Positions 1-64,000 of a DNA stretch of 64,000 bases are shown here, piece after piece. The notes under the pieces are model-generated. The model was not told the DNA's origin and made no database searches. It saw nothing but the letters and a program-made list of their open reading frames with translations. Source of the DNA: Acidovorax sp. CF316 (GTDB lineage Bacteria > Pseudomonadota > Gammaproteobacteria > Burkholderiales > Burkholderiaceae_C); contig NZ_AKJX01000162.1 of the NCBI RefSeq assembly GCF_000276605.1, positions 1 through 64,000 on the forward strand, written 5' to 3'. The translations under genes were made by a program, and so were the position numbers. How positions within the stretch are numbered: position 1 is the stretch's first letter; every line of letters starts with the position of its first letter.

Positions 1-377
1 CGCAGCAGAGGGCCCTGCCACTGGCTGGTGTACAGGTCCGGCGCGCCGCCGGCGGCCAGTTGGCCGCGCCAGGGATGGACGGCCCAGTCACGGTCACCGG
101 CCAGCCACTCGCCCTCGAGCGTGCTGATGCGCAGGCGCAGCCCGCCGTCCACGGCGGCCGGCATGCGGCCCGTGCCGTCCATGTCGCGCACCAGTGCGGC
201 CAGCGCGGCGTGCAGGCGGGCATCCTGCGCGCCGGCCAGCTCCCGGTGCGCGGCCAGGGTTTGCCACAGCACGGCGGCCAGCACCAGCCCCCACAGGGGC
301 GCCAGCAGCGACAGCAGCAGCAGGCTGCGCAGCGAGCCTGGGCGCCAGCGCCGGCGCGGCGGGGCGAGATCGGGCAT
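1..377 (-). CDS. Sensor histidine kinase, N-terminal part only (cut by window edge)
   Basis: The reading frame is open from an ATG at 377 to the window edge and gives about 125 residues. After an Arg-rich start it has one hydrophobic segment (about residues 17-42), then a periplasmic-looking stretch with LRISTLEGEWLAGDRDW. This is the usual start of a QseC-type kinase: TM1 followed by a 2CSK-like sensor region. The gene begins 2 nt after the stop of the OmpR-type regulator, so the two form a two-component operon. HAMP, HisKA and ATPase domains would lie outside the window. The kinase assignment is inferred from this context and layout, not from a catalytic motif. Confidence 0.75.
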   Translation of the reverse strand, partial: MPDLAPPRRRWRPGSLRSLLLLSLLAPLWGLVLAAVLWQTLAAHRELAGAQDARLHAALAALVRDMDGTGRMPAAVDGGLRLRISTLEGEWLAGDRDWAVHPWRGQLAAGGAPDLYTSQWQGPLL

Positions 378-379
378 GC

Positions 380-1069
380 TCACCGGGCGCCCCGCTGCGC
401 CGCCAGGCTGGCGTCGTCGCACAGCAGGTAGCCCACGCCACGCAAGGTCATGATCTCGGCATTGGTGCCGGCGATCTTCTTGCGCAGCCGGTGCACCAGC
501 ACCTCGATGGCATCGGCCTGCACGGCGTCGTCGCCACCGAAGACGGCCGCGCGCAGGTCCTCCCGGGGCACCACGCGGTCGATGCGCAGCATCAGCGTGC
601 GCAGCAGCTCGCCTTCGCGCGGCGACAGGTCCAGCGGCACATCGGAGTGGTAGAACACGCCGGACGCCGATTCGTGCCGCAGCAGCCCGCAGCGCAGCTG
701 CCCGTTGCGGCCGATGCGCCGCGTCAGCGCATGCAGCCGCGCGGCCAGCTCTTCCAGGTCGAAGGGCTTGACCAGGTAGTCGTCGGCGCCCAGGTTCAGC
801 CCGGCAATGCGCTCGCCCAGTGCACCGCGCGCCGTGAGCACCAGCACCGGCGTGGTGTCGCCGCCGGCACGCAGGCGTTCGAGCAGTTCGAGGCCATCGA
901 GGTGCGGCAGCGTGAGGTCGAGCGCGATCACATCGAAGGGTTTCTTGCGCGCAATGGCCAGGGCCTCGAGCCCATCGGAGCACACCAGCACCTCGAACCC
1001 GCGCACCCCGAGGCTGCGGCTCAGCGCGCCCGACAGATCAAAATCATCCTCGACCAGCAAAAGTTTCAT
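380..1069 (-). CDS. OmpR/QseB-type response regulator
   Basis: A 229-residue DNA-binding response regulator. The receiver domain (residues 1-115) has the acidic pocket VEDD, phospho-acceptor D51 in IALDLTLP, and the conserved Lys in DDYLVKPFD. The C-terminal winged helix (about 130-220) ends in the typical RGVGYLL. The frame stays open upstream to 1231, but MKLLLVEDD at 1069 is the standard family start. It is the first gene of an operon with the partial kinase downstream and is divergent from a PhnD-like binding protein. The QseB/PmrA/TctD-like subgroup is a family-level guess; the signal is unknown. Confidence 0.9.
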   Translation of the reverse strand: MKLLLVEDDFDLSGALSRSLGVRGFEVLVCSDGLEALAIARKKPFDVIALDLTLPHLDGLELLERLRAGGDTTPVLVLTARGALGERIAGLNLGADDYLVKPFDLEELAARLHALTRRIGRNGQLRCGLLRHESASGVFYHSDVPLDLSPREGELLRTLMLRIDRVVPREDLRAAVFGGDDAVQADAIEVLVHRLRKKIAGTNAEIMTLRGVGYLLCDDASLAAQRGAR

Positions 1070-1426
1070 GCTGCCGATGATGCGCTGCCCGGCGCCCCCG
1101 GACCAACCGGAGTTACACCACAGGCGGCTGACAGGCAATCGAAAGGTAGCAGGCACGGCCGCCCAGCCTGCAGGCAACCAGACCCATGGCGCGGGCCAGA
1201 TAATCCGGCGTCGATAATCCGCACAGGGCATTTACTCGCAGGATTATTGAAAGCCAAACGAAAGAAATCCGAGACATCAGGGTTCGCACCGATTTGCGCT
1301 CCCTGCGCAAGCGCGCCTATATTCAGCGCACTGCAAATCCTGCAGGTCAAAATACCTTGCATGGATTATCACCCCATCCATTCGGTGCATGGGGCGTTTC
1401 TCATCCAAGGCATACAGGAGTTTCCA
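1070..1426. other. Divergent intergenic region, 357 nt
   Basis: The gap separates the minus-strand two-component operon from the plus-strand PhnD-like gene. Open frames run across it in both directions but have no family resemblance and are extensions of the flanking genes. The right half is noticeably richer in AT than its surroundings, as expected for a promoter region. The only element I can name is the promoter-like pair listed separately at 1294-1323. I see no clear repeat or terminator. Confidence 0.6.
1294..1323 (+). promoter_or_regulatory. Putative sigma70 promoter of the PhnD-like gene
   Basis: TTGCGC at 1294-1299 and TATATT at 1318-1323 are separated by 18 nt and point toward the gene starting at 1427, leaving a leader of about 100 nt. 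The -10 has 5 of 6 consensus bases. The assignment is by eye only. Confidence 0.4.
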
Positions 1427-2467
1427 ATGGCTGATATTCATGCGGGCCTGTGCCGCAGGCAGTGGCTTGCCGCCGTGGGCCTGGCCCTCGCGCAGCAGCA
1501 GGGGCTGGCCCTGGCATTGCCCACTGCGGGCACCGAGCGCAAGGCGCCCCTGGTTTTCGCGGTCATCACCCCGCGCGGCTCCGAAACCGCACTGGCGGCC
1601 TGGGGGCCCTTCGTCCACCGCCTGGCGCAGGAACTGGGCCACCCCATGGCCGTGAGGACATGGACCCTGTCGGACCCGCGCGCCCTGGCCCAGGCCTTCC
1701 AGAGCGGCGAGATCGACCTGGCCTGGGTGGGCAATTCTGCCGCGCTGGCCCTGGTCGAGGAAGGGGTTGGCGAGGTGTTTGCCCAGATGGTGACCGAGAG
1801 CGGGAGCACGGGCTACCAGTCCATCATCGTGGCCCACAAGGACAGCGGCCTGAATGCGCTGGACGATGCCCTGCGGCCAGGGAAAAAACTGGTCTTTGCC
1901 GATGGCGAGACCAAGAGCTTTTCGGGCCACCTGGTGCCCATGTACTACGCCTTCGTCAAGCGCGGCATCAACGACCCCGCGGCCCTGTACGCCCAGGTGC
2001 GGCGCGGCAGCCACCGCGAGAACCTGATCATGGCGGCCGAGCGCCGGGTGGATATTGCTACCGCGAACGACGAGGAACTGGCCATGTTCAGGGCCCGCAA
2101 CCCGGAACTGGCCAGCCAGCTGAAAATCCTCTGGACTTCGCCCGTGATTCCCCAATCGCCGCTGGTCTGGTCCACCGCCCTGCCCCTGGATTTGCGCAAG
2201 CGGATCCAGCAGGCGATTATCTCCTTTGGCAAAAAGAACGCCGCCGATCTGGAAATACTGCGGCGGGTGAACAACCTGTCGGCGTTTCGCAAATCCCGAA
2301 ACTCCCAGCTGATTACCGCGGGGGATATCGACATGTTCGTCGCCTGGCAGCAGGTGAACAACAGCGCCGGCCTGTCCGACGCGGACAAGGCTGCGCGCAT
2401 ACGCAGCATCAGCGAACGCGCCTCCCGGCTGGAGTTGCGCCTGAAGCTGCCGCCCAGCGTGCAGTAG
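1427..2467 (+). CDS. PhnD-like phosphate/phosphonate-type periplasmic binding protein
   Basis: A 346-residue protein with a hydrophobic leader (about residues 11-30) and then the two-lobed fold of the PhnD/phosphite binding family. Typical segments are VGNSAALAL in the first lobe, YQSIIVAHKDSGL (start of the second), and FADGETKSFSGHLVP, where family members bind the anion through a Ser/Thr-rich loop. The ATG at 1427 follows CAGGAG with 6 nt spacing; the frame is open far upstream, but only this start gives an export signal. No permease or ATPase gene is adjacent, so it is an orphan that may serve a distant transporter or feed the divergent two-component system. The ligand is unknown. Confidence 0.85.
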   Translation: MADIHAGLCRRQWLAAVGLALAQQQGLALALPTAGTERKAPLVFAVITPRGSETALAAWGPFVHRLAQELGHPMAVRTWTLSDPRALAQAFQSGEIDLAWVGNSAALALVEEGVGEVFAQMVTESGSTGYQSIIVAHKDSGLNALDDALRPGKKLVFADGETKSFSGHLVPMYYAFVKRGINDPAALYAQVRRGSHRENLIMAAERRVDIATANDEELAMFRARNPELASQLKILWTSPVIPQSPLVWSTALPLDLRKRIQQAIISFGKKNAADLEILRRVNNLSAFRKSRNSQLITAGDIDMFVAWQQVNNSAGLSDADKAARIRSISERASRLELRLKLPPSVQ

Positions 2468-2479
2468 GCAGGCAGGGCC

Positions 2480-3565
2480 TCACCCTCCTGGCGGCACGGT
2501 CTGCAGCGCAGCCGGGTTGCCAGGGCCCAGCGGCACCCGCACCTGCGGCAGGCAATCGGGGTATTCGCGCTGGATGAAGGTGACCAGCGCCTCGCGCACG
2601 CGGCAGCGCAGATCGAACGCCAAGCCCGAGGAGCGGGCCGAGACCAGCACGCGGATCTGGATGGTGCGGTCCGTCGCCTCGGTCAGCTGCAGCACGCTCA
2701 CGCGCTTGTCCCACTCGGGCGCGGTATCGAGCACGCGCTTCAATTCCTCGCGCAGCGGGTCGAGCGGCAGCGCATAGTCGGCATGGAGGAACACCGTGCC
2801 CAGGATCTCGGAGCTGGTGCGCGTCCAGTTCTGGAACGGGTGCTCGATGAACCACTGTAGCGGGATGATGAGCCGCCGCTCGTCCCAGATCTTGAGCACC
2901 ACGTAGGTGCCGGTGATCTCTTCCACGCGGCCCCACTCGCCCTCGATGATGAGCACGTCGTCGATGCGAAAGGGCTGGGCCAGCGCGATCTGCAGGCCCG
3001 CGATCATGTTGCTGAACACCGGCCGCGCAGCGATGCCGGCAACGATGCCCACCACGCCGGCCGAGGCCAGCAGGCTCGCGCCCACCTGGCGCGCGCCCGG
3101 AAAGGTCATGAGCATCATCGCCAGGCCGGCCATCACCACCGCCGTCATGGCGGTGCGCGAGAGCACGCGCGCCTGGGTGGCGATGCGCCGCGCGGTGAGG
3201 TTGTCCTCCACGTCGGCCGGGTGCTTGGCGATCACCCCGTCGGCCAGCCCGCCGATGGCCGCGATCAGCAGCCAGCAAGTGCCGGCGATGACCGCCAGGC
3301 CGTTGAAGTGCCGCACGGTGGCGATGTGGCGCAGGTCGTCGCTGGCCGCCTGCCACACCACCTGCAGTGCGATCAATGGCAGCAGGATGCGCACCACGGG
3401 CACGCAGGCCTCGAACACCGCGCGCAGCACCGGCACAGGCGCCGTGGCACGCCGCAGCACCACGGCCGCGATGCGGTGCACGATGGCCGCGGCCACCACG
3501 GCGGCCACGGCCACCGCGCCGGTGTGGGTCCAGGAGGTCGGGTCGAACCAGGCCATCACATCCAT
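2480..3565 (-). CDS. Mechanosensitive ion channel, MscS family
   Basis: A 361-residue inner-membrane protein with four or five hydrophobic helices, followed by the pore-lining helix rich in Gly/Ala (LLASAGVVGIVAGIAARP, about residues 165-182). The MscS beta domain follows (PFRIDDVLIIEGEWGRVEEI), then a cytoplasmic alpha/beta domain. Such channels open under membrane tension and release solutes during hypo-osmotic shock. It is larger than E. coli MscS (286 residues) because of the extra N-terminal helices, as in the YbdG/YnaI group. It appears monocistronic and converges with the PhnD-like gene at a 12-nt gap. Confidence 0.9.
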   Translation of the reverse strand: MDVMAWFDPTSWTHTGAVAVAAVVAAAIVHRIAAVVLRRATAPVPVLRAVFEACVPVVRILLPLIALQVVWQAASDDLRHIATVRHFNGLAVIAGTCWLLIAAIGGLADGVIAKHPADVEDNLTARRIATQARVLSRTAMTAVVMAGLAMMLMTFPGARQVGASLLASAGVVGIVAGIAARPVFSNMIAGLQIALAQPFRIDDVLIIEGEWGRVEEITGTYVVLKIWDERRLIIPLQWFIEHPFQNWTRTSSEILGTVFLHADYALPLDPLREELKRVLDTAPEWDKRVSVLQLTEATDRTIQIRVLVSARSSGLAFDLRCRVREALVTFIQREYPDCLPQVRVPLGPGNPAALQTVPPGG

Positions 3566-3714
3566 GCGGGCACGGCAGGGTGCGCACCCTGCGTCGGCAA
3601 GGCATGGCGCCTGGGCTCTCGGGTATCCGGCATGGGCTCTCCGCTAACGATGGAGCCGCCATTGTCGAAAATTGCTGCACAGCAGCATGTCAGCCAATGC
3701 CGACAATGCACAGC

Positions 3715-5721
3715 TCAGCCCGTTTGCACGGCCTGGGCGGCTGCCAGCTCCTGCGCATAGCGCACGAAGAAGGCCAGGCTCTCCGGGTTGGCCATGGCAT
3801 CCGTGCGTGCCACGGACTCCACCGGCGCGCCCAGCAGCAGCTTGCGCATGGGCACCTCCATCTTCTTGCCGGTGAGCGTGCGCGGCACGGCACCGACCTG
3901 CAGCACGGCGTCGGGTACATGGCGCGGCGAGGCCAGGGTGCGCACCTGCTGCAGGATGGCGGCGCGCCGCGCGTCGTCCAGCACCTGGCCCTCGTCCAGC
4001 ACCACGAACAGCGGCAAAAAGGACGGGCGGCCCAGGTACTCCAGGTCCACCACCAGGCTGTCGCGCACCCAGGGCAGCAGCTCCACCGCGCGGTAGATCT
4101 CGGCCGTGCCCATGCGGATGCCATGGCGGTTGATGGTGGCGTCCGAGCGGCCATAGATCACCGAGCTGCCGCGCTCGGTGAAGCGGATCCAGTCGCCGTG
4201 GCGCCACACGCCAGGGTATGTCTCGAAGTAGCTCTCGCGGTAGCGGCTGCCATCGGGGTCGTTCCAGAAATACACGGGCATCGACGGCATGGGCCGCGTG
4301 ACGACGAGTTCGCCCACCTCGCCGACCACCGCCCTGCCCTGTTCATCGAAGGCCTGCGCCGCCACGCCCAGTTCGCGGCACTGGATCTCGCCGGCATGCA
4401 CCGGCAGCAGCGGGCAGCAGGCGACGAAGCCCGAGGCGATGTCGGTACCGCCGCTGACCGAGGCCAGCCAGACATCGGGCTTCACCGCTGCGTAGACCCA
4501 GTGGTAGGCGGTATCGGGCAGCGGTGAGCCGGTGGACACGATGGCGCGCAGCCGTTCCAGCCGCACGAAGTCGCGCGGCCGGGTGCCGGCGTTCATCACC
4601 GCCGTGAGGTAGGCCGCGCCGCAGCCCAGGTGCGTGACCGCGAGGCCATCGAGCAGGCGCCACAGGCCCTCGGGCCCCTGGTGCTGCGGGTTGCCGTCGA
4701 ACAGCACGATGGTGCCACCCGCCAGCAGGCCGCCGACCAGCAGGTTCCAGACGATCCAGCCCGGGCTGCCCAAGAACAGCATGCGGTCGTGCGGCCGCAG
4801 GTCGTGCTGCAACGCCATGGTCTTGAGGTGCGTGAGGGTGATGCCGCCATGGCTGTGCACCATGGCCTTGGGCAGGCCCGTGGTGCCCGAGGAGTAGACG
4901 ACCCACAGCGGGTGGCCGAAGGGCACCGGCTCGAACACAAGCCCCGGCGCGCTGGCGGACACGGCGGCCAGCGCATCAGCCCACAGCACCGTGTTGCGCC
5001 AGGGCGCGAGCGCGCCCGCCTCGCAGTGCGGGCCCGGCACATGCAGCACGCGCTGCACCGACGGCAGTTGCTCCAGCAAGACCTGCACTTCGCGCCGGCG
5101 GTCGAACAGGCGCCCGCCGTAGCGGTAGCTGTCGGTGGCCACCAGCACCTTGGGCTCGATCTGGCGAAAGCGGTCGGCCACCACGCCCGCACCCATGTCC
5201 GGCGCGCAACTGGACCACACGGCGCCCAGCGACGCGGTGGCCAAAAAGGCCACCACCGTCTCGCTCCAGTTGGGCAGGTAGGCGGCTACGCGGTCGCCCG
5301 GGCCCACGCCTGCCTCGCGCAGCACCTGGGCCAGCAGGGCCACGTGGCGGCGCAGGTCGGCCCATTCGAGCACCTCCTGGCGGCCATCCTCGCGGCAGGC
5401 GATGATGGCGGGCGAATCCGCCGTCTCGGCCGCGAACACCTGCTCGCAGTAGTTCAGCCGCGCATGCGGGAACCACTGCGCCCCCGGCATGGCCTGCGCG
5501 CCCAGCACCACCGAGCGGTCGCCCTGCAGGCGCACGCCGAAGTAGTCCACGATGGACTGCCAGAAGCCCGTGAGGTCGTCCACCGACCACCGCCACAGCG
5601 CTTCGTAGGGGCCGGGCGGGTGGATCGTGCGCTCGGCAAGCCATTCCATGTAGTGGGCGATGCGGGTGGTGGCCGCATATGCGGCATCGGGCTGCCACAG
5701 GGGCGTGGGCTGTTCGGTCAT
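3715..5721 (-). CDS. Acetoacetyl-CoA synthetase (acetoacetate-CoA ligase)
   Basis: A 668-residue adenylate-forming enzyme that activates acetoacetate with ATP and CoA in the cytoplasm. The N-terminal ACAS-type region (WSVDDLTGFWQSIVDYFG) is followed by the AMP-binding motif YSSGTTGLPKAMVHSHGG, the core GDWIRF, and a C-terminal acetylation-type Lys motif TGKKMEVPMRKLL. Length and the GSPGWIVWN and GGTDIASGF segments match the acetoacetate-specific subgroup rather than acetyl-CoA synthetase. The ATG at 5721 is 17 nt after the Bug gene stop. Its place behind ring-cleavage-type genes suggests it handles a ketoacid end product, but that is inference. Confidence 0.9.
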   Translation of the reverse strand: MTEQPTPLWQPDAAYAATTRIAHYMEWLAERTIHPPGPYEALWRWSVDDLTGFWQSIVDYFGVRLQGDRSVVLGAQAMPGAQWFPHARLNYCEQVFAAETADSPAIIACREDGRQEVLEWADLRRHVALLAQVLREAGVGPGDRVAAYLPNWSETVVAFLATASLGAVWSSCAPDMGAGVVADRFRQIEPKVLVATDSYRYGGRLFDRRREVQVLLEQLPSVQRVLHVPGPHCEAGALAPWRNTVLWADALAAVSASAPGLVFEPVPFGHPLWVVYSSGTTGLPKAMVHSHGGITLTHLKTMALQHDLRPHDRMLFLGSPGWIVWNLLVGGLLAGGTIVLFDGNPQHQGPEGLWRLLDGLAVTHLGCGAAYLTAVMNAGTRPRDFVRLERLRAIVSTGSPLPDTAYHWVYAAVKPDVWLASVSGGTDIASGFVACCPLLPVHAGEIQCRELGVAAQAFDEQGRAVVGEVGELVVTRPMPSMPVYFWNDPDGSRYRESYFETYPGVWRHGDWIRFTERGSSVIYGRSDATINRHGIRMGTAEIYRAVELLPWVRDSLVVDLEYLGRPSFLPLFVVLDEGQVLDDARRAAILQQVRTLASPRHVPDAVLQVGAVPRTLTGKKMEVPMRKLLLGAPVESVARTDAMANPESLAFFVRYAQELAAAQAVQTG

Positions 5722-5738
5722 GGTGAAACGGATGGAAC

Positions 5739-6737
5739 TCAGTCGAGCCGGATGTTGTTGCTCTTGATCAGCTGCACCGTGGCCCGGGCCTCGCGGTCCA
5801 CCACGGCGGCGATCTGCGCCTGCGGCGTGGCGATGGGCTCGGTGCTGGTGTCGTAGAGCATCTGGGCCAGCGCCGGCTCGGCCGTCACCGAACGGAACAG
5901 GCCGTGCAGCCGCACCACCAGGGCATCGGGCAGGCCGGCGGGCCCCCACACGCCCACCCAGGTGCTGAATTCGAGGCCAGGTAGGGTCTCGGCCAGCGTG
6001 GGCACCTCGGGTGCGATCTTGCTGCGCACGGGCCCGGTGTAGGCCAGCACCCGCACCTTGCCGGCGCGCATGTGCGGGATGGCCGAGCTCGGTGGCTCGA
6101 AGCCAATGTCCACCACGCCCGCCAGCAGGTCGGTGATGAAGCTGCCCTTGTAGGGCACATGCTGCAGCTCGATGCCGGCGACGTTCTGCATCTGCTCGGT
6201 GAACATGTGCGAGGTGCTTCCCGGGCCGTGCGAGGCGTAGTTCAGCGTGCGCGGCCTGGCCTTGGCCATCGCGATCAGCTCCTTGAGCGAGCCGGCCGCA
6301 AAGCCCGGGCGCGCCAGCAGGAACGAGCCACCACCGTACAGCTGCGCAATCGGCACCAGGTCCTTCTGCGGGTTGTAGGGCAGCTTGGGGAACAGGAAGG
6401 GCGTGGTGGTGAAGGTGGCGCCCACCGTCATCAGCAGGGTCTGCCCGTTGGCGGGGGCCTTGGCCACCACGTCGGTGCCCAGCATGCCGCCCGCGCCGGG
6501 CCGGTTCTCCACCACGACCGGCACCTTGATGAGCCTGCCAAACTGCTCGGCGTACAGGCGCGCCATGGGGTCGATGCCCACGCCGGGTGGCGTGGGCGTG
6601 ACCAGGCGGACCGGGCCGTCGGGCCATTTGGCCTGGGCCCGGGCGGGCAGCATGGTGGCCAGTGCGGCGGCACCCAAGGCCGCCAAGGCGGCCCTGCGGC
6701 CGTCGATGGCGGCGGGTTGGTCGAATGCATCATCCAT
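5739..6737 (-). CDS. Bug/TctC-family periplasmic solute-binding protein
   Basis: A 332-residue member of the tripartite tricarboxylate transporter receptor family that is hugely expanded in Burkholderiales. It has an N-terminal signal (hydrophobic run, cleavage near ARAQA), then the family segments VRLVTPTPPGVGIDPMAR and VVENRPGAGGMLGTDVVAK. No TctA/TctB membrane genes are nearby, which is common for Bug proteins. The ATG at 6737 is preceded by GGAG. It lies inside the catabolic operon, so the ligand may be the carboxylate degraded by the neighbours; the ligand itself cannot be read from sequence. Confidence 0.9.
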   Translation of the reverse strand: MDDAFDQPAAIDGRRAALAALGAAALATMLPARAQAKWPDGPVRLVTPTPPGVGIDPMARLYAEQFGRLIKVPVVVENRPGAGGMLGTDVVAKAPANGQTLLMTVGATFTTTPFLFPKLPYNPQKDLVPIAQLYGGGSFLLARPGFAAGSLKELIAMAKARPRTLNYASHGPGSTSHMFTEQMQNVAGIELQHVPYKGSFITDLLAGVVDIGFEPPSSAIPHMRAGKVRVLAYTGPVRSKIAPEVPTLAETLPGLEFSTWVGVWGPAGLPDALVVRLHGLFRSVTAEPALAQMLYDTSTEPIATPQAQIAAVVDREARATVQLIKSNNIRLD

Positions 6738-6789
6738 GTCTTGTCTCCGAATATTGATTATTGATGGGGTGTCAGCGCAGTCGGCTACC

Positions 6790-7383
6790 TCAGGGGATGT
6801 GCATGTCCCAGGGGGTCTTGCCCGCCGGCAACTGCGGGCGTGCCGTGAGCACGGCCAGCGGCTCCCCGGCCTCGTAGCGCGCGATCAGCGCCTCGGGATC
6901 GAACAGGATGCCCATGAAGTTCTCCTCATAAGCGCCCGAGGCGAAAAACGCGTCGAGGTCCGCATTGGCCGTGAACACGTCGTATTGCAGCTCCACCCGG
7001 TTGCCGTCGGGGTCCTTGTAGTACATCGACACCGTGGGGCCGTGGTTGATGGTCCAGTACGGCAGGATGCCCGCGGCCTTGAGCCGGCGAAACGTGGCCA
7101 GCAGTGCATCCAGCGTCGGGTAGGTGAAGGCCAGGTGCTCCAGCCCGCCCGCGCCGTCGTTGGCCGGCGTGAGTTCGGGCCGGCCGATCAGGCCGATGCG
7201 GTGGTGCTCGTCGTCGTAGGTCAGAAAGCACAGCATCTCGTTCTCGAACGCGGGCCAGCCCTGCAGCACCGTGAGGTACCAGGCGCGCGCGCGCGGCAGG
7301 TCGGTGACGCGCAGCACCACGTGGGCGAGCTTGGCGGGACGGATGGGATGCGCGGCGGCATCCGGCAGGGTGCGGGCTTGCAT
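6790..7383 (-). CDS. VOC-superfamily protein, extradiol dioxygenase-like
   Basis: A 197-residue vicinal-oxygen-chelate protein with two betaalphabetabetabeta halves. Metal-ligand candidates are in the expected places: His in KLAHVVLRV (about residue 21), His in GLEHLAFTY, and Glu in DPDGNRVELQYD. This His-His-Glu pattern fits type I extradiol dioxygenases or glyoxalase-like isomerases. The C-terminus ends in GKTPWDMHIP, with a long helical tail (AYEENFMGILFDPEALIARY). A good AGGAG precedes the ATG at 7383. With the FAH hydrolase next door, a ring-cleavage plus hydrolysis route is plausible; substrate unknown. Confidence 0.8.
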   Translation of the reverse strand: MQARTLPDAAAHPIRPAKLAHVVLRVTDLPRARAWYLTVLQGWPAFENEMLCFLTYDDEHHRIGLIGRPELTPANDGAGGLEHLAFTYPTLDALLATFRRLKAAGILPYWTINHGPTVSMYYKDPDGNRVELQYDVFTANADLDAFFASGAYEENFMGILFDPEALIARYEAGEPLAVLTARPQLPAGKTPWDMHIP

Positions 7384-7408
7384 GGGGTTTGTCTCCTGTG
7401 CTTTTGGT

Positions 7409-8269
7409 TTATGGTTCTGCGATCACACGGTTTTCGATGGCACCGATGCCCTCGATCTCCACGCGCACCACATCGCCCACCTGCAGGTAGCGCGGCGGGT
7501 CCATCAGGCCGCCCACGCCGGCGGGGCTGCCGGTGGTCAGCACGTCACCCGGCTCCAGGGTGAAGGCGGTGGTCAGCTCCTCGATCATGTCTTCCACGCG
7601 GTAGGTCATCTCGCGGGTGTTGCCGTCCTGGCGCAACTCGCCGTTGACCCAGGTGCGCAGGCGCAGGGCATGCGGGTCGGGCAGCTCGTCGCGCGTCACG
7701 ATCCAGGGGCCGAAGGGGCCGTGCGTGTCGAAGGACTTGCCCAGTGTGTGCGTGGGCGATCGCATCTGCCAGTCGCGCACGCTCAAATCGTTGGCCACCA
7801 CGAAGCCGGCCACCATGTCCATGGCGTCCTCGCGGCGCACGTGGCGGCAGCGCCGGCCGATGACCACGCCCAGTTCGCCTTCGTAGTCGAACTCGTGCGA
7901 GACGCGCGGCAGGTGCACCGGCGCGTAGGGGCCGTTGACGCAGCTCACCTGCTTGTTGAACCAGGCCTGGCCGGGGTTGCGCACCAGGTTGACCTTGCGC
8001 GCCTCTTCCAGGTGCGAGGGGTAGTTGCCCCCCAGGCCCAGGTACTTGCGCGGCGCGGGGATGGGAGCGAGCAACTGCACGGCGGCCAGGTCCAGCCGGG
8101 GGGCGCTGGCGGCGGCGGTGCGGGCCCAGTCCAGCCCCGGCTGGCCCAGGGCGAGCAGGGCCATCAGGTCCCGGGGTGCGCCGGCGATGGCGCCCAGGTC
8201 GGCCACCGCGGCGCCTTCGACCACGCCATAGCCAGCGCGGCCGTCGATGGAGAAACTGGCGAGCTTCAT
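7409..8269 (-). CDS. Fumarylacetoacetate hydrolase (FAH) family protein
   Basis: A 286-residue protein of the FAH superfamily, which cleaves C-C bonds in acylpyruvates or isomerises/decarboxylates homologous ring-fission products. Signature segments are KYLGLGGNYPSHLEEA, FDYEGELGVVIGR (acidic metal ligands), VAGFVVANDLSVRDWQ and LTTGSPAGVGGLMDPP. Its ATG overlaps the azoreductase stop codon (ATGA), so the two are translationally coupled. Candidate activities are fumarylpyruvate or acylpyruvate hydrolase; the sequence alone does not choose. Confidence 0.87.
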   Translation of the reverse strand: MKLASFSIDGRAGYGVVEGAAVADLGAIAGAPRDLMALLALGQPGLDWARTAAASAPRLDLAAVQLLAPIPAPRKYLGLGGNYPSHLEEARKVNLVRNPGQAWFNKQVSCVNGPYAPVHLPRVSHEFDYEGELGVVIGRRCRHVRREDAMDMVAGFVVANDLSVRDWQMRSPTHTLGKSFDTHGPFGPWIVTRDELPDPHALRLRTWVNGELRQDGNTREMTYRVEDMIEELTTAFTLEPGDVLTTGSPAGVGGLMDPPRYLQVGDVVRVEIEGIGAIENRVIAEP

Positions 8270-8907
8270 GGTGCCACCGCCTCTTGCGCGGCGAAGAGCT
8301 GGGCGATGGCGGCCCGGGCCGAGGCCAGCGCGGCATCGCGCACCTCGGGCCCGCGGTTCACGCCCTCGGCGCGCACCACGTCGAAGCGGGTGATGCCCAT
8401 GAACTGCAGGGCCGCGACCAGGTAGCGCTCCTGGAAGTCCTTGTCCTGCATCTGCGGCGGGGTGCTGTAGATGTTGCCACGCGACGAGGCGATGACCACG
8501 CGCTTGCCGCCAGCCAGGCCGCGCGGGCCCTGGGGGGTGTACTCGAAGGTGCGGCCGGCCTGGGCCAGCGCGTCGATCCAGGCCTTGAGCTGGGTCGGTA
8601 CGCCGAAGTTGTACATGGGCGCACCGATCACGATGGCATCGGCCGCCAGGAACTCATCGAGCAGGGTGTTGATGTGCGCCAGGTCGGCTCGGCCCTGTGC
8701 ACTGGCCGGCTCGCTGCGCAGGCGCAGCGCAGCCACGGTCTCGGGCGTGAGCTGGGGCGGTACGGTCACCGCCAGGTCGCGGTAGGTGACGCGCACGGAG
8801 GGGTCGGCCGCGCGCCAGGCGTCCACCGTTTCGCGGCCCAGCAGGCGCGAAACGGAGGCCGGGCCGGTAAGGCTCGAATCCAGGTGGAGGAGGTTGAAGG
8901 GGGTCAT
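8266..8907 (-). CDS. azoR: FMN-dependent NADH:quinone/azo reductase
   Basis: A 213-residue flavodoxin-fold oxidoreductase that reduces quinones or azo compounds with NAD(P)H. The FMN-binding N-terminus (LLHLDSSLTGPASVSR) and the family motif GAPMYNFGVPTQLKAWID are clear, as is the glycine loop ASSRGNIY. MTPFNLLHLDSS at 8907 is the standard start, although the frame stays open to 8985. It is the first gene of the five-gene minus-strand operon and lies divergent from a LysR regulator 131 nt away, the classic layout for regulation by that LysR protein. Confidence 0.9.
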   Translation of the reverse strand: MTPFNLLHLDSSLTGPASVSRLLGRETVDAWRAADPSVRVTYRDLAVTVPPQLTPETVAALRLRSEPASAQGRADLAHINTLLDEFLAADAIVIGAPMYNFGVPTQLKAWIDALAQAGRTFEYTPQGPRGLAGGKRVVIASSRGNIYSTPPQMQDKDFQERYLVAALQFMGITRFDVVRAEGVNRGPEVRDAALASARAAIAQLFAAQEAVAP

Positions 8908-9038
8908 GGTTTTCTTGCACAAGCGGTGGAAAACCGATGATCGGCGCGCACCTCGTTCCAAACAACGGGGTCTTGTGCAACGCATCGTTCCCCCAATGGA
9001 ACGACAATGGCGCAGATCATGGGCACGGGAGACACGCC

Positions 9039-9941
9039 ATGGAAGACCTGAACGACCTGATGTTCTTTGCCAAGATCGTGGAGCACGGCGGCTTCAGCGA
9101 GGCCGGGCGGCGCCTGGGTGTGCCCAAGTCGCGCCTGAGCCGGCGCATGGCCGCGCTGGAAGAGCGCATGGGCGTGCGCCTGCTGCAGCGCTCGCCGCGG
9201 CGCATCACGCTGACCGGCGCGGGCCAGGGCGTCTACGAGCGCTGCCGCACGCTGGTGGAGCTAGCCGAATCCACCCACGAGCTGGCGCGCCAGGCATCGG
9301 CCACGCCGCAGGGCGAGGTGCGCATCAGCTGCCCGATCACGCTGGCGCAGGTCTGGCTCACGCCCATCCTGCCGGGCTTCATGCAGGCCTGCCCGCTGGT
9401 GCGCCTGCATGTGACGGCCACCAACCGCCGCGTCGACCCCATCGAGGAGCGCATGGACGTGGTGATCCGCGTGCGCCGCCCGCCCCTGCCCGACTCGGAC
9501 CAGGTGGTGCGCAAGCTCGGCGAGTCGACCGACGTGCTGGTGGCCGCCAGCCGCCTGTTCGATACCCTGCCCCGCCCCCGCGAGCCCGAGGACATCGCCC
9601 GCCTGCCCACGCTGTCCTGGCCCGGCCGGGGCGAGCGCGTGGGCTGGAGCCTGGCCAGCGCCGGGCGCACGCTGGAACTGCAGCATGTGCCGCGCCTGGT
9701 GACCGACGACATGTTCGCGCTGCGTGAGGCGGCCCGCGCCGGCATGGGCGTCGCCCTGCTGCCCCGGCGCATCTGCCAGGCCGATATCCGCGAGGGGCGG
9801 CTCGAACAGGTGCTGCCGCACTGGGCCTCGCCGCGTGCCGATGTGCTGGCCGTGTTCACCAGCCGGCGCGGCATGGTACCTGCGGTGCGCGCCCTGCTCG
9901 ACTACCTGGACCAGAACCGCGGGGACGATACGGATGCATGA
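9039..9941 (+). CDS. LysR-family transcriptional regulator
   Basis: A 300-residue regulator. The winged helix-turn-helix (residues 1-60) reads MEDLNDLMFFAKIVEHGGFS followed by the LysR core SRLSRRMAALEERMGVRLLQR, slightly divided here. The effector domain starts near residue 90 (GEVRISCPITLAQ) and contains ERMDVVIRV, typical of the CrgA/DsdC-like subgroup that includes quinone or azoreductase regulators. The ATG at 9039 is chosen because the HTH begins there. It is divergent from azoR and probably controls that operon and itself from the 8908-9038 gap. The inducer is unknown. Confidence 0.9.
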   Translation: MEDLNDLMFFAKIVEHGGFSEAGRRLGVPKSRLSRRMAALEERMGVRLLQRSPRRITLTGAGQGVYERCRTLVELAESTHELARQASATPQGEVRISCPITLAQVWLTPILPGFMQACPLVRLHVTATNRRVDPIEERMDVVIRVRRPPLPDSDQVVRKLGESTDVLVAASRLFDTLPRPREPEDIARLPTLSWPGRGERVGWSLASAGRTLELQHVPRLVTDDMFALREAARAGMGVALLPRRICQADIREGRLEQVLPHWASPRADVLAVFTSRRGMVPAVRALLDYLDQNRGDDTDA

Positions 9942-9958
9942 GCCTGCAGGAGATGGCC

Positions 9959-12115
9959 CTACTGGGTGATGCGCGCAATGGCCACGTGCAGCATCTGCGG
10001 TGTGCAGGGCTTGGGCAGCACGTCGAAGCCCATCTGGTGGATGTGGTCCAGCTGCTCTGCGTAGCCCGTCATCAGCAGCAGCTTCTGCGCGGGCCAGGTC
10101 TGGCGGATGTGCCGGGCCAGGCCCACGCCGTCGATCTCGCCGGGCATCACCACGTCCGACAGCACCAGGTCGGGCCGTGCGCCCTCTTCCAGCAGCGTGC
10201 GCGCCTTGGCGGCGCGGTCCACGCGCGTCACCCGGCAGCCCAGCGATTCGAGGATGGGCACCAGCGAGGCCGCCACCTCGTCGTTGTCCTCCACCACCAG
10301 CAGGCTCTTGCCCAGCGGGGCCAGGGCCGGTGCAGGGCCGGCTGCATCCTCGCGCGCCGCCTGCGGACCGGCGCCCGGAAATAACAGGCGGATGCGGGTG
10401 CCCGTGCCCGGGGTGCTGGCGATCTCCGCGCGCCCACCCACGCGCTGGCACATTCCGTACACCTGGCTCAGGCCCAGGCCCGTGCCCTCGCCCACGGCCT
10501 TGGTGGTAAAGAAGGGTTCGAACACCTTGCTGAGCAGCTCCGGTGGTATGCCGCTGCCCGTGTCGGTGACCTCGATGAGCACCATGGCGGGCATGCCCTG
10601 CCCGGCCTCGCTCTCGCTGGCGTTGCGCGCGCGGATCACCAGGCTGCCGCCCTGGGGCATGGCATCGCGCGCGTTGATGGAGAGGTTCAACAGCGCCAGC
10701 TCCAGCTCCGCCAGGTCGAGCACCACGGGGGCGGTCGCGGGGTCCACCTGCACTTCCAGCTGGATCTGGCTGCCCAGCACCGGGGCGATCAGGTCCTTGG
10801 TGGGCGGCAGCTTGTCCTGCAGCACCACGTGCTCGGCCACCAGGGGCTGGCGGCGCGAGAAGGCCAGCAGCTGGCGCGTGAGGTTGGTGGCCGACTTCAC
10901 GGCCCGCGCCATGGAGTCGATCTGCTTGGTGCCCACATCGGGCACGGTGCGCTTGAGCAGGTGTAGGTTGTTGCTGATGACCATCAGCGCGTTGTTGAAG
11001 TCGTGCGCCACCCCGCCCGTGAGCCGGCCCAGGGCCTCGAGTTTCTGCGCCTGCAGCAGGGCTTCCTCGGCGCGGCGGCGCGTGGCGATCTCCTTTTCCA
11101 GGCTCTCTGTGGTCGACAGGGCCGTGCGGGCATTGCGCAGAGCCATGCGGGCCGCGAAGAACAGCGCCGCCACGGGCAACGCGCCCAGCGCGAACAGGGC
11201 TCCCAACTGGCGCAACACCTCGTTGCGCAACGAGGTCAGGTTCATGCCCGTGCCCACGTACAGCGGGTAGGCGCCGACCTTGCGGTAGGCAATGATCCGG
11301 TCCTGCCGGTCCACCGACGAGATGCCGCGCATCTGCGCCGAGGCCTCGCCCTTGAACAGCCGCTGCATCACCGGGCTGTCCGGCGCCAGCCGCTCGGGGG
11401 CACTGCCGACCAGGGGCCAGCGGGTGTAGATGGCCCCGTCCTCGCGGAACAGGTTCACGGCCAGGCCGGGCTCGTCGGCCACCAGGTCGCTGTAGAAGTC
11501 CTGGAAATAGGCGCTCAGCAGGCTGACGTTGATGACCCCGCCGAAGTGGCCGTTGTGGTCCTCGTAGCCGATGCTGATGTCGACGATCTTCTCCTTGGTG
11601 GTGCGCGTGACCAGCGGCGCCGAAATGTAGCGCTGGCCCGGCGGCCGCAGGCGGTGGAACTGGAAATAGTCGCGGTCCGACACCTCGAAGACCGGCAGCT
11701 GCGCAAACCGGCTGCTGGCGATGGGCTTGCCCTCCGAGTCGATGATCCAGATGGACTGGATCTGCGGCTGGTCCTTGACCCTGGCGAGCAGGGCCGCATG
11801 CAGGTCCGCGGCATGGATGCGCAGCTCCTGCGGGCTGCGGCCGCTGACCATGGCGAGCACCCGGTCCTGCAGCGCTTCGGACGCGGCCATGACCTTGGAG
11901 GCGTGCTCGTGCGCCACCCTGAGCGAGCGGCTCACGCGCAGCTCGGCCTCCTCGCGCGCATCCACGTAGCCCACAGCACCGAACACCAGGTAGATGAACA
12001 GCGGCACCGCCACGCTCAGGATGACCAGCAGGCGCAGCCATTTCACCGAGGCCTGGGCTTTGGACTGGTTGTCTTTACGAACCACTGCGGTATCCCATGT
12101 CGTGGCGCCCGGCAA
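9959..12115 (-). CDS. Cache-domain hybrid sensor histidine kinase
   Basis: A 718-residue membrane kinase. TM1 lies at about residues 27-48, followed by a periplasmic double-Cache sensor (about 55-290, with WIIDSEGKPIASSRF) and TM2 (about 300-322). The transmitter contains GRLTGGVAHDFNNALMVISN (phospho-His), then a HATPase with LLNLSINARDAM and GEGTGLGLSQVYG. A C-terminal receiver (about 600-718) has LLVVEDND and phospho-acceptor Asp in LVLSDVVMPG. Cache domains usually read small organic acids or amino acids. It ends 17 nt from the LysR gene on the opposite strand; no partner regulator is adjacent. Confidence 0.9.
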   Translation of the reverse strand: MPGATTWDTAVVRKDNQSKAQASVKWLRLLVILSVAVPLFIYLVFGAVGYVDAREEAELRVSRSLRVAHEHASKVMAASEALQDRVLAMVSGRSPQELRIHAADLHAALLARVKDQPQIQSIWIIDSEGKPIASSRFAQLPVFEVSDRDYFQFHRLRPPGQRYISAPLVTRTTKEKIVDISIGYEDHNGHFGGVINVSLLSAYFQDFYSDLVADEPGLAVNLFREDGAIYTRWPLVGSAPERLAPDSPVMQRLFKGEASAQMRGISSVDRQDRIIAYRKVGAYPLYVGTGMNLTSLRNEVLRQLGALFALGALPVAALFFAARMALRNARTALSTTESLEKEIATRRRAEEALLQAQKLEALGRLTGGVAHDFNNALMVISNNLHLLKRTVPDVGTKQIDSMARAVKSATNLTRQLLAFSRRQPLVAEHVVLQDKLPPTKDLIAPVLGSQIQLEVQVDPATAPVVLDLAELELALLNLSINARDAMPQGGSLVIRARNASESEAGQGMPAMVLIEVTDTGSGIPPELLSKVFEPFFTTKAVGEGTGLGLSQVYGMCQRVGGRAEIASTPGTGTRIRLLFPGAGPQAAREDAAGPAPALAPLGKSLLVVEDNDEVAASLVPILESLGCRVTRVDRAAKARTLLEEGARPDLVLSDVVMPGEIDGVGLARHIRQTWPAQKLLLMTGYAEQLDHIHQMGFDVLPKPCTPQMLHVAIARITQ

Positions 12116-12189
12116 GGCGCGCCCGTTGTTGTGTCAAGGCTGGCGCGAGCCCGCCGGTCCTGGGGCCCGCGGCAAGGCCCCCCAAAGTA

Positions 12190-14886
12190 TCAACCAAAAA
12201 TGCACTCCCCGGTCAGCACCGGGCTGGCAGCCCTTCCGCCCAGGCTGCGGGCCAGGTAGGGCGCCGTGCGGCTGCCCCGGCTTTGCGCCACCTGCGCCGG
12301 CGTGCCCTGGGCCACGATGCGCCCGCCCTCCTCGCCCGCGCCGGGCCCGATGTCCATCACCCAGTCGCAGGCAGCCACAACGCGCATCTCGTGCTCGACC
12401 ACCACCACCGTGTTGCCGGCGGCGACCAGGCCATCGAGCTGCACGAGCAGGCGGTCCACGTCGGCCGGGTGTAGGCCCGTGGTGGGCTCGTCCAGCACGT
12501 AAAGGGTGCCGCCGCGCTGCGTGGGCCGCTGCAGCTCGGTGGCGAGCTTGATGCGCTGGGCCTCGCCGCCGCTCAGCTCGGTGGCGGGCTGGCCCAGGCG
12601 CAGGTAACCCAGGCCGATGTCGCGCAGCACCGCCAGCGGGCGCAGCACCTGCGGCTCCTGGGCAAAGGCGTCGCAGGCCGCATCCACCGTGAGGCCCAGC
12701 ACCTCGGCGATCGACAGGCCGTTCCAGCGGATTTCCAGCGTCTCGGTGTTGTAGCGCGCGCCGTGGCAGGCAGGGCATGGGGAGTACACGCTGGGCATGA
12801 ACAGCAGCTCCACGCTGACGAAGCCCTCGCCCTCGCAGGTGGCGCAGCGGCCCTTGGCCACGTTGAAGGAAAAGCGCCCCGCGTCGTACCGGCGCTTGCG
12901 CGCGGCCGGCGTGGCCGCAAACAGCTTGCGCACCCCGTCGAACAGGCCCGTGTAGGTGGCCAGGTTGGAGCGCGGCGTGCGGCCGATGGGCTTTTGGTCC
13001 ACCTGCACCAGGCGCCGGATGTGTTCGCTGCCGGCCGCAATGCGCCCGGCCACAGGGCCCCCCAGGGGCGAGGCATCGCCGGCAGCGGCCTCGCCATCGT
13101 CGGGCACGGCCACACCCTCATCCTCGTCGGCCGCCAGCGGCCGGCCCAGGTGGGCGGCCACCAGCTCCAGCAGGGCCTGGCTCACCAGGCTGGACTTGCC
13201 CGAGCCCGACACGCCGGTCACTGCCGTCATGCACGCCAGCGGAAACGCGGCATCGAGCCCCTGCAGGTTGTTGCGCGTGATGCCTTCGAGCCGCAGCCAG
13301 CCCTGGGCGGTACGGGGCGCGCGGGCAGGCAAGGCAGCACCGGCCTCGCCGAACAGGTAGTGCCGGGTCTGCGAGCGCTGCACCTGGGCCAGGCCCGCCG
13401 GCGGGCCGCTGTAGAGCACCTCGCCGCCCTGCTCGCCGGCGGCCGGCCCCACGTCCACCAGCCAGTCGGCGCGGCGCATGGTGGCCACGTCGTGCTCCAC
13501 CACGAAGAGCGAATTGCCCGCCGCCTTGAGGCCCTGCAGTGCCGCCAGCAGCGCCTCGCCGTCTGCCGGGTGCAGGCCGGCCGAGGGCTCGTCGAGCACA
13601 TAGACCACGCCGAACAGCTGCGACGAGAGCTGCGAGGCCAGGCGCAGCCGCTGCAGCTCGCCCGGTGAGAGCGTGGGCGTGCTGCGGTCCAGCGAGAGAT
13701 AGCCCAGGCCCAGTTCGATCAGTGCCAGCACGCGCTTGCGCAGGTCGCCGGCCAGGCGCTGGGCGGCGATCACCTTTTCCTCGGACAGCCAGGGCGTGCG
13801 GTGCACGTCGGGGGCGGCGGCATGGGCGGCAGGCCGCTTGCGCCGGGCGCGGCCCGCGGGCGCATCGGGGGCGGGGTCGCCCTCGCCCAGCCGACCATCG
13901 GCGGCCGGCCGCAGCAGCTCGGCCAGCGCGGTGAGCGGCAGCTGCGACAGGCTGCCGATGTCGTGCCCGGCAAAAGTGACGGTCAGCGCCTCGGGTTTGA
14001 GCCGCTTGCCCCGGCACACCGGGCACAGCGTGCCCACCATGTACTGGGCCACGCGCTTCTTCATGAGCGCGCTCTGGCTGTGGGCAAAGGTGTGCAGCAC
14101 ATGGCGGCGCGCGCCGGTGAATGTCCCCATGTAGCTCGGGGTGAGCTTGCGCCGGATGGCGTCCTTGACCTCGGCCACGCTGAAGCCCGCATACACCGGC
14201 ACCGTGGGCTGCTCGTCGGTGAAGAGGATCCAGTCGCGCAGCTTTTTGGGCAGCTTGCGCCAGGGCACGTCCACGTCGTGGCCCAGCGTGGTGAGGATGT
14301 CGCGCAGGTTCTGCCCCTGCCAGGCCAGCGGCCACGCGGCCACGGCGCGCTCGCGGATGGTCAGCGTGTCGTCGGGCACCATGGACTGCTCGGTCACCTC
14401 GTACACCCGGCCCTGGCCATGGCAGTGCGGGCAGGCCCCCTGCGGCGTGTTGGGCGAAAAATCCTCGGCATACAGCATGGGCTGGCCGTCGGGGTAATGG
14501 CCGGCGCGCGAGTACAGCATGCGCAGCGGGCTCGATATCGCCGTGACGCTGCCCACCGACGAGCGCGTGCTCGGCGTGCCGCGCTGCTGCTGCAGCGCCA
14601 CCGCGGGCGGCAGGCCGTCGATGCTGTCCACCTTGGGCACGCCGGCCTGCACGATGAGCCGGCGCGCATAGGGCGCCACCGACTCCAGGTAGCGCCGCTG
14701 CGCCTCGGCGAACAGCGTGCCGAAGGCCAGGGACGACTTGCCCGAGCCGGACACCCCCGTGAACACCACCAGCGCATCGCGCGGAATGTCCACATCCACG
14801 TCCTTGAGGTTGTGCTCGCGGGCACCGCGCACGCGCACCATGCCGTGCTGGGAGGGGGAGAAATCGTCGGGGGAAGTGGCAGGCAT
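12190..14886 (-). CDS. UvrA-like ABC ATPase (class II UvrA, apparently lacking the UvrB-binding domain)
   Basis: An 898-residue double-ABC protein of the UvrA family, which senses DNA damage. Walker A motifs are [14 protein letters not shown] (near residue 44) and [13 protein letters not shown]. Walker B regions are [11 protein letters not shown] and [11 protein letters not shown], with Cys-pair zinc modules [24 protein letters not shown] and CPACHG. After [14 protein letters not shown] the protein runs straight into the first zinc module, so the roughly 100-residue UvrB-binding insertion of canonical UvrA appears absent. The first ABC signature is LSPGELQR rather than LSGGEXQR. Known class II UvrAs are linked to drug or damage tolerance. 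It is probably a paralogue, with the housekeeping uvrA elsewhere. Confidence 0.85.
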
Positions 14887-14949
14887 CGGTGCAGGCGTGG
14901 TGGCAACAGGGGCTGTCTATCCTAACCAGCGCATGACCGCCGGCCGCAT

Positions 14950-15741
14950 TCAGTCCTTGAGCGCCGACCCTGGCTCGGCCAGCTTGCGGTGCTGCTCGGC
15001 CAGCACCTGCGAGGGCGTGACCTTGGCCATGATGGCCTGCAGCTTGTTCTTGAGGCCATGCACGACATCGGCCTCGCCGTCCATCATGGCGGCAAAGCCC
15101 ACCCTGGCCACATCGGCCGGGTCGGCCTTGCCGTCGTCGGCGCCCACCTGGGTATCGAGCATGTCGGCGCGCGCGAAGAACTCCGTGTCGGTGGCGCCCG
15201 GCATCAGGCAGGTGACGGTAACGCCCGAGTCCTTGAGTTCGTTGCGCAGCGCCGCCGCGAACGAGTCGATGAAGGCTTTGCTGCCGTTGTAGACGGCCTG
15301 GAAGCTGCCTGGCATGAAACCCGCAATGGAGCCCGTGATGAGAATGCGCCCCCGGCCGCGCCGGCGCATCGGGTGGCCCAGCTTGTGCAGCAGGTACAGG
15401 GTGCCGGTGATGTTGGTGTCGATCACATGCTGGATGTCGCCGAACTCCTGCTCCAGGAAGCCCTTGCCCAGGCCATGCCCGGCATTGGCCAGCAGTGCAT
15501 CCACCGGCCGCCCGGCGATGGCGTCCACCAACTGGTCCACGCCCTGACGGCTGGCCAGTTCGGCCTGCACCACCTGCACCGTGGCGCCGAGCATGCCCAG
15601 GTCGCTGGCCGCCTGGTCGAGCGCCTGGTCGGCCGCGATCACCAGGTCGAAACCATTTTCTGCACAACAGCGTGCCAGGTGGTAGCCGATGCCGGACGAG
15701 GCTCCAGTGACGACGGCGAGAGGACGGGTGGTTGTGGACAT
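14950..15741 (-). CDS. Short-chain dehydrogenase/reductase (SDR)
   Basis: A 263-residue classical SDR. It has the NAD(P)-binding [14 protein letters not shown] near the start, NAGHGLG after beta-4, the catalytic Ser in [11 protein letters not shown], and the YxxxK pair in YNGSKAFID. The ATG at 15741 sits behind CAGGAG; an alternative ATG at 15765 lacks one. The substrate is unknown. About 130 nt upstream lies TGTAGGACA (15873-15881), the core of the stress-type element found before several other genes here, so it may be stress-induced. Confidence 0.85.
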
Positions 15742-16056
15742 GGCAGCACTCCTGAAACGCACCATTCTGGAATGGCCCGTCGGGCCGGGCCGTCAGCGGC
15801 CAGCGCGATGCCCGGGGTGCACCGTCCTACACCCCGCCTGGCGGCAACAGACTTGAGGCAAGACGGCCGCCATGTAGGACAACAGGCCGAAAGCGGGGAA
15901 ACTGCTTCCTTCGCCCGGCCACCGTGATTACATTGCACCTGCCGTGCATGCCTTGCGTTTCAGAGCCGCAATGCATGCATGGTGCAAACTCCGCCAGGCG
16001 CAAGCTTGGGGGAGTTTTGTCTTTCAGGGAGGTGGGGGCGGTCTGCAGGCTGCGGC
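15742..16056. other. Intergenic region upstream of the SDR gene, 315 nt
   Basis: No convincing gene. GTCCTAC (15824-15830) and GTAGGAC (15874-15880) form an inverted pair 43 nt apart. Read toward the SDR gene, the second copy is TGTCCTACA, matching the element upstream of katE, kaiC and other stress genes. A TGCATGCA palindrome lies near 15971. The stretch next to the CZB gene shows no terminator that I can recognise. Confidence 0.5.
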
Positions 16057-16542
16057 TCAGCGCACGGCGTTGTTCTTGAGCTCCTTGAGCAACAGCACCA
16101 CCTGGTTGGAGGCGTGCCGGCAACTGGTCTTGAGCACCCTCTGCGACTGCTGCAGCTCGCCTGCCTGGAACAGGGTGACCACCGCGGCTGCCTGCTGGTG
16201 AAAGTACTTGTGCCGCGCCACCAGCATGCCAAAGGCAGTGTGCTGGCCCAGGCGTTCGCGCCCGGCCCCCTGCAGCCAGCGGCCGAGCTGGCAGCGGTGG
16301 TCCTGGCAGACCCGTTCCGGGCGCATCACCTCGGTGCTGCGGCCGTGGACCATGTCCTCCAGGCGGGCGCGCCAGGTTTCGTGCAGGGCAATGCCGGCAT
16401 CGATCTCCATCTCCATCGCCAGGTGGTCGGCGTACTCGGCATCGAGCACGAGTTCGCTGGCGTTGTCATCTGCGTTCCATGCCGCTTCCGGGCTGGATCG
16501 GACCTGCTCGCGGACCCTGAGCAGCCGGCTGAAAAATCCCAT
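16057..16542 (-). CDS. Stand-alone CZB (chemoreceptor zinc-binding) domain protein
   Basis: A 161-residue soluble protein. The CZB fold is marked by ALHETWRARLEDMV (His), VCQDHRCQLGRWL (the Cys followed by LGxW), and later FGMLVARHKYFHQQA (His residues), giving the His3-Cys zinc site. CZB domains normally sit at the C-terminus of chemoreceptors or diguanylate cyclases and report zinc or hypochlorous acid. Here the domain is alone, after about 30 residues starting MGFFSRLLRVREQV. The start at 16542 is chosen for its spacing from AAGAGG. It may act in trans on one of the many sensory proteins in the window, but no partner is adjacent. Confidence 0.75.
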   Translation of the reverse strand: MGFFSRLLRVREQVRSSPEAAWNADDNASELVLDAEYADHLAMEMEIDAGIALHETWRARLEDMVHGRSTEVMRPERVCQDHRCQLGRWLQGAGRERLGQHTAFGMLVARHKYFHQQAAAVVTLFQAGELQQSQRVLKTSCRHASNQVVLLLKELKNNAVR

Positions 16543-16701
16543 CTGCATTCCTCTTGTTCTTGTGGCGCCGGTGGACTGCCGGCCAAACAGGTAGCCTGTC
16601 GATCCGCGCGCTCCATCCACTGGGTGTCGAGAGCGCGGTGTGGATGCTGAGGCAAGCGCCTCCCGAAATCCATAACCCAAATGATCTAGCCGCACGCGGA
16701 T

Positions 16702-17493
16702 TCAGGCCCCCAACGCCCCGTGCAGATCGAGGGCGTTGTCCGTCGCGGCGCCGCTGGCCGTGTTGTCGAAGATGCACCACACACTGCCGGCTTCATGGGT
16801 GGCGGCCTGCAGCCGTGCGGCCAGGGCGCCGATGAGTGCGCCGTCGTAGGCCGAGTAGTACACGCGTGGCGATCCGTGCAGCCGGCAGTACACCAAGCCA
16901 GGCCAGCCGCCGGGCGCCCGCCCCGGGTCATGAAGCACCGGGTCGGCCAGCACCCGGGCCGCGCGCCAGTGGGCCAGCAGTGCGTTGCCTTCCGGCGTGA
17001 ACCAGCTGGCATGGCGCGGCTCGACGGCAACCCCGCCCTCGCCATGCAGGTGGCGCAGGCTGCGAAAGAATGCATCGGTCACCGGCCGGTCGAGCGCAAG
17101 GCTGGGCGGCAGCTGCACCAGCAGGCAACCCAGGCGATCACCCAGTCCCGCTGCCTGGCCCAGGAAGGCCTGCAGCAGGGGTTCGGTGTCCTTCAGGCGC
17201 GCCGTGTGCGTGATGCTGCGCGGCAGCTTGGCGCAAAAGCGGAACGCAGGCGGCGTGGCTGCGGCCCAGCGCTCGTAGGTGGTGCGCTGGTGCGGCCGGT
17301 AGAAAGACGAATTGATCTCGACGGCCGAAAGGTGCTGCGCGTAGCGCTGCAGGTGGGCTGCGAGCGGCTCTGCCGTGGCAAAACGGTGCTGGCTGCTGCG
17401 CGGCAGGCCCCAGCCGGCGGTGCCTACGAACAGCGGGGCCGCAGGGGGATCGCCCGCAGGCAACGGGCTGCATCCCGCCTCGGAGGGCTTCAT
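16702..17493 (-). CDS. DUF72 (YecE-like) protein
   Basis: A 263-residue member of the DUF72/YecE family, a TIM-barrel fold without an established reaction. Recognisable segments are FVGTAGWGLP near residue 22, LSAVEINSSFYRPHQ, FRFCAKLPRSITH, VAVEPRHASWF, and VWCIFDNTASGAATDNA at the C-terminus. Its start overlaps the stop of the upstream alpha/beta-hydrolase gene (ATGA at 17490-17493), so the two are co-translated. The frame is open upstream to 17691 inside the hydrolase gene, but MKPSEAG at 17493 is the coupled start. Confidence 0.88.
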   Translation of the reverse strand: MKPSEAGCSPLPAGDPPAAPLFVGTAGWGLPRSSQHRFATAEPLAAHLQRYAQHLSAVEINSSFYRPHQRTTYERWAAATPPAFRFCAKLPRSITHTARLKDTEPLLQAFLGQAAGLGDRLGCLLVQLPPSLALDRPVTDAFFRSLRHLHGEGGVAVEPRHASWFTPEGNALLAHWRAARVLADPVLHDPGRAPGGWPGLVYCRLHGSPRVYYSAYDGALIGALAARLQAATHEAGSVWCIFDNTASGAATDNALDLHGALGA

Positions 17494-18272
17494 CCGGGAA
17501 CCACGGACGCGCGGAACTTGGGACTGGGCTTCGCGCTGCGGGCATAGGGCCGCCATGCATGCAGCGGCTGGGCAAGGCGGTCCGCCACCACCCTCAGCAC
17601 GGCCGGATTCCAGGGCATCCCGCAATGGCTGCCTTCGATCTCGATGGATTCGGACCGCCCCGTGCGCTTCATGTCCCTGCATGCTTGCCATGCCACCACG
17701 CCATCGCTGCGGCTGTAGATCGACGTGGCAGGAACGGGGGGCGCCTGGCGCAACCTTTCCAGCAACGCCGGGTGCGATGGTGGCATGCTGCCGTTCAAAA
17801 GGCGGTAGACCAGCCCGGCATTCGTGTGCTCCGCGGATCCCGCAAAGGGCGTCCCGATGGTGATCACCTGCCGCACGCGCGAGCGCAGCCGCTTGGCAAC
17901 CTCACGCGCATAAATGCCACCCAGACTCCAGCCCACCAGGCTGATGGGGGCGGTGTGGCCAGCGGTGCGCTCCCGAACGCGTTGCGCCAGCGCGTCAAGC
18001 CAGCCATCGATCTCGCCCTTGGGGCCGGTGTTGAGCCCCTGCCCCCAATCAAGGGCGCGGTAACCCAGGCGCTCGCAAAATGCATGCAATGGGCGTACCA
18101 CGGTGGCGTTGGCGCCCAGTCCCGGAAATACCACGACCGCATGCCGGTCGCCTCTGGGCAAGGCGGCTTCCCCCATCACATGGTGCCCCGCGAACTCCAA
18201 TGCGGCGCGCACGGGTTCCAGCGCAAGCAACGCATACGAAGGGCGGCGGATGGGCGAGGTCGATCTGTGCAT
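17490..18272 (-). CDS. Alpha/beta-hydrolase (esterase/lipase-like)
   Basis: About 260 residues with an alpha/beta-hydrolase core. The oxyanion-loop strand is VVVFPGLGANATVV, the nucleophile elbow is LVGWSLGGIYAREVA (Ser in GWSLG), and then VITIGTPFAGS. A late acidic/His pair is probable in YSRSDGVVAW and EGSHCGMPWNP. There is no signal peptide, so it is likely cytoplasmic. The start at 18272 follows GGAG with 5 nt spacing; longer starts at 18299 and 18332 are possible. It is coupled to the DUF72 gene and lies 140 nt downstream of the diiron-protein gene on the same strand, so a longer transcript is possible. Substrate unknown. Confidence 0.8.
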   Translation of the reverse strand: MHRSTSPIRRPSYALLALEPVRAALEFAGHHVMGEAALPRGDRHAVVVFPGLGANATVVRPLHAFCERLGYRALDWGQGLNTGPKGEIDGWLDALAQRVRERTAGHTAPISLVGWSLGGIYAREVAKRLRSRVRQVITIGTPFAGSAEHTNAGLVYRLLNGSMPPSHPALLERLRQAPPVPATSIYSRSDGVVAWQACRDMKRTGRSESIEIEGSHCGMPWNPAVLRVVADRLAQPLHAWRPYARSAKPSPKFRASVVPG

Positions 18273-18412
18273 GAGGGCTCCGATGTGAATGGCCTCCATG
18301 GTGCGGCCACAAATGCCGGTGCAATGCACCATTTATCCCCCAGTTGGGGTCGGAGCGTTCTTACGCTGTCCACCCAATGTCGGGCAAGCCCCTTGCGATA
18401 CTTGCCAGGAAC

Positions 18413-19873
18413 TCACGCCCGGTTCAGGAACATCCGTGTGGCCTTGAGCCCCACGGGCGTCCAGTGCAGCGCCGGCGACATGGCCTGGACCAGCAGATCC
18501 CGCCGCTCGACGGCGTCCAGCGTGGGATAACGCTGCTCGAAGATCTCGAAGTCCGTGTCCAGGGCCGCTGGCGCAGGCTCGGAGCGCCCCCCCTTGGCGG
18601 CCTTGAGCCGTTCGGCCACGCGAAAGCTCATCTGCCGCTTGCCCGTGGCCGGGGTGGCGCCGGTCTCGAAGGGCGCCCCATCGGCACTTGCCGCACCACG
18701 GATCCAGTCGTGGATCACCTGCAGTTCGTAGGGAGAGAACACGCCGAACATCTCGGCACGCTCGCCCTGCAGCAGGTGCCAGAAGCGGCTGTCGGTCACG
18801 GGCTGGTTGCGTTTGATCCATTGGGCCTGTTCGAGCGCAGCCAGAAACGCAGGCAGGTCATCGGCGTTGGACAGCCAGTCGTTCACGCTGCGGCCGGCCA
18901 CCTTGCAGAAGTCGGAATGCGCGCCATGGCCTGACGGCGCCTTGCGCGCCAGGATGGCCAGCACCTCCCTGTCGATGTCGAAGCCGTCGATCACATCCAG
19001 CGTGCTGACCCCCACGTTGCCCAGCTTGGCGCCTGCACGCACCCGGCGCCAGTAGTCTCCACCGTCGTCGATGCGCGGTGCGGCTTCCAGCGCTGCCACG
19101 CAGGCGCGCTTGGCATGCCCCGTGTCGGCATTGTCGACCGTGACGTGCAGCGTGAAATAGTAAGGGTCGATGCCCAGTTCATTGAGTTCGTAGGCGGTGA
19201 TGAGCAGGTGCAGGGGCAACTGCTCGTAGCCCAGGTTAAAGCCCACGATCTCGGGCAGGAAATCCTGCGCATTCCATCCCAGCCCGACCTGCACCAGCCC
19301 CTGCTGGTACAGCGCGTCGGGCAGGTCATCGACGGGGTCAAGGCCGTAGTGGGCGAGCAGCGCGCGGTACAGCTTCACGTGGTTCTTGTCGGCCAGGCCG
19401 TCACCCAGTTCTTCCACATAGGTGGTGACCAGGTCCGACAGGCGGGAGTTGTCCGCATGCGCGCACAGGCCATACAGCCACGACCCGTCGACCAGCTTGG
19501 TGGGCGCGACATTGCGAAGAAAGTACAGGGCGTGGGCCCGGTTGGTGAAGTACCGGCGTGGTGCGCCGGCCTTGCGGGCATCCAGGTAGGCCTGGTACTG
19601 GCCGTGGACCCGCAAGATATTGGACTCCATCCAGGCCATCAGATCGGCAGGGTGCGCGGGCAGATCGTCGTCGCCCAGCTCCAACCCGTGCAGGGTCTCG
19701 CGCAGCAAGTCTGCAGCGGCCCCACGCTCCTGCGCGCTGGGGATATGGTTTGCCAGGCGGTCATAGAGGGGCGCGTAGAGCGCTGCTGCTCGCACAGCCG
19801 GGGCGGATGCGATGGCGTCAAGGGAAGCGATGGTCGTTTCGGAACGTGGGCGTTCCTGCAAATGGAGGTACAT
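18413..19873 (-). CDS. Heme-oxygenase-like diiron (HDO) family protein with C-terminal extension
   Basis: A 486-residue protein with an iron-containing redox enzyme (Haem_oxygenas_2-like) core. Likely iron ligands are in TYVEELGDGL (E154/E155), KNHVKLYRALL (H165) and YFTLHVTVDNADTGHAKRA (H243, D247 or D250, H253), the spacing typical of HDO oxygenases and oxidases. Known HDOs catalyse N-oxygenation, C-C cleavage or desaturation in natural-product pathways. The protein is longer than usual (about 220-340 residues) because of about 200 extra C-terminal residues that I cannot assign. It lies 129 nt downstream of the ATP-grasp gene on the same strand. The start at 19873 has no strong ribosome site. 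The actual reaction is unknown. Confidence 0.75.
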   Translation of the reverse strand: MYLHLQERPRSETTIASLDAIASAPAVRAAALYAPLYDRLANHIPSAQERGAAADLLRETLHGLELGDDDLPAHPADLMAWMESNILRVHGQYQAYLDARKAGAPRRYFTNRAHALYFLRNVAPTKLVDGSWLYGLCAHADNSRLSDLVTTYVEELGDGLADKNHVKLYRALLAHYGLDPVDDLPDALYQQGLVQVGLGWNAQDFLPEIVGFNLGYEQLPLHLLITAYELNELGIDPYYFTLHVTVDNADTGHAKRACVAALEAAPRIDDGGDYWRRVRAGAKLGNVGVSTLDVIDGFDIDREVLAILARKAPSGHGAHSDFCKVAGRSVNDWLSNADDLPAFLAALEQAQWIKRNQPVTDSRFWHLLQGERAEMFGVFSPYELQVIHDWIRGAASADGAPFETGATPATGKRQMSFRVAERLKAAKGGRSEPAPAALDTDFEIFEQRYPTLDAVERRDLLVQAMSPALHWTPVGLKATRMFLNRA

Positions 19874-20002
19874 GGTGTGTTGTCGTTGGATATGGACTCA
19901 GGGTGGGCCCTTGCCATCTCCGCCACTATCGGGACAAGGCTCCCATGGGCGTGGGCAGCCTCCTACGACCGCTGGCTCGCCACCCCTTGCGGCCAAAGAA
20001 AT

Positions 20003-21301
20003 CTACAGATAGCCCCATTGCCGCAGACGGGCCAGGCTTTCATCCGATACCCGCGCACCGATGTCGTTGCGGTAGCGCAGATTGGGCACGTAGACCTTGC
20101 GCGCCACGTCGAGCGCGCGAAGGCGCGCCGCCTCCACCGTCGGTGCGCACCCGGTGGCCACGCCCACGTAGCCGCAGGTGCCGCTGGTGACCAGGGAGCC
20201 CTGGCGCATCTCCACCTCGGCGAAGGCGATGGCCGCGCGCTCCGCGTGCGACAGGCTTTCGTCCAGGATCACCGGAATGCCCTTGGAGAGCTCTTCGTAT
20301 CCCTGTGCATGGGGAAACGGCGGTACGGTGAGCACCACGCCCACCGCAAAGCCGGGTACCGTGGCGAAGTGGGTGTGCGAGCGGCGAAGCATTTTCAGGA
20401 AGATCGCTTCCCACGGTTCCCGGTGCAGGCTTTCGCAGATGGCATAACCGGGATAGCCAAAGCGGCTGGTGAACTCCAGCGGCCACAGCCCTTGCGCGTT
20501 GGCCATGAGGTTCACATTGATGTAGCCGCAATAGCCGCCATCGCGCAGCACGCCCGCCAGGGGTTCCAGGACCAGCTCGCGCAGCCTGCCGCTGCCGCCG
20601 TAGCTGACCACCGTGCCCATCTCGCCCGTCAGCTCCCCCAGTTCCCCGGGAAAGAAGCGCTTGTGCTCGAAGTCGATGCATGCCGTCTCGAGAAACTCGG
20701 CACCGTTGAAATACCCGCCCACGCCAATCTCGATGCCATCGATGTATTCCATGAGCACGAAATCCGGGGAGGGCACGGGTGCTTCGTGCGCAGTGTAGAA
20801 CTCCAGCAGCGCGGCCAGGTCGCTGCTGTCGCCCTTCTGGGCAATGTAGTTCCTGGTGCGCGGGCTGGCGGCGCCGTTGAACTTGAGCACGAAGCGCTGG
20901 CGCCGGGCGGCGAGAAAGTCCACGGCCTGGCGGTAGGAGGTGAACGAATGGCTTGCCGCAGTGCGCAGGCCAGCCTGCCGGAGCACGGACTGGCCATACT
21001 CGCGCTCGGCCTCCAGCCGGTCGCCCAGGGCGCTGCCACCGATGACCTGGAAGCCTTGCGCCCGCAAGGCGTCCTGCACCTCGCCCTGGTCCGCCGTCTC
21101 GAAAAGGATCAGTCCCTCGGGCCCGGCCTGCCGGACCCAGCCGAGCTCCGTGTTCCAGTCGTCCGTGCGCGTGAGCATGCCCGCGAACACGCCATGGCTG
21201 GCCGGATCACGGACGAACACCCTGACCTCGTGCCCCCGTGCCTGCATGCCGCCGTACATGGCGGCCAGGTCGTTGCTGGCCCCGATGCCCAGGATCCTCA
21301 T
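20003..21301 (-). CDS. PurD-like ATP-grasp ligase
   Basis: A 432-residue ATP-grasp enzyme. The N-terminus MRILGIGASNDLAAMYGGM resembles the PurD-type pre-grasp domain. The ATP lysine region is RFVLKFNG, and the metal-binding segment WPLEFTSRFGYPGYA parallels the EFNxRFGDP of GAR synthetase. ATP-grasp ligases join a carboxylate to an amine through an acylphosphate. It is not a housekeeping purD, being too divergent and linked to methyltransferase and diiron genes. The ATG overlaps the methyltransferase stop (ATGA at 21298-21301). I infer that it makes an amide in a small-molecule or peptide pathway. Confidence 0.8.
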   Translation of the reverse strand: MRILGIGASNDLAAMYGGMQARGHEVRVFVRDPASHGVFAGMLTRTDDWNTELGWVRQAGPEGLILFETADQGEVQDALRAQGFQVIGGSALGDRLEAEREYGQSVLRQAGLRTAASHSFTSYRQAVDFLAARRQRFVLKFNGAASPRTRNYIAQKGDSSDLAALLEFYTAHEAPVPSPDFVLMEYIDGIEIGVGGYFNGAEFLETACIDFEHKRFFPGELGELTGEMGTVVSYGGSGRLRELVLEPLAGVLRDGGYCGYINVNLMANAQGLWPLEFTSRFGYPGYAICESLHREPWEAIFLKMLRRSHTHFATVPGFAVGVVLTVPPFPHAQGYEELSKGIPVILDESLSHAERAAIAFAEVEMRQGSLVTSGTCGYVGVATGCAPTVEAARLRALDVARKVYVPNLRYRNDIGARVSDESLARLRQWGYL

Positions 21302-22251
21302 GCTGCCGGCTTGTGCACCACCAACCCGATCGCGGCGATCCGGTCCACCGGGGCGTACTCGGGCCGGTCGAGTTCCTCGCCAAAGACATCGGAGTCGATC
21401 TCGCGCCGCGTGAAGTGGCAAGCTGCGCGTGCTGCCGTGGCGGCAGCCCACTCGGAAAAGGGGTCCACGCCCTGCACCACGGCGGAGCCGGTGTACAGGA
21501 TGAGCCGGCCACCAGGGCGCAGGTGGGCGATGGACTGTTCAAGGATGCGCTGCGAGAGCCCTTCGCCATAGTCGCCACCACCGTGCCGGTAGATGCGCTT
21601 GGCCGCATCGACCAGATAGGGCGGGTTGGAGACGATCAAATCGAAATCGCCCACCACATCCTGGAACAGATCGGTCTGGGCGAAGGTGCAGCAAGTGCTC
21701 TGCGCGAGGCGGGCATTGGCCTGCGCCAGCACCAGCGCCTGGGGATTGATGTCCGCAAGCACCAGCTCCTGAACGCTGTTTCCGGCCGCGCGCGCCGCCA
21801 CGATTCCACCCGGCCCGCCGCCGCAGCCCATGTCCAGCACCCGGCTCGCGGCCCCCACGGGGCGCACGGCCAGTTCGGAGCCGATAAGGGCCGCGAACCG
21901 ATAGGTATCGGGGCCGAAGAAGACCGCATCCTCCTCCAGCGTGGGAAAACCCGAGTGGGCATACAGCCCACCGGCGAGGCTGCTGTACCGCACCGTGCTT
22001 TTGCGCAGGCCACCCTCCAACTCCGCGATGAGCTGTGCTGAAACCAGTTTCTCCGATAACAGCGCTGGTAGCAGTGCGCTATCGAAGGGCAGGTTCCAGC
22101 CAAAGGCATCGCGCAGGTCGCACGCAGGCAGGTCGCCCCGGTTGCGCAGCACCCGCTGGTGGGTCAAGGGCGTGACCGTCGTGAATTCATAGTTGCGGGC
22201 TTTCAGGTAGACGCCCAACTCAACCAGTGCAGCAATGCGTTGTTCGTCCAT
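21298..22251 (-). CDS. PrmC/HemK-like SAM-dependent methyltransferase (NPPY motif)
   Basis: A 317-residue class I methyltransferase. The SAM loop is VLDMGCGGGPGGIVAA, the acidic residue after beta-2 is in LVLADINPQAL, and the catalytic motif is LIVSNPPYLVD. NPPY enzymes methylate amide or amine nitrogens, such as glutamine in PrmC or exocyclic amines of bases. The roughly 130-residue N-terminal part ends in FFGPDTYRFAALIG and is not the PrmC release-factor domain I would expect, so the target is probably different. The start at 22251 is 7 nt after the stop of the 70-residue peptide gene. The next gene is coupled by ATGA. Confidence 0.82.
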   Translation of the reverse strand: MDEQRIAALVELGVYLKARNYEFTTVTPLTHQRVLRNRGDLPACDLRDAFGWNLPFDSALLPALLSEKLVSAQLIAELEGGLRKSTVRYSSLAGGLYAHSGFPTLEEDAVFFGPDTYRFAALIGSELAVRPVGAASRVLDMGCGGGPGGIVAARAAGNSVQELVLADINPQALVLAQANARLAQSTCCTFAQTDLFQDVVGDFDLIVSNPPYLVDAAKRIYRHGGGDYGEGLSQRILEQSIAHLRPGGRLILYTGSAVVQGVDPFSEWAAATAARAACHFTRREIDSDVFGEELDRPEYAPVDRIAAIGLVVHKPAA

Positions 22252-22258
22252 GGCGTGG

Positions 22259-22471
22259 TCAGCATCCTCGGTACAGGTAGGCCTCGAAGCGGTTACCCAG
22301 GCATTTCCCGAGTTCGCTTTGCGGAATATCCGCAGTTGTAGCGGGTACCTTGGCAGGAATTTCGTCCCCCTCCACCAGACCCACAGCGGCAGAAGCGCCA
22401 TAGGCGACCATGGCCAAACCTGCGCCGATGAAAGACACGGCGCTGGCCGCAGGGGGGCGTTGCTGCAACAT
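22259..22471 (-). CDS. Small 70-residue protein with one membrane segment and C-terminal Cys
   Basis: A short gene with a strong ribosome site (GGAGGT, 4 nt before ATG at 22471). The product has one hydrophobic stretch (about residues 11-33, ending AYGASAAVGLV) and a polar tail containing GKCLGNRFEAYLYRGC, ending in Cys. No family is recognised. It lies 7 nt upstream of the methyltransferase and is in effect the first gene of the methyltransferase/ATP-grasp/diiron cluster. It could be a membrane accessory protein or a substrate peptide; the sequence does not decide. CTCCTACA, the stress-type element core, lies about 60 nt upstream (22529-22536). Confidence 0.6.
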   Translation of the reverse strand: MLQQRPPAASAVSFIGAGLAMVAYGASAAVGLVEGDEIPAKVPATTADIPQSELGKCLGNRFEAYLYRGC

Positions 22472-22720
22472 GGTGACCTCCAAGGGTGTCGAGAGAGCAT
22501 CATGTTCCCTGGCCAATAGGCGCTCACCTGTAGGAGAAGTGGCAGAACACCGGTCATCAGGGGAGCACCTCCATCCCCTCCTTTCAACGCAGGAACTGGT
22601 GAGCGCTGGGAAGGGCGGCACCCTGGCCGCCATCAACGCCATTGTCTTACCCCGCGTACCGTGGCGCGCTGAAAAAATGGGTCCATCCGGCGGATATCAC
22701 CCGCCAAGCAGGAGCAAGCC

Positions 22721-22942
22721 ATGAACACCCATACCACCCCGTCCCCTTCCTCCTGGCCGTTCCCGGCTGCCGATCATTTCCGACGCCAAGCCGCCACCAC
22801 CCGCCCGGAGCCCGAACCGGAGGAACAGGACGACACCCCGGACCATGTGGAGCAGGAACTCGTGGACGAGCAACTCGAACGCGACCGCAAGGCCTCGCGG
22901 GCCGTGGACAGCAAGATTCCCGGCCGCAGCGCCCCACCGTGA
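22721..22942 (+). CDS. Small acidic/charged hypothetical protein
   Basis: A 73-residue hydrophilic protein with ATG at 22721 behind AGGAG (7 nt). The middle is strongly acidic (EPEPEEQDDTPDHVEQELVD) and the tail basic, with no signal peptide or membrane segment; it is probably disordered. No family is recognised. It stands alone between the divergent peptide/methyltransferase cluster and the convergent NarL-type regulator. The ribosome site and start context are the main support for a real gene. Confidence 0.55.
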   Translation: MNTHTTPSPSSWPFPAADHFRRQAATTRPEPEPEEQDDTPDHVEQELVDEQLERDRKASRAVDSKIPGRSAPP

Positions 22943-23010
22943 AGGCGCTCGCGGGCCACGCAGGGGCGCGGCGGCGAAGGCAGTGAAGCCCCTGCCCCGC
23001 CGGCCGCCGC

Positions 23011-23643
23011 TCACTGGATCAGGTTGTTCTTGAGTGCGTAGTACGTCAAGTCGCTGTTGGAATCGAGGTGCAGCTTTTCCATCAGGCGCGTGCGGTAGGT
23101 GCTCACGGTCTTGACGCTCAGCGACAGGTCTTCGGCGATCTCGCCGACGTTGGCGCCCTGGGCGAGCTTGAGGAACACCTGGAACTCGCGCTCGGACAGA
23201 TGTTCGTGCGCGGGCCGCTCACCGGGGCGGTTGAGCTGCTGGGCCAGCAGTTCGGCCACGGTGGGCGTGAGGTAGCGCTTGCCCAGCGCGATGACGCGGA
23301 TCGCCTCGACGATCTCGGAGGGCTTGCACTCCTTGTTGAGGTAGCCGCTCGCGCCCTGGCGGATCAGGTTGATGGCGTAGTGCTCCTCGGGGTAGCCACT
23401 GAGGATGAGGATGCCCATGTCTGGCGCCTTGGCGCGCAGCATGGACATGGCATCGAGGCCGCTCTGCCCGGGCATGGCCAGGTCCATCACGAGCACGTCG
23501 ATGTCGTGCTCGCGGATCAGGTCGATGGCTTCGCGCCCGTTGCCGGCTTCTCCTTCCACCCGCAGGTCCACGTGGTCGGCCAGGAACTGGCGCAGGCCTG
23601 CACGAACGATTTTGTGGTCATCCACGATGCCGATCTTGATCAT
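23011..23643 (-). CDS. NarL/FixJ-family response regulator
   Basis: A 210-residue two-domain regulator. The receiver has IVDDH at residues 6-10, phospho-acceptor D54 in VMDLAMPG, and the Lys in GYLNKECKP. A LuxR-type HTH (about 145-205) contains LSEREFQVFLKLAQG and SVKTVSTYRTRLMEKL. It binds DNA when phosphorylated by an unknown kinase; no kinase is adjacent. It lies 50 nt downstream of ligD on the same strand, so it may be co-transcribed with the NHEJ genes, but a functional link is not shown. Confidence 0.92.
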   Translation of the reverse strand: MIKIGIVDDHKIVRAGLRQFLADHVDLRVEGEAGNGREAIDLIREHDIDVLVMDLAMPGQSGLDAMSMLRAKAPDMGILILSGYPEEHYAINLIRQGASGYLNKECKPSEIVEAIRVIALGKRYLTPTVAELLAQQLNRPGERPAHEHLSEREFQVFLKLAQGANVGEIAEDLSLSVKTVSTYRTRLMEKLHLDSNSDLTYYALKNNLIQ

Positions 23644-23693
23644 TTTGGTTTTTTCTATGGTTGATGAGAAAGCTGAAATGGGGTGAATTCGGT

Positions 23694-26237
23694 TCAGTCC
23701 TTGGCGCTGTAGCCCAGCAGGCGCATGGCGCCCGACAACGAGACGGCGGCCGCCGCGTAGCCCTGCCAGGGCGCATTGCCCTGGCGCAGGCGCTCGCCTA
23801 CGGTGCGCACCGTCCAGTGCGCGCCGCTGGTGAGCGCGTCCAGTTCCTTCCAGGCCACGGGCACCGAGATGCCCATGCCCTCGCGCGAGCGCGCGGACCA
23901 GGCGCTCACGGTGGTGGCCCCACGCCCGTTGCGCAGGTAGTCCACGAAGATCTTGCCCACCCGGTTGCGCGGGCCGCTCTTGGCAACGAAGCGCGCGGGA
24001 ATGGTCTCGGCCAGGTGCTGCACCACGGCCTGCGAGAAGCCCTTGACCGTGTCCCAGCCCTGCAGCCGCTTGATGGGCACCACCACGTGCAGGCCCTTGC
24101 CGCCGCTGGTCTTGAGGAAGGCCGGCAGGTGCAGCTCCTTGAGCATCACCTGCACCAGCTGGGCCGCCTGTTGTACCTGCTCCCAGGACACGCCCTCGCC
24201 CGGGTCCAGGTCGAAGGTCATGCGGTCGGGGCGCTCGATCCGGTCCTTGCGCGCGTTCCAGGTATGGAACTCCAGCACGTTCATCTGCGCGGCCGACAGC
24301 AGGCCCTCGGGCCGGGCCACTTCGAGCAGCGGCGCATGGCCTGCGTCGAGCGCCGGATCGAGCAGCGCCACGCCTTGCATGCTCCCCTTGTCCAGGTGCT
24401 TCTGGAAGAACAGCTCGCCGCCCACGCCGTCGGGCGCGCGCACCAGCGACACGGGCCGGCCCTTCAAGTGCTCCATCATCAGCGGAGCCACGGTGGCGTA
24501 GTAGCGCACCAGCTCGATCTTGGTGATGCCGGATGCGGGGTCGATCACGCGGTCGGGGTGCGAGATGCGCAGCGCATCCGGCAGGGATGCCGCGGCGGCC
24601 CTGGCCCTGCGTGCAACCGGTGGTTTCTTCTTTTTCTCGATGGCGGCCATGGCCTGGGGTTTCTCCTGCACGATGGCTTTGGCGGGCTTGTCCGCGCGCA
24701 GGCCATGGAACACCGAATGGCGGATACGCCCTTCCTTGGTCCACTCGGCAAACGACACCTCGGCCAGCAGGCGCGGCTTGATCCAGTGGGCCTTCTTGCC
24801 AACCGCCGTGCCCTCGGGGAACGGGCTTTTGGTGGTGTGCAGCGCCGTAAGCCTGGTAGCCAGTTCCTGCAGGGTGTGCTCGCTGAAGCCCGTGCCCACG
24901 TTGCCCGCATAGCGCAGCGCGCCATCGTCGCCATGCACGGCCAGCAGCAGCGAGCCGATGCCGGTGCGCGAGCCCTGCGGGTCGGTGAAGCCGGCGATCA
25001 CGAACTCCTGCCGGTGGCTGCACTTGAGCTTGATCCAGTCGGCATTGCGCCGCGAGGCATAGGGCGCCGCCTTGCGCTTGCCGACCACGCCCTCGAAGCC
25101 CAGGTGGCAGGCCGAGGACACCAGGTCCGAAGGCTGGGCCTCGAAGCTCTCGCTGAAGCGCACGCGGTCGGTCGCCACCTGCTCCACCAGGGCGCGCAGC
25201 CGCTCGCGGCGCTCCACCACGGGCAGGCCGCGCAGGTCGTGCCCGTCGGCATAGGGCAGGTCGAACAGGTAGTACACCAGGTCCTTGGCCACGCTGGCAT
25301 CGAAGGCGTTCTGCAGCGCCTGGAAGTCTGGCGTTCCGTGTTCGTCCATGGCCACCACTTCGCCGTCGAGCCAGCCGGAGGACAGCGGCAACTCACCGAT
25401 GGCCTTGACCAGCTGCGGCATGCGGTGCGTCCAGTCGTTGCCGTTGCGCGTGAACAGGCGCACGGAGCGGTTGTGCACCCGCGCCAGCAGGCGGTAGCCG
25501 TCGAACTTGAGCTCCCAGAGCCAGTCCGTTGTGTCGGCCGGCGGCTTGTCCACCAGGGTGGCCAATTGGGGTGCCAGGGTGTCGGGCAGCGGCACCTTGG
25601 GCCGCTTCGCGGTCCGGGCCGGCGGTGCCTCGGCGCGGGCGATGCCGGCAGGCCCGGGCGGAGCCAGGGGCGCGAGTGACGTCACGCTGTCGGGCATTTC
25701 TTCGACCACGCTGAACTCGGCGGCAGGCCGCTCGAAATCGTCGTGCTCCTTGATCAGCAGCCAGGGGGCTTGTTTTTCGCCGCCCTTGCCATGCATGCGC
25801 ACCAGCGTCCAGTGGCCTTGGAGCTTGTGGCCGTGCAGCGCGAACTTGAGCTTGCCCTTGAGGTAGCCCTCGGCCGCATCGCCCACGGGCACCCAGTAGC
25901 CCCGGTCCCAGACGATGACCTTGCCCGCACCGTACTGTTTGGGCGGTATCTGGCCTTCGAAGGTGTTGTACGAAATCGGGTGGTCCTCCACCTGCACGGC
26001 CATGCGCTTGTCGGCGGGGTCCAGGCTCGGGCCCTTGGGCACGGCCCAGCTCTTCATGGTGCCGTCGAGCTCCAGGCGCAGGTCGTAGTGCAGGCGGCTG
26101 GCCCAGTGCTTCTGGATCACGTACTGCAGCGCTTGCCCGCCCGCCTCGCCGCCCTCGGCCGGCTCGGGCGTGATGGCAAAGTTGCGCTTCTTCTTGTAGA
26201 GAGCGAGCGAGTCGGTCATCTGCGGGTCTTTCGCCAT
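23694..26237 (-). CDS. ligD: Multifunctional DNA ligase D (NHEJ)
   Basis: An 847-residue enzyme for bacterial non-homologous end joining, with domains in the order phosphoesterase, ligase, polymerase, as in Pseudomonas LigD. The 3'-phosphoesterase (about residues 10-165) has IQKHWASRLHYDLRLELDG. The ATP-dependent ligase (about 215-520) has WELKFDGYRLLARV, with K244 as the likely adenylated lysine. The C-terminal primase-polymerase (about 555-847) has RPVSLVRAPDGVGGELFFQK and the metal motif DLDPGEG. It starts 3 nt after the ku stop, so the pair is an operon. All three active sites look intact. Confidence 0.95.
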   Translation of the reverse strand: MAKDPQMTDSLALYKKKRNFAITPEPAEGGEAGGQALQYVIQKHWASRLHYDLRLELDGTMKSWAVPKGPSLDPADKRMAVQVEDHPISYNTFEGQIPPKQYGAGKVIVWDRGYWVPVGDAAEGYLKGKLKFALHGHKLQGHWTLVRMHGKGGEKQAPWLLIKEHDDFERPAAEFSVVEEMPDSVTSLAPLAPPGPAGIARAEAPPARTAKRPKVPLPDTLAPQLATLVDKPPADTTDWLWELKFDGYRLLARVHNRSVRLFTRNGNDWTHRMPQLVKAIGELPLSSGWLDGEVVAMDEHGTPDFQALQNAFDASVAKDLVYYLFDLPYADGHDLRGLPVVERRERLRALVEQVATDRVRFSESFEAQPSDLVSSACHLGFEGVVGKRKAAPYASRRNADWIKLKCSHRQEFVIAGFTDPQGSRTGIGSLLLAVHGDDGALRYAGNVGTGFSEHTLQELATRLTALHTTKSPFPEGTAVGKKAHWIKPRLLAEVSFAEWTKEGRIRHSVFHGLRADKPAKAIVQEKPQAMAAIEKKKKPPVARRARAAAASLPDALRISHPDRVIDPASGITKIELVRYYATVAPLMMEHLKGRPVSLVRAPDGVGGELFFQKHLDKGSMQGVALLDPALDAGHAPLLEVARPEGLLSAAQMNVLEFHTWNARKDRIERPDRMTFDLDPGEGVSWEQVQQAAQLVQVMLKELHLPAFLKTSGGKGLHVVVPIKRLQGWDTVKGFSQAVVQHLAETIPARFVAKSGPRNRVGKIFVDYLRNGRGATTVSAWSARSREGMGISVPVAWKELDALTSGAHWTVRTVGERLRQGNAPWQGYAAAAVSLSGAMRLLGYSAKD

Positions 26238-26240
26238 GGC

Positions 26241-27257
26241 TCAGGCCGCCCGGCGGGGCGGCGCCTTCTTGGCTGCCGTCTTCGCGGCCGTCTTGCGCGC
26301 CGGTGCTTTCTTGGCGGGGGCCTTTTTCGCCGCAGGCTTGGTGGCGGCCTTGCGGGCGGCGGGCAGCGGGGTCACCGAAGCCGCCTTGCCGGTGGCCTTG
26401 GCTCCGGTGGCCTTGCCGCCCTTGCCCTGCAGGCTGCGCTTGAGCAGTGCAGTCAGGTCCAGCACGTCGGCACCGGCCGGGGCGCTTTCCTTGCCACTGT
26501 CGACCTTGACCACTGTGGCGGTCTCGCCCGAGGCCACCTTGGTCTCGACGAGCTTGTGGATCTCCTGCGCAAACGAGTTGCGAAAGCCGTCCGCGTCCCA
26601 GGGCTGGGTCATGTCGTCGATGAGCTGCAGCGCCATGTCCATCTCGGCCGGCTTGATGCCGGCGGCCTTGGCATCAAGCGGCGGCAGGTTCAATTGCTCA
26701 AACGAGCGGATCTCGCCGCCCCAGCGCAGCAGGTTCAGGATGAGCGCGCGCCCGCAGGGGATCAGCACCGCCAGGTGCTGCTTGGTCTGGATGACCACCT
26801 TGGCCACGCCCACCTTGTTGCTCTGGCGCAGGGCCTCGCGCAGCAGCGCATAGACCTTCTCGCCGCGCTTGAGCGGGGCCGTGTAATAGGGCCGCTCCAG
26901 GTAGACGAAGGGGATCTCGTCGGCATCGAGGAAGGTCTCGATCTCGATGGTCTGCGTGATCTTGGGGTAGGCCGCGGCAATCTCCTCGGGCGTGAGCACC
27001 ACGTAGTGCCCGTCCTCGTACTCGATGCCCTTGACGATGTCGGCCGTGGCGATCTCCTTGCCCGTGACCTTGTTCACGCGCTTGTAGCCCACGGGCTCCA
27101 TGGAGCGCTTGTCGAGCCAGTCGAAGTCGATGCCCGAGTCCACTGTGGCCGAGTACAGGCCGACGGGTATGTGCACCAAACCAAAGCTGATCGCCCCCTT
27201 CCACATCGTGCGCGTGGAGGTGGGTGCCTTGCCTTCGTCTTCGGTTGCCCGCGCCAT
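26241..27257 (-). CDS. ku: Ku homodimer protein, NHEJ end-binding
   Basis: A 338-residue bacterial Ku that rings broken DNA ends and recruits LigD. The core begins RTMWKGAISFGLVHIPVGLY and contains FDWLDKRSMEPVGYKRVNK and the bridge region YYTAPLKRGEKVYALLREAL. After residue about 260 it has an extended Lys/Ala/Pro-rich tail with repeated KKAPAKKAPARK-like units. This DNA-binding, histone-like extension is known from some longer bacterial Ku proteins. It lies directly upstream of ligD and 13 nt downstream of a DUF3606 gene, all on the minus strand. Confidence 0.95.
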   Translation of the reverse strand: MARATEDEGKAPTSTRTMWKGAISFGLVHIPVGLYSATVDSGIDFDWLDKRSMEPVGYKRVNKVTGKEIATADIVKGIEYEDGHYVVLTPEEIAAAYPKITQTIEIETFLDADEIPFVYLERPYYTAPLKRGEKVYALLREALRQSNKVGVAKVVIQTKQHLAVLIPCGRALILNLLRWGGEIRSFEQLNLPPLDAKAAGIKPAEMDMALQLIDDMTQPWDADGFRNSFAQEIHKLVETKVASGETATVVKVDSGKESAPAGADVLDLTALLKRSLQGKGGKATGAKATGKAASVTPLPAARKAATKPAAKKAPAKKAPARKTAAKTAAKKAPPRRAA

Positions 27258-27270
27258 CGCGTTGCCCTCT

Positions 27271-27450
27271 TCAGCGGGCGTGGCTCAGGTACTCGCGTAC
27301 CTTGTCGGCCGAAGGGCCGACGGCGGCCACGGCCTCGCGCAACTGCGCCTCAGTCACGCCCAGGCTGTTGCTCCAGTCGCGCACTTCATAGTGCTCGCTG
27401 AGGTTGATAAAATGGCGGTCCTGTGCGGTCTTGTCCTTGTCGTCGCTCAT
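27271..27450 (-). CDS. DUF3606 small protein
   Basis: A 59-residue soluble protein of the DUF3606 family, with the core HYEVRDWSNSLGVTEAQLRE and the family-typical ending in a short helix. The function is unknown; homologues are common in soil proteobacteria near stress genes. The ATG at 27450 follows AAGGA. It is the first gene of the ku-ligD unit (13 nt before ku), and TGTCCTACA lies about 57 nt upstream on its strand (27507-27515), so the NHEJ genes probably share its stress-type promoter. Confidence 0.8.
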   Translation of the reverse strand: MSDDKDKTAQDRHFINLSEHYEVRDWSNSLGVTEAQLREAVAAVGPSADKVREYLSHAR

Positions 27451-27553
27451 GGTGTTTTCCTTTCCAGAAGGTGCTTTGGAAAGTAACACCCACCTAAGGG
27501 CAGCCTTGTAGGACAGCAGCCGCTCCGCCTCCCGGCCAAGCGCCCGAAAGGGA

Positions 27554-28006
27554 TCAGAAGATCGGCAGCCGGATGTTCAGGTGCGGCCCGGCCGTGAGGT
27601 CGAAGACATCGGCCTTCGCCAGGTCAGGGCTGTGGTGGAACTGCGCCTCGACGTACTCCGCCGTGAGCTGGCTGGCGATGGCCTCCAGCAGGGCGTGGGC
27701 CGTGTCCAGCCCACCGGCTGCGAAGCCGTTGCCCTCCAGCGTGTAGCTGTAGCGCCCATTGCGGTGGCTGACCAGGGCCAGCGCGATCAGATGCCCCTCG
27801 GTATCGCCCGCGTACACCCTACCCCCTGGGTAATAGAGGGTGTAGCAGCGCACTTTCTGCAGCTGGTCCTGACCGGGCGCGTGGGAGATGGCAACCTCCG
27901 GGGATGGCGGGTTGAAAAGTACGTTGGCTGCGCAGGCAACCGACTTGGCAAATTTTGCGGCGTGAACCGTCTCTGCGCAAGGGCCGGTGCCCACCGCGCA
28001 GCGCAA
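27554..28006 (-). CDS. Hypothetical protein
   Basis: The frame encodes up to 150 residues. The C-terminal two thirds look like a real soluble domain: VRCYTLYYPGGRVYAGD, then LIALALVSHRNGRYSYTLEG, and TAHALLEAIASQLTAEYVEA. The N-terminal 45 residues are Cys/Ala-rich and less convincing, so the true start may be an internal non-ATG codon. No family is recognised. It is divergent from the kai operon, and its far end is near the TGTCCTACA element used there. Confidence 0.5.
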   Translation of the reverse strand: MRCAVGTGPCAETVHAAKFAKSVACAANVLFNPPSPEVAISHAPGQDQLQKVRCYTLYYPGGRVYAGDTEGHLIALALVSHRNGRYSYTLEGNGFAAGGLDTAHALLEAIASQLTAEYVEAQFHHSPDLAKADVFDLTAGPHLNIRLPIF

Positions 28007-28014
28007 TCCGGTCG

Positions 28015-28047
28015 TGTCCTACAGTGAGGCGGTCAGGGATTTCCTAC
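28015..28047 (+). promoter_or_regulatory. Stress-type promoter element upstream of kaiC
   Basis: TGTCCTACA (28015-28023) is followed by GTGAGGC (28024-28030) and a second box CCTAC (28043-28047). The two TAC boxes are 20 nt apart and lie about 70 nt before the kaiC ATG. Closely similar pairs precede katE and the hemerythrin gene. The second box resembles the sigmaS-type -10 (KCTAYRC). Recognition by a particular sigma factor is inference. Confidence 0.5.
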
Positions 28048-28116
28048 GATGCTTACGTCCGGTCACGGCCGGAGCATCGCCAGCCCTTCATTCCATCTCC
28101 ACCTGATCGCGCACCG

Positions 28117-29874
28117 ATGGCCGCCACCCGTACAAAGCAGAAAGCCCCGCCCACAACGCCCGCCGGCATTGCCAAGTCGCCCACCGGCATCTCCGGCCTC
28201 GATGAAATCACCGAAGGCGGCCTGCCCGCCGGGCGCCCCACCCTGGTGTGCGGCGCAGCGGGCTGTGGCAAGACCATGCTGGCCGCGGAATTCCTGGTCC
28301 GAGGGGCTACCGAATACGACGAGCCCGGCGTGTTCATGATGTTCGAGGAGTCGGCCGACGAACTGGCCGAGAACATGCGTTCTCTGGGCTTCGACCTCGA
28401 AAAGCTGCAGCGGCAGAAGAAACTGGCACTGGACTTCGTGCGCGTGGAGCGCAGCGAGATCGAGGAGACCGGCGAGTACGACCTCGAAGGCCTGTTCATC
28501 CGCCTGGGCTATGCCATCGATTCGATCGGTGCCAAGCGCGTGGTGCTCGACACCGTGGAGGCCCTGTTCGCGGGCGTGCCCAACCATGCCATCCTGCGCA
28601 GCGAGCTGCGCCGGCTGTTCCGCTGGCTCAAGGACAAGGGGGTCACGGCCATCATCACCGCCGAGCGCGGCGACAGCGCCTTCACCCGCTATGGACTGGA
28701 GGAGTATGTAGCCGACTGTGTGATCCTGCTGGACCACCGCATCGCAGAACAGGTCTCCACCCGACGCCTGCGTGTGGTGAAGTACCGCGGCTCGGCCCAT
28801 GGCACCAACGAGTACCCCTTCCTGATCGGCCGCACCGGCCTGTCGGTGCTGCCCATCACCTCGCTGGCGCTCAACCACCAGGCCTCGCGCGAGCGCGTCT
28901 CCACCGGCATCGCCGGCCTGGACGACATGCTGGGTGGCCGAGGGGTATATCGGGGCAGCAGCCTGCTGGTCTCGGGCGCGCCCGGCACGGGCAAGAGCAG
29001 CATTGCTGCCAGCTTCGCGAATGCCGCCTGCGCACGTGGCGAAAAAGCCGTGCTGTTCGCCTACGAGGAATCCGAGAGCCAGTTGCTGCGGAACATGGAG
29101 TCCATCGGACTGAACCTGCGCCGTTGGGTAGACAAGGGCCTGCTCAGGATTGAATCCACGCGCCCCACCCTTCAGGGCCTGGAGCAGCACCTGGTGCACA
29201 TGTACGACCTGGTGCGCGAATTCGCGCCCAGCGTGGTTGTCGTGGACCCCATCAGCAACCTGACCTCGCAGGGCGATGACGCCGGGCTCAAGATCACGCT
29301 GATGCGGCTCATCGACTTCCTCAAGACCCAGGGCACCACGGCGCTGTTCACCAGCCTGACGGCCGATGCGGCCAACACCCCCCTGGCCACCTCGGAGGTC
29401 GGCGTGTCCTCGCTGATGGACAGCTGGCTGCTGCTGGCCAACGTGGCCGTCAACGGCGAGCGCACGCGCACGCTGCAGGTGCTCAAGTCGCGCGGCATGC
29501 CGCACTCCAACCAGGTGCGCGAGTTCGTCTTTTCCGACACGGGCGTGGACCTGGTGGACGTGTACCTCTTTGGCGACCAGGTGCTCACCGGCACGGCACG
29601 CATCGCCCACGAGGCGCAGCTGCTGGCCACCAACGACCTGCGCGGGCGCGACCACGCGCGCCGCCTTCGCGACCTGGCCAACCGCCGCAAGACACTGGAT
29701 GCGCAGATCGCGGCCCTGAATGCGCAAGCCCTGGAGCGCGCCGGCGAGGTGGAGTTCGAGATCGAGCGCGAGCAGCTGGAAGCCCAGGGCGTGCAGGATC
29801 GCGCGCGCAGCATCGCGGCCAGGCGCGGCACCAGCGGCAGCGCCGCCAGCAAACCCGCCGCACGCAAAGGCTGA
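28117..29874 (+). CDS. kaiC: KaiC-family clock/signalling ATPase with conserved phosphosites
   Basis: A 585-residue tandem RecA-like ATPase. CI has P-loop GAAGCGKT (46-53) and the catalytic Glu pair EE at 77-78. CII has GAPGTGKSS (287-295) and EE at 317-318. The CII segment [10 protein letters not shown] aligns with the cyanobacterial HISTITDT loop and puts Ser at both autophosphorylation positions (431, 432). About 65 extra C-terminal residues are charged and probably coiled coil ([20 protein letters not shown]). The ATG at 28117 gives the normal KaiC start. It is followed 5 nt later by kaiB; no kaiA is present. In other proteobacteria KaiC-KaiB pairs relate to stress fitness. Confidence 0.92.
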
Positions 29875-29879
29875 CTTCC

Positions 29880-30206
29880 ATGGCAACAATCACCCCCCTG
29901 CGCGAAAAGGCATCCGCCACGTCCGCCAAGCCCGAATGGCAGCTCAGGCTGTACGTGGCCGGCTCCACGCCCCGCTCCGCCGCCGCGCTGGAGAACCTCA
30001 AGCGCCTGTGCGAGACGCACCTGGCGGGCCGCTACAGCATCGAGGTAGTGGATCTGCTGGTCAACCCGCAGCTGGCGGCCGGCGACCAGATCCTGGCCGT
30101 GCCGACGCTGGTGCGCAAGTTCCCCGAGCCGATCCGCAAGATCATCGGCGACCTTTCGAACGAGGAGCGCGTGCTCGTCGGGCTGGATGTGAAGCCCCTC
30201 GTCTGA
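29880..30206 (+). CDS. kaiB: KaiB-like protein, canonical type
   Basis: A 108-residue KaiB homologue. It keeps the cyanobacterial core nearly intact: [20 protein letters not shown], then [20 protein letters not shown], and [20 protein letters not shown]. In cyanobacteria KaiB switches fold and binds the KaiC CI ring. Retention of this whole segment suggests that it binds the KaiC encoded 5 nt upstream. The N-terminal 20 residues are an extension relative to Synechococcus KaiB. A second, more divergent copy follows 5 nt downstream. Confidence 0.9.
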
Positions 30207-30211
30207 ACCCC

Positions 30212-30547
30212 ATGACCGAAACCCGCCATGTTGCGCACCGCGATCAGCCAGCCGAGGTTTCGCCCCTCAACGACTATCGGCTGTATGTGAGCATGGCCTC
30301 GCCCATATCATTGCGTGCCATCGCCAACGCGCGCCGTATCCTGCAGGAGGCCTATCCCGGCGCGCACCAACTCACAGTGTTGAACATCGCCGAGAACGTG
30401 GATGCGGCGCGGGCCGACCAGATCATCGTGTCGCCCACCCTGCTGCGCCTGGCGCCGCTGCCGCAGCGCCGCTTTATCGGTGACCTGTCGGACCTGGGCC
30501 GCTTGCGCAAGGCCTTCGGCCTGCTGCCATCGCCGGGGGCCGCATGA
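30212..30547 (+). CDS. Second, divergent KaiB-domain protein
   Basis: A 111-residue KaiB/thioredoxin-fold protein. It shows the same order of elements (DYRLYVSMASPISLRAIANA, then TVLNIAENVDAARADQIIVS, PTLLRLAPLPQRRFIGDLSD), but the VDLLxNPQLA segment is replaced, so interaction with KaiC may differ. The N-terminus adds about 20 polar residues. It resembles the KaiB-like domain at the N-terminus of SasA-type kinases. Its stop overlaps the ATG of the hybrid kinase (ATGA at 30544-30547), which suggests it may be the detached input module of that kinase. That is inference. Confidence 0.8.
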   Translation: MTETRHVAHRDQPAEVSPLNDYRLYVSMASPISLRAIANARRILQEAYPGAHQLTVLNIAENVDAARADQIIVSPTLLRLAPLPQRRFIGDLSDLGRLRKAFGLLPSPGAA

Positions 30548-32844
30548 CGGCGGACGCATTCGAACCGAGCCTGGGCAGCGAGGGCGACCTCACCGCCGAG
30601 AACGCCACCCTCCGGTTGCGGCTGCAGGAGCTGGAGGAAACGCTGCACGCCATCCACACCGGCGACGTCGATGCGCTTGTGGTGAACAACGCCATCTATA
30701 CCCTGGAGAGTGCGCACGCGGCCACTGACCAGTTGCGCCAGGACGTGCTGGGCCAGATGGAGGACGCCGTCTTCGCCTTCGACCAGGACGGGCTGGTGAT
30801 GTACGTCAACACCGCCGCGGAGCGGCTCTACGGCGTGCAGTCCTCCGACGTGCTGGGCCAGCCCCGGCAGTTCATCTTCACCGAGATGCCCGGCAGCGGC
30901 GGGGAGGACGCCGCTGTGAGCGCCCCCGGCGCCCCCCTGGCCACGTTGGGCACCGTGCACCGCGTGAACGATGGCCGGCTGATCGACGTCGAGGCCGTGG
31001 TCTCGCCCCTGCTCGGCCCGCTGGGCCGGCCCCTGGGCTCGCTGGCCGTGGTGCGCGACGTCACCCAGCGCCGGCGCGCCGAGCATTGGCGCAACCTGCT
31101 GGCGCGCCTGCCTGAGCGGCTGCGCGAGGTGGGCGAGCTGCCGGCCATCGCCGCCGAAGGCGCGCGCCTGCTGGGCGAAGCACTGCGCGTGGACCGGGCC
31201 TGCTACGGCAGCATCGACGCCACGGGCGAGCTGTGCACCATCGACCAGGACTGGAGCGGCCATGGCCTGGCCACGCTGGCTGGCACCTGGCGCGTGAAGG
31301 ACCTCGCCTCCTTCTCCGATGTGCTGCGGCGCGGTGACCCCCTGGTGGTGGCCGACACCGCAGCCGACCCCGCCCGCTACCCCCGGGGAACGCTAGATAC
31401 CCAGGGGGTGGGAGCCCTGCTGAGCGTGCCGCTGATCGAGCAGGGCCAGCTCGTGGCCATCCTCTTGCTGCACTACGGCGGCACGCGCCAGTGGACGCTG
31501 GAGGAAGTCGACTTCGTGCACGAGTTCGCCGAGCGCATCCGGTCGGTTTCCGAACGCGTGCGCAGTGCCAACGCCCTGGCACTCAGCGAAGCACGGCTGC
31601 GCGATGTGAACGAGAATCTCGAAGCCGCCGTGGCGGCGCGCACGGGCGAGCTGATGGCCGTGGAAGAGGCACTGCGCCAGTCACAGAAGATGGAAGCCGT
31701 GGGCCAGCTCACGGGCGGCATAGCCCACGACTTCAACAACCTGCTGGGCGCGGTGAGTGCCAGCCTGCAGGTGCTCAAGGTGCGCATGCGCCAGGGCAAG
31801 CTCGACCAGGCAGAGCGCTACATCGCCATGGGCCAGGACTCGGTCAAGCGCGCAGCGGCGCTGACCCAGCGCCTCCTGGCCTTTGCCCGGCGCCAGACAC
31901 TGGACCCCAAGGCCACCGACCTGAACCGCCTGGTGGCCGGGCTCGAAGAGCTGGTGCGCCGCTCGGTCGGGCCGGACGTGCAGGTCGAATGCACGGCGGC
32001 CGAGGGCCTGTGGACCACCCGCGTGGACCCCTCGCAACTTGAGAACTCGCTGCTCAACCTGTGCATCAACGCGCGCGACGCCATGCTGCCCGGCGGCGGG
32101 CGCCTGGCCATCGCCACTACCAACATCGCGGCCACGGACGGTATGGTGCGCAGTCAGGGCCTGCCGGTGGCCGACTATGTGTGCCTGTCCGTCACCGACA
32201 CCGGCTCGGGCATGCCGGCCGAGCTCATCGAGCAGATCTTCGACCCCTTCTTCACCACCAAGCCCACGGGCCAGGGCACGGGCCTGGGCCTGTCGATGGT
32301 GTATGGCTTCGTGCGCCAGTCGGGTGGCCACGTGCGCGTGCAATCCGAGGTGGGCGTGGGCACCACCATGCGCCTGTACCTGCCACGCCACGACGGCCAG
32401 GTGCTGGAAGACGCGGCGGAAAGCCCCGCCGACAGCGTGCAGCAGGGCGATGGCGAAACCATCCTGGTGGTGGAGGACGAAAGCACCATCCGCACCCTGA
32501 CGGTGGAGGTGCTCAAGGACGCCGGCTACGTGGTGGTAGAGGCCCACGACGGCCCCAGCGCCCTGCGCACCCTGGCCTCCATGCGCCGCGTGGACCTGCT
32601 ACTCACCGACGTGGGCCTGCCCGGCGGGCTCAACGGCCGCCAGGTGGCGGACGCGGCACGGCAGGACCGGCCGCAGCTCAAGGTTCTGTTCATCACCGGC
32701 TTTGCCCAGAACGCTGCCGTGGGCAACGGCCTGCTCGATGCGGGCATGGAAGTCATGACCAAGCCTTTTGAGCTCACGGCCCTGGCCAGGAAGGTGCGCG
32801 ACATGATGGATGGCCAGACCGACCGTACCCGGGCCGCACGCTGA
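30544..32844 (+). CDS. PAS-GAF hybrid histidine kinase, last gene of the kai operon
   Basis: A 766-residue cytoplasmic kinase with no membrane segment. A short N-terminal coiled coil (TAENATLRLRLQELEETLHA) leads into PAS (about 65-175), GAF (about 190-340), then HisKA with VGQLTGGIAHDFNNLLGAVS and HATPase with LLNLCINARDAML and GQGTGLGLSMVYG. A C-terminal receiver (about 640-755) has LVVEDEST and Asp in LLLTDVGLPGG. It is translationally coupled to the second KaiB gene, making it the likely output or input kinase of this KaiC system, a role played by SasA or CikA in cyanobacteria. Confidence 0.9.
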   Translation: MTADAFEPSLGSEGDLTAENATLRLRLQELEETLHAIHTGDVDALVVNNAIYTLESAHAATDQLRQDVLGQMEDAVFAFDQDGLVMYVNTAAERLYGVQSSDVLGQPRQFIFTEMPGSGGEDAAVSAPGAPLATLGTVHRVNDGRLIDVEAVVSPLLGPLGRPLGSLAVVRDVTQRRRAEHWRNLLARLPERLREVGELPAIAAEGARLLGEALRVDRACYGSIDATGELCTIDQDWSGHGLATLAGTWRVKDLASFSDVLRRGDPLVVADTAADPARYPRGTLDTQGVGALLSVPLIEQGQLVAILLLHYGGTRQWTLEEVDFVHEFAERIRSVSERVRSANALALSEARLRDVNENLEAAVAARTGELMAVEEALRQSQKMEAVGQLTGGIAHDFNNLLGAVSASLQVLKVRMRQGKLDQAERYIAMGQDSVKRAAALTQRLLAFARRQTLDPKATDLNRLVAGLEELVRRSVGPDVQVECTAAEGLWTTRVDPSQLENSLLNLCINARDAMLPGGGRLAIATTNIAATDGMVRSQGLPVADYVCLSVTDTGSGMPAELIEQIFDPFFTTKPTGQGTGLGLSMVYGFVRQSGGHVRVQSEVGVGTTMRLYLPRHDGQVLEDAAESPADSVQQGDGETILVVEDESTIRTLTVEVLKDAGYVVVEAHDGPSALRTLASMRRVDLLLTDVGLPGGLNGRQVADAARQDRPQLKVLFITGFAQNAAVGNGLLDAGMEVMTKPFELTALARKVRDMMDGQTDRTRAAR

Positions 32845-32898
32845 CCCTGGCCCGTACCTGGCGGTGGTGCTGCCAGTACCGGCTGGGTTGGAAGAAGG

Positions 32899-33327
32899 TT
32901 AGGTCAGGAACGTCGCATCGTTGGCAATGGCGTTGCAGTAACCGTCGCCCCCCATCCGGAAATACAGGGGCGAGGCATGGACGATGGCCAGGAAGGCCCC
33001 GAACAGATGCGCCGGCAGCGTGAGCGTGCCGATCGCCTCGCGAGATGCAATGCTGAAGCTGGGCGCCGGCAGATCGGGTGCCAGAGAAAAGCCGATCAGC
33101 AAGGTGGTATGGGTCTGCCCCGCCTTATTGCCCGTCAGCTCGATGGAGCCGACACAACGCTCCACCGTGTAGACCCCGTTGGAGCAGGCTTCATGGCCTG
33201 CGTGCGCGGCCACGCGAAACGCCCTGGCCTTGATAATGCCGCCCACTTGCCAGTCGGTCGAGAGATCGACCGGCGCGAAGGGATGGGTTTTTCCTCGGGG
33301 TCGGGAATGGGGAAGAAATTCTTGCAT
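32899..33327 (-). CDS. Hypothetical protein
   Basis: A frame of 142 residues from the ATG at 33327 (open further upstream to 33474). The product looks like a folded soluble protein: DWQVGGIIKARAFRVAAH, SNGVYTVERCVGSIELTG, HTTLLIGFSLAPDLPAPSFS, and PLYFRMGGDGYCNAIA. No family, signal peptide or catalytic motif is recognised. The start has only a weak ribosome site. Base composition is somewhat less GC-biased than its neighbours. It lies between the kai operon, to which it is convergent, and katE on the same strand. Confidence 0.5.
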   Translation of the reverse strand: MQEFLPHSRPRGKTHPFAPVDLSTDWQVGGIIKARAFRVAAHAGHEACSNGVYTVERCVGSIELTGNKAGQTHTTLLIGFSLAPDLPAPSFSIASREAIGTLTLPAHLFGAFLAIVHASPLYFRMGGDGYCNAIANDATFLT

Positions 33328-33470
33328 GGTGAACAACAGGGCATGCAGGCATACCGCTAATTTGGGTTGACGCATCCGGCCATGCCGGTACGCGCGGATT
33401 TCTTCCAGTGCCTTGTGGCCACACCGGGCCGCAAAGCTGCGAACGAATGGCCTGCGGGTTGGGCCTGGCC

Positions 33471-35879
33471 TCACACAGCAGGAGGATCGGTCTCCCGCTC
33501 AGGATGGCGATGGCGGGCAATGCCCTGGATGAAGGCCCCGAAGTCCGCTGGCGTGGAACCCAGGAACAGCCCGGGATCGGGATCTCCCGAAGGCAGCGTC
33601 GACGGGATCTGGGCCTTGAGCATCAAGGCCGAGGACGCGGGCATGACCAGGATGGTCTTGCAATGCCGGTGCTGGTCCTTGAGGAACTCCATCGTGTGGC
33701 CGTCGGTCGCCAGCATCCGCACACCCTCTTCCCCATCGGGCAGCGCCAGCGCATCGAACAGGAAGCCCGGTTCGTTCTCCAGCGATGCATCCGCGTCGAT
33801 GGCTACCTGGTCGGCCGTCTTCACCGGACCAATGCGGGGCGCCACGAAGCGCGGCACGGCGCCCTGCGCAAACAGGGCCGCGTGCAGTTCCACGGCGCTC
33901 TGACCGACGATGCCATCGGCCACCAGGATGGCAATCTTTCGCCCCTGGATGCTGCCGTCGCCAGGGCGTGCAAGCAGTGACAGTGCGGGCGAAGCTGCCA
34001 CCTCGGGCTTGGGCGGCTTGGCCAGGGCCCGGGGCATGGCGTCCGGCAAGGCCGCCATGCCGATGCCGGTGGCGACCTGCCGGGCCAGGTCATCCGACAC
34101 GTTGCGCAGCGAGGAGACCATGCGCTCACGGATCGCCGGCACCGTGACCTTGCTCAGCTCGAAGCGGAAGGCGGCGGCGATGTGGGCCTGCTCTACCGCG
34201 GTCTGGCTGTCGAAGAACAGGGTGGCCTGGGTGTAGTGGTCGGCAAACTTCTCGGGTTTGGCACGCACCTTGCCCTGGGCTTCCTTGGCCTCGATGCGGG
34301 CGGGCACGGAGACAAAACCCTGGGCTGCCCCGGCCTGGAACGGGCAACCACCCCCTAGCGAGTTCGGCTCGTACGCCACCTTGCCGCGATGGATGGCCTG
34401 GCGGTGCATGCCGTCGCGCTGGTTGTTGTGCACCGGGGCGATGGGCGAGTTGATGGGCAGCTCGTGGAAGTTGGGTCCGCCCAGTCGCGAGATCTGCGTG
34501 TCCACGTAGGAGTGGATGCGGCCCGCCAACAGGGGGTCGTTGGAGAAGTCGATGCCCGGCACCACGTGCGCAGTGCAGAAGGCCACCTGCTCGGTCTCTG
34601 CAAAGAAGTTGTCGGGGTTGCGGTTGAGCACCATGCGGCCGATGGGGCGGATGGGCACCAGCTCCTCGGGGATCAGCTTGGTGGCATCCAGGATGTCGAA
34701 GCTGAACGCGTCGCCCTGCTCTTCCGTGAACACCTGCACGCCGAGTTCGAACTCGGGGTAGGCGCCGCCCTCGATGCGCTCCCACAGGTCGCGGCGATGG
34801 TAATCCGGATCGGCGCCGGAAATCTTCACCGCCTCGTCCCACACCAGCGAATGGGTGCCGGCCTTGGGAGTCCAATGGAATTTGACGAACACCGACTCGC
34901 CCGCCGCATTCACGAAGCGGAAGCTGTGCACACCGAAGCCCTGCATGGTGGCATAGCTGCGTGGAATGCCGCGGTCGGACATCACCCACATCAGCATGTG
35001 GGTGGACTCGGGCATGAGCGAGACGAAATCCCAGAAGGTGTCGTGCGCGCTGGCGGCCTGCGGCATCTGGTGGTGCGGCTCGGGCTTGACGGCATGCACC
35101 AGGTCCGGAAATTTCATCGCATCCTGGATGAAGAACACGGGCATGTTGTTGCCCACCAGGTCCCAATTGCCTTCGTCGGTGTAGAACTTGACAGCAAAGC
35201 CGCGCACGTCGCGCGCCGTGTCCTTGGAGCCGCGTTCGCCCTGCACGGTGGAAAAGCGCACGAACACCGGGGTGACCTTGCCGGCCTCCTTGAACGGAGC
35301 GGCGCGCGTCAGGTCGGTCAGGGGTTCATAGCACTCGAAGAAGCCATGGGCACCGGAGCCCCGGGCGTGCACGATGCGTTCGGGAATACGCTCATGGTCG
35401 AAGTGCGTGATCTTCTCGCGCAGGATGAAGTCCTCGAGCAGCACCGGGCCGCGCTCGCCGTACTTGAGCGAGTTCTGGTTGTCGGCTATGGGCACGCCCT
35501 GGTTGGTGGTGAGCACCTGGCCGGCGGAATCGACACGCACGCGGTCCAGCGGCGCGATGGTGGCGTTCACGCCTTCTGGCGCCACCGTGCCGGTCTTGGC
35601 GCTGCTGTTTTCCTCGGAGACAGTGCTGCCCGATGGCAGGCGCGAAGCCGGCTCGGCAGTGGCGCCCTGCGCGGGGTTCACGCCGTTGGCAAAGCCGTGC
35701 TCGCCGGCCTTGTTGGGGTTGTAGGGCCTGGCGGCGACAAGCTCGTTGGTCTGTATCGCCCTGGCGGACAGCGCATCGACAGCGCCCGCCATGGCAGAGG
35801 GTGCACTGTCGGTATTTCTGGCGGGCGCAGCATCTGCGCTTTTCTTGCCGGCCTTGGCGCTCTTGGGGTCTTGGATCAT
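33471..35879 (-). CDS. katE: Large-subunit catalase, KatE/HPII type
   Basis: An 802-residue heme catalase that decomposes hydrogen peroxide in the cytoplasm. Catalytic His is in [14 protein letters not shown] and catalytic Asn in [14 protein letters not shown]; the proximal Tyr region follows near [13 protein letters not shown]. The C-terminal about 150 residues form the flavodoxin/glutamine-amidotransferase-like domain of HPII catalases ([20 protein letters not shown]). The N-terminal extension of about 80 residues is polar and low-complexity. A stress-type element lies 47 nt upstream of the ATG (35926-35957). It is transcribed alone. Confidence 0.95.
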
Positions 35880-35925
35880 GGGGAACCTTGCTTCAGGTGA
35901 TGGGAAATTGGCGAGAAGCTTCAGG

Positions 35926-35957
35926 GTAGGCGCATGGCCTCACGAAGATGTAGGACA
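35926..35957 (-). promoter_or_regulatory. Stress-type promoter element upstream of katE
   Basis: On the minus strand TGTCCTACA (35957-35949) is followed by GTGAGGC (35943-35937) and CCTAC (35930-35926). The TAC boxes are separated by 19 nt and the downstream one lies 47 nt before the katE ATG. It is the best match to the kaiC element. The second box followed by CC resembles a sigmaS-type -10. Confidence 0.5.
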
Positions 35958-36099
35958 CACGCTGCAGTTGGCCTGACCGCATGGCTGCATGCACACCGCT
36001 GGCGGGCTGTCGACCATGTGCAGCATGGCTTACCGACGATTGCGGGGCGCCGGACTGCGACGACAGACGAGCGCCTGTCCTACGACGGCAATGGGCAGC

Positions 36100-36345
36100 T
36101 CAACTGTCTGAAGCGTCGTCCGTCTTGAACAGGCCGCGGATGTTCATGGCCGCCAGGCAGACTTGCAGTGCGATCAATGCAATCGCATGGGAGTGCACGC
36201 CCCAGGCCACCCACAGCAGGTTGCTGCCCAGAAACACCCAGAATCCTGCGTTGCGGCGCCGGGACTCCTTGGAGCCCACCAGCCACGCAGCCAGCACCGA
36301 GGCGGCGAAGGCCGGCCACTGTATCCAGTCAAGCCAGTCGTTCAT
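36100..36345 (-). CDS. Small three-helix membrane protein
   Basis: An 81-residue inner-membrane protein with three hydrophobic helices (WPAFAASVLAAWLVG, WVFLGSNLLWVAWGV, IALIALQVCLAAMNI) separated by a basic loop KESRRRNAG. The pattern, with Trp before an aromatic-rich second helix, resembles small YgjV/half-SWEET-like proteins, but no function is established. It lies 15 nt downstream of the glycosyltransferase gene on the same strand and is probably co-transcribed with it. Confidence 0.7.
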   Translation of the reverse strand: MNDWLDWIQWPAFAASVLAAWLVGSKESRRRNAGFWVFLGSNLLWVAWGVHSHAIALIALQVCLAAMNIRGLFKTDDASDS

Positions 36346-36360
36346 GGGGCAGGTCTTTCG

Positions 36361-37041
36361 TCACCCAAGCAGGGCAGGCAGCGCCGTCAGCGTGGTCCCC
36401 AGCTGCAGCAGCGTGGCGCCAAAGCCGGCTGGCGCACGGAACTGCTTGCGCGCACTGGTCGTCACGCGGGTGGCAGAGGTCCAGGCGATGGACAGACCGC
36501 GTTCCTGCAGCCGATGCACCAGGGCCACGTCCTCCCCCGTGGCCAGGGGCTCGAAGCCGCCGACCTCGCTGTAGGCCTGCGCTGTGAGCCCCAGGTTGGC
36601 ACCGTGGATGTGCCGGTGACCGTCGCGGTCCTGGTAGAGCGCATCGAACTGCGCGCGCACGGCATCGCCATGCGTGCCCCAGTCGCGCACCTGCACGGTG
36701 CCGCACACGGCATCGGCCTGCTGGCACAACTGCTGCGCAATCCAGTTGGGGGCCACCTCGCTGTCGGCATCGGTGAAGGCCAGCCAGCGCGCACCGGCCG
36801 CCAGTGCCAGATGCGCGCCAATGGCCCGTGCCGTGCCGACGTTGCGCGCCTGGCAGTCCACGGTGCGCGCGCCCAGTGCGGCAGCAATTCCCTGGGTGCC
36901 ATCGCTGCAATCGTCCAGGACCACGATCAGCAGCACGGCTTCGCCCATCAGATCGGGGCAGGCCGAGGCGACAGTCAGCGAATGCAGGCAGGCCCCGATG
37001 TGGTCCTCTTCATTGTGGGCCGGGACGATGACGGCAATCAT
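36361..37041 (-). CDS. GT2-family glycosyltransferase
   Basis: A 226-residue GT-A fold enzyme. The nucleotide-sugar start IAVIVPAHNEEDHIGACL, the acidic cluster VVLDDCSDGT, the metal motif in LAFTDADSEVAPNW, and the late ED in LATGEDVALVHRL are all present. There are no membrane helices, and it is shorter than polysaccharide synthases, so it probably transfers one sugar to a small acceptor in the cytoplasm. The ATG at 37041 gives the family start. It is divergent from the acyl-CoA dehydrogenase/PIG-L/methyltransferase operon. Glycosyltransferase, PIG-L and methyltransferase together suggest synthesis of a modified glycoside. Confidence 0.88.
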   Translation of the reverse strand: MIAVIVPAHNEEDHIGACLHSLTVASACPDLMGEAVLLIVVLDDCSDGTQGIAAALGARTVDCQARNVGTARAIGAHLALAAGARWLAFTDADSEVAPNWIAQQLCQQADAVCGTVQVRDWGTHGDAVRAQFDALYQDRDGHRHIHGANLGLTAQAYSEVGGFEPLATGEDVALVHRLQERGLSIAWTSATRVTTSARKQFRAPAGFGATLLQLGTTLTALPALLG

Positions 37042-37090
37042 GTGCGGGCCCCGCCCGGCGCTTGTCTTAGAGCGTGTGCGGCGGCCGGCT

Positions 37091-37348
37091 TCATTCCGAG
37101 GACTCTGAAGACGACGCGGCCGTGACCAGGGTCGCCTTGGCTGCCGGCTGCACCTGTGCCTGCACCGCACCAGCCGTGGTGGGCCAGAACCCAGGATCCA
37201 TGCTATTGGCCAGCACCAGCGCCAGCACCACCAGGGCCCCCGCCACTTCGGCGTACAGAAGGCCACGGCTTTCCCATGGCGAAACGGGCTGCGGGAATTC
37301 ACCGGCAGGGCGGCGGACGGAGGTGGCGGGCGGGGGCTGGATGGTCAC
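37091..37348 (-). CDS. Small single-pass membrane protein (GTG start)
   Basis: An 85-residue protein starting with GTG at 37348, 7 nt after AAGGAG. A Pro-rich cytoplasmic N-terminus (about 28 residues) precedes one hydrophobic segment (LLYAEVAGALVVLALVLAN), followed by a Gln/Ala/Ser-rich tail ending ASSSESSE. No family is recognised. It lies 49 nt upstream of the glycosyltransferase on the same strand, so it heads a three-gene minus-strand unit. Confidence 0.65.
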   Translation of the reverse strand: MTIQPPPATSVRRPAGEFPQPVSPWESRGLLYAEVAGALVVLALVLANSMDPGFWPTTAGAVQAQVQPAAKATLVTAASSSESSE

Positions 37349-37568
37349 GGCATGCTCCTTGTCAGGTGGGTGGCTGAAAGTAACCTTTGGCCTGCGCCGG
37401 GCTTGTCAGACAGCATCCTCAAGCGCTGTCATGCACGCAAAAATGAGCCTTGCATCCTTAGCCCCCTACTCGGGCACCTGTCCCACAACCCAGGCCGCCA
37501 CGGGCCGACCAGGCACCGCGCGCACTGCCGCGACAGTGGCAGGATCGAACCATGCAAGGGCCGAGCGC

Positions 37569-38642
37569 ATGCCAGTTTCCCCCAACCGCCAGGCCACCAT
37601 CCCCCGCCCGCCCACCACGACCCATGCACTGGCCGCTGCCTTGCCCGGCATGGCCACCTTGCCGATTGCAGCCCAGCTGCGGCACTTGGCAGGCCAGGGC
37701 CTGGCCCACCTGCCGCAGCCCGGCACGGGCAGCACCCTGCAGCGCTGGCAGGCCCTGAGCCGCGTGGCGCAGCACAGCCTGGCCCTGGCCAAGCTGTATG
37801 AAGGGCACACCGATGCACTGGCCATCCTGCACGAGCTGGGCGCTGACCGCAGCCGTGCAGGAGAAACCTGGGCCATGTGGGCTGCCGAGGCGCCCGGTCA
37901 GCGGGTGCAGGTTCAGCCACAGGGCGGCAACAGACAGGCCACGTTGTCCGGCGCCAAGGCCTGGTGCTCGGGCGCGCAGGGCGTCAGCCACGCGCTGCTG
38001 ACCGCATGGCTGCCCGGGGAGGACCAGAGCCAGCTCGTCGCCGTGGACCTCAGCCACCCCAGCATCCGCATGGACACCGGCACCTGGCAGGCCGTGGGCA
38101 TGGCCGACACCTTGAGTGCGGAAGTCTCTTTCGACGGCACGCCCGCCGTGCTGGTCGGCGAACCCGGTGACTACCTGCACCGGCCCGGCTTCTGGCACGG
38201 GGGCGCCGGCATTGCGGCCTGCTGGTACGGCGGTACGCTGGCGGTGGCCGATGCGCTCTACCGCGGCATGCGCGGCATGCGCGGCATGCCGGCCGAGCAC
38301 CTAGGCCATGCCTACCGCGCCGCAGCCTTCGGCAAGGTGGACCGCGTGCTCGCGGGCGTGGCCGCGCTGCTGCACGGCAGCGCCGACTGGATCGATGCGC
38401 ACCCGCATGCGGACGCCATGGCGGTGGCCCTGCGCGTGCGCCAGGCGGCCGAAGCCGGGGCCCGCTGCGTGCAGGACGAAACCGGCCGCGCACTGGGGGC
38501 CACACCCTACTGCCGCGATGCGGCGTTTGCACGTGCCGCGGCCGACCTGCCGGTCTTCATCCGCCAAAGCCACGGGGACCGCGACGACGCAGCCCTGGCC
38601 CGCGCCGTGCTGGCGCAAGAGGACTACCCATGGGCGCTGTGA
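37569..38642 (+). CDS. Acyl-CoA dehydrogenase-like flavoprotein
   Basis: A 357-residue protein with the acyl-CoA dehydrogenase fold. The all-alpha N-terminus leads to AILHELGADRSRAGETWAMW, the middle-domain strand ATLSGAKAWCSGAQGVSHAL matches the FAD-contacting region, and the C-terminal helical domain starts near FWHGGAGIAACWYGG. It is shorter than fatty-acid enzymes and I cannot find the usual catalytic Glu with certainty, so a non-beta-oxidation role is likely. It contains a three-fold 9-bp repeat encoding RGM-RGM-RGM. The start at 37569 is chosen near AAGG. The PIG-L gene overlaps its end by 13 nt. Confidence 0.8.
   Translation: MPVSPNRQATIPRPPTTTHALAAALPGMATLPIAAQLRHLAGQGLAHLPQPGTGSTLQRWQALSRVAQHSLALAKLYEGHTDALAILHELGADRSRAGETWAMWAAEAPGQRVQVQPQGGNRQATLSGAKAWCSGAQGVSHALLTAWLPGEDQSQLVAVDLSHPSIRMDTGTWQAVGMADTLSAEVSFDGTPAVLVGEPGDYLHRPGFWHGGAGIAACWYGGTLAVADALYRGMRGMRGMPAEHLGHAYRAAAFGKVDRVLAGVAALLHGSADWIDAHPHADAMAVALRVRQAAEAGARCVQDETGRALGATPYCRDAAFARAAADLPVFIRQSHGDRDDAALARAVLAQEDYPWAL
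38262..38288 (+). repeat. Three tandem copies of CGCGGCATG inside the ACAD-like gene
   Basis: Perfect 9-bp units at 38262-38270, 38271-38279 and 38280-38288. They keep the frame and encode three RGM tripeptides at the start of the C-terminal helical domain. A copy-number change would insert or delete three residues without a frameshift. Confidence 0.95.
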
Positions 38643-39436
38643 ACCACCCCGCCCCGGTGCAGGACCTGGCCCACGCCACCCGCTTCATCAGCGCGCCGCG
38701 CGTGGACGCGCGGTTCTGGCAGTCCTGGCTCTGCGAGGAAGGCATAGAGCGCGTGCCCGCCAATGCGCTCGTGGGCAAATGGCAGCGCCTGGTGGTGGTG
38801 GCGCCGCACCCCGACGACGAGATCCTGGCCTGTGGTGCCCTGCTCCACTCCCATGTGGCGCAGGGCGGCACCTGCCTGGTGGTGGCGGTGACCGATGGCG
38901 AAGCCAGCCATGCCGACGCGGCAGGGCACGATGCACAGGCCCTCGTCCGGGCACGCCAGCAGGAAAGCGCTGCGGGTCTGCAGCGCCTGGCGGTACCGGC
39001 GCAGGCCGTGACCCGTCTGGGCCTGCCCGATGGCAAGCTGCTGCACCGCGCCGAGGAACTTCAGGCGCAGTTGGCGGCGCTGATCCACCCGTCGGACGTG
39101 GTGCTGACCACCTGGCGGCTCGACGGGCATCCCGACCACGAGGCCTGTGGCCGCGCCTGCGCGCAGGCCTGCCAGGCCAACGGCGCCACGCTCATCGAGG
39201 CGCCGGTGTGGATGTGGCACTGGGCCGAACCCTGGGACCCGCAGGTGGACTGGACCCGCCTGACCGGCGTGGGCATCGACGCCGACACCCTCGCGCGCAA
39301 GCTCCACGCGCTGGCCGCGCACCGCTCGCAGCTCACGCCCCGCTCGCCCACCCTGCCCCCGGTGCTGGACGCCGCGCTCATCGAGCGTGCCGGCTGGGAT
39401 GCCGAATACTTCTTTACTAGCAGGCAACCACCATGA
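38630..39436 (+). CDS. PIG-L (LmbE-like) family deacetylase
   Basis: A 268-residue zinc-dependent N-deacetylase-like protein. The metal motif is VVVAPHPDDEILACG near residue 57, with a further His pair in DGHPDHEACGRAC. Known members remove acetyl from N-acetylglucosaminyl lipids or thiols (GlcNAc-PI, MshB, BshB). It overlaps the ACAD-like gene by 13 nt and the methyltransferase by 4 nt (ATGA), so the three proteins are made together. With a glycosyltransferase divergent next door, the substrate is probably an N-acetyl-sugar conjugate; this is inference. Confidence 0.9.
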   Translation: MGAVNHPAPVQDLAHATRFISAPRVDARFWQSWLCEEGIERVPANALVGKWQRLVVVAPHPDDEILACGALLHSHVAQGGTCLVVAVTDGEASHADAAGHDAQALVRARQQESAAGLQRLAVPAQAVTRLGLPDGKLLHRAEELQAQLAALIHPSDVVLTTWRLDGHPDHEACGRACAQACQANGATLIEAPVWMWHWAEPWDPQVDWTRLTGVGIDADTLARKLHALAAHRSQLTPRSPTLPPVLDAALIERAGWDAEYFFTSRQPP

Positions 39437-40050
39437 TCGCCAAGGCCCCGCAAAACCTGTTCGACCCGCTGTTCGCCCGTGGCCCCGACCCCTGGCACTT
39501 CGAGGGCAGCTGGTACGAGGCGCGCAAGCGCGACCTGCTGCTGGCCAGCCTGCCGCGCCCGCGCTATGCATCGGTGTTCGAGCCCGGCTGTGCGGGCGGC
39601 TTCGTCTCCGAGCAGCTGGCGCAGCGCTGCGACCGGCTGCTGGCCTGGGACGGCTCCCGGCGGGCGGTGGCCTACGCGGCCGACCGGTTGAAACCCCATG
39701 CGCACGCCGAAGCCGCGCACGGCTGGGTGCCGGACCAATGGCCCGACGGCCACTTCGACCTCATCGTGCTCGGAGAACTGCTGTACTACCTGACGGAGCG
39801 CGACATCGAGCGCCTGGCGCAGCGCTGCCGCACCACGCTGCTCGCCAGCGGACCCGAGGCCACGGTGCTTGCATGCCACTGGCTGCACCCGTTCGAGGGT
39901 TTTCCGCTGGGCGGCGCGCGCGTGCATGCCATCCTGCACGAGCAGCTGCAGATTCCGCGGGTGGCGCAGTGGCACGATGCAGACTTTGGACTGGAGCTGT
40001 GGTCCGCCGATCCGCAAAGCACGGCCCAGCGGGAAGGGCGCAGGGACTGA
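39433..40050 (+). CDS. NodS-like SAM-dependent methyltransferase
   Basis: A 205-residue class I methyltransferase. It begins FDPLFARGPDPWHFEGSWYE, as in the NodS family, which N-methylates deacetylated chitooligosaccharides in rhizobia. The SAM loop is SVFEPGCAGGFVSEQLA, and the acidic beta-2 end is in LLAWDGSRRAV. Pairing with a PIG-L deacetylase mirrors NodB-NodS logic: expose an amine on a sugar, then methylate it. The ATG overlaps the PIG-L stop. It ends 12 nt from the convergent hybrid kinase gene. Confidence 0.85.
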   Translation: MIAKAPQNLFDPLFARGPDPWHFEGSWYEARKRDLLLASLPRPRYASVFEPGCAGGFVSEQLAQRCDRLLAWDGSRRAVAYAADRLKPHAHAEAAHGWVPDQWPDGHFDLIVLGELLYYLTERDIERLAQRCRTTLLASGPEATVLACHWLHPFEGFPLGGARVHAILHEQLQIPRVAQWHDADFGLELWSADPQSTAQREGRRD

Positions 40051-40062
40051 GCCAGCCGGCGT

Positions 40063-42012
40063 TCAGGCCAGCGCCTGCAGCAGCAGGTGCGGCTGCAGCG
40101 GCTTGCCCAGGTGCTGGTCGAAGCCTGCGGCGAGCGCACGGTCACGGTCCTGCGGGCGGGCAAAGGCCGTGAGCGCGATGGCGCGCAGCCGCGGTCGTCC
40201 CGCAGCCGCCTCCATCTCGCGCACCTTGGCGATCAGGTCGTAGCCATCGCGGCCCGGCAGGCCGATGTCGCTCACGAACAGATCGGGCCACGCCATCTCG
40301 AACTGGGCAATGGCGGTCTCGTAGCTATCGGCCACGCGCACGCTGGCACCCTCGTCGGTGAGCACGATGCTGAGCATCTCGCTGGTATCGGCGTTGTCGT
40401 CCACGACCAGGATGTCCTTGCCCTGCAGCAGGCGCACTTCGCGGGCCTGCGGAATGGCCTGCACGTCGCCGTCGCTCGCCGGCGCCTCCTCGTAGGCGAC
40501 CAGCAGGCGCGCCGTCATTGCCGTACCCTTGCCGGCCCCCGCGCTGCTGGCCGAAATGGTGCCCCCGTGCAGGTCGACCAGGTGCTTGACGATGGACAGG
40601 CCCAGCCCCAGACCGCCGTGGGCGCGGTTTCCCGGCGCGCCGCTTTGCGTGAAGCGCTGGAACAGATAGGGCAGAAATCCCACCTCTATGCCTGCACCGT
40701 GGTCCTGCACAACGAGGATCAGTTCATCTGCCTCCCGCCGCAGGCGCAACTGGACCGTACCGCCTTTTTCCGAGAACTTGATGGCATTGGTCACCAGGTT
40801 CCACACGATCTGCTGGAAGCGTGTGATATCGAGCCAGGCAGGCTCGTCCGTATCGTCACAAGCCACTTCGAGGGTGATGTTCCTGGCCAACGCCAGGTCG
40901 CGCAATGCATCGAGCGAGATGCGCACGAGTTCCACCGGGTTGGCCCACTCGCGGTGCAGGCGCAGCTTGCCCGATGCGATGCGCGAGACGTCAAGGATGT
41001 CGGAGATGATGCGCCCCTGCGCCTTGGCACCGCGCTCGATGGCATCGATGCCTCGCGCCAGCGTGTCGGCGTTGGTGTTCGGGCGCTTGAGCATGTGCAC
41101 CCACCCGGTGATCAGCGTGAGCGGGGTGCGCAACTCGTGCGAGAGCACGGCCACGAAGTCGTCCTTGGTGCGGCTGTGCCGCTCCGCCAGAACGCGCGCT
41201 GCCTGTTCGCGCTCGAGCAGCTCCTCGCGTCGGCGTTCGAAGTCGATGCGCTCTGACAGGTCGGACGCAATGCCGATGCGGATGCCCCGCTCCACATGGT
41301 TGGACATGCTCCATTCGAGCAGCATTTCCTGCCCATCGCCGCGGATCAGCGGAAATTCGCCTTGCCAGTTGGCGTCGGCAGGGCTCAGCATGCGGCCCTG
41401 CACGAAATCCTTCCAGGCCTCGGGCGCGAACGAGGTCACTGCCAGCCCGACCAGTTCAGCGCGGCTGCGCTGAAACAGCACTTCGGCGGCGGGATTCACG
41501 TCGGCGAAACAGCCTGCCGAATCGACCAGCATCATGGCCACAGGGGCCTGGTCATAGATGGCACGAAAGCGGATTTCACTGCGGCGCAGATCCTCTTCCG
41601 CAGTGCGTGCGCGTATCAGCGCCTGCAGCGTGGCCACCATCAGCGGCGGCTCGGCGGGATGCACCATGTAGGCGTCTGCGCCGGCATTGAGCCCCGCTAC
41701 CTTGTGCTCGCTTTGCATGTAGGTGGCGGACAGGTGGATGATGGGCGTGAACTCGGTGCGCGCATCCGCGCGCAGAACCCGGCACACCTCGAAGCCATCC
41801 ATGTCCGGCAGGTGCACGTCCAGCACCACGGCCGAGACGTTGAGCTTGGCCGCTTCGATGGCTGCGCTGCCCGTCGCGGCCTCTTCCGTCTGGAAACCCG
41901 CGGCGCGGATGACGCGCGCTGTGGCATACCGGGTTACCGGATTGTCGTCAACCACCAGCACGGTGTGCCGGCTGCGGTCGATCGTGGGAAGGATGATGGC
42001 GGGGTTGGTCAT
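40063..42012 (-). CDS. REC-PAS-histidine kinase-REC hybrid
   Basis: A 649-residue soluble hybrid kinase. The N-terminal receiver (about 17-135) has LVVDDNP and Asp in VVLDVHLPDMDG. The PAS domain follows (about 150-260), then HisKA with LSHELRTPLTLITG and HATPase with LVTNAIKFSEKGG and GGLGLGLSIVKHL. The C-terminal receiver (about 530-649) has ILVVDDNAD and Asp in LFVSDIGLPG. It starts 3 nt after the previous kinase gene stop and ends the stressosome operon, so it probably relays or modulates stressosome output. It is convergent with the methyltransferase gene. Confidence 0.9.
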   Translation of the reverse strand: MTNPAIILPTIDRSRHTVLVVDDNPVTRYATARVIRAAGFQTEEAATGSAAIEAAKLNVSAVVLDVHLPDMDGFEVCRVLRADARTEFTPIIHLSATYMQSEHKVAGLNAGADAYMVHPAEPPLMVATLQALIRARTAEEDLRRSEIRFRAIYDQAPVAMMLVDSAGCFADVNPAAEVLFQRSRAELVGLAVTSFAPEAWKDFVQGRMLSPADANWQGEFPLIRGDGQEMLLEWSMSNHVERGIRIGIASDLSERIDFERRREELLEREQAARVLAERHSRTKDDFVAVLSHELRTPLTLITGWVHMLKRPNTNADTLARGIDAIERGAKAQGRIISDILDVSRIASGKLRLHREWANPVELVRISLDALRDLALARNITLEVACDDTDEPAWLDITRFQQIVWNLVTNAIKFSEKGGTVQLRLRREADELILVVQDHGAGIEVGFLPYLFQRFTQSGAPGNRAHGGLGLGLSIVKHLVDLHGGTISASSAGAGKGTAMTARLLVAYEEAPASDGDVQAIPQAREVRLLQGKDILVVDDNADTSEMLSIVLTDEGASVRVADSYETAIAQFEMAWPDLFVSDIGLPGRDGYDLIAKVREMEAAAGRPRLRAIALTAFARPQDRDRALAAGFDQHLGKPLQPHLLLQALA

Positions 42013-42015
42013 GGA

Positions 42016-42900
42016 TCAGGCCTGCACGCGGCCGCCGGCAGCGGCAGGTGACAGTTCCACGGGGACGATGACGGAGAAGACGGAGCCCTCGCCCACCACG
42101 CTGCGCACGTCGATGGAGCCCCCCAGCAGCGTCGCCAGCTGCTTGGACAAGGCCAGGCCCAGGCCGGTTCCGCGCAGGGGCTTGCGCACCGGGGCCTCTA
42201 CCTGCGAAAAATCGTTGAACAGCACCGGCAGGTGCTCCGGCGCGATGCCGATGCCGGTGTCCGACACGGCGAAGCGCACCATGCCCTCCCCTTCCAACGT
42301 CACCGATACCCGCACCTCGCCGCGAGCGGTGAACTTGAGCGCGTTGGAGATGAAATTGCGCAAGATCTGCGAGAGCTTGCGGTCGTCGTTGTACAGGCGC
42401 GACAGGCCGACCGGCTCCTCGAACACCAGGCTGAGGTCCTGGTTTTCCACAATGGGCTTGAACATGCCGCGCAGGGCCGTGAACAGGTCCATCATCTCGA
42501 ACCATGCGGGCGAAACGTCGAGCCGGCCGGCCTCGATCTTGGCAAGGTCGAGCAGGTCGTCGACCATGCTCGAAAACTCCTCGGAAGTGGTCTGGATAAA
42601 GCGCACCTGGCGCTCCTGCTCCTCGGTCAGAGGGCCATCCACCCGGTCGAGCAGCAAGCGCACCAGGCTCAAGGTGGCGCCGATGGGCGTGCGGAACTCG
42701 TGGCTCATGTACGACAGAAACCTGCTCTTGAGCTGGGTGGCGTGCTTGAGCTGCTCGGCCTGCTCGTCGAGCTCTGCGTAGAGCGCCACCACGCCGCGGT
42801 TGGTTTCCTCGAGCTCTTCCCGCAGGGCCTGCATTTCGGACTGCAGGGCCTCGACTTCGGCCTGGCTTTGCTCCAGCTGGGCTTTCATATCGTCACTCAA
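42016..42900 (-). CDS. Soluble histidine kinase of the stressosome operon
   Basis: A 294-residue kinase without a membrane segment or known sensor domain. The N-terminal 60 residues are coiled coil (LEQSQAEVEALQSEMQALRE). HisKA has YMSHEFRTPIGATLSLVRLL, and HATPase has FISNALKFTARGE and RGTGLGLALSKQL. A coiled coil in place of a sensor suggests that it is driven by a partner protein. Its start overlaps the phosphatase gene by 8 nt and its stop is 3 nt before the hybrid kinase, giving a tightly packed signalling operon. Confidence 0.9.
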   Translation of the reverse strand: MSDDMKAQLEQSQAEVEALQSEMQALREELEETNRGVVALYAELDEQAEQLKHATQLKSRFLSYMSHEFRTPIGATLSLVRLLLDRVDGPLTEEQERQVRFIQTTSEEFSSMVDDLLDLAKIEAGRLDVSPAWFEMMDLFTALRGMFKPIVENQDLSLVFEEPVGLSRLYNDDRKLSQILRNFISNALKFTARGEVRVSVTLEGEGMVRFAVSDTGIGIAPEHLPVLFNDFSQVEAPVRKPLRGTGLGLALSKQLATLLGGSIDVRSVVGEGSVFSVIVPVELSPAAAGGRVQA

Positions 42901-43900
42901 GCGTGTCTCCCTGTTTTACCACCAGCACGGTGGCGTCATCGCGGCCCCGGCTCTGCTGCCACAACAAGGCCGCGGCAATCAGCGTGGGGTCGCGCTGCAG
43001 CAGCGGCACCACTTCCTCGGACTTCCAGCGCGAGGCAATGCCATCGCTGTGCACCACAGCCACCGCGTGGTCGGGCAGTACCAGCCGCGCCACCTCGGTC
43101 TTGCGCACCTGCACGCCCACGGTACCATGCTGGGTCACCATGGAGCGGTCGAACACGCCCGAGATGATGCGCCCCATCACGTTGCCAGCCCCAGCGTACT
43201 CCAGTCGGGACGAAGACTCTATCCGCATGGCGAACAATGCCGCCCCGCGCGTGGTCTGCAGCCCGGTGTGGACGTCCTGCACCAGACGGTCGAGCGGTAC
43301 GAAGGGATCGCCGGCAAACACCTCCAGCGCCGCCTCGGCCGCGGCGGCGGCATGGGGACCATGGCCCAGGCCGTCTGCCAGCACCGCCGACACCGTGCCG
43401 TTGTCGATGGCCACGGCCCAGCCATCGCCGCACACCGTTTCTCCAGGTGCCGCGACGCTCACGGCACCCCACTGGCGCTCAGGCCTTGCCGCGTGCCCGG
43501 TGGCGCGCACGCGCACCACGCATACCGTGCCCCGCGCGGTGGAGTGGATGTCGAACCCGCTGGCAAGCCGGCGTATGGCCCCCAGGCCGGTGCCGGGCGA
43601 GCCCGATCCGGTCGACACGCCGTCCTGGAAGGAGCGCTGCACATCCTCCATGCCGGGGCCCTTGTCCAGCGCCAGTATCTCCACCTCCTGCGCTGCGGGC
43701 AGCGCAGCTATCCACAACTCGCCCTGCACCGCGTGGCGAACGAGGTTGGTGCCCAGCTCGGTGGCAATGAGGGACAGGCGTCCTGCATCCACCTCGCTCC
43801 AGCCCCAGCCCTCGACGGTCCTGGCGCAAAAGCGACGGACGTCACCGACGCAACTGGCATCCGTCATGCGAAAGGGCCGGTGGCTCCACCCGCGTGTCAC
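42893..43900 (-). CDS. SpoIIE/RsbX-type PP2C phosphatase with N-terminal RsbT-like ATPase domain
   Basis: About 335 residues in two parts. The N-terminal half (about 1-140) is an HATPase of anti-sigma type with LSLIATELGTNLVRHAVQG and GTGLGAIRRLASG. The C-terminal half is a PP2C/SpoIIE domain with VSAVLADGLGHGPHAAAAA and a final GRDDATVLVVK. I take the GTG at 43900, whose GTGA overlaps the rsbT stop, because the family strand (PFRMTDASCVGDVRRF) starts before the first ATG (43867). RsbX-type phosphatases reset the stressosome by dephosphorylating RsbS and RsbR; the added ATPase domain is seen in proteobacterial versions. Confidence 0.85.
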   Translation of the reverse strand: MTRGWSHRPFRMTDASCVGDVRRFCARTVEGWGWSEVDAGRLSLIATELGTNLVRHAVQGELWIAALPAAQEVEILALDKGPGMEDVQRSFQDGVSTGSGSPGTGLGAIRRLASGFDIHSTARGTVCVVRVRATGHAARPERQWGAVSVAAPGETVCGDGWAVAIDNGTVSAVLADGLGHGPHAAAAAEAALEVFAGDPFVPLDRLVQDVHTGLQTTRGAALFAMRIESSSRLEYAGAGNVMGRIISGVFDRSMVTQHGTVGVQVRKTEVARLVLPDHAVAVVHSDGIASRWKSEEVVPLLQRDPTLIAAALLWQQSRGRDDATVLVVKQGDTLE

Positions 43901-44301
43901 TTCCACTTGGTGATGCTCACGCGGGTGCCCTGGCCGGGCGCAGATTCGACCGAGAAGTCGCTGACCAGCCGCTTGCTGCCGGGCAGGCCCAGGCCCATGC
44001 CCCCACCCGAGGTCCAGCCATCGGTCATGGCCAGCTTCATGTCGGCGATGCCGGGGCCTTCGTCCTCGAAATGCAAGGCCAGACCGGTCTTGGTCCCGGC
44101 TTCGACCACTTCCCAGCGCATGCGGCCGCCGCCGCCATGGATGAGGGTGTTGCGCGAGAGCTCGCTCGCGGCGGTGATCATCTTGGTCTGTTCGACCAGC
44201 GAGAACTTGAGCAGTTGGCACAGCGAGCGCACGGCCTGCCGGCTGGCCACGATGTGCTGCTCACTCTGAAGCGGCAGCGTGCCGGTGCGTTCAATCGACA
44301 A
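43897..44301 (-). CDS. rsbT: RsbT-like switch kinase
   Basis: A 134-residue GHKL ATPase related to anti-sigma kinases. The N-box is TAASELSRNTLIHGGGG, and the G1/G2 loops are EDEGPGIAD and GGGMGLGLPGSKRLV. In stressosomes RsbT phosphorylates RsbS and RsbR on a STAS Ser/Thr and is then released to activate its output target. The likely start is TTG at 44301, overlapping rsbS by 11 nt; no ATG fits the family start (TLPLQSEQHIVASRQAVR). The following phosphatase gene overlaps it by 4 nt. Confidence 0.88.
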   Translation of the reverse strand: MSIERTGTLPLQSEQHIVASRQAVRSLCQLLKFSLVEQTKMITAASELSRNTLIHGGGGRMRWEVVEAGTKTGLALHFEDEGPGIADMKLAMTDGWTSGGGMGLGLPGSKRLVSDFSVESAPGQGTRVSITKWK

Positions 44302-44665
44302 AGCCGCTCTCCTCGCGTGCGCGCTGCAGCAAGGCCAGGCCGCGCTCCACGTTGAGTGCAGTCTTCACGCCTTCGAGCGAGAGGCCCAGTTCCACCAGCG
44401 TGATGGCCACGGCCGGCTGCATGCCCACCACGACGGTGGTGGCAGAGAGGATGCGGGCAATGCCCGAGATGCTGGCCAGCATGCGTCCCACGAAGGAGTC
44501 CACGATCTCGAGCGCCGAGATGTCGATCATCACGCCGCTGGCGCCGGTCTTGGCGATGCGGTCGGCCAGGTCGTCCTGCAGTGCCAGGGCGGTCTGGTCC
44601 TGCATGTCCACCTGGATGGTGACCAGCAGGGTTGCGCCCATGCGCAGTATCGGTATGCGTTCCAT
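44291..44665 (-). CDS. rsbS: RsbS-like single-domain STAS protein
   Basis: A 124-residue STAS protein. The phosphorylation loop IDISALEIVDSFVGRML is the RsbS signature, with S57 at the position equivalent to the phosphorylated serine of Bacillus RsbS. The start MERIPILRMGATLLVTIQ is typical. In stressosomes RsbS forms the core with RsbR and holds RsbT until stress. It lies 12 nt downstream of rsbR and overlaps rsbT. Confidence 0.92.
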   Translation of the reverse strand: MERIPILRMGATLLVTIQVDMQDQTALALQDDLADRIAKTGASGVMIDISALEIVDSFVGRMLASISGIARILSATTVVVGMQPAVAITLVELGLSLEGVKTALNVERGLALLQRAREESGFVD

Positions 44666-44677
44666 GCGCGCTACCGG

Positions 44678-45529
44678 TCAGGTGGCCTGGCGGGTGATGC
44701 GCCAACCCGTGCGCTGCAGCGCCAGCGACAGCGCATCGGCCAACGAGGCCTTGGTGCTGATGCCCTGCAGGTCGATGCCCAGGTGCACGATGGTCTGCGC
44801 GATCTGCGGGCGGATGCCGCTGATGATGCAGTCCGCCCCCATGAGGCGGATCGCCGTCACGGTCTTGAGCAGGTGCTGGGCGACCAGGGTGTCCACCGTG
44901 GGCACGCCGGTGATATCGATGATGGCCAGCTCCGAGCCCGTGTCCACGATCTTCTGCAGCAGCGTCTCCATCACGATCTGCGTGCGGTTGCTGTCGAGCG
45001 TACCGATCATGGGCACCGCAAGAACACCCTCCCAGAGCTTGACCACCGGGGTGGACAGTTCCAGCAGCTCTTCCTGCTGGCGCGTGATGATCTCCTCGCG
45101 CGCACGTTGGAAGGTGGTGGCCGTGAACTGGGCCATGCCGTCCACCAGCTTGGTCACGCTCCAGAAAGCGGATGCCAGTTGCGCATTTTCGATGCCTTCG
45201 CGCCGATGCAGAGCGGTGAGCAATGGCTTCTTGAGCGCCAGCACGAAGACGCTGGTCTCGCCGACGCTCTGGCCCTGCGCAGCACCCGAGCGCGACAGGT
45301 CCGACAGCACCTGCTGCAATGCGGACCACTTGGGATCGGTGAAGGAATCGATGCTGGCGCCATTGCGCAACGCGTGCGCCATTGCCAACGCGACCTCCCC
45401 TGCATCCGCCGTGGCTGACCGAGGAAGGCTGGCGTTGCCGGCCTTGGCTTCCTCTATCCATTCCTGGACCAAAGCGGTCCTCTTGTCATCTTGCAGTGCG
45501 TCGAGGATCTGAGTGCTCTGGGTATTCAT
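44678..45529 (-). CDS. rsbR: RsbR-like stressosome sensor protein
   Basis: A 283-residue protein with a helical N-terminal sensor domain (about 1-150, RsbRD-like, starting LDALQDDKRTALVQEWIEEA) and a C-terminal STAS domain. Phosphosites known from RsbR are conserved: S180 in IGTLDSNRT (in place of Thr171) and T214 in VPTVDTLVAQHL (matching Thr205). There is no heme or flavin pocket that I can identify, so the input signal is unknown. It is the first gene of the stressosome operon, with a stress-type promoter element 62 nt upstream. Confidence 0.9.
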   Translation of the reverse strand: MNTQSTQILDALQDDKRTALVQEWIEEAKAGNASLPRSATADAGEVALAMAHALRNGASIDSFTDPKWSALQQVLSDLSRSGAAQGQSVGETSVFVLALKKPLLTALHRREGIENAQLASAFWSVTKLVDGMAQFTATTFQRAREEIITRQQEELLELSTPVVKLWEGVLAVPMIGTLDSNRTQIVMETLLQKIVDTGSELAIIDITGVPTVDTLVAQHLLKTVTAIRLMGADCIISGIRPQIAQTIVHLGIDLQGISTKASLADALSLALQRTGWRITRQAT

Positions 45530-45593
45530 GAAGCTTTCACCAATAAAAGGCCGCTATGCCCGCATAAGGGCTTGGCCAGGGATGTAAATCATT

Positions 45594-45623
45594 GTAGGTG
45601 CCGATCCTGCCACCTCTGCAGGA
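45594..45623 (-). promoter_or_regulatory. Stress-type promoter element upstream of rsbR
   Basis: On the minus strand TCCTGC (45623-45618) and CCTACAAT (starting at 45598) are 19 nt apart. The downstream box lies about 65 nt before the rsbR ATG. It overlaps a perfect 7-7-7 inverted repeat, ATCCTGC/GCAGGAT at 45604-45624, that could be an operator. Compared with the kaiC and katE elements the upstream box has one change (TCCTGC). Confidence 0.4.
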
Positions 45624-45777
45624 TGGGCGTGCGCGAAGCGCACTTTGCGCTGTTGTCCTACGTTGCAAACGGTGGCAACTGCGGGATTTAACGTGCCAAT
45701 TGCGACCCGCGCCCTATCTCTCCAACCAAGCTTGCACGTGAGGCCCCAATACCACGTGGGTCGGAACGCCTCAGTGC

Positions 45778-46866
45778 TCAGGCCATTGCCACGCGATTGC
45801 GCCCCGCCTGCTTGGCACCATAGAGCGCCGCGTCTGCACGGGCATACAGGCCGCAGGCGTTTTCGCCGCCCATCAGCGTCGCGACGCCCACGCTGACCGT
45901 GGCAGAAGAGGCCTGCGACCATGGCGCCTGGGACACCGCCACGCGCATGCGCTCTGCGACGTCGACTGCGTCGGGCATGTTCGTGTTCGGGAGCAGTATG
46001 GCGAACTCCTCGCCACCCACGCGGGCAACCACATCGATGCCCCGGGCACCCGCGCTCAGAATGCAGCCTATCTGCTTGAGCACCTCATCTCCGGCCGCAT
46101 GGCCCAGGCTGTCGTTGATGCGCTTGAAATGATCTACGTCCAACATCAGCAGGCTCAATGGTGAATTGCGCCGCTCCACGATAGCCAACTCAAGCGCCAG
46201 GCTGTGGTCGAAAGCGCGCCGGTTGAACAGGCCAGTGAGCGAGTCCTTCGCGGCCAGTTCGGCAAGGGCTTTGTTGAGTTCATCCACCCTGCGCAATTGC
46301 TCCTGCAGACGCAGATTGAGCGCGTCGGAGTCCCGCACCGCCTTGCGCAGCTGGATTTCACGCATCGCAGAATGCGCCAGTTCGACCAGGACTTCGATGT
46401 CGGTCTCCGTCCACTGCCTGGGCTCAAAATCTACCGCGCAGAAACTGCCCAGCACCTGCCCCTGGGCAGTCACCAGAGGGATGCCGGCATAGGCACGCAC
46501 CCCTAGCGAGCGGACAGTGGGGACGTCGCAGAAGCCCGCCAATTGCGTGACATCGGGGAGCACCAACGGCCCGTCAGACACCATGGCGTAATGGCAAAAC
46601 GAGCGCCCTTCCAGCTGGCGCGTGGTGTTCAGCGGCTCGCCCAGGCCAAAGGCGCTTTTGTAGAAGTCCCGGCTGAAGTCCAGCAGTGAAACGAAGGTGA
46701 CGGGAGCCCCCGTGAGCCTGGCCGCCAGGCGGGTCAGCCGGTCAAAGCTCTCTTCGGGCGGCGTGTCGAGCAGGCCGGTGTCCCGGACCGCGGCGACACG
46801 CCCTGGATCCATCAATGCCGCCAGGATGCTGGCTTCGTCTGCGGGAACGGGAGACGGTGTTTCCAT
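45778..46866 (-). CDS. GAF-GGDEF diguanylate cyclase
   Basis: A 362-residue protein. The GAF domain (about 20-175) carries FDRLTRLAARLTGAPVTFVS and GRSFCHYAM, as in GAF-GGDEF proteins with a 'DTPPEESFDRL' start. A short coiled coil links to GGDEF (about 200-362) with DSLTGLFNRRAF, LDVDHFKRIND and active-site VARVGGEEFAILL. An I-site RxxD is not obvious. It should make c-di-GMP in response to an unknown ligand. The ATG at 46866 is 202 nt from the divergent BLUF gene, suggesting shared regulation. Confidence 0.9.
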   Translation of the reverse strand: METPSPVPADEASILAALMDPGRVAAVRDTGLLDTPPEESFDRLTRLAARLTGAPVTFVSLLDFSRDFYKSAFGLGEPLNTTRQLEGRSFCHYAMVSDGPLVLPDVTQLAGFCDVPTVRSLGVRAYAGIPLVTAQGQVLGSFCAVDFEPRQWTETDIEVLVELAHSAMREIQLRKAVRDSDALNLRLQEQLRRVDELNKALAELAAKDSLTGLFNRRAFDHSLALELAIVERRNSPLSLLMLDVDHFKRINDSLGHAAGDEVLKQIGCILSAGARGIDVVARVGGEEFAILLPNTNMPDAVDVAERMRVAVSQAPWSQASSATVSVGVATLMGGENACGLYARADAALYGAKQAGRNRVAMA

Positions 46867-47068
46867 GGGATGCAGCACCTTGTAAAAGTGCGGGGACGTT
46901 ACACGATCATCCGAAGCCGCGCCCGGAGGCAAGCAAAGCCCCTGAATACCTTTGAAGCCGCTGGAGATCTCTTTGTTGCCATGCAATGGCGAGCGGATCT
47001 GCGGGGTATTCAGCCCATGCCCCACGTCCCCACCCAGGGCTGACACACTCGGCATTTCGGAGGCAAAC

Positions 47069-47488
47069 ATGTTGATACAACTGATCTACGCGAGCCGCTG
47101 CTCGCGCGTGCTGGGGCCTGCAGATGTCAAGGACATCCTGGGTGCATCGCAGCGCAACAACACCCGCGCGGGCGTCACGGGCGCGCTGTGCCTGAACAAC
47201 GGCATCTTTCTGCAGTTGCTTGAAGGCGACCGTGCTGCAGTGAATGCGCTGTACCACCGACTGCTCAAGGATGACCGCCACCGCGACACGGCGATCCTGG
47301 ACTTGAGCGAAATCCCGCACCGCCGCTTCACGGGCTGGTCCATGGGGCTGATTGCATCACTGGAAACCAACCGGCAGCTGTTTCTCAAATACTCCGGCAC
47401 TGCGGATTTCGACCCCTACACCATGGGCACGGCAAGCTTGCGCAGCTTCTTTGAAGAGATCCTGCAGAACGTGCGCTGGCTGGAGTAG
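47069..47488 (+). CDS. BLUF-domain blue-light sensor
   Basis: A 139-residue short BLUF photoreceptor binding FAD. Key residues are all present: Y7 in LIYASR, N30/N31 before TRAGVTGALC, Q49 in GIFLQLLEG, and W90/M92 in FTGWSMGL. About 40 residues follow the core (SLRSFFEEILQNVRWLE) and probably form the capping helices. As a stand-alone BLUF it must act on a partner. It is divergent from a diguanylate cyclase gene, and an EAL protein lies 3.3 kb away, both natural targets. The ATG at 47069 has GGAGG 6 nt upstream. Confidence 0.93.
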   Translation: MLIQLIYASRCSRVLGPADVKDILGASQRNNTRAGVTGALCLNNGIFLQLLEGDRAAVNALYHRLLKDDRHRDTAILDLSEIPHRRFTGWSMGLIASLETNRQLFLKYSGTADFDPYTMGTASLRSFFEEILQNVRWLE

Positions 47489-47814
47489 CGCAGCGCAACA
47501 ACCTCGACCCTCATCGGCGGGTCTTTTCGAGAGAAAGCCGCTGGCCGTGGCGCGCCCTACCGGCTTGCGTGCCGAATGAGCCCCTGAGCGCCCACGCACC
47601 TGGCAGCCCTGCAGGCAGTGCCTTCCCACAGGCACTACCCCGGCCGCAAGCCCATGCCTCTACTATCGGGTAAACAGAATATACCAATCAGTCACTTTAT
47701 GACCAATTGGTAAATTCGTGATGAAATGTAAACATCCATGCGACGGCGGACGCGCTGTCGACATGCCGGTTTTTCCGTCGTCATCACCGTCCACCCCCTC
47801 TGAGGCACTCTTCA
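47489..47814. other. Intergenic region upstream of the MCP gene, 326 nt
   Basis: No gene is evident. The first two thirds are GC-rich. From about 47668 the sequence becomes AT-rich and includes the palindrome ACCAATTGGT at 47702-47711 with an extra ACCAAT at 47683-47688. This probably carries the MCP promoter and an operator. No clear -35/-10 pair stands out. Confidence 0.45.
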
Positions 47815-49467
47815 ATGCATACGTGGAAAATCAGTCACCGTCTCATGGCCGGCTTTGGCCTGGTGATTCTGGCCTTGCTGGGCATGTCGATCTACAGCGT
47901 GCTCATCGCGCGAGGCATCGACAGCGCATTGACTGCCAATGCGACGCAGAACGCAGCCATCCAGCGTGCAGCCATCAACTTTCGGGGCTCGGCCCATGAC
48001 CGCTCCATTGCCGTGCGCGATGTGGTGTTGGCGCCCAGCGAAGAGGCGCTCAGGAAAGAGGTCGAATCCATTGCGCGGCTGGCAGATTTCTACGCCCAGT
48101 CGGGCGCTCAGCTGGATGCGGTACTCAAGGCTGCCAGCCAGGTCCCCCCGGAGGTCGGACCCATGGTCCAGGCACTCAAGGACATCGAGGCACGCACCGT
48201 GGCCACTACCGGCAAAGTGGTGGCACTCACGCAGGCAGGCGATCGCGCAGGTGCGCAGGCACTGCTCTGGGAACAGGCGAAGCCGCAGTATGAACAGTGG
48301 CTGGCAGCCGCCAACAAGCTGATCGACTACGAGGAGGCCCGCATCATCAAGAACAGCAACACCGCCAACCAGGATGCCAGCCAGTTCACCGGCGTGATGC
48401 TGTCCATCACCTTGCTGGCCGTGCTGATCAGCGTGGCAGCCACGGTGACGGTCTCTCGCAGCATCGGTCGCGAGTTGGGGGCGGAGCCCAGCGAAGTGCG
48501 GGCGGTGGTGCAATCCATTGAACAGGGCAACCTCACGGTCGCTGTGCATGTGATGCCGGGGGATACCGGCAGCGTGATGGTGGCGGTGAGGGACATGCAG
48601 CAGCGTTTCCACGAACTGGTGTCGGCAGTGCGCGACAACATCCTGCAACTGCGCGTCGCCAGCGACCACATCAGCAGCGGCAACCGGAACCTGGGCAACC
48701 GGACCGAACAGGCCGCCAGCAGCCTGGAACAAACGGCTGCCAGCATGGAAGAACTCACCGCCACCGTGCGCCAGAGCGCCGACTCGGCTCGCCAGGCCAA
48801 CCAGTTGGCCACGGCGGCGGCCGGCACCGCCACCAAGGGCGGCGAGGTCATGCAGCAGGTGGTCAGTACCATGCAGGACATCCACCAGAGCAGCAAGAAG
48901 ATCGCCGACATCATTGGGGTGATCGATGGCATCGCTTTCCAGACCAACATCCTGGCACTCAATGCGGCGGTCGAAGCCGCGCGGGCGGGGGAACAGGGGC
49001 GCGGCTTCGCCGTGGTGGCATCCGAAGTGCGCAGTCTGGCCCAGCGCAGTGCCGCTGCAGCCAAGGAGATCAAGACGCTGATCCAGAACAGCGTCGAGAA
49101 GGTGGATTCAGGCACCCAACTGGTGGCCAATGCAGGCGCGACGATGGGTGAAATCGTCCAGGGTGTTCAGCGCGTCAATGGCATCATCGGCGAGATCAGC
49201 ACCGCCGCCGCAGAGCAAAGCGACGGCATTTCACAGGTGAACGTGGCGGTTACCCAGCTGGACCAGATGACCCAGCAAAACGGTGCTCTCGTCGGCGAGA
49301 GCACCACGGCCGCAGAGAATCTGCGCGAGCAGGCACGGCGCCTGGCCGAACTCGTGGCGGTGTTCCAGGTCGCTGGCGGTGGCGCAGCAGACAACGCGGG
49401 CACCTACAGCCCACAAGGCGCTCCTGGCACCCTGCAGTCAGCGCACAGACCCCGTATTGCAAGGTGA
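47815..49467 (+). CDS. Methyl-accepting chemotaxis protein
   Basis: A 550-residue chemoreceptor. TM1 (about 11-32) is followed by a four-helix-bundle periplasmic domain (about 33-188, with [13 protein letters not shown], like 4HB_MCP_1), then TM2 (about 190-212), HAMP (about 213-268), and the cytoplasmic signalling coil with hairpin tip [20 protein letters not shown]. No C-terminal NWETF-type tether is present; the tail is a disordered Gly/Ala/Pro stretch. RDVVLAP-type 4HB sensors in this order often bind organic acids, but the ligand is unknown. There are no che genes in the window. Confidence 0.93.
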
Positions 49468-49532
49468 GGTGAAGGAGCCTTGGGGCGGGACAATCTCCAC
49501 GCCCAAGCCTTCATTGAGAAAAAGAATAAAAA

Positions 49533-49562
49533 TTTGCAATTTAATAAAAAAAGGCAATATAA
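49533..49562 (+). promoter_or_regulatory. Strong AT-rich sigma70-type promoter
   Basis: TTGCAA (49533-49538) and a perfect TATAAT (49557-49562) are 18 nt apart. They sit in an A/T-rich block (about 49512-49562) that could act as an UP element, which is striking in this GC-rich window. It points toward the small gene at 49767 and the RRM gene at 50094. Confidence 0.7.
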
Positions 49563-49766
49563 TCGAGGCTGTTGCAGTGAAGGCTCTTGACGAAAGCTTG
49601 CACCGCAACGCTCGCTGGATGGCTCCCCGCCCCCGGCTTGCGCCTTCTGCGACCCTTGTCGCCCGTGTTGGTCTGTAGAGCTGCAGCCAACCGCGTTTGT
49701 TGATGCTCGCGCAGGCTTACGGGCCTGTGATCCTGACTGAATCAGATTTCCAAAACCGCCATTTCC
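49563..49766 (+). other. Long leader between the AT-rich promoter and the next small gene
   Basis: About 200 nt that should be transcribed as a 5' leader and that hold no convincing coding frame. If the small gene at 49767 is not translated, the leader of the RRM gene would be about 520 nt. Long leaders upstream of small RNA-binding or cold-shock proteins are often regulatory. I cannot place a known riboswitch or thermometer by eye. Confidence 0.4.
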
Positions 49767-49976
49767 ATGGGCAAGTTCGTCGTATCGCCCGCGACACACC
49801 CGACCGACTGCGGCAATTTCCGCGCCTCATTCTCGGTCCATCGATCCCAGGGCAACGGCAGCTACTGCCGCGTGTTCCGCTTCGACAAAGCGTTTGCCTC
49901 TCGCGAGGCCGCGCGGCTTTTTGCCGTCACCCAGGGCTGGCTGCAAACCTGCATGCCGCACCCCCCCACGTGTTGA
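49767..49976 (+). CDS. Small hypothetical protein upstream of the RRM gene
   Basis: A 69-residue soluble protein: GKFVVSPATHPTDCGNFRAS, then SYCRVFRFDKAFASREAARL and FAVTQGWLQTCMP. The aromatic/basic pattern looks like a compact beta-alpha domain, not a random frame. No ribosome site is strong. It lies behind the AT-rich promoter and 117 nt before the RRM gene, probably on the same transcript. The family is unknown to me. Confidence 0.55.
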   Translation: MGKFVVSPATHPTDCGNFRASFSVHRSQGNGSYCRVFRFDKAFASREAARLFAVTQGWLQTCMPHPPTC

Positions 49977-50093
49977 TGCTCTGCTGACCGCAGAACCCAT
50001 CCATCCCTCCCCGGTGCGGCTGACTGCCGTTCCGCACACCTGTATCCCAACGGTGCGTCACTCGTTGCGCGCCTTCTTAAGAAAGGCTCTTTC

Positions 50094-50447
50094 ATGAGCA
50101 GCAAAATCTACGTGGGCAACCTGCCCTACTCTGTGACCGACTCCACCCTGGAAAGCAATTTCTCCGAGTTCGGCAACGTCACCTCGGCCAAGGTCATGAT
50201 GGACCGTGAAACCGGCCGCTCCAAGGGCTTCGGCTTTGTGGAAATGGCATCGGCCGAAGTCGCCCAAGCCGCCATCACCGGCCTGCACGGCATGTCTGTC
50301 GATGGCCGCTCGATCGTCGTGAACCTGGCGCGCCCTCGTGAAGAGCGCAGCAGTGGCTCGGGTGGTTACGGCGCGGGCGGCTACAGTGCCAGCAATCGCG
50401 TGGAAACCGGCTATGGCAACGGTGGCCACGGCGGTGGACGCTACTGA
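50094..50447 (+). CDS. RRM-domain RNA-binding protein with Gly-rich tail
   Basis: A 117-residue protein with one RRM (residues 3-80). RNP2 is KIYVGNLPYS and RNP1 is SKGFGFVEM, followed by a Gly/Tyr/Ser-rich tail (GSGGYGAGGYSASN) as in cyanobacterial Rbp and plant GRP proteins. Such proteins bind single-stranded RNA and are often cold-induced. The ATG at 50094 follows AAGAAAGG. A strong terminator follows the stop by 16 nt. Confidence 0.93.
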   Translation: MSSKIYVGNLPYSVTDSTLESNFSEFGNVTSAKVMMDRETGRSKGFGFVEMASAEVAQAAITGLHGMSVDGRSIVVNLARPREERSSGSGGYGAGGYSASNRVETGYGNGGHGGGRY

Positions 50448-50463
50448 TCTCACAGATCTGTGC

Positions 50464-50495
50464 AAAAAACCGGCTCTTTCGAGCCGGTTTTTTTT
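50464..50495. terminator. Bidirectional rho-independent terminator
   Basis: AAAAACCGGCTC, a TTTC loop, GAGCCGGTTTTT: a perfect GC-core hairpin with an A-run on one side and a T-run (50488-50495) on the other. It serves the RRM gene on the plus strand and the small gene ending at 50514 on the minus strand. Confidence 0.93.
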
Positions 50496-50513
50496 CGTCC
50501 GGGCTTTGGCGTG

Positions 50514-50744
50514 TCAGTGCAGCCGACGCCGGTCGCTTGGTGCTCCGGCTCCCGCAAGAGGCGATGGCAGGCTTGCTTCGACAAGCGCAGACGTGCGCTG
50601 CACGCGCCGTACCGCATCACGCGCGAGAAGGTAGGCGTCGGTTTGCAGCTGCGACAGGTAGCGCATCGATGAACCACTGCGCCGGCCCGTACCAGGGGAC
50701 GAATCGTCTCTTCCCGAAGAGGGAGATGGGGAATGCGAATTCAT
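50514..50744 (-). CDS. Small hypothetical protein
   Basis: A 76-residue protein with ATG at 50744 behind AAGGAGT (about 8 nt), a strong ribosome site. The N-terminal 25 residues are Ser/Pro/Gly-rich and probably disordered. A likely helix follows (MRYLSQLQTDAYLLARDAVR). No family or membrane segment is recognised. It ends 19 nt from the bidirectional terminator and is preceded by the EAL gene end (50833) on the same strand. Confidence 0.6.
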   Translation of the reverse strand: MNSHSPSPSSGRDDSSPGTGRRSGSSMRYLSQLQTDAYLLARDAVRRVQRTSALVEASLPSPLAGAGAPSDRRRLH

Positions 50745-50832
50745 GGTCAAACTCCTTTCTTGGCAAGTGAGCCGGGTGCTCGTGGTGGGTGGTGCAAAGC
50801 CTGCGAAATGATAGGAAATCGCCGCCAGAATT

Positions 50833-51648
50833 TCAAGATCGGGCGCCAAATGTGCTGGCATCTAGCTCGGCGATGGAGCGAAAAGCCGGCCTGGCAAACA
50901 GATAGCCCTGCATCAGGTGGATGCCCGTATCGCGCAGGAAATCGCGCTCCGCAGGCGTCTCGATGCCTTCTGCAATCACCTCTATGCCCATGTCCTTGCA
51001 CAGGGACACCAGGCTGCGCACAATGGCTTGTCGCGCGCGATTGGCGTCCACGTTGCGGATCAGGTCCATGTCGATCTTGATGATGTCGGGCTGGAAGTCC
51101 GACAGCAGCTTCATCCCCGCATACCCCGCCCCGAAATCGTCGATGGCAGTCTTGAACCCGCAGCGCTGGTACTCGCGCAAGATGGAAGCGAACCAGGGCC
51201 CGTCCTGCACGCGCTCGCCCTCGGTCACCTCGAAGATGATCTGGTCGAGCGGAAAGTGGTGGATTCGGGCGGCCTCCAGCGTCGTGCGGATGCACACCTC
51301 GGGTTTGTAAATGGCGTTGGGCAAGAAGTTGATGGACACCGGCTCGCGTATGCCCAGCTCGCTCGCCCCCTTGATGGCCTTGACCCGGCAGGCCTGGTCG
51401 AAGCGGTAGCGGTTGCCGTCGTTGACCTGGGACAGCACGGTCATGGCGCCCTCGCCTGCGGGCCCGCGCACCAGGGCTTCGTGCGCGAACACGGTGCGAC
51501 GCTCCAGATCCACGATGGGCTGGTAGGCATAGTCGAACTGAAAACCCAGCCTTTCGGCTTTGCCGCAGTCCTCACAGTCCTGCCGCGTGCCTTGCAGCGG
51601 GATGAAATCGGTGGGAAAACCAGGATTCACGTTGGGTGGGAGCAGCAT
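50833..51648 (-). CDS. EAL-domain protein, YcgF/BlrP1-like
   Basis: A 271-residue stand-alone EAL domain, predicted to hydrolyse or bind c-di-GMP. The signature region is FAHEALVRGPAGEGA, an EALVR variant of EALLR. Further metal ligands appear in VSINFLPNAIY (Asn), IIFEVTEGE (Glu), AIDDFGAGYAGMKLL (Asp-Asp), and IIKIDMDLI (Lys), with AEGIET near the end. The start DCEDCGKAERLGFQFDYAYQ resembles EAL domains attached to BLUF sensors. With a stand-alone BLUF gene 3.3 kb away, it may be the split output half; inference. Confidence 0.88.
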   Translation of the reverse strand: MLLPPNVNPGFPTDFIPLQGTRQDCEDCGKAERLGFQFDYAYQPIVDLERRTVFAHEALVRGPAGEGAMTVLSQVNDGNRYRFDQACRVKAIKGASELGIREPVSINFLPNAIYKPEVCIRTTLEAARIHHFPLDQIIFEVTEGERVQDGPWFASILREYQRCGFKTAIDDFGAGYAGMKLLSDFQPDIIKIDMDLIRNVDANRARQAIVRSLVSLCKDMGIEVIAEGIETPAERDFLRDTGIHLMQGYLFARPAFRSIAELDASTFGARS

Positions 51649-51747
51649 CGTTGCAGTTTAAGGGCGTAGAAAGGCTGGTGCTGCTCCGGGTTATGCCATG
51701 GCGGCCACCCAGCCAAGAGCGCGACCGTCGCTTCGCAAATGCGCGGG

Positions 51748-52299
51748 TCAGACCACCCCCGCGACCAGACCGTGGTCCAGCGCCTCCTGTGCAGTGAGGT
51801 ACCAGTCCTTCTCCAGCACCCTTTTTTCAACATCCTGGACGGTCAGTGAGCAGCCTTGCACCAGTTGCGCAAAACCCTGGGTCTGCAATCGCTGACCCGA
51901 CTCGATCTCGGCAAGCACGTCGTTGATCTTGGCGCGGCAACTGCGCAAGGCGCCGTCCAGCGTGATCTGTCGTGTCATCTTGCGCTCGTGGATGAGCAGC
52001 TCGCAATCGCGCGTCAGGAAGCGGTGGCTGCGGGGCACGCCGGACATGATGGTGATGCCGGCGGAGAACACATAGGTCTTGCCCAGAAAGAAGATTTCGG
52101 TGCCCGCTTTCTGCCACAGGCGCAGCTCTTCGGCGATGCGCCGGCCCGACTCGGCATCGCCGCCTGAGGTGCTCAGCTCGAACACGATGGGGGCATCCGT
52201 CTTAGCCTCTGACTGCTGCCGAAAGAACTCGGACAGCATGCTTTCATTCACGTTGCCGAACAGGCGGATATCGGGTGCGAGAGAGGGTAGGGATTTCAT
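51748..52299 (-). CDS. ClpP-like Ser protease/crotonase-fold protein
   Basis: A 183-residue protein with the ClpP/crotonase fold. FELSTSGGDAESGRRIAEEL matches the oxyanion-strand SPGG region. KTYVFSAGITIMSGVPRSHR carries the nucleophile Ser in place of the usual ASMG motif. The His is in CELLIHERKMTR. It is close in size to housekeeping ClpP (about 200 residues) but divergent around all three sites, like the ClpP-related proteins found outside clpXP operons. No ATPase gene is adjacent. A stress-type element lies 45-75 nt upstream. Confidence 0.82.
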   Translation of the reverse strand: MKSLPSLAPDIRLFGNVNESMLSEFFRQQSEAKTDAPIVFELSTSGGDAESGRRIAEELRLWQKAGTEIFFLGKTYVFSAGITIMSGVPRSHRFLTRDCELLIHERKMTRQITLDGALRSCRAKINDVLAEIESGQRLQTQGFAQLVQGCSLTVQDVEKRVLEKDWYLTAQEALDHGLVAGVV

Positions 52300-52343
52300 T
52301 CAGGTAGAGGGGATGGGTGTGCAGGAGCTGGGAAATACCGAGC

Positions 52344-52373
52344 GTAAAGCCCCACGGCAACAGGGCTGTAGGA
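52344..52373 (-). promoter_or_regulatory. Stress-type promoter element upstream of the ClpP-like gene
   Basis: On the minus strand TCCTAC (52373-52368) and TTTAC (52348-52344) are 19 nt apart, with GTGGGGC immediately before the second box. The layout matches the katE and kaiC elements, with a weaker second box. Confidence 0.4.
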
Positions 52374-52424
52374 CGCGCCCCCGACCTCTCAGCAAGTCGG
52401 AACATGCTCAATCGCTGCGGCTGC

Positions 52425-52453
52425 TCCTACGTCCGCTGCGAGGCCGCGCCTAC
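52425..52453 (+). promoter_or_regulatory. Stress-type promoter element upstream of the hemerythrin gene
   Basis: TCCTAC (52425-52430), GCGAGGC (52438-52444) and CCTACAG (52449-52455), with 18 nt between the TAC boxes, lie about 57 nt before the hemerythrin ATG. Together with the ClpP-like element it forms a divergent pair in the 52300-52510 gap. Confidence 0.45.
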
Positions 52454-52510
52454 AGTGTCCGTGCGCGCGCCGCCCAATGATCAAGGCCCCCACTACTTAC
52501 GGAGCCCAAG

Positions 52511-53005
52511 ATGCCCACCACCCCAGCCCGCCGCGAGAAAGATGCCTGCGACCTGCTCGATGCAGACCACAAGGCCGTCAAGAAGATGTTCAAGGAATAC
52601 GAGGAACTCATGGAGTCCAAAGCGCGCCCTGCCAAACAGAAGCGCCTGGAACTCGCGGCACAGATCTGCAAGGAATTGACCGTGCACGCGCAGATCGAGG
52701 AAGAGATCTTCTACCCCGCCGTGCGTGCCGCCATCAAGGAGACCGACCTGCTGGCCGAAGCCGAGGTGGAACACCAGACCGCCAAGGACCTGATCGCGCA
52801 GATTGAGGCCGCCACCGAGGTGAACGAGCAATACGACGCCAAGGTCATCGTGCTGGGCGAGTACATTGACCACCACGTCAAGGAAGAGCGCAACGAGATG
52901 TTCCCCAAGGCCCGCGCTGCGAAGAAGCTCGACCTGGTCGCCCTGCGCGATGCACTCGAGGCACGCAAGGCCGAGCTCATGGAGCCGGAACTGGCGCCTG
53001 CCTGA
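52511..53005 (+). CDS. Hemerythrin HHE-domain protein
   Basis: A 164-residue four-helix diiron-binding protein. Ligand candidates are H20 in DADHKAVKK, H59 and E63 in LTVHAQIEEE, H88 in EVEHQTAKD, and H121/H122 with E125/E126 in DHHVKEERNE, the HHE pattern. A Lys/Ala-rich C-terminal helix follows. Family members bind oxygen or handle nitric oxide and iron under stress. The ATG at 52511 is the family start (RREKDACDLLDADH). A terminator follows the stop. Confidence 0.92.
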   Translation: MPTTPARREKDACDLLDADHKAVKKMFKEYEELMESKARPAKQKRLELAAQICKELTVHAQIEEEIFYPAVRAAIKETDLLAEAEVEHQTAKDLIAQIEAATEVNEQYDAKVIVLGEYIDHHVKEERNEMFPKARAAKKLDLVALRDALEARKAELMEPELAPA

Positions 53006-53023
53006 TCGCCGGCCTTCCCAGAC

Positions 53024-53047
53024 AAGGGCCCCTCGCGGGGCCCTTTT
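53024..53047. terminator. Rho-independent terminator after the hemerythrin gene
   Basis: AAGGGCCCC, TCGC loop, GGGGCCCTT followed by TT: a strong hairpin 18 nt after the hemerythrin stop. Flanking A and T make it usable from both strands, and the BrkB gene ends at 53052. Confidence 0.85.
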
Positions 53048-53051
53048 CGTT

Positions 53052-54206
53052 TCAAGGCCGCGCCGTTGGCGCGGACCGATGGGCCCGCACCGCCTTCGCG
53101 CGTTGGCGCTCCTCGAACCATGACACGGCCGCCTCGCGCACTGCGAACAGACCGCCCAGCGCCACGACCAGAGCGAAGCCCGTGGCCAACGGAACACCCG
53201 CCTCTTGCAGCCCCTGTTCGCGCGCGGGCGCCGCAAGGGGATGGCCCTGTGGATGGGTACCGCCAGCCGCCGGCAGGGGCTGCGGGTCCTGGCTTTTCAT
53301 CGGGGTCTCGGGCGCCTCGGTGGGGATCTCGTGGCGGTGGGACCCGTATTCGGTGGCGTAGACCTTGGTGAACTCGGCACCCAGCAGGAAGATCTGCGCG
53401 GCGTAATACACCCAGATCAGGATGATGGCGATGGAGCCGGCCGCGGCGTAGGTGGAGCTGATGCCGGCCTTGCCCACGTACAGCCCGATCAGCACCTTGC
53501 CCAGCTCGAACAGCGCTGCCGTCACGGCGGCGCCCACCCAGACATCGCTCCAGGCGATGCGCGTGGAGGGCATGAGCTTGAAGATCATGGCAAACAGCAG
53601 GGTCTCGACCACCACCGAAATCGCCATGTTGAGCCCCTGCAGTACGATCTCCCAGCCCGGCAGCAGGGCCGAGAACCAGGTGCCCAGCGCGGCCACGGCG
53701 GCGCTCACGGCCAGCGAGGCCATGAGCAGGAAGGCCAGCCCCAGGATCAGGCCGAACGACAGGAAGCGCGCGCGCAGCAGGCCCCACAGGCCGCTGGGCT
53801 TGGCCTTCTCGGGCACATGCCAGATGCGGTCGAGCGCGCTCTGGATCTCGGCAAACACAGTGGTCGCGCCCACGACCAGGAAGGCGATGGAGATGCCGCT
53901 GGCGACCACGCCCTCGGTGGGCTCGCGCGCGCTGCTGACCAGGCCCTGGATGGCGGCCGCGCCATCGCTGCCCACCAGGCCCGATATCTGGCCCTGCAGT
54001 GCGCCGCGCACCGCCTCCTCGCCAAACACATAGCCCGCGATCGCGATCACGATGACCAGCAGCGGCGCAATGGAGAACGCCGTGTAGTACGAGATGGCCG
54101 CACCCATGCTGGGGGCGTAGTCGTCCACCCAGGCCATGGCGGTCTTTTTGCTGATGTCGAACAGGGTGGAGGGCTTCATGGTGGGCAGGTGCAGTGTCTG
54201 GGGCAT
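53052..54206 (-). CDS. YihY/BrkB-family integral membrane protein
   Basis: A 384-residue inner-membrane protein of the BrkB/YihY (UPF0761) family, once wrongly called ribonuclease BN. It has six or seven helices, starting after the family motif WVDDYAPSMGAAISYYTAF. Other conserved blocks are ARFLSFGLILGLAFLL, WSDVWVGAAVTAALFELGK, and SIAIILIWVYYAAQIFLLGA with AEFTKVYA. The C-terminal about 70 residues add a polar tail and one further hydrophobic segment. The start at 54206 has AGGT upstream; 54179 is an alternative. CCTACAC lies about 28 nt upstream. Function is unproven. Confidence 0.87.
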   Translation of the reverse strand: MPQTLHLPTMKPSTLFDISKKTAMAWVDDYAPSMGAAISYYTAFSIAPLLVIVIAIAGYVFGEEAVRGALQGQISGLVGSDGAAAIQGLVSSAREPTEGVVASGISIAFLVVGATTVFAEIQSALDRIWHVPEKAKPSGLWGLLRARFLSFGLILGLAFLLMASLAVSAAVAALGTWFSALLPGWEIVLQGLNMAISVVVETLLFAMIFKLMPSTRIAWSDVWVGAAVTAALFELGKVLIGLYVGKAGISSTYAAAGSIAIILIWVYYAAQIFLLGAEFTKVYATEYGSHRHEIPTEAPETPMKSQDPQPLPAAGGTHPQGHPLAAPAREQGLQEAGVPLATGFALVVALGGLFAVREAAVSWFEERQRAKAVRAHRSAPTARP

Positions 54207-54387
54207 TTGTACCTGCGGACAAGCTACCTGCGTGTAGGCAAGGAGCGCGGCCGTCGTCTGCTCTTCGGGGGGCCTTCGAATAGCGGGGTGGATGCGGCCC
54301 CACCGTGCATGCGAAGGGCTTGCACTCCTACATACGCCAACGGATCGCACGCATAGATTGGACCCTTTGCCCTGAAGGGAAACCACC

Positions 54388-54837
54388 ATGACCGCCGTAT
54401 CCGAAGTGATGACCCGAGGCGTGCGCAGCCTGGCGCCGACCGACAACGTGCTGCTGGCAGCCCAGGCCATGGAAGAGCTCAACGTGGGAGCCATCCCCGT
54501 GTGCGAAGGCGACCGGCTGGTGGGCATGGTGACCGACCGCGACATCGTGCTGCGCTTGGTGGCACAGGAGCGCAATGCCGGGACGACCCAGCTCAAGGAC
54601 GTGATGAGCACCGACGTGCAATGGACCCGCGAGGGCGAATCGATCGATGAGGTGCTGCAGCAGATGTCGCGCGCACAGATCCGCCGCCTGCCGGTGTTGG
54701 GCGACGACAAGCGCCTGGTGGGCATTCTTTCGCTGGGCGACGTGGCGGTGAAAGAGCGCGGGGAGGCCCTGGACGTGGCCGCCTCCCTGTCCGGTATTTC
54801 CGCACCGGCCCGGCCGGACCGCTCAGGCCAACCCTAA
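54388..54837 (+). CDS. Tandem CBS-domain protein
   Basis: A 149-residue protein made almost entirely of two CBS motifs (about 8-65 and 72-128). Segments include VLLAAQAMEELNVGAIPVCE, GMVTDRDIVLRLV and RRLPVLGDDKRLVGILSLGD. Such Bateman modules bind adenine nucleotides and signal energy or redox state. It resembles the hypoxia/stress CBS proteins of other bacteria. TCCTACA lies about 60 nt upstream (54326-54332). Its last 4 nt overlap the convergent nuclease gene. Confidence 0.9.
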   Translation: MTAVSEVMTRGVRSLAPTDNVLLAAQAMEELNVGAIPVCEGDRLVGMVTDRDIVLRLVAQERNAGTTQLKDVMSTDVQWTREGESIDEVLQQMSRAQIRRLPVLGDDKRLVGILSLGDVAVKERGEALDVAASLSGISAPARPDRSGQP

Positions 54838-55763
54838 TCCACCTGTCGCACCCCTCGGCAGGCCGGGAAGGTAGAGCAGCCCCAGAACGCGCCCCCGGCA
54901 TTGCTGCCAGTGCGTGCGATGCGGCGGACCATGCCGCAACCGCACTTGGGGCAGCCGGGCTGGGTGCTGCTGGCGATGACGCTGGCAGAGGCACCTGAGG
55001 CCGCCCCGGCCGGCGCAGCCGCCGGGGGTGGCGCCGGTTCGTGGTGCACCCCGCCATGGGCGGCGATGACCGCCGCCACCGCCGAGCGCGACTGCTGCGC
55101 CTGCTGCAGCATGGCCAGCAGGCGCGGCCCATCCACCAGCTGCAGGTTGCGCCCCTGGGTGAAAAGCTTTGCATCGTTGGTGAAGCGCCCCGAAGTCACC
55201 ACGAAGCCACCCGTGGCACCCCGCGCAGCCATCACACCATAGAGCTCGCGCACGGTCTCCACGCCCACCTTGAAGGCCTTCCACTGCTTGCACTGCACGA
55301 AGAATGTCTCGCCGCCCCGGGTCAGCACCAGGTCCACGCCGCCGTCGGGCCCGCCACCACCAGTCTCGGTCACCTGAAAGCCCTGCAGGCGGTAGGCCTC
55401 GCCCACCAGCATCTCGAACTCTTTCCAGGACATGCCGTCGATGGTGCTCGCGGCGGGGGCCTGCGCCACCGCGTCCACCAGGGCCCGGCGCTGGCGGCGC
55501 CGCCAGACCGACAGGGAGGCGCCGCCCAGGCAGACCACGGGCACCAGGTACTGGGCTATCGTGGCCAGGCCGCTGATCAGCGCGCCCTGCACCAGGGCGC
55601 CGATCTGGCCGGGCCTGGCGGCCGACGGCTGGCCGAAGGACGCCGCCAGCTGGCTGAACAGCAGGTAGCTGAGCACTGCCAGCCCCAGGCCGGCCCACCA
55701 GGGCAGCAGGGCGACGAGGTCCATGGTGTCTTCCAGGGGGCTGGTTTTGGTGCGCCGTGCCAT
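54834..55763 (-). CDS. Membrane-anchored Mrr-like nuclease with zinc ribbon
   Basis: A 309-residue protein. Two hydrophobic segments near the N-terminus (about 18-40 and 55-82) are followed by a restriction-endonuclease-like Mrr_cat domain (about 105-215) with TGGGGPDGGVDLVL and FFVQCKQWKAF, giving the D-(QxK) active site. An Ala/Pro-rich linker leads to a topoisomerase-type zinc ribbon, CPKCGCGMV ... FWGCSTFPACRG. Proteins of this build are scattered in proteobacteria; known Mrr acts on methylated DNA. No methyltransferase or other defence gene is adjacent. It is convergent with the CBS gene (4-nt overlap). Confidence 0.85.
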   Translation of the reverse strand: MARRTKTSPLEDTMDLVALLPWWAGLGLAVLSYLLFSQLAASFGQPSAARPGQIGALVQGALISGLATIAQYLVPVVCLGGASLSVWRRRQRRALVDAVAQAPAASTIDGMSWKEFEMLVGEAYRLQGFQVTETGGGGPDGGVDLVLTRGGETFFVQCKQWKAFKVGVETVRELYGVMAARGATGGFVVTSGRFTNDAKLFTQGRNLQLVDGPRLLAMLQQAQQSRSAVAAVIAAHGGVHHEPAPPPAAAPAGAASGASASVIASSTQPGCPKCGCGMVRRIARTGSNAGGAFWGCSTFPACRGVRQVD

Positions 55764-55958
55764 GGTGGTATGCCTCCTCGTTGCTGGGTATGTGCCGCAC
55801 CATTATTCGAAACAGGAGGAACTTGACCAGCTTTGAATTGCACGCTGGCGGCCGCGCCCGCCGTGCCACTATTTCTCTTGACGCCCCGCCCGCGCGCCCA
55901 GACCATCGCGCACTGGCAGTTCGCCTGCGGCCGCTGCACCACCGGGAGCACGACCGAC

Positions 55959-57590
55959 ATGCCTGCAGCGACCTACAAGGCCCCCTACTTCCCCATCGTC
56001 TACGTGCGCGGCTACGCGATGACGCAGGGCGAGATCGACCAGACCACGGCCGACCCGTTCTGCGGCTTCAACGTGGGGTCGACCGTGCACCGCGCCGTGC
56101 CGGATCGGCGCAGCAAGCCGCGCAAGCATGTGTTCGAGTCGCCGCTGGTGCGGCTGGCATCGGAGTACGGCTATGCCGACGTCTACGAGGACGGCTACGA
56201 CATCGTGGACCCCGAGTGGGAGACAACGGCCGACGGCAAGCCCACGGGCAATGTGCTCTCGGGGCAGAGCATCATCATCTTTCGCTACTACGACAGCGCC
56301 TCGACCCTGCTGGGCGACGGGCAGACACTGGACATCGAGGACTTTGCCAAGGAGCTGAGCCAGCTTTTGGCCCGCGTGCGCGATCTGGTCTGCGGCAACC
56401 CGGCGAACGCGGTGGCGCCTGCGGACTTTCGCTGCTACCTGGTGGCACATTCCATGGGCGGGCTGGTGTGCCGCGCCATGCTGCAGAACCCGGCACTCGA
56501 CCCCCAGCGCATGCGGCCCCACGTGGACAAGTTCTTCACCTACGCCACGCCGCACAACGGCATCGACGTGGCGGGCATCAACGCGCCGGCCTGGCTGTCC
56601 ACCACCGACATCAACAACTTCAACCGCGGCAAGCGCATGGTGCAGTACCTGGACCTGGCGGGCGCGTACGCCACGCACCAGCGCGTGGACCTGCTGCCCG
56701 AAGCCCTGTTCCCCGCAAGCCGGGTGTTCTGCATGGTGGGCACCAACCGGCTGGACTACGAGGCGGCGGCCGGCCTGTCACGCACCTTCGTGGGCAATGG
56801 CAGCGACGGGCTGGTGCGCATCGAGAATGCCACGCTGCACGGCCTGAAAGCAGATGGCACGCTGGGCGAGCCCTGTGCCAAGGCGTTTGCCTACCGTGCG
56901 CATTCGGGCTTCTACGGCATCGTGAACAGCGAGGAGGCGTTCCAGAACCTGGCACGCTTCCTGTTCGGCCACGTGCGCGTGGACCTGTGGGCGGACCTCG
57001 AGGACGTCCGCCTGCCCACGGCCGTGCAGGCCCAGGTGGATGCGGGCCACAAGGTCAATGCGCTCTACCAGATGGAGCTGCGCGCCTCGCCCCGCGGCAA
57101 GCTGTGGTACCTGACCCGGCGCACCGCCGAGGAGGATTCGGTCGCCTGCATGGCCCATGCCCAGTGGCAGAGCGACCGGCACCACTACCTGTCGAGCGTG
57201 TTCCTGGCCAACAGCGCGCGCGTGAACCCGCGCCGCCGCTCGCTGGCCTACGGACTGGAGTTCGGGGTGCGCGCACCCGACTACGAGATCGAGCGGCGCC
57301 TGTGGATCAACGAGCACTACGAGGGTGGCTACCTGTTTCGCAATGCGCTGATCCTGGAGATGGAGCCCCCACCCGACGACGCCACGCCCTGGAAGGTGAA
57401 GTACTCCTGGCAGGGCACGGGCATGGTGCAGGCGCAGACCGTGCTCGATGTGCAGCCGCTGGGCGACGGCCGGGTGGAGGTGGTCATCCCCTTCGACAGC
57501 CACACCGTGGACGGCCGGGGCACGCACAAGCCGGCCCACCCGGGCGTGCGCGGGCAATTGCGCTTCGTGATATCGGCCTGGAATGCCTGA
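55959..57590 (+). CDS. PGAP1-like alpha/beta-hydrolase (esterase)
   Basis: A 543-residue hydrolase. It begins YKAPYFPIVYVRGYAMTQGE, a lipase-like first strand with the oxyanion region. The nucleophile elbow is CYLVAHSMGGLVCRAML, followed by FFTYATPHNGIDVAG as in PGAP1/lipase-like enzymes. The C-terminal about 200 residues form a beta-rich domain (YEIERRLWINEHYEGGYLFR) that I cannot name. The start at 55959 is chosen because the conserved fold begins 6 residues later; 55833 is possible but adds an unrelated Cys-rich stretch. No signal peptide is clear. Substrate unknown. Confidence 0.82.
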   Translation: MPAATYKAPYFPIVYVRGYAMTQGEIDQTTADPFCGFNVGSTVHRAVPDRRSKPRKHVFESPLVRLASEYGYADVYEDGYDIVDPEWETTADGKPTGNVLSGQSIIIFRYYDSASTLLGDGQTLDIEDFAKELSQLLARVRDLVCGNPANAVAPADFRCYLVAHSMGGLVCRAMLQNPALDPQRMRPHVDKFFTYATPHNGIDVAGINAPAWLSTTDINNFNRGKRMVQYLDLAGAYATHQRVDLLPEALFPASRVFCMVGTNRLDYEAAAGLSRTFVGNGSDGLVRIENATLHGLKADGTLGEPCAKAFAYRAHSGFYGIVNSEEAFQNLARFLFGHVRVDLWADLEDVRLPTAVQAQVDAGHKVNALYQMELRASPRGKLWYLTRRTAEEDSVACMAHAQWQSDRHHYLSSVFLANSARVNPRRRSLAYGLEFGVRAPDYEIERRLWINEHYEGGYLFRNALILEMEPPPDDATPWKVKYSWQGTGMVQAQTVLDVQPLGDGRVEVVIPFDSHTVDGRGTHKPAHPGVRGQLRFVISAWNA

Positions 57591-57711
57591 CGCCGTTCGA
57601 CAGGCGCCAAAAGCCCGCCCCCGCTGCCATGGCAATAAACAAGGCGGTTTTTTGAACGGCCCATGGTAAAAGTCGAGGCACATCATTGGCTTGTCCCGCA
57701 ACCGGCCTGAT

Positions 57712-57731
57712 CTGTCAGCGCCGTCTGACAG
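57712..57731. repeat. Perfect inverted repeat upstream of the GGDEF-EAL gene
   Basis: CTGTCAG (57712-57718), 6-nt spacer, CTGACAG (57725-57731). It lies 85-105 nt before the start codon in a 225-nt gap and could be an operator or a small RNA hairpin. Confidence 0.6.
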
Positions 57732-57815
57732 CGAGGACCGCGAGGGGCGTTTATTTTTTGGGGAGGTGGCATGTGTCTCCGGGGGCGGAGACCTGCTCGC
57801 CCAATGGAGTTCCAC

Positions 57816-60038
57816 ATGAAGTGCCCCCCTACCCTGCCGACCGAGGAAGCGCGGCTGCAGGCCCTGGAAGACCATGGGCTGGGAGATGAACAGTCCCTGC
57901 CCAGCCTGGACCCGGTGGTGCGTATCGCCGCCCGCATGTTCGGCATGCCCGTGTCGGCCGTGAACATGATCGGCAGCGACCATGTGTTCTTCGCCGCCAG
58001 CGTGGGTGCAGGGACGATGGACATGGGCCGCGACGTGTCTTTCTGCGCCCATGCCATCACGCAGAACGGCGTGATGGTGGTGCCCGACACGCTGCAGGAC
58101 GAGCGCTTTCACGACAACCCCCTGGTCACCGGCCCGTCCAACGTTCGCTTCTACGCCGGTGTGCCGCTGCTGTCGCCCGAAGGCCACGCCATGGGCGCGC
58201 TGTGCGTGCTCGACGACCGGCCGCACGACGATTTCAGCACCGAAGACCAGGAGCGCCTGCGCGAGCTGGCGCGCATGGCCTCCGACCGGCTGGAGCTGCA
58301 CCGCATCGAGACCTCGTCCGAGCGCACGCGGCCCTCGTTCGACGAGTACGCGGGCAACTCCACCACGCCGGTGGTCTGGTTCGACGAGCAGCGGCGCGTC
58401 GTGGCGATCAACACCGCCGCCGCCGCGCTGCACGGCTACCACCCGGCCGAATGCGTGGGCCAGCCGCTGGACATGCTCCTGGCCGAGGAGGAGCATGCCA
58501 CCTTGCGCGAGGGCATTGCGCGCGCGGTGGAGGCGGCCTCGATGCAGGACCTGAAGATCCCCACCGAAGTCTGCGGGCGGCGCAAGGACTTCACGCACTT
58601 CCTGCTGGGGATCTCGCTGTTCATCTGGCGCCACAACGGCCGCCTGCGCTTCGAAGCCGTGCTCAAGGACCTCACGGCCCAGCGGCGCGAAGAGGACGAT
58701 CTGCGCCGCCAGGCCGCCAGCGACCCGCTGACCGGGCTGGCCAACCGCGCCTGCTTCTACCGCCGTGTGCAGGATGCGCTGCTCAAGCCTGCGCCCGATG
58801 GCGCGGCCGCCGTGCTGATGCTGGACCTGGACGGCTTCAAGGACCTCAACGACACCCTGGGCCACGCCGTGGGCGACAGTCTGCTGCAGGAGGTGGCGCG
58901 GCGGCTGGCGCGGCTGGCGGGCCACACCCTGTTCGAGGCGCACCGCAGCCGCGGCCCCGTCGCCGCCCGGCTGGGGGGCGATGAATTCGCCCTGCTGCTG
59001 CCCGGCGTGGCCGAGGCCGAGGCCGCCAACCAGCTGGCCCAGCGCGCCATCAGCGCCATCCACCAGCCGATCACCATTGCCGGGCACGAGGTGCGCGTGG
59101 GCGCCAGCTGCGGGGTCTCCGTGGCGCCCCTGCAGGCCCACGAGGCGCTGGAACTGGTAGGCAATGCCGACCTGGCGCTGTCGCAGGCCAAGACCGAGGG
59201 CGGCGGGCGCAGCTATGTGTTCGTGCCCGCGCTGCGCATGGCGGCGGTGGCACGGCGCCTGTACGGCATGGAGCTGGACCGCGCGGTGGACAAGGGTGAG
59301 CTGGTGCTGTTCTACCAACCCCAGGTGCACCTGGAGGATGGATCCCTCTCGGGTGCCGAGGCGCTCATCCGCTGGCAGCACCCGCAGCGCGGCCTGCTGG
59401 CGCCGGCCGCCTTTCTGCCCGCGCTCGAGAGCGGCCCCCTGGCCGCCAGCGTGGGCTCTTGGATCCTGGACGAGGCCTGCGCACAGGCCGCCTACTGGCG
59501 CCGCCATGGCGCCCCGGGGCTGCGCATGGGCGTGAACCTGTTCGGCGTGCAGTTCCGCGTCGGCGATCTGGTCACCGAGGTCATGGACGCGCTGGCCCGC
59601 CACGGCCTGCCGCCCGATGCGCTGGAGCTGGAGATCACCGAGAACATCGTGCTCGACCACGACGACGTGGTGCCCGGCATGCTGCGCCGCCTGCGCGACC
59701 AGGGGGTGGGCATCGCCTTCGACGACTTCGGCACCGGCTATGCCTCGCTGAGCCTGCTCACCAGCTACCCGCTCACGCGCATCAAGATCGACCGCGGCTT
59801 CGTGCAGGGCATGCTCGAATCGCGGCGCGAAGCCTCGGTGGTGCGCGCCATCCTGGACATGGCGCGCAGCTTCGACCTCCAGACCATTGCCGAAGGTGTG
59901 GAGACCGAGGCCCAGTGCGAGCGCCTGCGCAGCGAGCGCTGCGGCGAAGCCCAGGGCTACCTGTTCTCGCGGCCCCTGTCCGTGCAGCAGTTCGGCGAAG
60001 CCTACAGCCTGGGGCCGCTGCGCAAGGCGACTGCCTGA
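57816..60038 (+). CDS. GAF-PAS-GGDEF-EAL c-di-GMP turnover protein
   Basis: A 740-residue soluble signalling protein. GAF (about 20-165) includes GRDVSFCAHAI and GVPLLSPEGHAMGALCVLDD. PAS follows (about 180-295), then GGDEF (about 300-470) with DPLTGLANRACFYRR and a canonical ARLGGDEFALLLPG. EAL (about 485-740) has GAEALIRWQHPQRG, ELEITENIV, AFDDFGTGYASLSLL, IKIDRGFVQ, and AEGVETEAQ. Both catalytic sites look intact. The start at 57816 has GGAG 6 nt upstream and gives the usual GAF-family beginning. An ATG at 57771 with GGAGG is an equally good alternative in the same frame. Confidence 0.92.
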   Translation: MKCPPTLPTEEARLQALEDHGLGDEQSLPSLDPVVRIAARMFGMPVSAVNMIGSDHVFFAASVGAGTMDMGRDVSFCAHAITQNGVMVVPDTLQDERFHDNPLVTGPSNVRFYAGVPLLSPEGHAMGALCVLDDRPHDDFSTEDQERLRELARMASDRLELHRIETSSERTRPSFDEYAGNSTTPVVWFDEQRRVVAINTAAAALHGYHPAECVGQPLDMLLAEEEHATLREGIARAVEAASMQDLKIPTEVCGRRKDFTHFLLGISLFIWRHNGRLRFEAVLKDLTAQRREEDDLRRQAASDPLTGLANRACFYRRVQDALLKPAPDGAAAVLMLDLDGFKDLNDTLGHAVGDSLLQEVARRLARLAGHTLFEAHRSRGPVAARLGGDEFALLLPGVAEAEAANQLAQRAISAIHQPITIAGHEVRVGASCGVSVAPLQAHEALELVGNADLALSQAKTEGGGRSYVFVPALRMAAVARRLYGMELDRAVDKGELVLFYQPQVHLEDGSLSGAEALIRWQHPQRGLLAPAAFLPALESGPLAASVGSWILDEACAQAAYWRRHGAPGLRMGVNLFGVQFRVGDLVTEVMDALARHGLPPDALELEITENIVLDHDDVVPGMLRRLRDQGVGIAFDDFGTGYASLSLLTSYPLTRIKIDRGFVQGMLESRREASVVRAILDMARSFDLQTIAEGVETEAQCERLRSERCGEAQGYLFSRPLSVQQFGEAYSLGPLRKATA

Positions 60039-60119
60039 GCGCTGCGGGCACTTGGCGCCCCGGTGCCGTCCCGCAACGCAGCGCAGCGCTCCGCAGAATT
60101 ACCTATTGTTTCAAAGGCT

Positions 60120-60138
60120 AATGAGACACATTCTCATT
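60120..60138. promoter_or_regulatory. Fur-box-like operator upstream of hemP
   Basis: AATGAGA, 5-nt spacer CACAT, TCTCATT: a perfect 7-5-7 inverted repeat of 19 bp, the size and A/T pattern of a Fur site. It sits just upstream of the TATACT box before hemP. Confidence 0.75.
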
Positions 60139-60146
60139 TAATGCCC

Positions 60147-60152
60147 TATACT
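60147..60152 (+). promoter_or_regulatory. Putative -10 box of hemP
   Basis: TATACT, 5 of 6 consensus bases, lies 9 nt after the Fur-like site and 63 nt before the hemP start. A bound repressor would cover the -35 region. No good -35 hexamer is visible, as is common for regulated promoters. Confidence 0.5.
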
Positions 60153-60215
60153 TCACCCATACCGCAGAACAGCACCAGCCAACAGTCATCACCAACCAAC
60201 CGATTCCTGCACACC

Positions 60216-60461
60216 ATGTCGACACTTGCCATGCCCCGCCCCGTCCTTCGACTGCAGCGCCCCGTGGCGCCGCGCGTGTCGGCCGTTGCCGATGACGCGG
60301 TGGTGCAGGCACCGGCCGCAGAGTCGACTGCCGCGGGCTTCCTGCGCAGCATCAACAGCGCCACCATGCTCGGCACGGCCAAGGTCGTGAACATCCTGCA
60401 CAACGGCTCGGTCTACCAGCTCAAGACCACCAAGCTTGGAAAGCTGATTCTGACGAAATAG
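60216..60461 (+). CDS. hemP: Hemin uptake protein HemP
   Basis: An 81-residue protein whose last 35 residues are the HemP family: INSATMLGTAKVVNILHNGS, then VYQLKTTKLGKLILTK at the very C-terminus. The N-terminal half is a Pro/Ala/Val-rich extension. HemP acts in heme acquisition as a small cytoplasmic factor; in Burkholderia HmuP-type members influence expression of the heme receptor. The start at 60216 is chosen because an upstream ATG (60141) would lie within the -10 region. The next genes are not heme transport genes, so hemP is an orphan here. Confidence 0.85.
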   Translation: MSTLAMPRPVLRLQRPVAPRVSAVADDAVVQAPAAESTAAGFLRSINSATMLGTAKVVNILHNGSVYQLKTTKLGKLILTK

Positions 60462-61055
60462 GTTTCATCGTGGGGAGACTCCCGGGACCTCGGTCTCGAA
60501 GGGTCTTTTTTTGCTAGCCACCCGTAACCCGGCAGCCATGCTTTTTTTCCCCACCAACGGCATCCCCGCCTCCGCAGGCCCGATCACGGACAAGTGATCC
60601 GCCCCCATGGGGCGAGCCTCTTTAGCCATCCCCGTGCGGCGTGTGGCGCCTTCTCTCTGTACCCCCCATTTCTCGGCGGCCCGAGCACCTGCGCGCGGCG
60701 TGACGCATGGCGTTACATGCCAGCGCCTGCAATGCCTTGCAGGTCCGTTTTGCGCCCCGCCCCGGGGCCGCACACCGTGCTGTTTGCAAGCATCTGCAAC
60801 AGTCCCTGCGCACCGCCTGTTGCAGGCCTTGCAGGTGGGCAACAACGCGTCCGCTGCGGCGTGGCCGGGCGGGCCTTCGCACCCGCACGCAACCACCCGT
60901 AACAGCAGTCACAGACGTCATGAATCGCTGTTGTCTTACACGCGGAACTGGGACACTTTGCTGAAATCAAACCACTGGCCATTGAGGCTGGTATGGGGTC
61001 ATTGAGGCCCCTGTCCCGGATTGTTTTTGCCCTTTTGCCCACCAGGAGTCGTGCC
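60462..61055. other. Non-coding stretch of 594 nt with several hairpins
   Basis: After hemP a T-run at about 60505-60512 follows an imperfect hairpin and may be its terminator. From 60715 to 60840 the sequence repeats CTGCAA/TTGCAG motifs as stem-loops: CCTGCAA/TTGCAGG at 60726-60743, CTGCAACAG/CTGTTGCAG at 60794-60825, and another TTGCAGG at 60829-60835. AACAGC (60901-60906) and GCTGTT (60927-60932) form a wider inverted pair. Open frames here (such as 60707-60964) are Cys/Arg-rich and look spurious. The right end holds the promoter of the gene at 61056. Confidence 0.5.
60794..60825. repeat. 9-bp perfect inverted repeat with 14-nt loop
   Basis: CTGCAACAG (60794-60802) pairs with CTGTTGCAG (60817-60825). 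It is the longest of several related stem-loops in the hemP-61056 gap. There is no T-run, so it is not a simple terminator. Confidence 0.75.
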
Positions 61056-61238
61056 ATGAAGTTCCACCACCTGCCTCCCCGCATGCGTGCCGTTGCTGCG
61101 TTCGTGGTGACCGTCGTGCTGGCCTTCCTGGCGGCCGCGGCCCTGCTCATGCCCGACATCATGGTGCAATCGGTGGACTCCATGGTCCGCCTGCCCGGTG
61201 GCGTGGAGCAGATCCTCACGCAGGGTTTTTCGCAGTAA
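61056..61238 (+). CDS. Small single-pass membrane protein
   Basis: A 60-residue protein with ATG at 61056, 8 nt after AGGAG. A basic N-terminus (MKFHHLPPRMR) precedes one long hydrophobic segment (AVAAFVVTVVLAFLAAAALL) and a short tail (VRLPGGVEQILTQGFSQ). The profile fits a small inner-membrane protein or an uncleaved signal anchor. No family is recognised. It appears to be transcribed alone. Confidence 0.65.
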   Translation: MKFHHLPPRMRAVAAFVVTVVLAFLAAAALLMPDIMVQSVDSMVRLPGGVEQILTQGFSQ

Positions 61239-61262
61239 GAGTGCGCACCCCGGTGTGTGCAT

Positions 61263-61280
61263 GGGTGCCTGCAGGCACCC
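61263..61280. repeat. 18-bp perfect palindrome
   Basis: GGGTGCCTGCAGGCACCC is fully self-complementary with no spacer and lies 25 nt after the small membrane-protein gene. It could form part of a terminator, though only a weak T-rich stretch follows, or serve as a protein-binding site. Confidence 0.8.
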
Positions 61281-61530
61281 GGTGGTCCAGGCGGTTCATT
61301 CATTCATCCGCCCCCCGTTGCCCCCGTTTCCTCCTGCGCATCCGCCGCAGGATTTCCCCTCCCCCTTTCCTGGCCGAACCCGTGGCGGCAGCGCTGCAGG
61401 CCCGCTGCCCCCCAAACTGGGCGCAAACGCAACGCCCGCGCGGAACCTGCTGGCAAAAAGAGGAGCACGAGAGTACCATCTGGCGCTGCACACCGGAATT
61501 TCCGGCGCTGCATACCGTAGGAGGAACACC

Positions 61531-61902
61531 GTGAACCCACGTTTCCTGACCCTTGACCGCACCACTGCGGCCGTTCTGGCCGCCACCCTGGCGGTCTCGC
61601 TCTCGGCCCTGATGGCAGGCTGCTCCAGCCCCCGCGAAGGCTCCCTCGACGAATTCGCCCGCTGGCACGACAACGCCAAGGCCCAGGCCCAGGCCGGCGC
61701 GCTGGCCTGGAGCGAGTTCTACAAGCAGAGCTTCGACCGCCTCACCGCCCTGCCCCCCTCCATCCAGCAGGACACCCGGCTGGAGAACACCGTGCTGCTG
61801 CTGTCCACTGCGCGCAAGTACGAGTCCAGCGAAATCACCGCCCTGCAGTTCAACACCGAACGCGAGCACATCGAGACCCAGCTGCAAGCGCGCCTGCGCT
61901 GA
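61531..61902 (+). CDS. Small lipoprotein (GTG start)
   Basis: A 123-residue protein starting with GTG at 61531, 7 nt after GGAGG. The signal peptide has a hydrophobic core (TTAAVLAATLAVSLSALMAG) ending in lipobox LMAG-C, then CSSPREGSLDEFARW. The mature part (about 90 residues) is helical and charged (SEFYKQSFDRLTALPPSIQQ). No family is recognised. It is probably attached to the inner or outer membrane by lipidation. It appears to be transcribed alone. Confidence 0.8.
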   Translation: MNPRFLTLDRTTAAVLAATLAVSLSALMAGCSSPREGSLDEFARWHDNAKAQAQAGALAWSEFYKQSFDRLTALPPSIQQDTRLENTVLLLSTARKYESSEITALQFNTEREHIETQLQARLR

Positions 61903-61989
61903 GCCTGCCCGCCCCCCGGCCCCGCGACGATGAAGCGCGGTGGCCCATGGCATGCCAGGGCGATGCCTGCCTGATCCCTGCCCCCATCC

Positions 61990-62430
61990 ATGCACGCCCA
62001 TCTTCGAATAGCACGCCCCGTCAGCGATCTGGCACGCGCCGTGGCCCAGTACACGCAAGGCCTCGGCATCGAGCAACTGGGCAGCTTCAAGGACCACGCA
62101 GGCTTTGACGGCACCATGCTCGGCACACCCGGGGCCGGCTTTCACTGGGAGTTCACCCACTGCACCAGCCACCCGGTCGCGCCGGCCCCCACGCCCGAGG
62201 ACCTGCTGGTCTTCTACGTTCCAGAGCCCGGGGCCTGGCAGGTGCGCTGCGACGCCATGCGCGCTGCCGGTTTCATCGAAGTGCCGCCCTTCAACCCCTA
62301 CTGGGCAACGTCGGGCTGCACCTTCGAGGACCCTGATGGCTACCGCGTGGTCATCCAGCGCGCTGCGTGGGGCACAGAGTCCCAAAATGCGCGCGGTGGA
62401 GAGTGGGTCGACCAGCAGCAACCCCCATGA
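61990..62430 (+). CDS. VOC-family (glyoxalase/bleomycin resistance-like) protein
   Basis: A 146-residue VOC protein. It begins HLRIARPVSDLARAVAQYTQ, a typical first betaalpha unit with a His near the N-terminus. The second half has LVFYVPEPGAWQVRCDAMRA and CTFEDPDGYRVVIQ, where family members place the final metal Glu; here the position is Val-Ile-Gln, so the metal site may be incomplete. Homologues are annotated YycE-like. The stop overlaps the ATG of the next gene (ATGA), so the two are coupled. Confidence 0.82.
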   Translation: MHAHLRIARPVSDLARAVAQYTQGLGIEQLGSFKDHAGFDGTMLGTPGAGFHWEFTHCTSHPVAPAPTPEDLLVFYVPEPGAWQVRCDAMRAAGFIEVPPFNPYWATSGCTFEDPDGYRVVIQRAAWGTESQNARGGEWVDQQQPP

Positions 62431-63197
62431 ACAACGATCACCCTGAACGAACTCCGTCTGCCTGGGCAAGAGAGTGCCTGGCGATACTTCAGCAAATCGA
62501 CCCGGGCTACCGCAAGAACCGTGGAGTGTCGGGTCGATTCATGGAATTCGTGCGCCCGGATCCCAGCGGCCTCCTCGTTTCGCAAAACTTCCTGCGCGTC
62601 AGGGAGGACTACTACCTCAGCTACGCGCTGACCTTCACGGAACTCCCCCTGACCGTGCGCCTTCACCACCCGCTGGTAGCGGGCGCGCGGTTCGAGAACA
62701 GCGGCGTCTCACGGCAGTGGAGCGACGACTTTGGCATGCGCCGGGGCGATCCCGGCTACCCCAGCGGCCTGTGGTCGTTCGGACCCTGGCGCTCCAATAC
62801 GCTGGAGAACATCGCCCAAGGATTCGCCTTGAACGACCAGTTCATGTACCCCCGGTACAGGCAGGCACTGGCAGAGGGCAAGGCCCACCTGGTCACCCTG
62901 TTCGAGGCGGCACAGCGCATCATTGCGCAGCTCGACCCCTCCATTCCTGTTGCGCAGCAGGCTGCCCGGTTCGGCGTGGACCCGGGTGTCCTCGCTGCGT
63001 ACCCGCTGGTGTCGTCGGCGCTCGACGCCTTTACCATCGCCCGACAGGGCCAGTGCTACGCCGGATTCGGCCCCGCAACCAACACGGTGGACCTGGCCAG
63101 CATCGCGCCGGAAGTCATGGTGCTGCACTTTGCCAACGAGTTTCTACTGGTGCGCGAGCGGCTTTCGGATATCCTGGCTACCGCGAAAGCGCTTTGA
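62427..63197 (+). CDS. Hypothetical protein coupled to the VOC gene
   Basis: A 256-residue soluble protein of no family that I recognise. It has conserved-looking blocks: FMEFVRPDPSGLLVSQNFLR, then FTELPLTVRLHHPLVAG, ENIAQGFALNDQFMYPRYRQ, and ASIAPEVMVLHFANEFLLVR. There is no signal peptide, membrane helix or obvious catalytic motif. The start at 62427 is set by its 4-nt overlap with the VOC gene; the frame is open a little further upstream within that gene. Codon use matches the neighbours. Confidence 0.7.
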   Translation: MNNDHPERTPSAWARECLAILQQIDPGYRKNRGVSGRFMEFVRPDPSGLLVSQNFLRVREDYYLSYALTFTELPLTVRLHHPLVAGARFENSGVSRQWSDDFGMRRGDPGYPSGLWSFGPWRSNTLENIAQGFALNDQFMYPRYRQALAEGKAHLVTLFEAAQRIIAQLDPSIPVAQQAARFGVDPGVLAAYPLVSSALDAFTIARQGQCYAGFGPATNTVDLASIAPEVMVLHFANEFLLVRERLSDILATAKAL

Positions 63198-63274
63198 GGA
63201 GGGTTGGGGACCCTGGGTAGCGCGACGATGCCCGGTTGGAATGGAGAACGAGTTCCAGTGCTCCTGGGCAAGGA

Positions 63275-64000
63275 TCAGCCAATGGTTCGAACGCTCTTCT
63301 GCGCAAAGTAGAACCATTCGTTGCCCGGCATCGCCCCAGGGTTCGGGAAGACCACAAAGCCATCGGCAGGAGCTTTCACTTCGCGGCCATCGTGCCGTTG
63401 CCCGATGAGTTGCCCGTCCACCACGGGATCGAAGCTTTTCCACGGCTGGGCAAAGCGGTCGTCGTCATGCTCGCGATCCACCACATCCTGTAGGCGCAGG
63501 ACCTGGAACTCGGAAGCTGGCGGCTTGAGCGCAAGCGATGTCAGCCCAAGCACAGCGAGTGTCTGCCGGATCGCGCGATAGGCGACACCGACCGCCTCCG
63601 GATCGTCATGCTGCCCGCATTCCAGCGTCACGCCGTAGCCACCCCGCGAGCGCATGTACTCGGACGTGCCGATGCCATACCCCGTATCCAGAAGAGCGGC
63701 GCTGGCAGACTGTTGGGCCTGCCGTCGCCGCTGCACACCACGGGCATACACATACATCCAGCCTTCCACCACCCGCCGAGGCCCGAGGTGCGCAACCAGG
63801 CGCTCCTCCTGCGCTGAATGCTGGAACGGCTCAAGGGTGCCGGTGTTGTTGGTGGGGCCCACCATGGTGAAGGGTTGCCCCGGGGTGTGAAACGAGTGCA
63901 GGTCGAGCAACACGTCGTGCGCGTCCAGCAAGGGGCACAGGACATTCGCGATATGGTCCTCGTAGTCGGTCGGCTCAGCGCTGACACGCAGATTGCGGTT
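63275..64000 (-). CDS. AstE/AspA-family zinc carboxypeptidase-like amidohydrolase (5' end outside window)
   Basis: The frame is open from the stop at 63275 to the window edge, giving at least 241 residues; the start lies beyond 64000. LLDLHSFHTPGQPFTMVG carries the family Asp-x-His region. GYGVTLECGQHDDPEAVGV holds the catalytic Glu, and the C-terminal beta domain follows (VKAPADGFVVFPNPG). The family (succinylglutamate desuccinylase, aspartoacylase) removes acyl groups from amino acids using zinc. The first His-x-x-Glu zinc motif should lie just outside the window. It is convergent with the unknown gene ending at 63197. Confidence 0.85.
   Translation of the reverse strand, partial: NRNLRVSAEPTDYEDHIANVLCPLLDAHDVLLDLHSFHTPGQPFTMVGPTNNTGTLEPFQHSAQEERLVAHLGPRRVVEGWMYVYARGVQRRRQAQQSASAALLDTGYGIGTSEYMRSRGGYGVTLECGQHDDPEAVGVAYRAIRQTLAVLGLTSLALKPPASEFQVLRLQDVVDREHDDDRFAQPWKSFDPVVDGQLIGQRHDGREVKAPADGFVVFPNPGAMPGNEWFYFAQKSVRTIG

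Follow-up and report, generated by a model that had tools for sequence, protein, structure and literature searches.

Genes for a class I methyltransferase and a heme-oxygenase-like diiron oxidase (HDO) are recurrently linked across genomes. This linkage is well supported by gene order and marks the pair as a conserved core. In Acidovorax sp. CF316 an ATP-grasp ligase is added to the core, and the three-gene set probably makes or modifies a small molecule that is rich in nitrogen and perhaps derived from arginine. The window is the whole stretch of DNA that was analysed, 64,000 nucleotides from this strain.

Table 1. Features of the window discussed in the text, with their matches and occurrence elsewhere
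Feature	Position	Strand	Match or occurrence
HDO, 486 aa, DtpC-type long heme-oxygenase-like diiron oxidase	18413..19873	-	PF14518, E 2e-29
ATP-grasp ligase, 432 aa, PurD-like, not PurD	20003..21301	-	GARS_A
Class I methyltransferase, 317 aa, NPPY motif	21298..22251	-	PF05175
70-aa ORF, single hydrophobic stretch	22259..22471	-	No family match
NarL-type response regulator	23011..23664	-	Response_reg and GerE
LigD (non-homologous end joining)	23694..26237	-	Also in L040, L041, L116, L122
Ku	26241..27257	-	Also in L040, L045, L046, L051, L055, L116
Large catalase KatE	33474..35840	-	PF00199; 67% identity to L094 KatE; about 13.6 kb from the HDO

The genes of the set

A preliminary description of this DNA reported four genes on one strand, separated by 7 nt, an ATGA overlap and 129 nt. 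All are present on the minus strand: 7 nt lie between the peptide ORF and the methyltransferase (22252-22258), the methyltransferase and ATP-grasp genes share the four nucleotides ATGA (21298-21301), and 129 nt separate the ATP-grasp gene from the HDO (19874-20002). A scan for promoter-like signals found 0 against 0.6 expected from shuffled sequence, and for terminator-like signals 1 against 2.1. Because neither exceeds the shuffles, the operon structure is deduced from spacing and conservation.

The 70-residue peptide probably lies outside the set. It has no Pfam or NCBIfam match at E 0.1. In one model it is the precursor of a ribosomal-peptide pathway, given that its ORF ends just before the methyltransferase, that it carries two cysteines near its C-terminus, and that a relative (49% over residues 11-70) precedes the methyltransferase in locus L041. 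However, L045, L046 and L051 have the intact trio with no such peptide found next to it, and the copy in L040 is internally deleted. The peptide was rejected as a RiPP precursor for this lack of conservation, and the model is extremely improbable.

The methyltransferase belongs to PF05175 (E 1e-16) and is PrmC/HemK-like. It matches 28 NCBIfam models and, among the 25 listed, reaches no cut-off, scoring 60.3 of 199.1 bits for PrmC and 53.8 of 115.5 bits for HemK. An alignment of 28 sequences has the NPPY motif and a conserved N-terminal part (FGW, FFGPDTYRF). The enzyme might be a macromolecule methyltransferase of the PrmC/RsmC kind, acting on protein or RNA, while the HDO and ligase act elsewhere. 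The NPPY motif and the best matches, which are models of PrmC, HemK and RsmC type, all sub-cut-off among those listed, agree with such a role. Yet its distribution is patchy (18/398 genomes), unlike that of a housekeeping methyltransferase, and the gene is linked to N-oxygenases, ligases and arginine or cyanophycin genes. A macromolecular target is thus very doubtful.

The ATP-grasp ligase resembles PurD, the glycinamide ribonucleotide (GAR) synthetase, in fold and in its GARS domain matches. The Pfam match to GARS_A has E 2.9e-11, and the top Foldseek matches of its structural model (pLDDT 67) are GAR synthetases. PurD function was nevertheless rejected: the sole NCBIfam match, purD, reaches 101.8 bits, far under the cut-off of 288, and the genome has a separate PurD. 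That protein carries GGREH and RMGDPE where the window ligase has GIGASND and RFGYPG. The GGREH and RFGDPE-type motifs, which bind the substrates in PurD, are absent from the window ligase.

The HDO is akin to DtpC of A. baumannii, a relationship well supported by alignment (41.5% identity over residues 44-394). A 2026 study found that DtpC protects dried A. baumannii cells, redundantly with KatE, and that loss of E143, H153 or H232 abolishes this protection (PMC13232832). According to its authors, no earlier HDO had been linked to desiccation tolerance, and a specific mechanism cannot yet be proposed (PMC13232832). The three residues align with E155, H165 and H243 of the window HDO. These, together with D129, D247 and H253, are its predicted metal ligands, and each of the six is at least 90% conserved among 25 sequences.

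A single-sequence search of the PDB with the long HDO gave no convincing match (E up to 1). A profile search gave three weak ones, with E 0.029 for a MarR regulator, 0.043 for an iron-containing redox enzyme and 0.74 for PbrRohS. An AlphaFold model built from 8 sequences has a pLDDT of 40. A second, short group of HDOs matches HrmI as a profile (E 1.3e-45); HrmI is a lysine N-oxygenase (PMC13108848). Since the long and short groups align with an hhalign probability of 77% and E 1.9e-5, they are treated as separate types within PF14518.

Linkage across genomes

The methyltransferase was found in 27 genomes, the union of three samples (7/250, 18/398 and 6/150). This count leaves out plasmid records and contig-search loci (7 loci), and counts once two records that look like a single Delftia record (L043 and L072, G280). 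Genes are called adjacent when at most one gene lies between them. The preliminary description had named rare adjacency in other genomes as the observation that would speak against the grouping. For the methyltransferase and HDO, adjacency is instead the rule: an HDO adjoins the methyltransferase in 23/27 genomes, of the long type in 18 and of the short HrmI-like type in 5. The pairs are tandem, divergent or convergent, and some tandem pairs are tight, with a 10-nt gap in L118 and a 4-nt overlap in L146.

In one further genome (locus L130), a GntA-type N-hydroxylase (236 bits, cut-off 145) precedes the methyltransferase and no HDO was found. The YqcI/YcgG family, to which this type belongs, hydroxylates guanidine N-H (PMC12866846). 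Three of the 27 genomes (G109, G204, G782) have neither an HDO nor a GntA-type gene beside it, HDO absence here resting on tblastn searches with a set of HDO queries, not on profile scans of the individual neighbours. Six of 23 matching plasmid records were examined. In five a short HDO adjoins the methyltransferase (L113, L115, L116, L117, L149); in the sixth, L114, none was found beside it.

The complete order of methyltransferase, ATP-grasp and HDO recurs in L040 and L041 (75-88% identity) and in L045, L046 and G105/L051 (about 53-70%). L041 and L046 belong to the environmental Acidovorax strains Root219 and Leaf191. In L094 and L149 the ATP-grasp gene accompanies a methyltransferase with a short HDO. 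The ligase is rare, with 1/398 genomes at E<=1e-70, namely Acidovorax sp. CF316 itself. No methyltransferase or HDO was found within the flanks examined of its relatives from Roseomonas (41%) and Halarchaeum (32%). The proposed four-gene grouping thus holds in part: methyltransferase, ATP-grasp and HDO recur together beyond chance, but the peptide is not conserved. Nor is there a single unusual cluster; the ATP-grasp gene is a rarer addition to the core, and ligases and nitrogen-metabolism genes differ by lineage.

Another model treats the HDO as a stand-alone protective protein. In this DtpC-like role it would restrict H2O2 or sequester iron when cells are dry, and the methyltransferase and ATP-grasp ligase would be independent enzymes encoded in the same neighbourhood. 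This is the main rival, because DtpC works where no full-length methyltransferase was found: A. baumannii record W01 has only partial matches to the methyltransferase model (best E 5.5e-18). DtpC is sufficient for desiccation tolerance, redundantly with KatE (PMC13232832). Moreover, the long HDO often occurs without the methyltransferase. Among 21 genomes with a long HDO, a full-length match to it is missing from 8, and another 6 have it elsewhere.

Against this model stand the frequent adjacency, which persists where one HDO type replaces the other, and the tight tandem pairs. The distribution of HDO types on the methyltransferase tree argues in the same direction. With midpoint rooting, and with L116 on a long branch, the long-HDO label changes 5 times and the short-HDO label 6 times; well-supported branches force at least 2 and at least 4 of these changes, respectively. 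In 22 of 500 shuffles the short-HDO label clusters as strongly. A Fisher test that ignores phylogeny finds the methyltransferase in 4/9 long-HDO genomes versus 2/141 others (p 8.8e-5), and both of those others carry a short HDO beside it. A stand-alone HDO is somewhat unlikely.

Surroundings and a proposed pathway

The set had been described as lying among stress genes, and KatE, Ku and LigD in the window agree with this, in a count of stress genes made without a matched control. A response-regulator C-terminus matching that of the window ends about 165 nt before the methyltransferase in L040. A protective role had also been suggested, in keeping with the protective action of DtpC, the nearest studied relative of the HDO (PMC13232832).

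The partners of the core vary by lineage. Its neighbours may be the ATP-grasp gene, a YbdK/GCS2 ligase, cyanophycin genes, or an arginine-dihydrolase/dimethylargininase-like domain, which in L116 is fused to the methyltransferase. In L117 the series is cphA, isoaspartyl peptidase, cyanophycinase, methyltransferase and HDO, with a 4-nt overlap between cyanophycinase and methyltransferase. In five loci from a single family cphA also adjoins the long HDO, and in L132 it adjoins the short HDO-methyltransferase pair, although these contexts may just be shared storage or stress islands. In the window, neither the Pfam scan of nine neighbours nor arginine and cyanophycin queries indicated an arginine gene. 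Since Acidovorax sp. CF316 has a GCS2 ligase on another contig as well as the ATP-grasp ligase, the two are not simple alternatives.

The favoured reading, at a little below an even chance, is a pathway tied to stress in which an arginine-like metabolite is N-methylated and N-oxygenated and the ATP-grasp ligase adds an amide bond. It would form part of a general desiccation and oxidative stress programme. The NPPY methyltransferase would methylate a planar guanidine or amide nitrogen of the metabolite, and the DtpC-type HDO would oxygenate such a nitrogen with O2 at its diiron centre. The PurD-derived ligase would convert a carboxylate to an acyl phosphate and join it to an amine, and the resulting amide would be dipeptide-like. 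Either this product or the turnover of O2 and iron itself may then shield dormant or dry cells. We infer the substrate, reactions, step order, product and protection in Acidovorax sp. CF316; arginine as the substrate is suggested by gene context.

A wider proposal, which is unlikely, is that of an unrecognised and widespread stress pathway, repeatedly assembled, whose product is an N-methylated, N-oxygenated arginine-type desiccation protectant. Its N-oxygenases (DtpC-type HDO, HrmI-type HDO or GntA-type heme enzyme) would be interchangeable and its amide ligases would vary (ATP-grasp, YbdK or cyanophycin synthetase), and the metabolite might release or scavenge reactive nitrogen or oxygen species. 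If the proposal is true, DtpC is the oxidase of this pathway and not a mere scavenger.

The recurrence of the methyltransferase as a partner, the presence of other N-oxygenases in the place of the HDO, and the arginine and cyanophycin neighbours provide a specific, testable lead on the substrates of DtpC-type HDOs. They point to a stress metabolite of many environmental bacteria, with core genes that include no NRPS or PKS.

No published account of the methyltransferase-HDO module was found in literature represented largely by titles and the starts of abstracts, which does not prove its absence. The portions examined of a bioinformatic study of cyanophycin genes contain nothing on this methyltransferase or HDO (PMC10206079).

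Comparison with known systems

HDOs adjoin ATP-grasp ligases in mangotoxin (mboA-F) and other clusters, and the combination is a known biosynthetic one, with at least 25 cluster types (PMC13185094). The window could on this basis encode a mangotoxin-like antimetabolite pathway, in which HDO and amino-acid ligase yield an antagonistic peptide. The mbo cluster encodes a pair of amino-acid ligases together with a reductase and an arginine deiminase, whereas the window has one PurD-like ligase and a methyltransferase. Identity with mangotoxin was rejected after Pfam matches of the four genes and nine neighbours included no second amino-acid ligase, reductase MboB or deiminase MboE. A related antimetabolite is highly improbable: the four genes include no transporter, the nearest studied relative of the HDO is a stress protein, and the surroundings are recurrently stress genes.

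The lysine N-oxygenases HrmI and BelK offer a second comparison. The short HDO that adjoins the same methyltransferase family elsewhere matches HrmI, but no convincing sequence match to HrmI was obtained for the window HDO, which is of the long type.

In the streptozotocin pathway, SznE is an arginine methyltransferase and SznF an HDO that hydroxylates the methylated product (PMC11705231), which gives the proposed pathway a precedent. The window likewise pairs a methyltransferase with an HDO, proposed to act on an arginine-type nitrogen. The HDO of the streptozotocin system is fused to a cupin; the Pfam matches of the set at E 0.1 include no cupin domain.

The closest comparison is with DtpC. 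No methyltransferase or ATP-grasp gene was found at the A. baumannii locus examined, whereas both precede the HDO in the window. In A. baumannii, dtpC is co-transcribed with katE (PMC13232832), whereas KatE in the window is not adjacent to the HDO. Adjacency to katE is a context feature of dtpC rather than a defining one of the HDO family. The two HDOs belong to the same long family, and a KatE gene is found in the surroundings of the window HDO as well.

Composition of the gene set

All four open reading frames of the preliminary description are present, with the junctions it gave. The heme-oxygenase-like diiron oxidase (HDO) belongs to PF14518 in a Pfam scan. In Pfam and NCBIfam searches, the methyltransferase (MT) is a PrmC/HemK-like member of PF05175, under the cut-off of all 25 NCBIfam models listed of 28 matched; the ATP-grasp ligase is GARS_A/purD-like, well under the purD cut-off; and the 70-residue peptide has no family match. 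The nearest relatives of MT, ATP-grasp and HDO, the trio, are on Acidovorax contigs (locus L040: HDO 88%, ATP-grasp 86%, MT 81%).

The trio keeps its order in L040, L041, L045, L046 and L051 (genome G105). An ATP-grasp–HDO pair occurs in L042, where a search of the 6.3 kb upstream found no MT, and in L044, where the ATP-grasp gene starts at the edge of the contig. The window's arrangement of Ku, LigD, regulator and trio is retained in L040, and the surroundings differ in L045, L046 and L051. A relative of the peptide (49%) is found in L041, and only its start and end are left in frame in L040; tblastn at E 1e-3 found none in the other loci compared. Of the four genes once proposed to make a modified amino acid, dipeptide or peptide, MT, ATP-grasp and HDO recur together, and the peptide is excluded from the set.

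By sequence and by fold, the best PDB relatives of the ATP-grasp ligase are GAR synthetases. The genome's own PurD (L144) carries GGREH and RMGDPE, replaced in the ligase by GIGASND and RFGYPG, the latter invariant in seven aligned ATP-grasp sequences. Because of this kinship and these replaced motifs, the enzyme probably descends from PurD and ligates its substrate to a different acceptor. It is the rarest of the trio: at E<=1e-70 it was found in its own genome alone among 398. At family level, G105 has a close relative and G109 broken pieces beside MT. A 38-residue C-terminal match lies beside MT in G263, G244 has an intact copy with MT and a short HDO, and a Sphingomonas plasmid carries an interrupted copy divergent from short HDO-MT. 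In the flanks examined, the relatives from Roseomonas (41%) and Halarchaeum (32%) are accompanied by neither an MT nor an HDO of these types.

Partners of the methyltransferase

MT queries matched 27 genomes in total: 7 among 250 searched in the order, 18 among 398 in the phylum and 6 among 150 in the family. Two HDO types occur beside MT, the long, DtpC-type form of the window and a short, HrmI-like form. Rare adjacency in other genomes would have spoken against the cluster, and an HDO adjoins MT in 23 of the 27. G109 and G204 encode a long HDO elsewhere in the genome. Among six plasmid records examined of 23 matched, a short HDO lies beside MT in five, the exception being L114.

MT and HDO may be tandem, divergent (group f26) or convergent (L093, L094), and since orientation varies, the pair is not one frozen operon. 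In the MT tree, partner type has switched several times. A functional link between MT and HDO is highly probable.

The HDO depends less on MT than MT on HDO, as seen in 21 long-HDO genomes (9 of 150 plus 14 of 399, two common to both). It may even act alone: many long HDOs occur without MT, and DtpC functions in A. baumannii, where full-length MT was undetected.

Neighbours of MT and of the long HDO (adjacent: at most one gene between)
Class	Count	Genomes
MT, long HDO adjacent	18/27	G000, G097, G105, G174, G220, G263, G560, G591, G595, G722, G763, G803, G807, G817, G829, G857, G868, G894
MT, short HDO adjacent	5/27	G006, G054, G238, G244, G813
GntA-type N-hydroxylase before MT, EgtD after; no HDO found	1/27	G684
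Neither HDO nor GntA-type N-hydroxylase beside MT	3/27	G109, G204, G782
Long HDO, MT adjacent	7/21	G000, G097, G105, G174, G220, G263, G453
Long HDO, MT elsewhere	6/21	G109, G204, G412, G440, G494, G520
Long HDO, full-length MT match absent	8/21	G016, G020, G068, G069, G072, G280, G324, G454

A proposed pathway

The oxygenase partners of MT that match studied families are N-oxygenating kinds, HrmI-type and GntA/YqcI-type, each described as oxygenating nitrogen in passages of PMC13108848 and PMC12866846, respectively. Several more neighbours relate to arginine, cyanophycin or amide formation. YbdK-type carboxylate-amine ligase genes adjoin HDO-MT in 5 of 11 loci of family f55 (L118, L122, L123, L127, L128; those of L118 and L122 were compared with Pfam and NCBIfam). 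A GCS2 ligase is encoded in the genome of the window too, on a different contig.

An example for cyanophycin is Sphingobium yanoikuyae pKN1, with the order cphA, isoaspartyl peptidase, cyanophycinase, MT, HDO and dicarboxylate symporter, and a 4-nt overlap of cyanophycinase and MT. A cphA-like gene also lies beside short HDO-MT in L132, and beside long HDO in L073, L074, L076, L077 and L078, all of family f8. These five loci, from one family of the order, also have a cyanophycinase-like gene nearby.

An example for arginine is Legionella sainthelensi, where MT is fused to an arginine-dihydrolase/dimethylargininase-like domain; a short HDO comes next, and LigD and Ku lie farther along. The domain exceeds the Pfam ADI and DDAH cut-offs and falls under those of NCBIfam (dimethylargininase, 107.9/300 bits; arginine dihydrolase, 80.2/450 bits); its best PDB match is cyanobacterial Sll1336.

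Precedent exists in SznE/SznF, where arginine methylation is followed by HDO N-hydroxylation (partial text of PMC11705231). Because of these partners, these neighbours and this precedent, an N-methylated, N-oxygenated arginine-like metabolite is proposed. An arginine-like metabolite would undergo N-methylation and N-oxygenation, with ATP-dependent amide formation added in the Acidovorax lineage of the window. As a whole, a stress pathway with both modifications and an ATP-grasp amide step is a tentative reading. Besides DtpC and the long HDOs without MT, two observations speak against it: a scan of nine window neighbours and a set of arginine and cyanophycin queries recognised no arginine gene in the window, and a PDB profile search gave very weak sequence matches at most between the long HDO and studied N-oxygenases.

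Features with coordinates
Locus	Position	Feature
L130	5008-7884	GntA-type N-hydroxylase, MT and EgtD (above equivalog cut-off) in tandem, gaps <50 nt; unusual three-gene set
L116	5092-6921	609-aa fusion joining MT to the arginine-dihydrolase/dimethylargininase-like domain, annotated as arginine deiminase family
L133 (A. baumannii)	start 4908	469-aa protein with E143, H153, H232; katE directly after
Window	27955-29874	639-aa protein, two KaiC-type ATPase domains, near Ku/LigD
L150 (Roseomonas)	3792-8275	PurD-like ligase relative adjoining type III polyketide synthase, methyltransferase and FAD monooxygenase

Stress genes and known systems

The stress setting suggested by the preliminary description is borne out by Ku, LigD and KatE, the last being one of two catalases in the genome. 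The window also encodes a NarL-type regulator, DUF72, SDR and CZB-domain proteins, an alpha/beta hydrolase, a UvrA-like protein and a tandem KaiC-domain protein, with members of the same cluster in L040, L045 and L046. Among relatives' loci, in plain counts without matched control loci, KatE occurs in L045, L046, L093, L094, L111, L122 and L133, and Ku in L040, L045, L046, L051, L055 and L116. Further genes are Cu/Zn superoxide dismutase (L051), GlgE (L083), an alpha-amylase-family gene (L080) and trehalose-phosphate synthase/phosphatase (L111).

The L133 gene pair matches the published dtpC-katE pair, and DtpC E143, H153 and H232 align with E155, H165 and H243 of the window HDO. In the portions of Farrow et al. 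(PMC13232832) used here, dtpC or katE alone is enough for desiccation tolerance, the dried double mutant accumulates H2O2, which is limited with either gene present, and E143A, H153A and H232A each destroy DtpC function. Across 25 aligned long HDOs, conservation reaches at least 90% at each of D129, E155, H165, H243, D247 and H253, which would form the predicted 3H/3C set, the majority type in sections of an HDO review (PMC13108848). The long HDO has D-x5-H, in contrast to D-x2-H in short HDOs. Second long-HDO copies in G174 and G220 (L084, L085) have lost several predicted metal ligands (155, 253, others) and are possibly non-enzymatic.

Among the literature matches listed, no description was found of an MT-HDO module with replaced partners. 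DtpC itself is already published. Clusters combining HDO and ATP-grasp are a known kind, with at least 25 types according to part of PMC13185094, and the window cluster may be among them.
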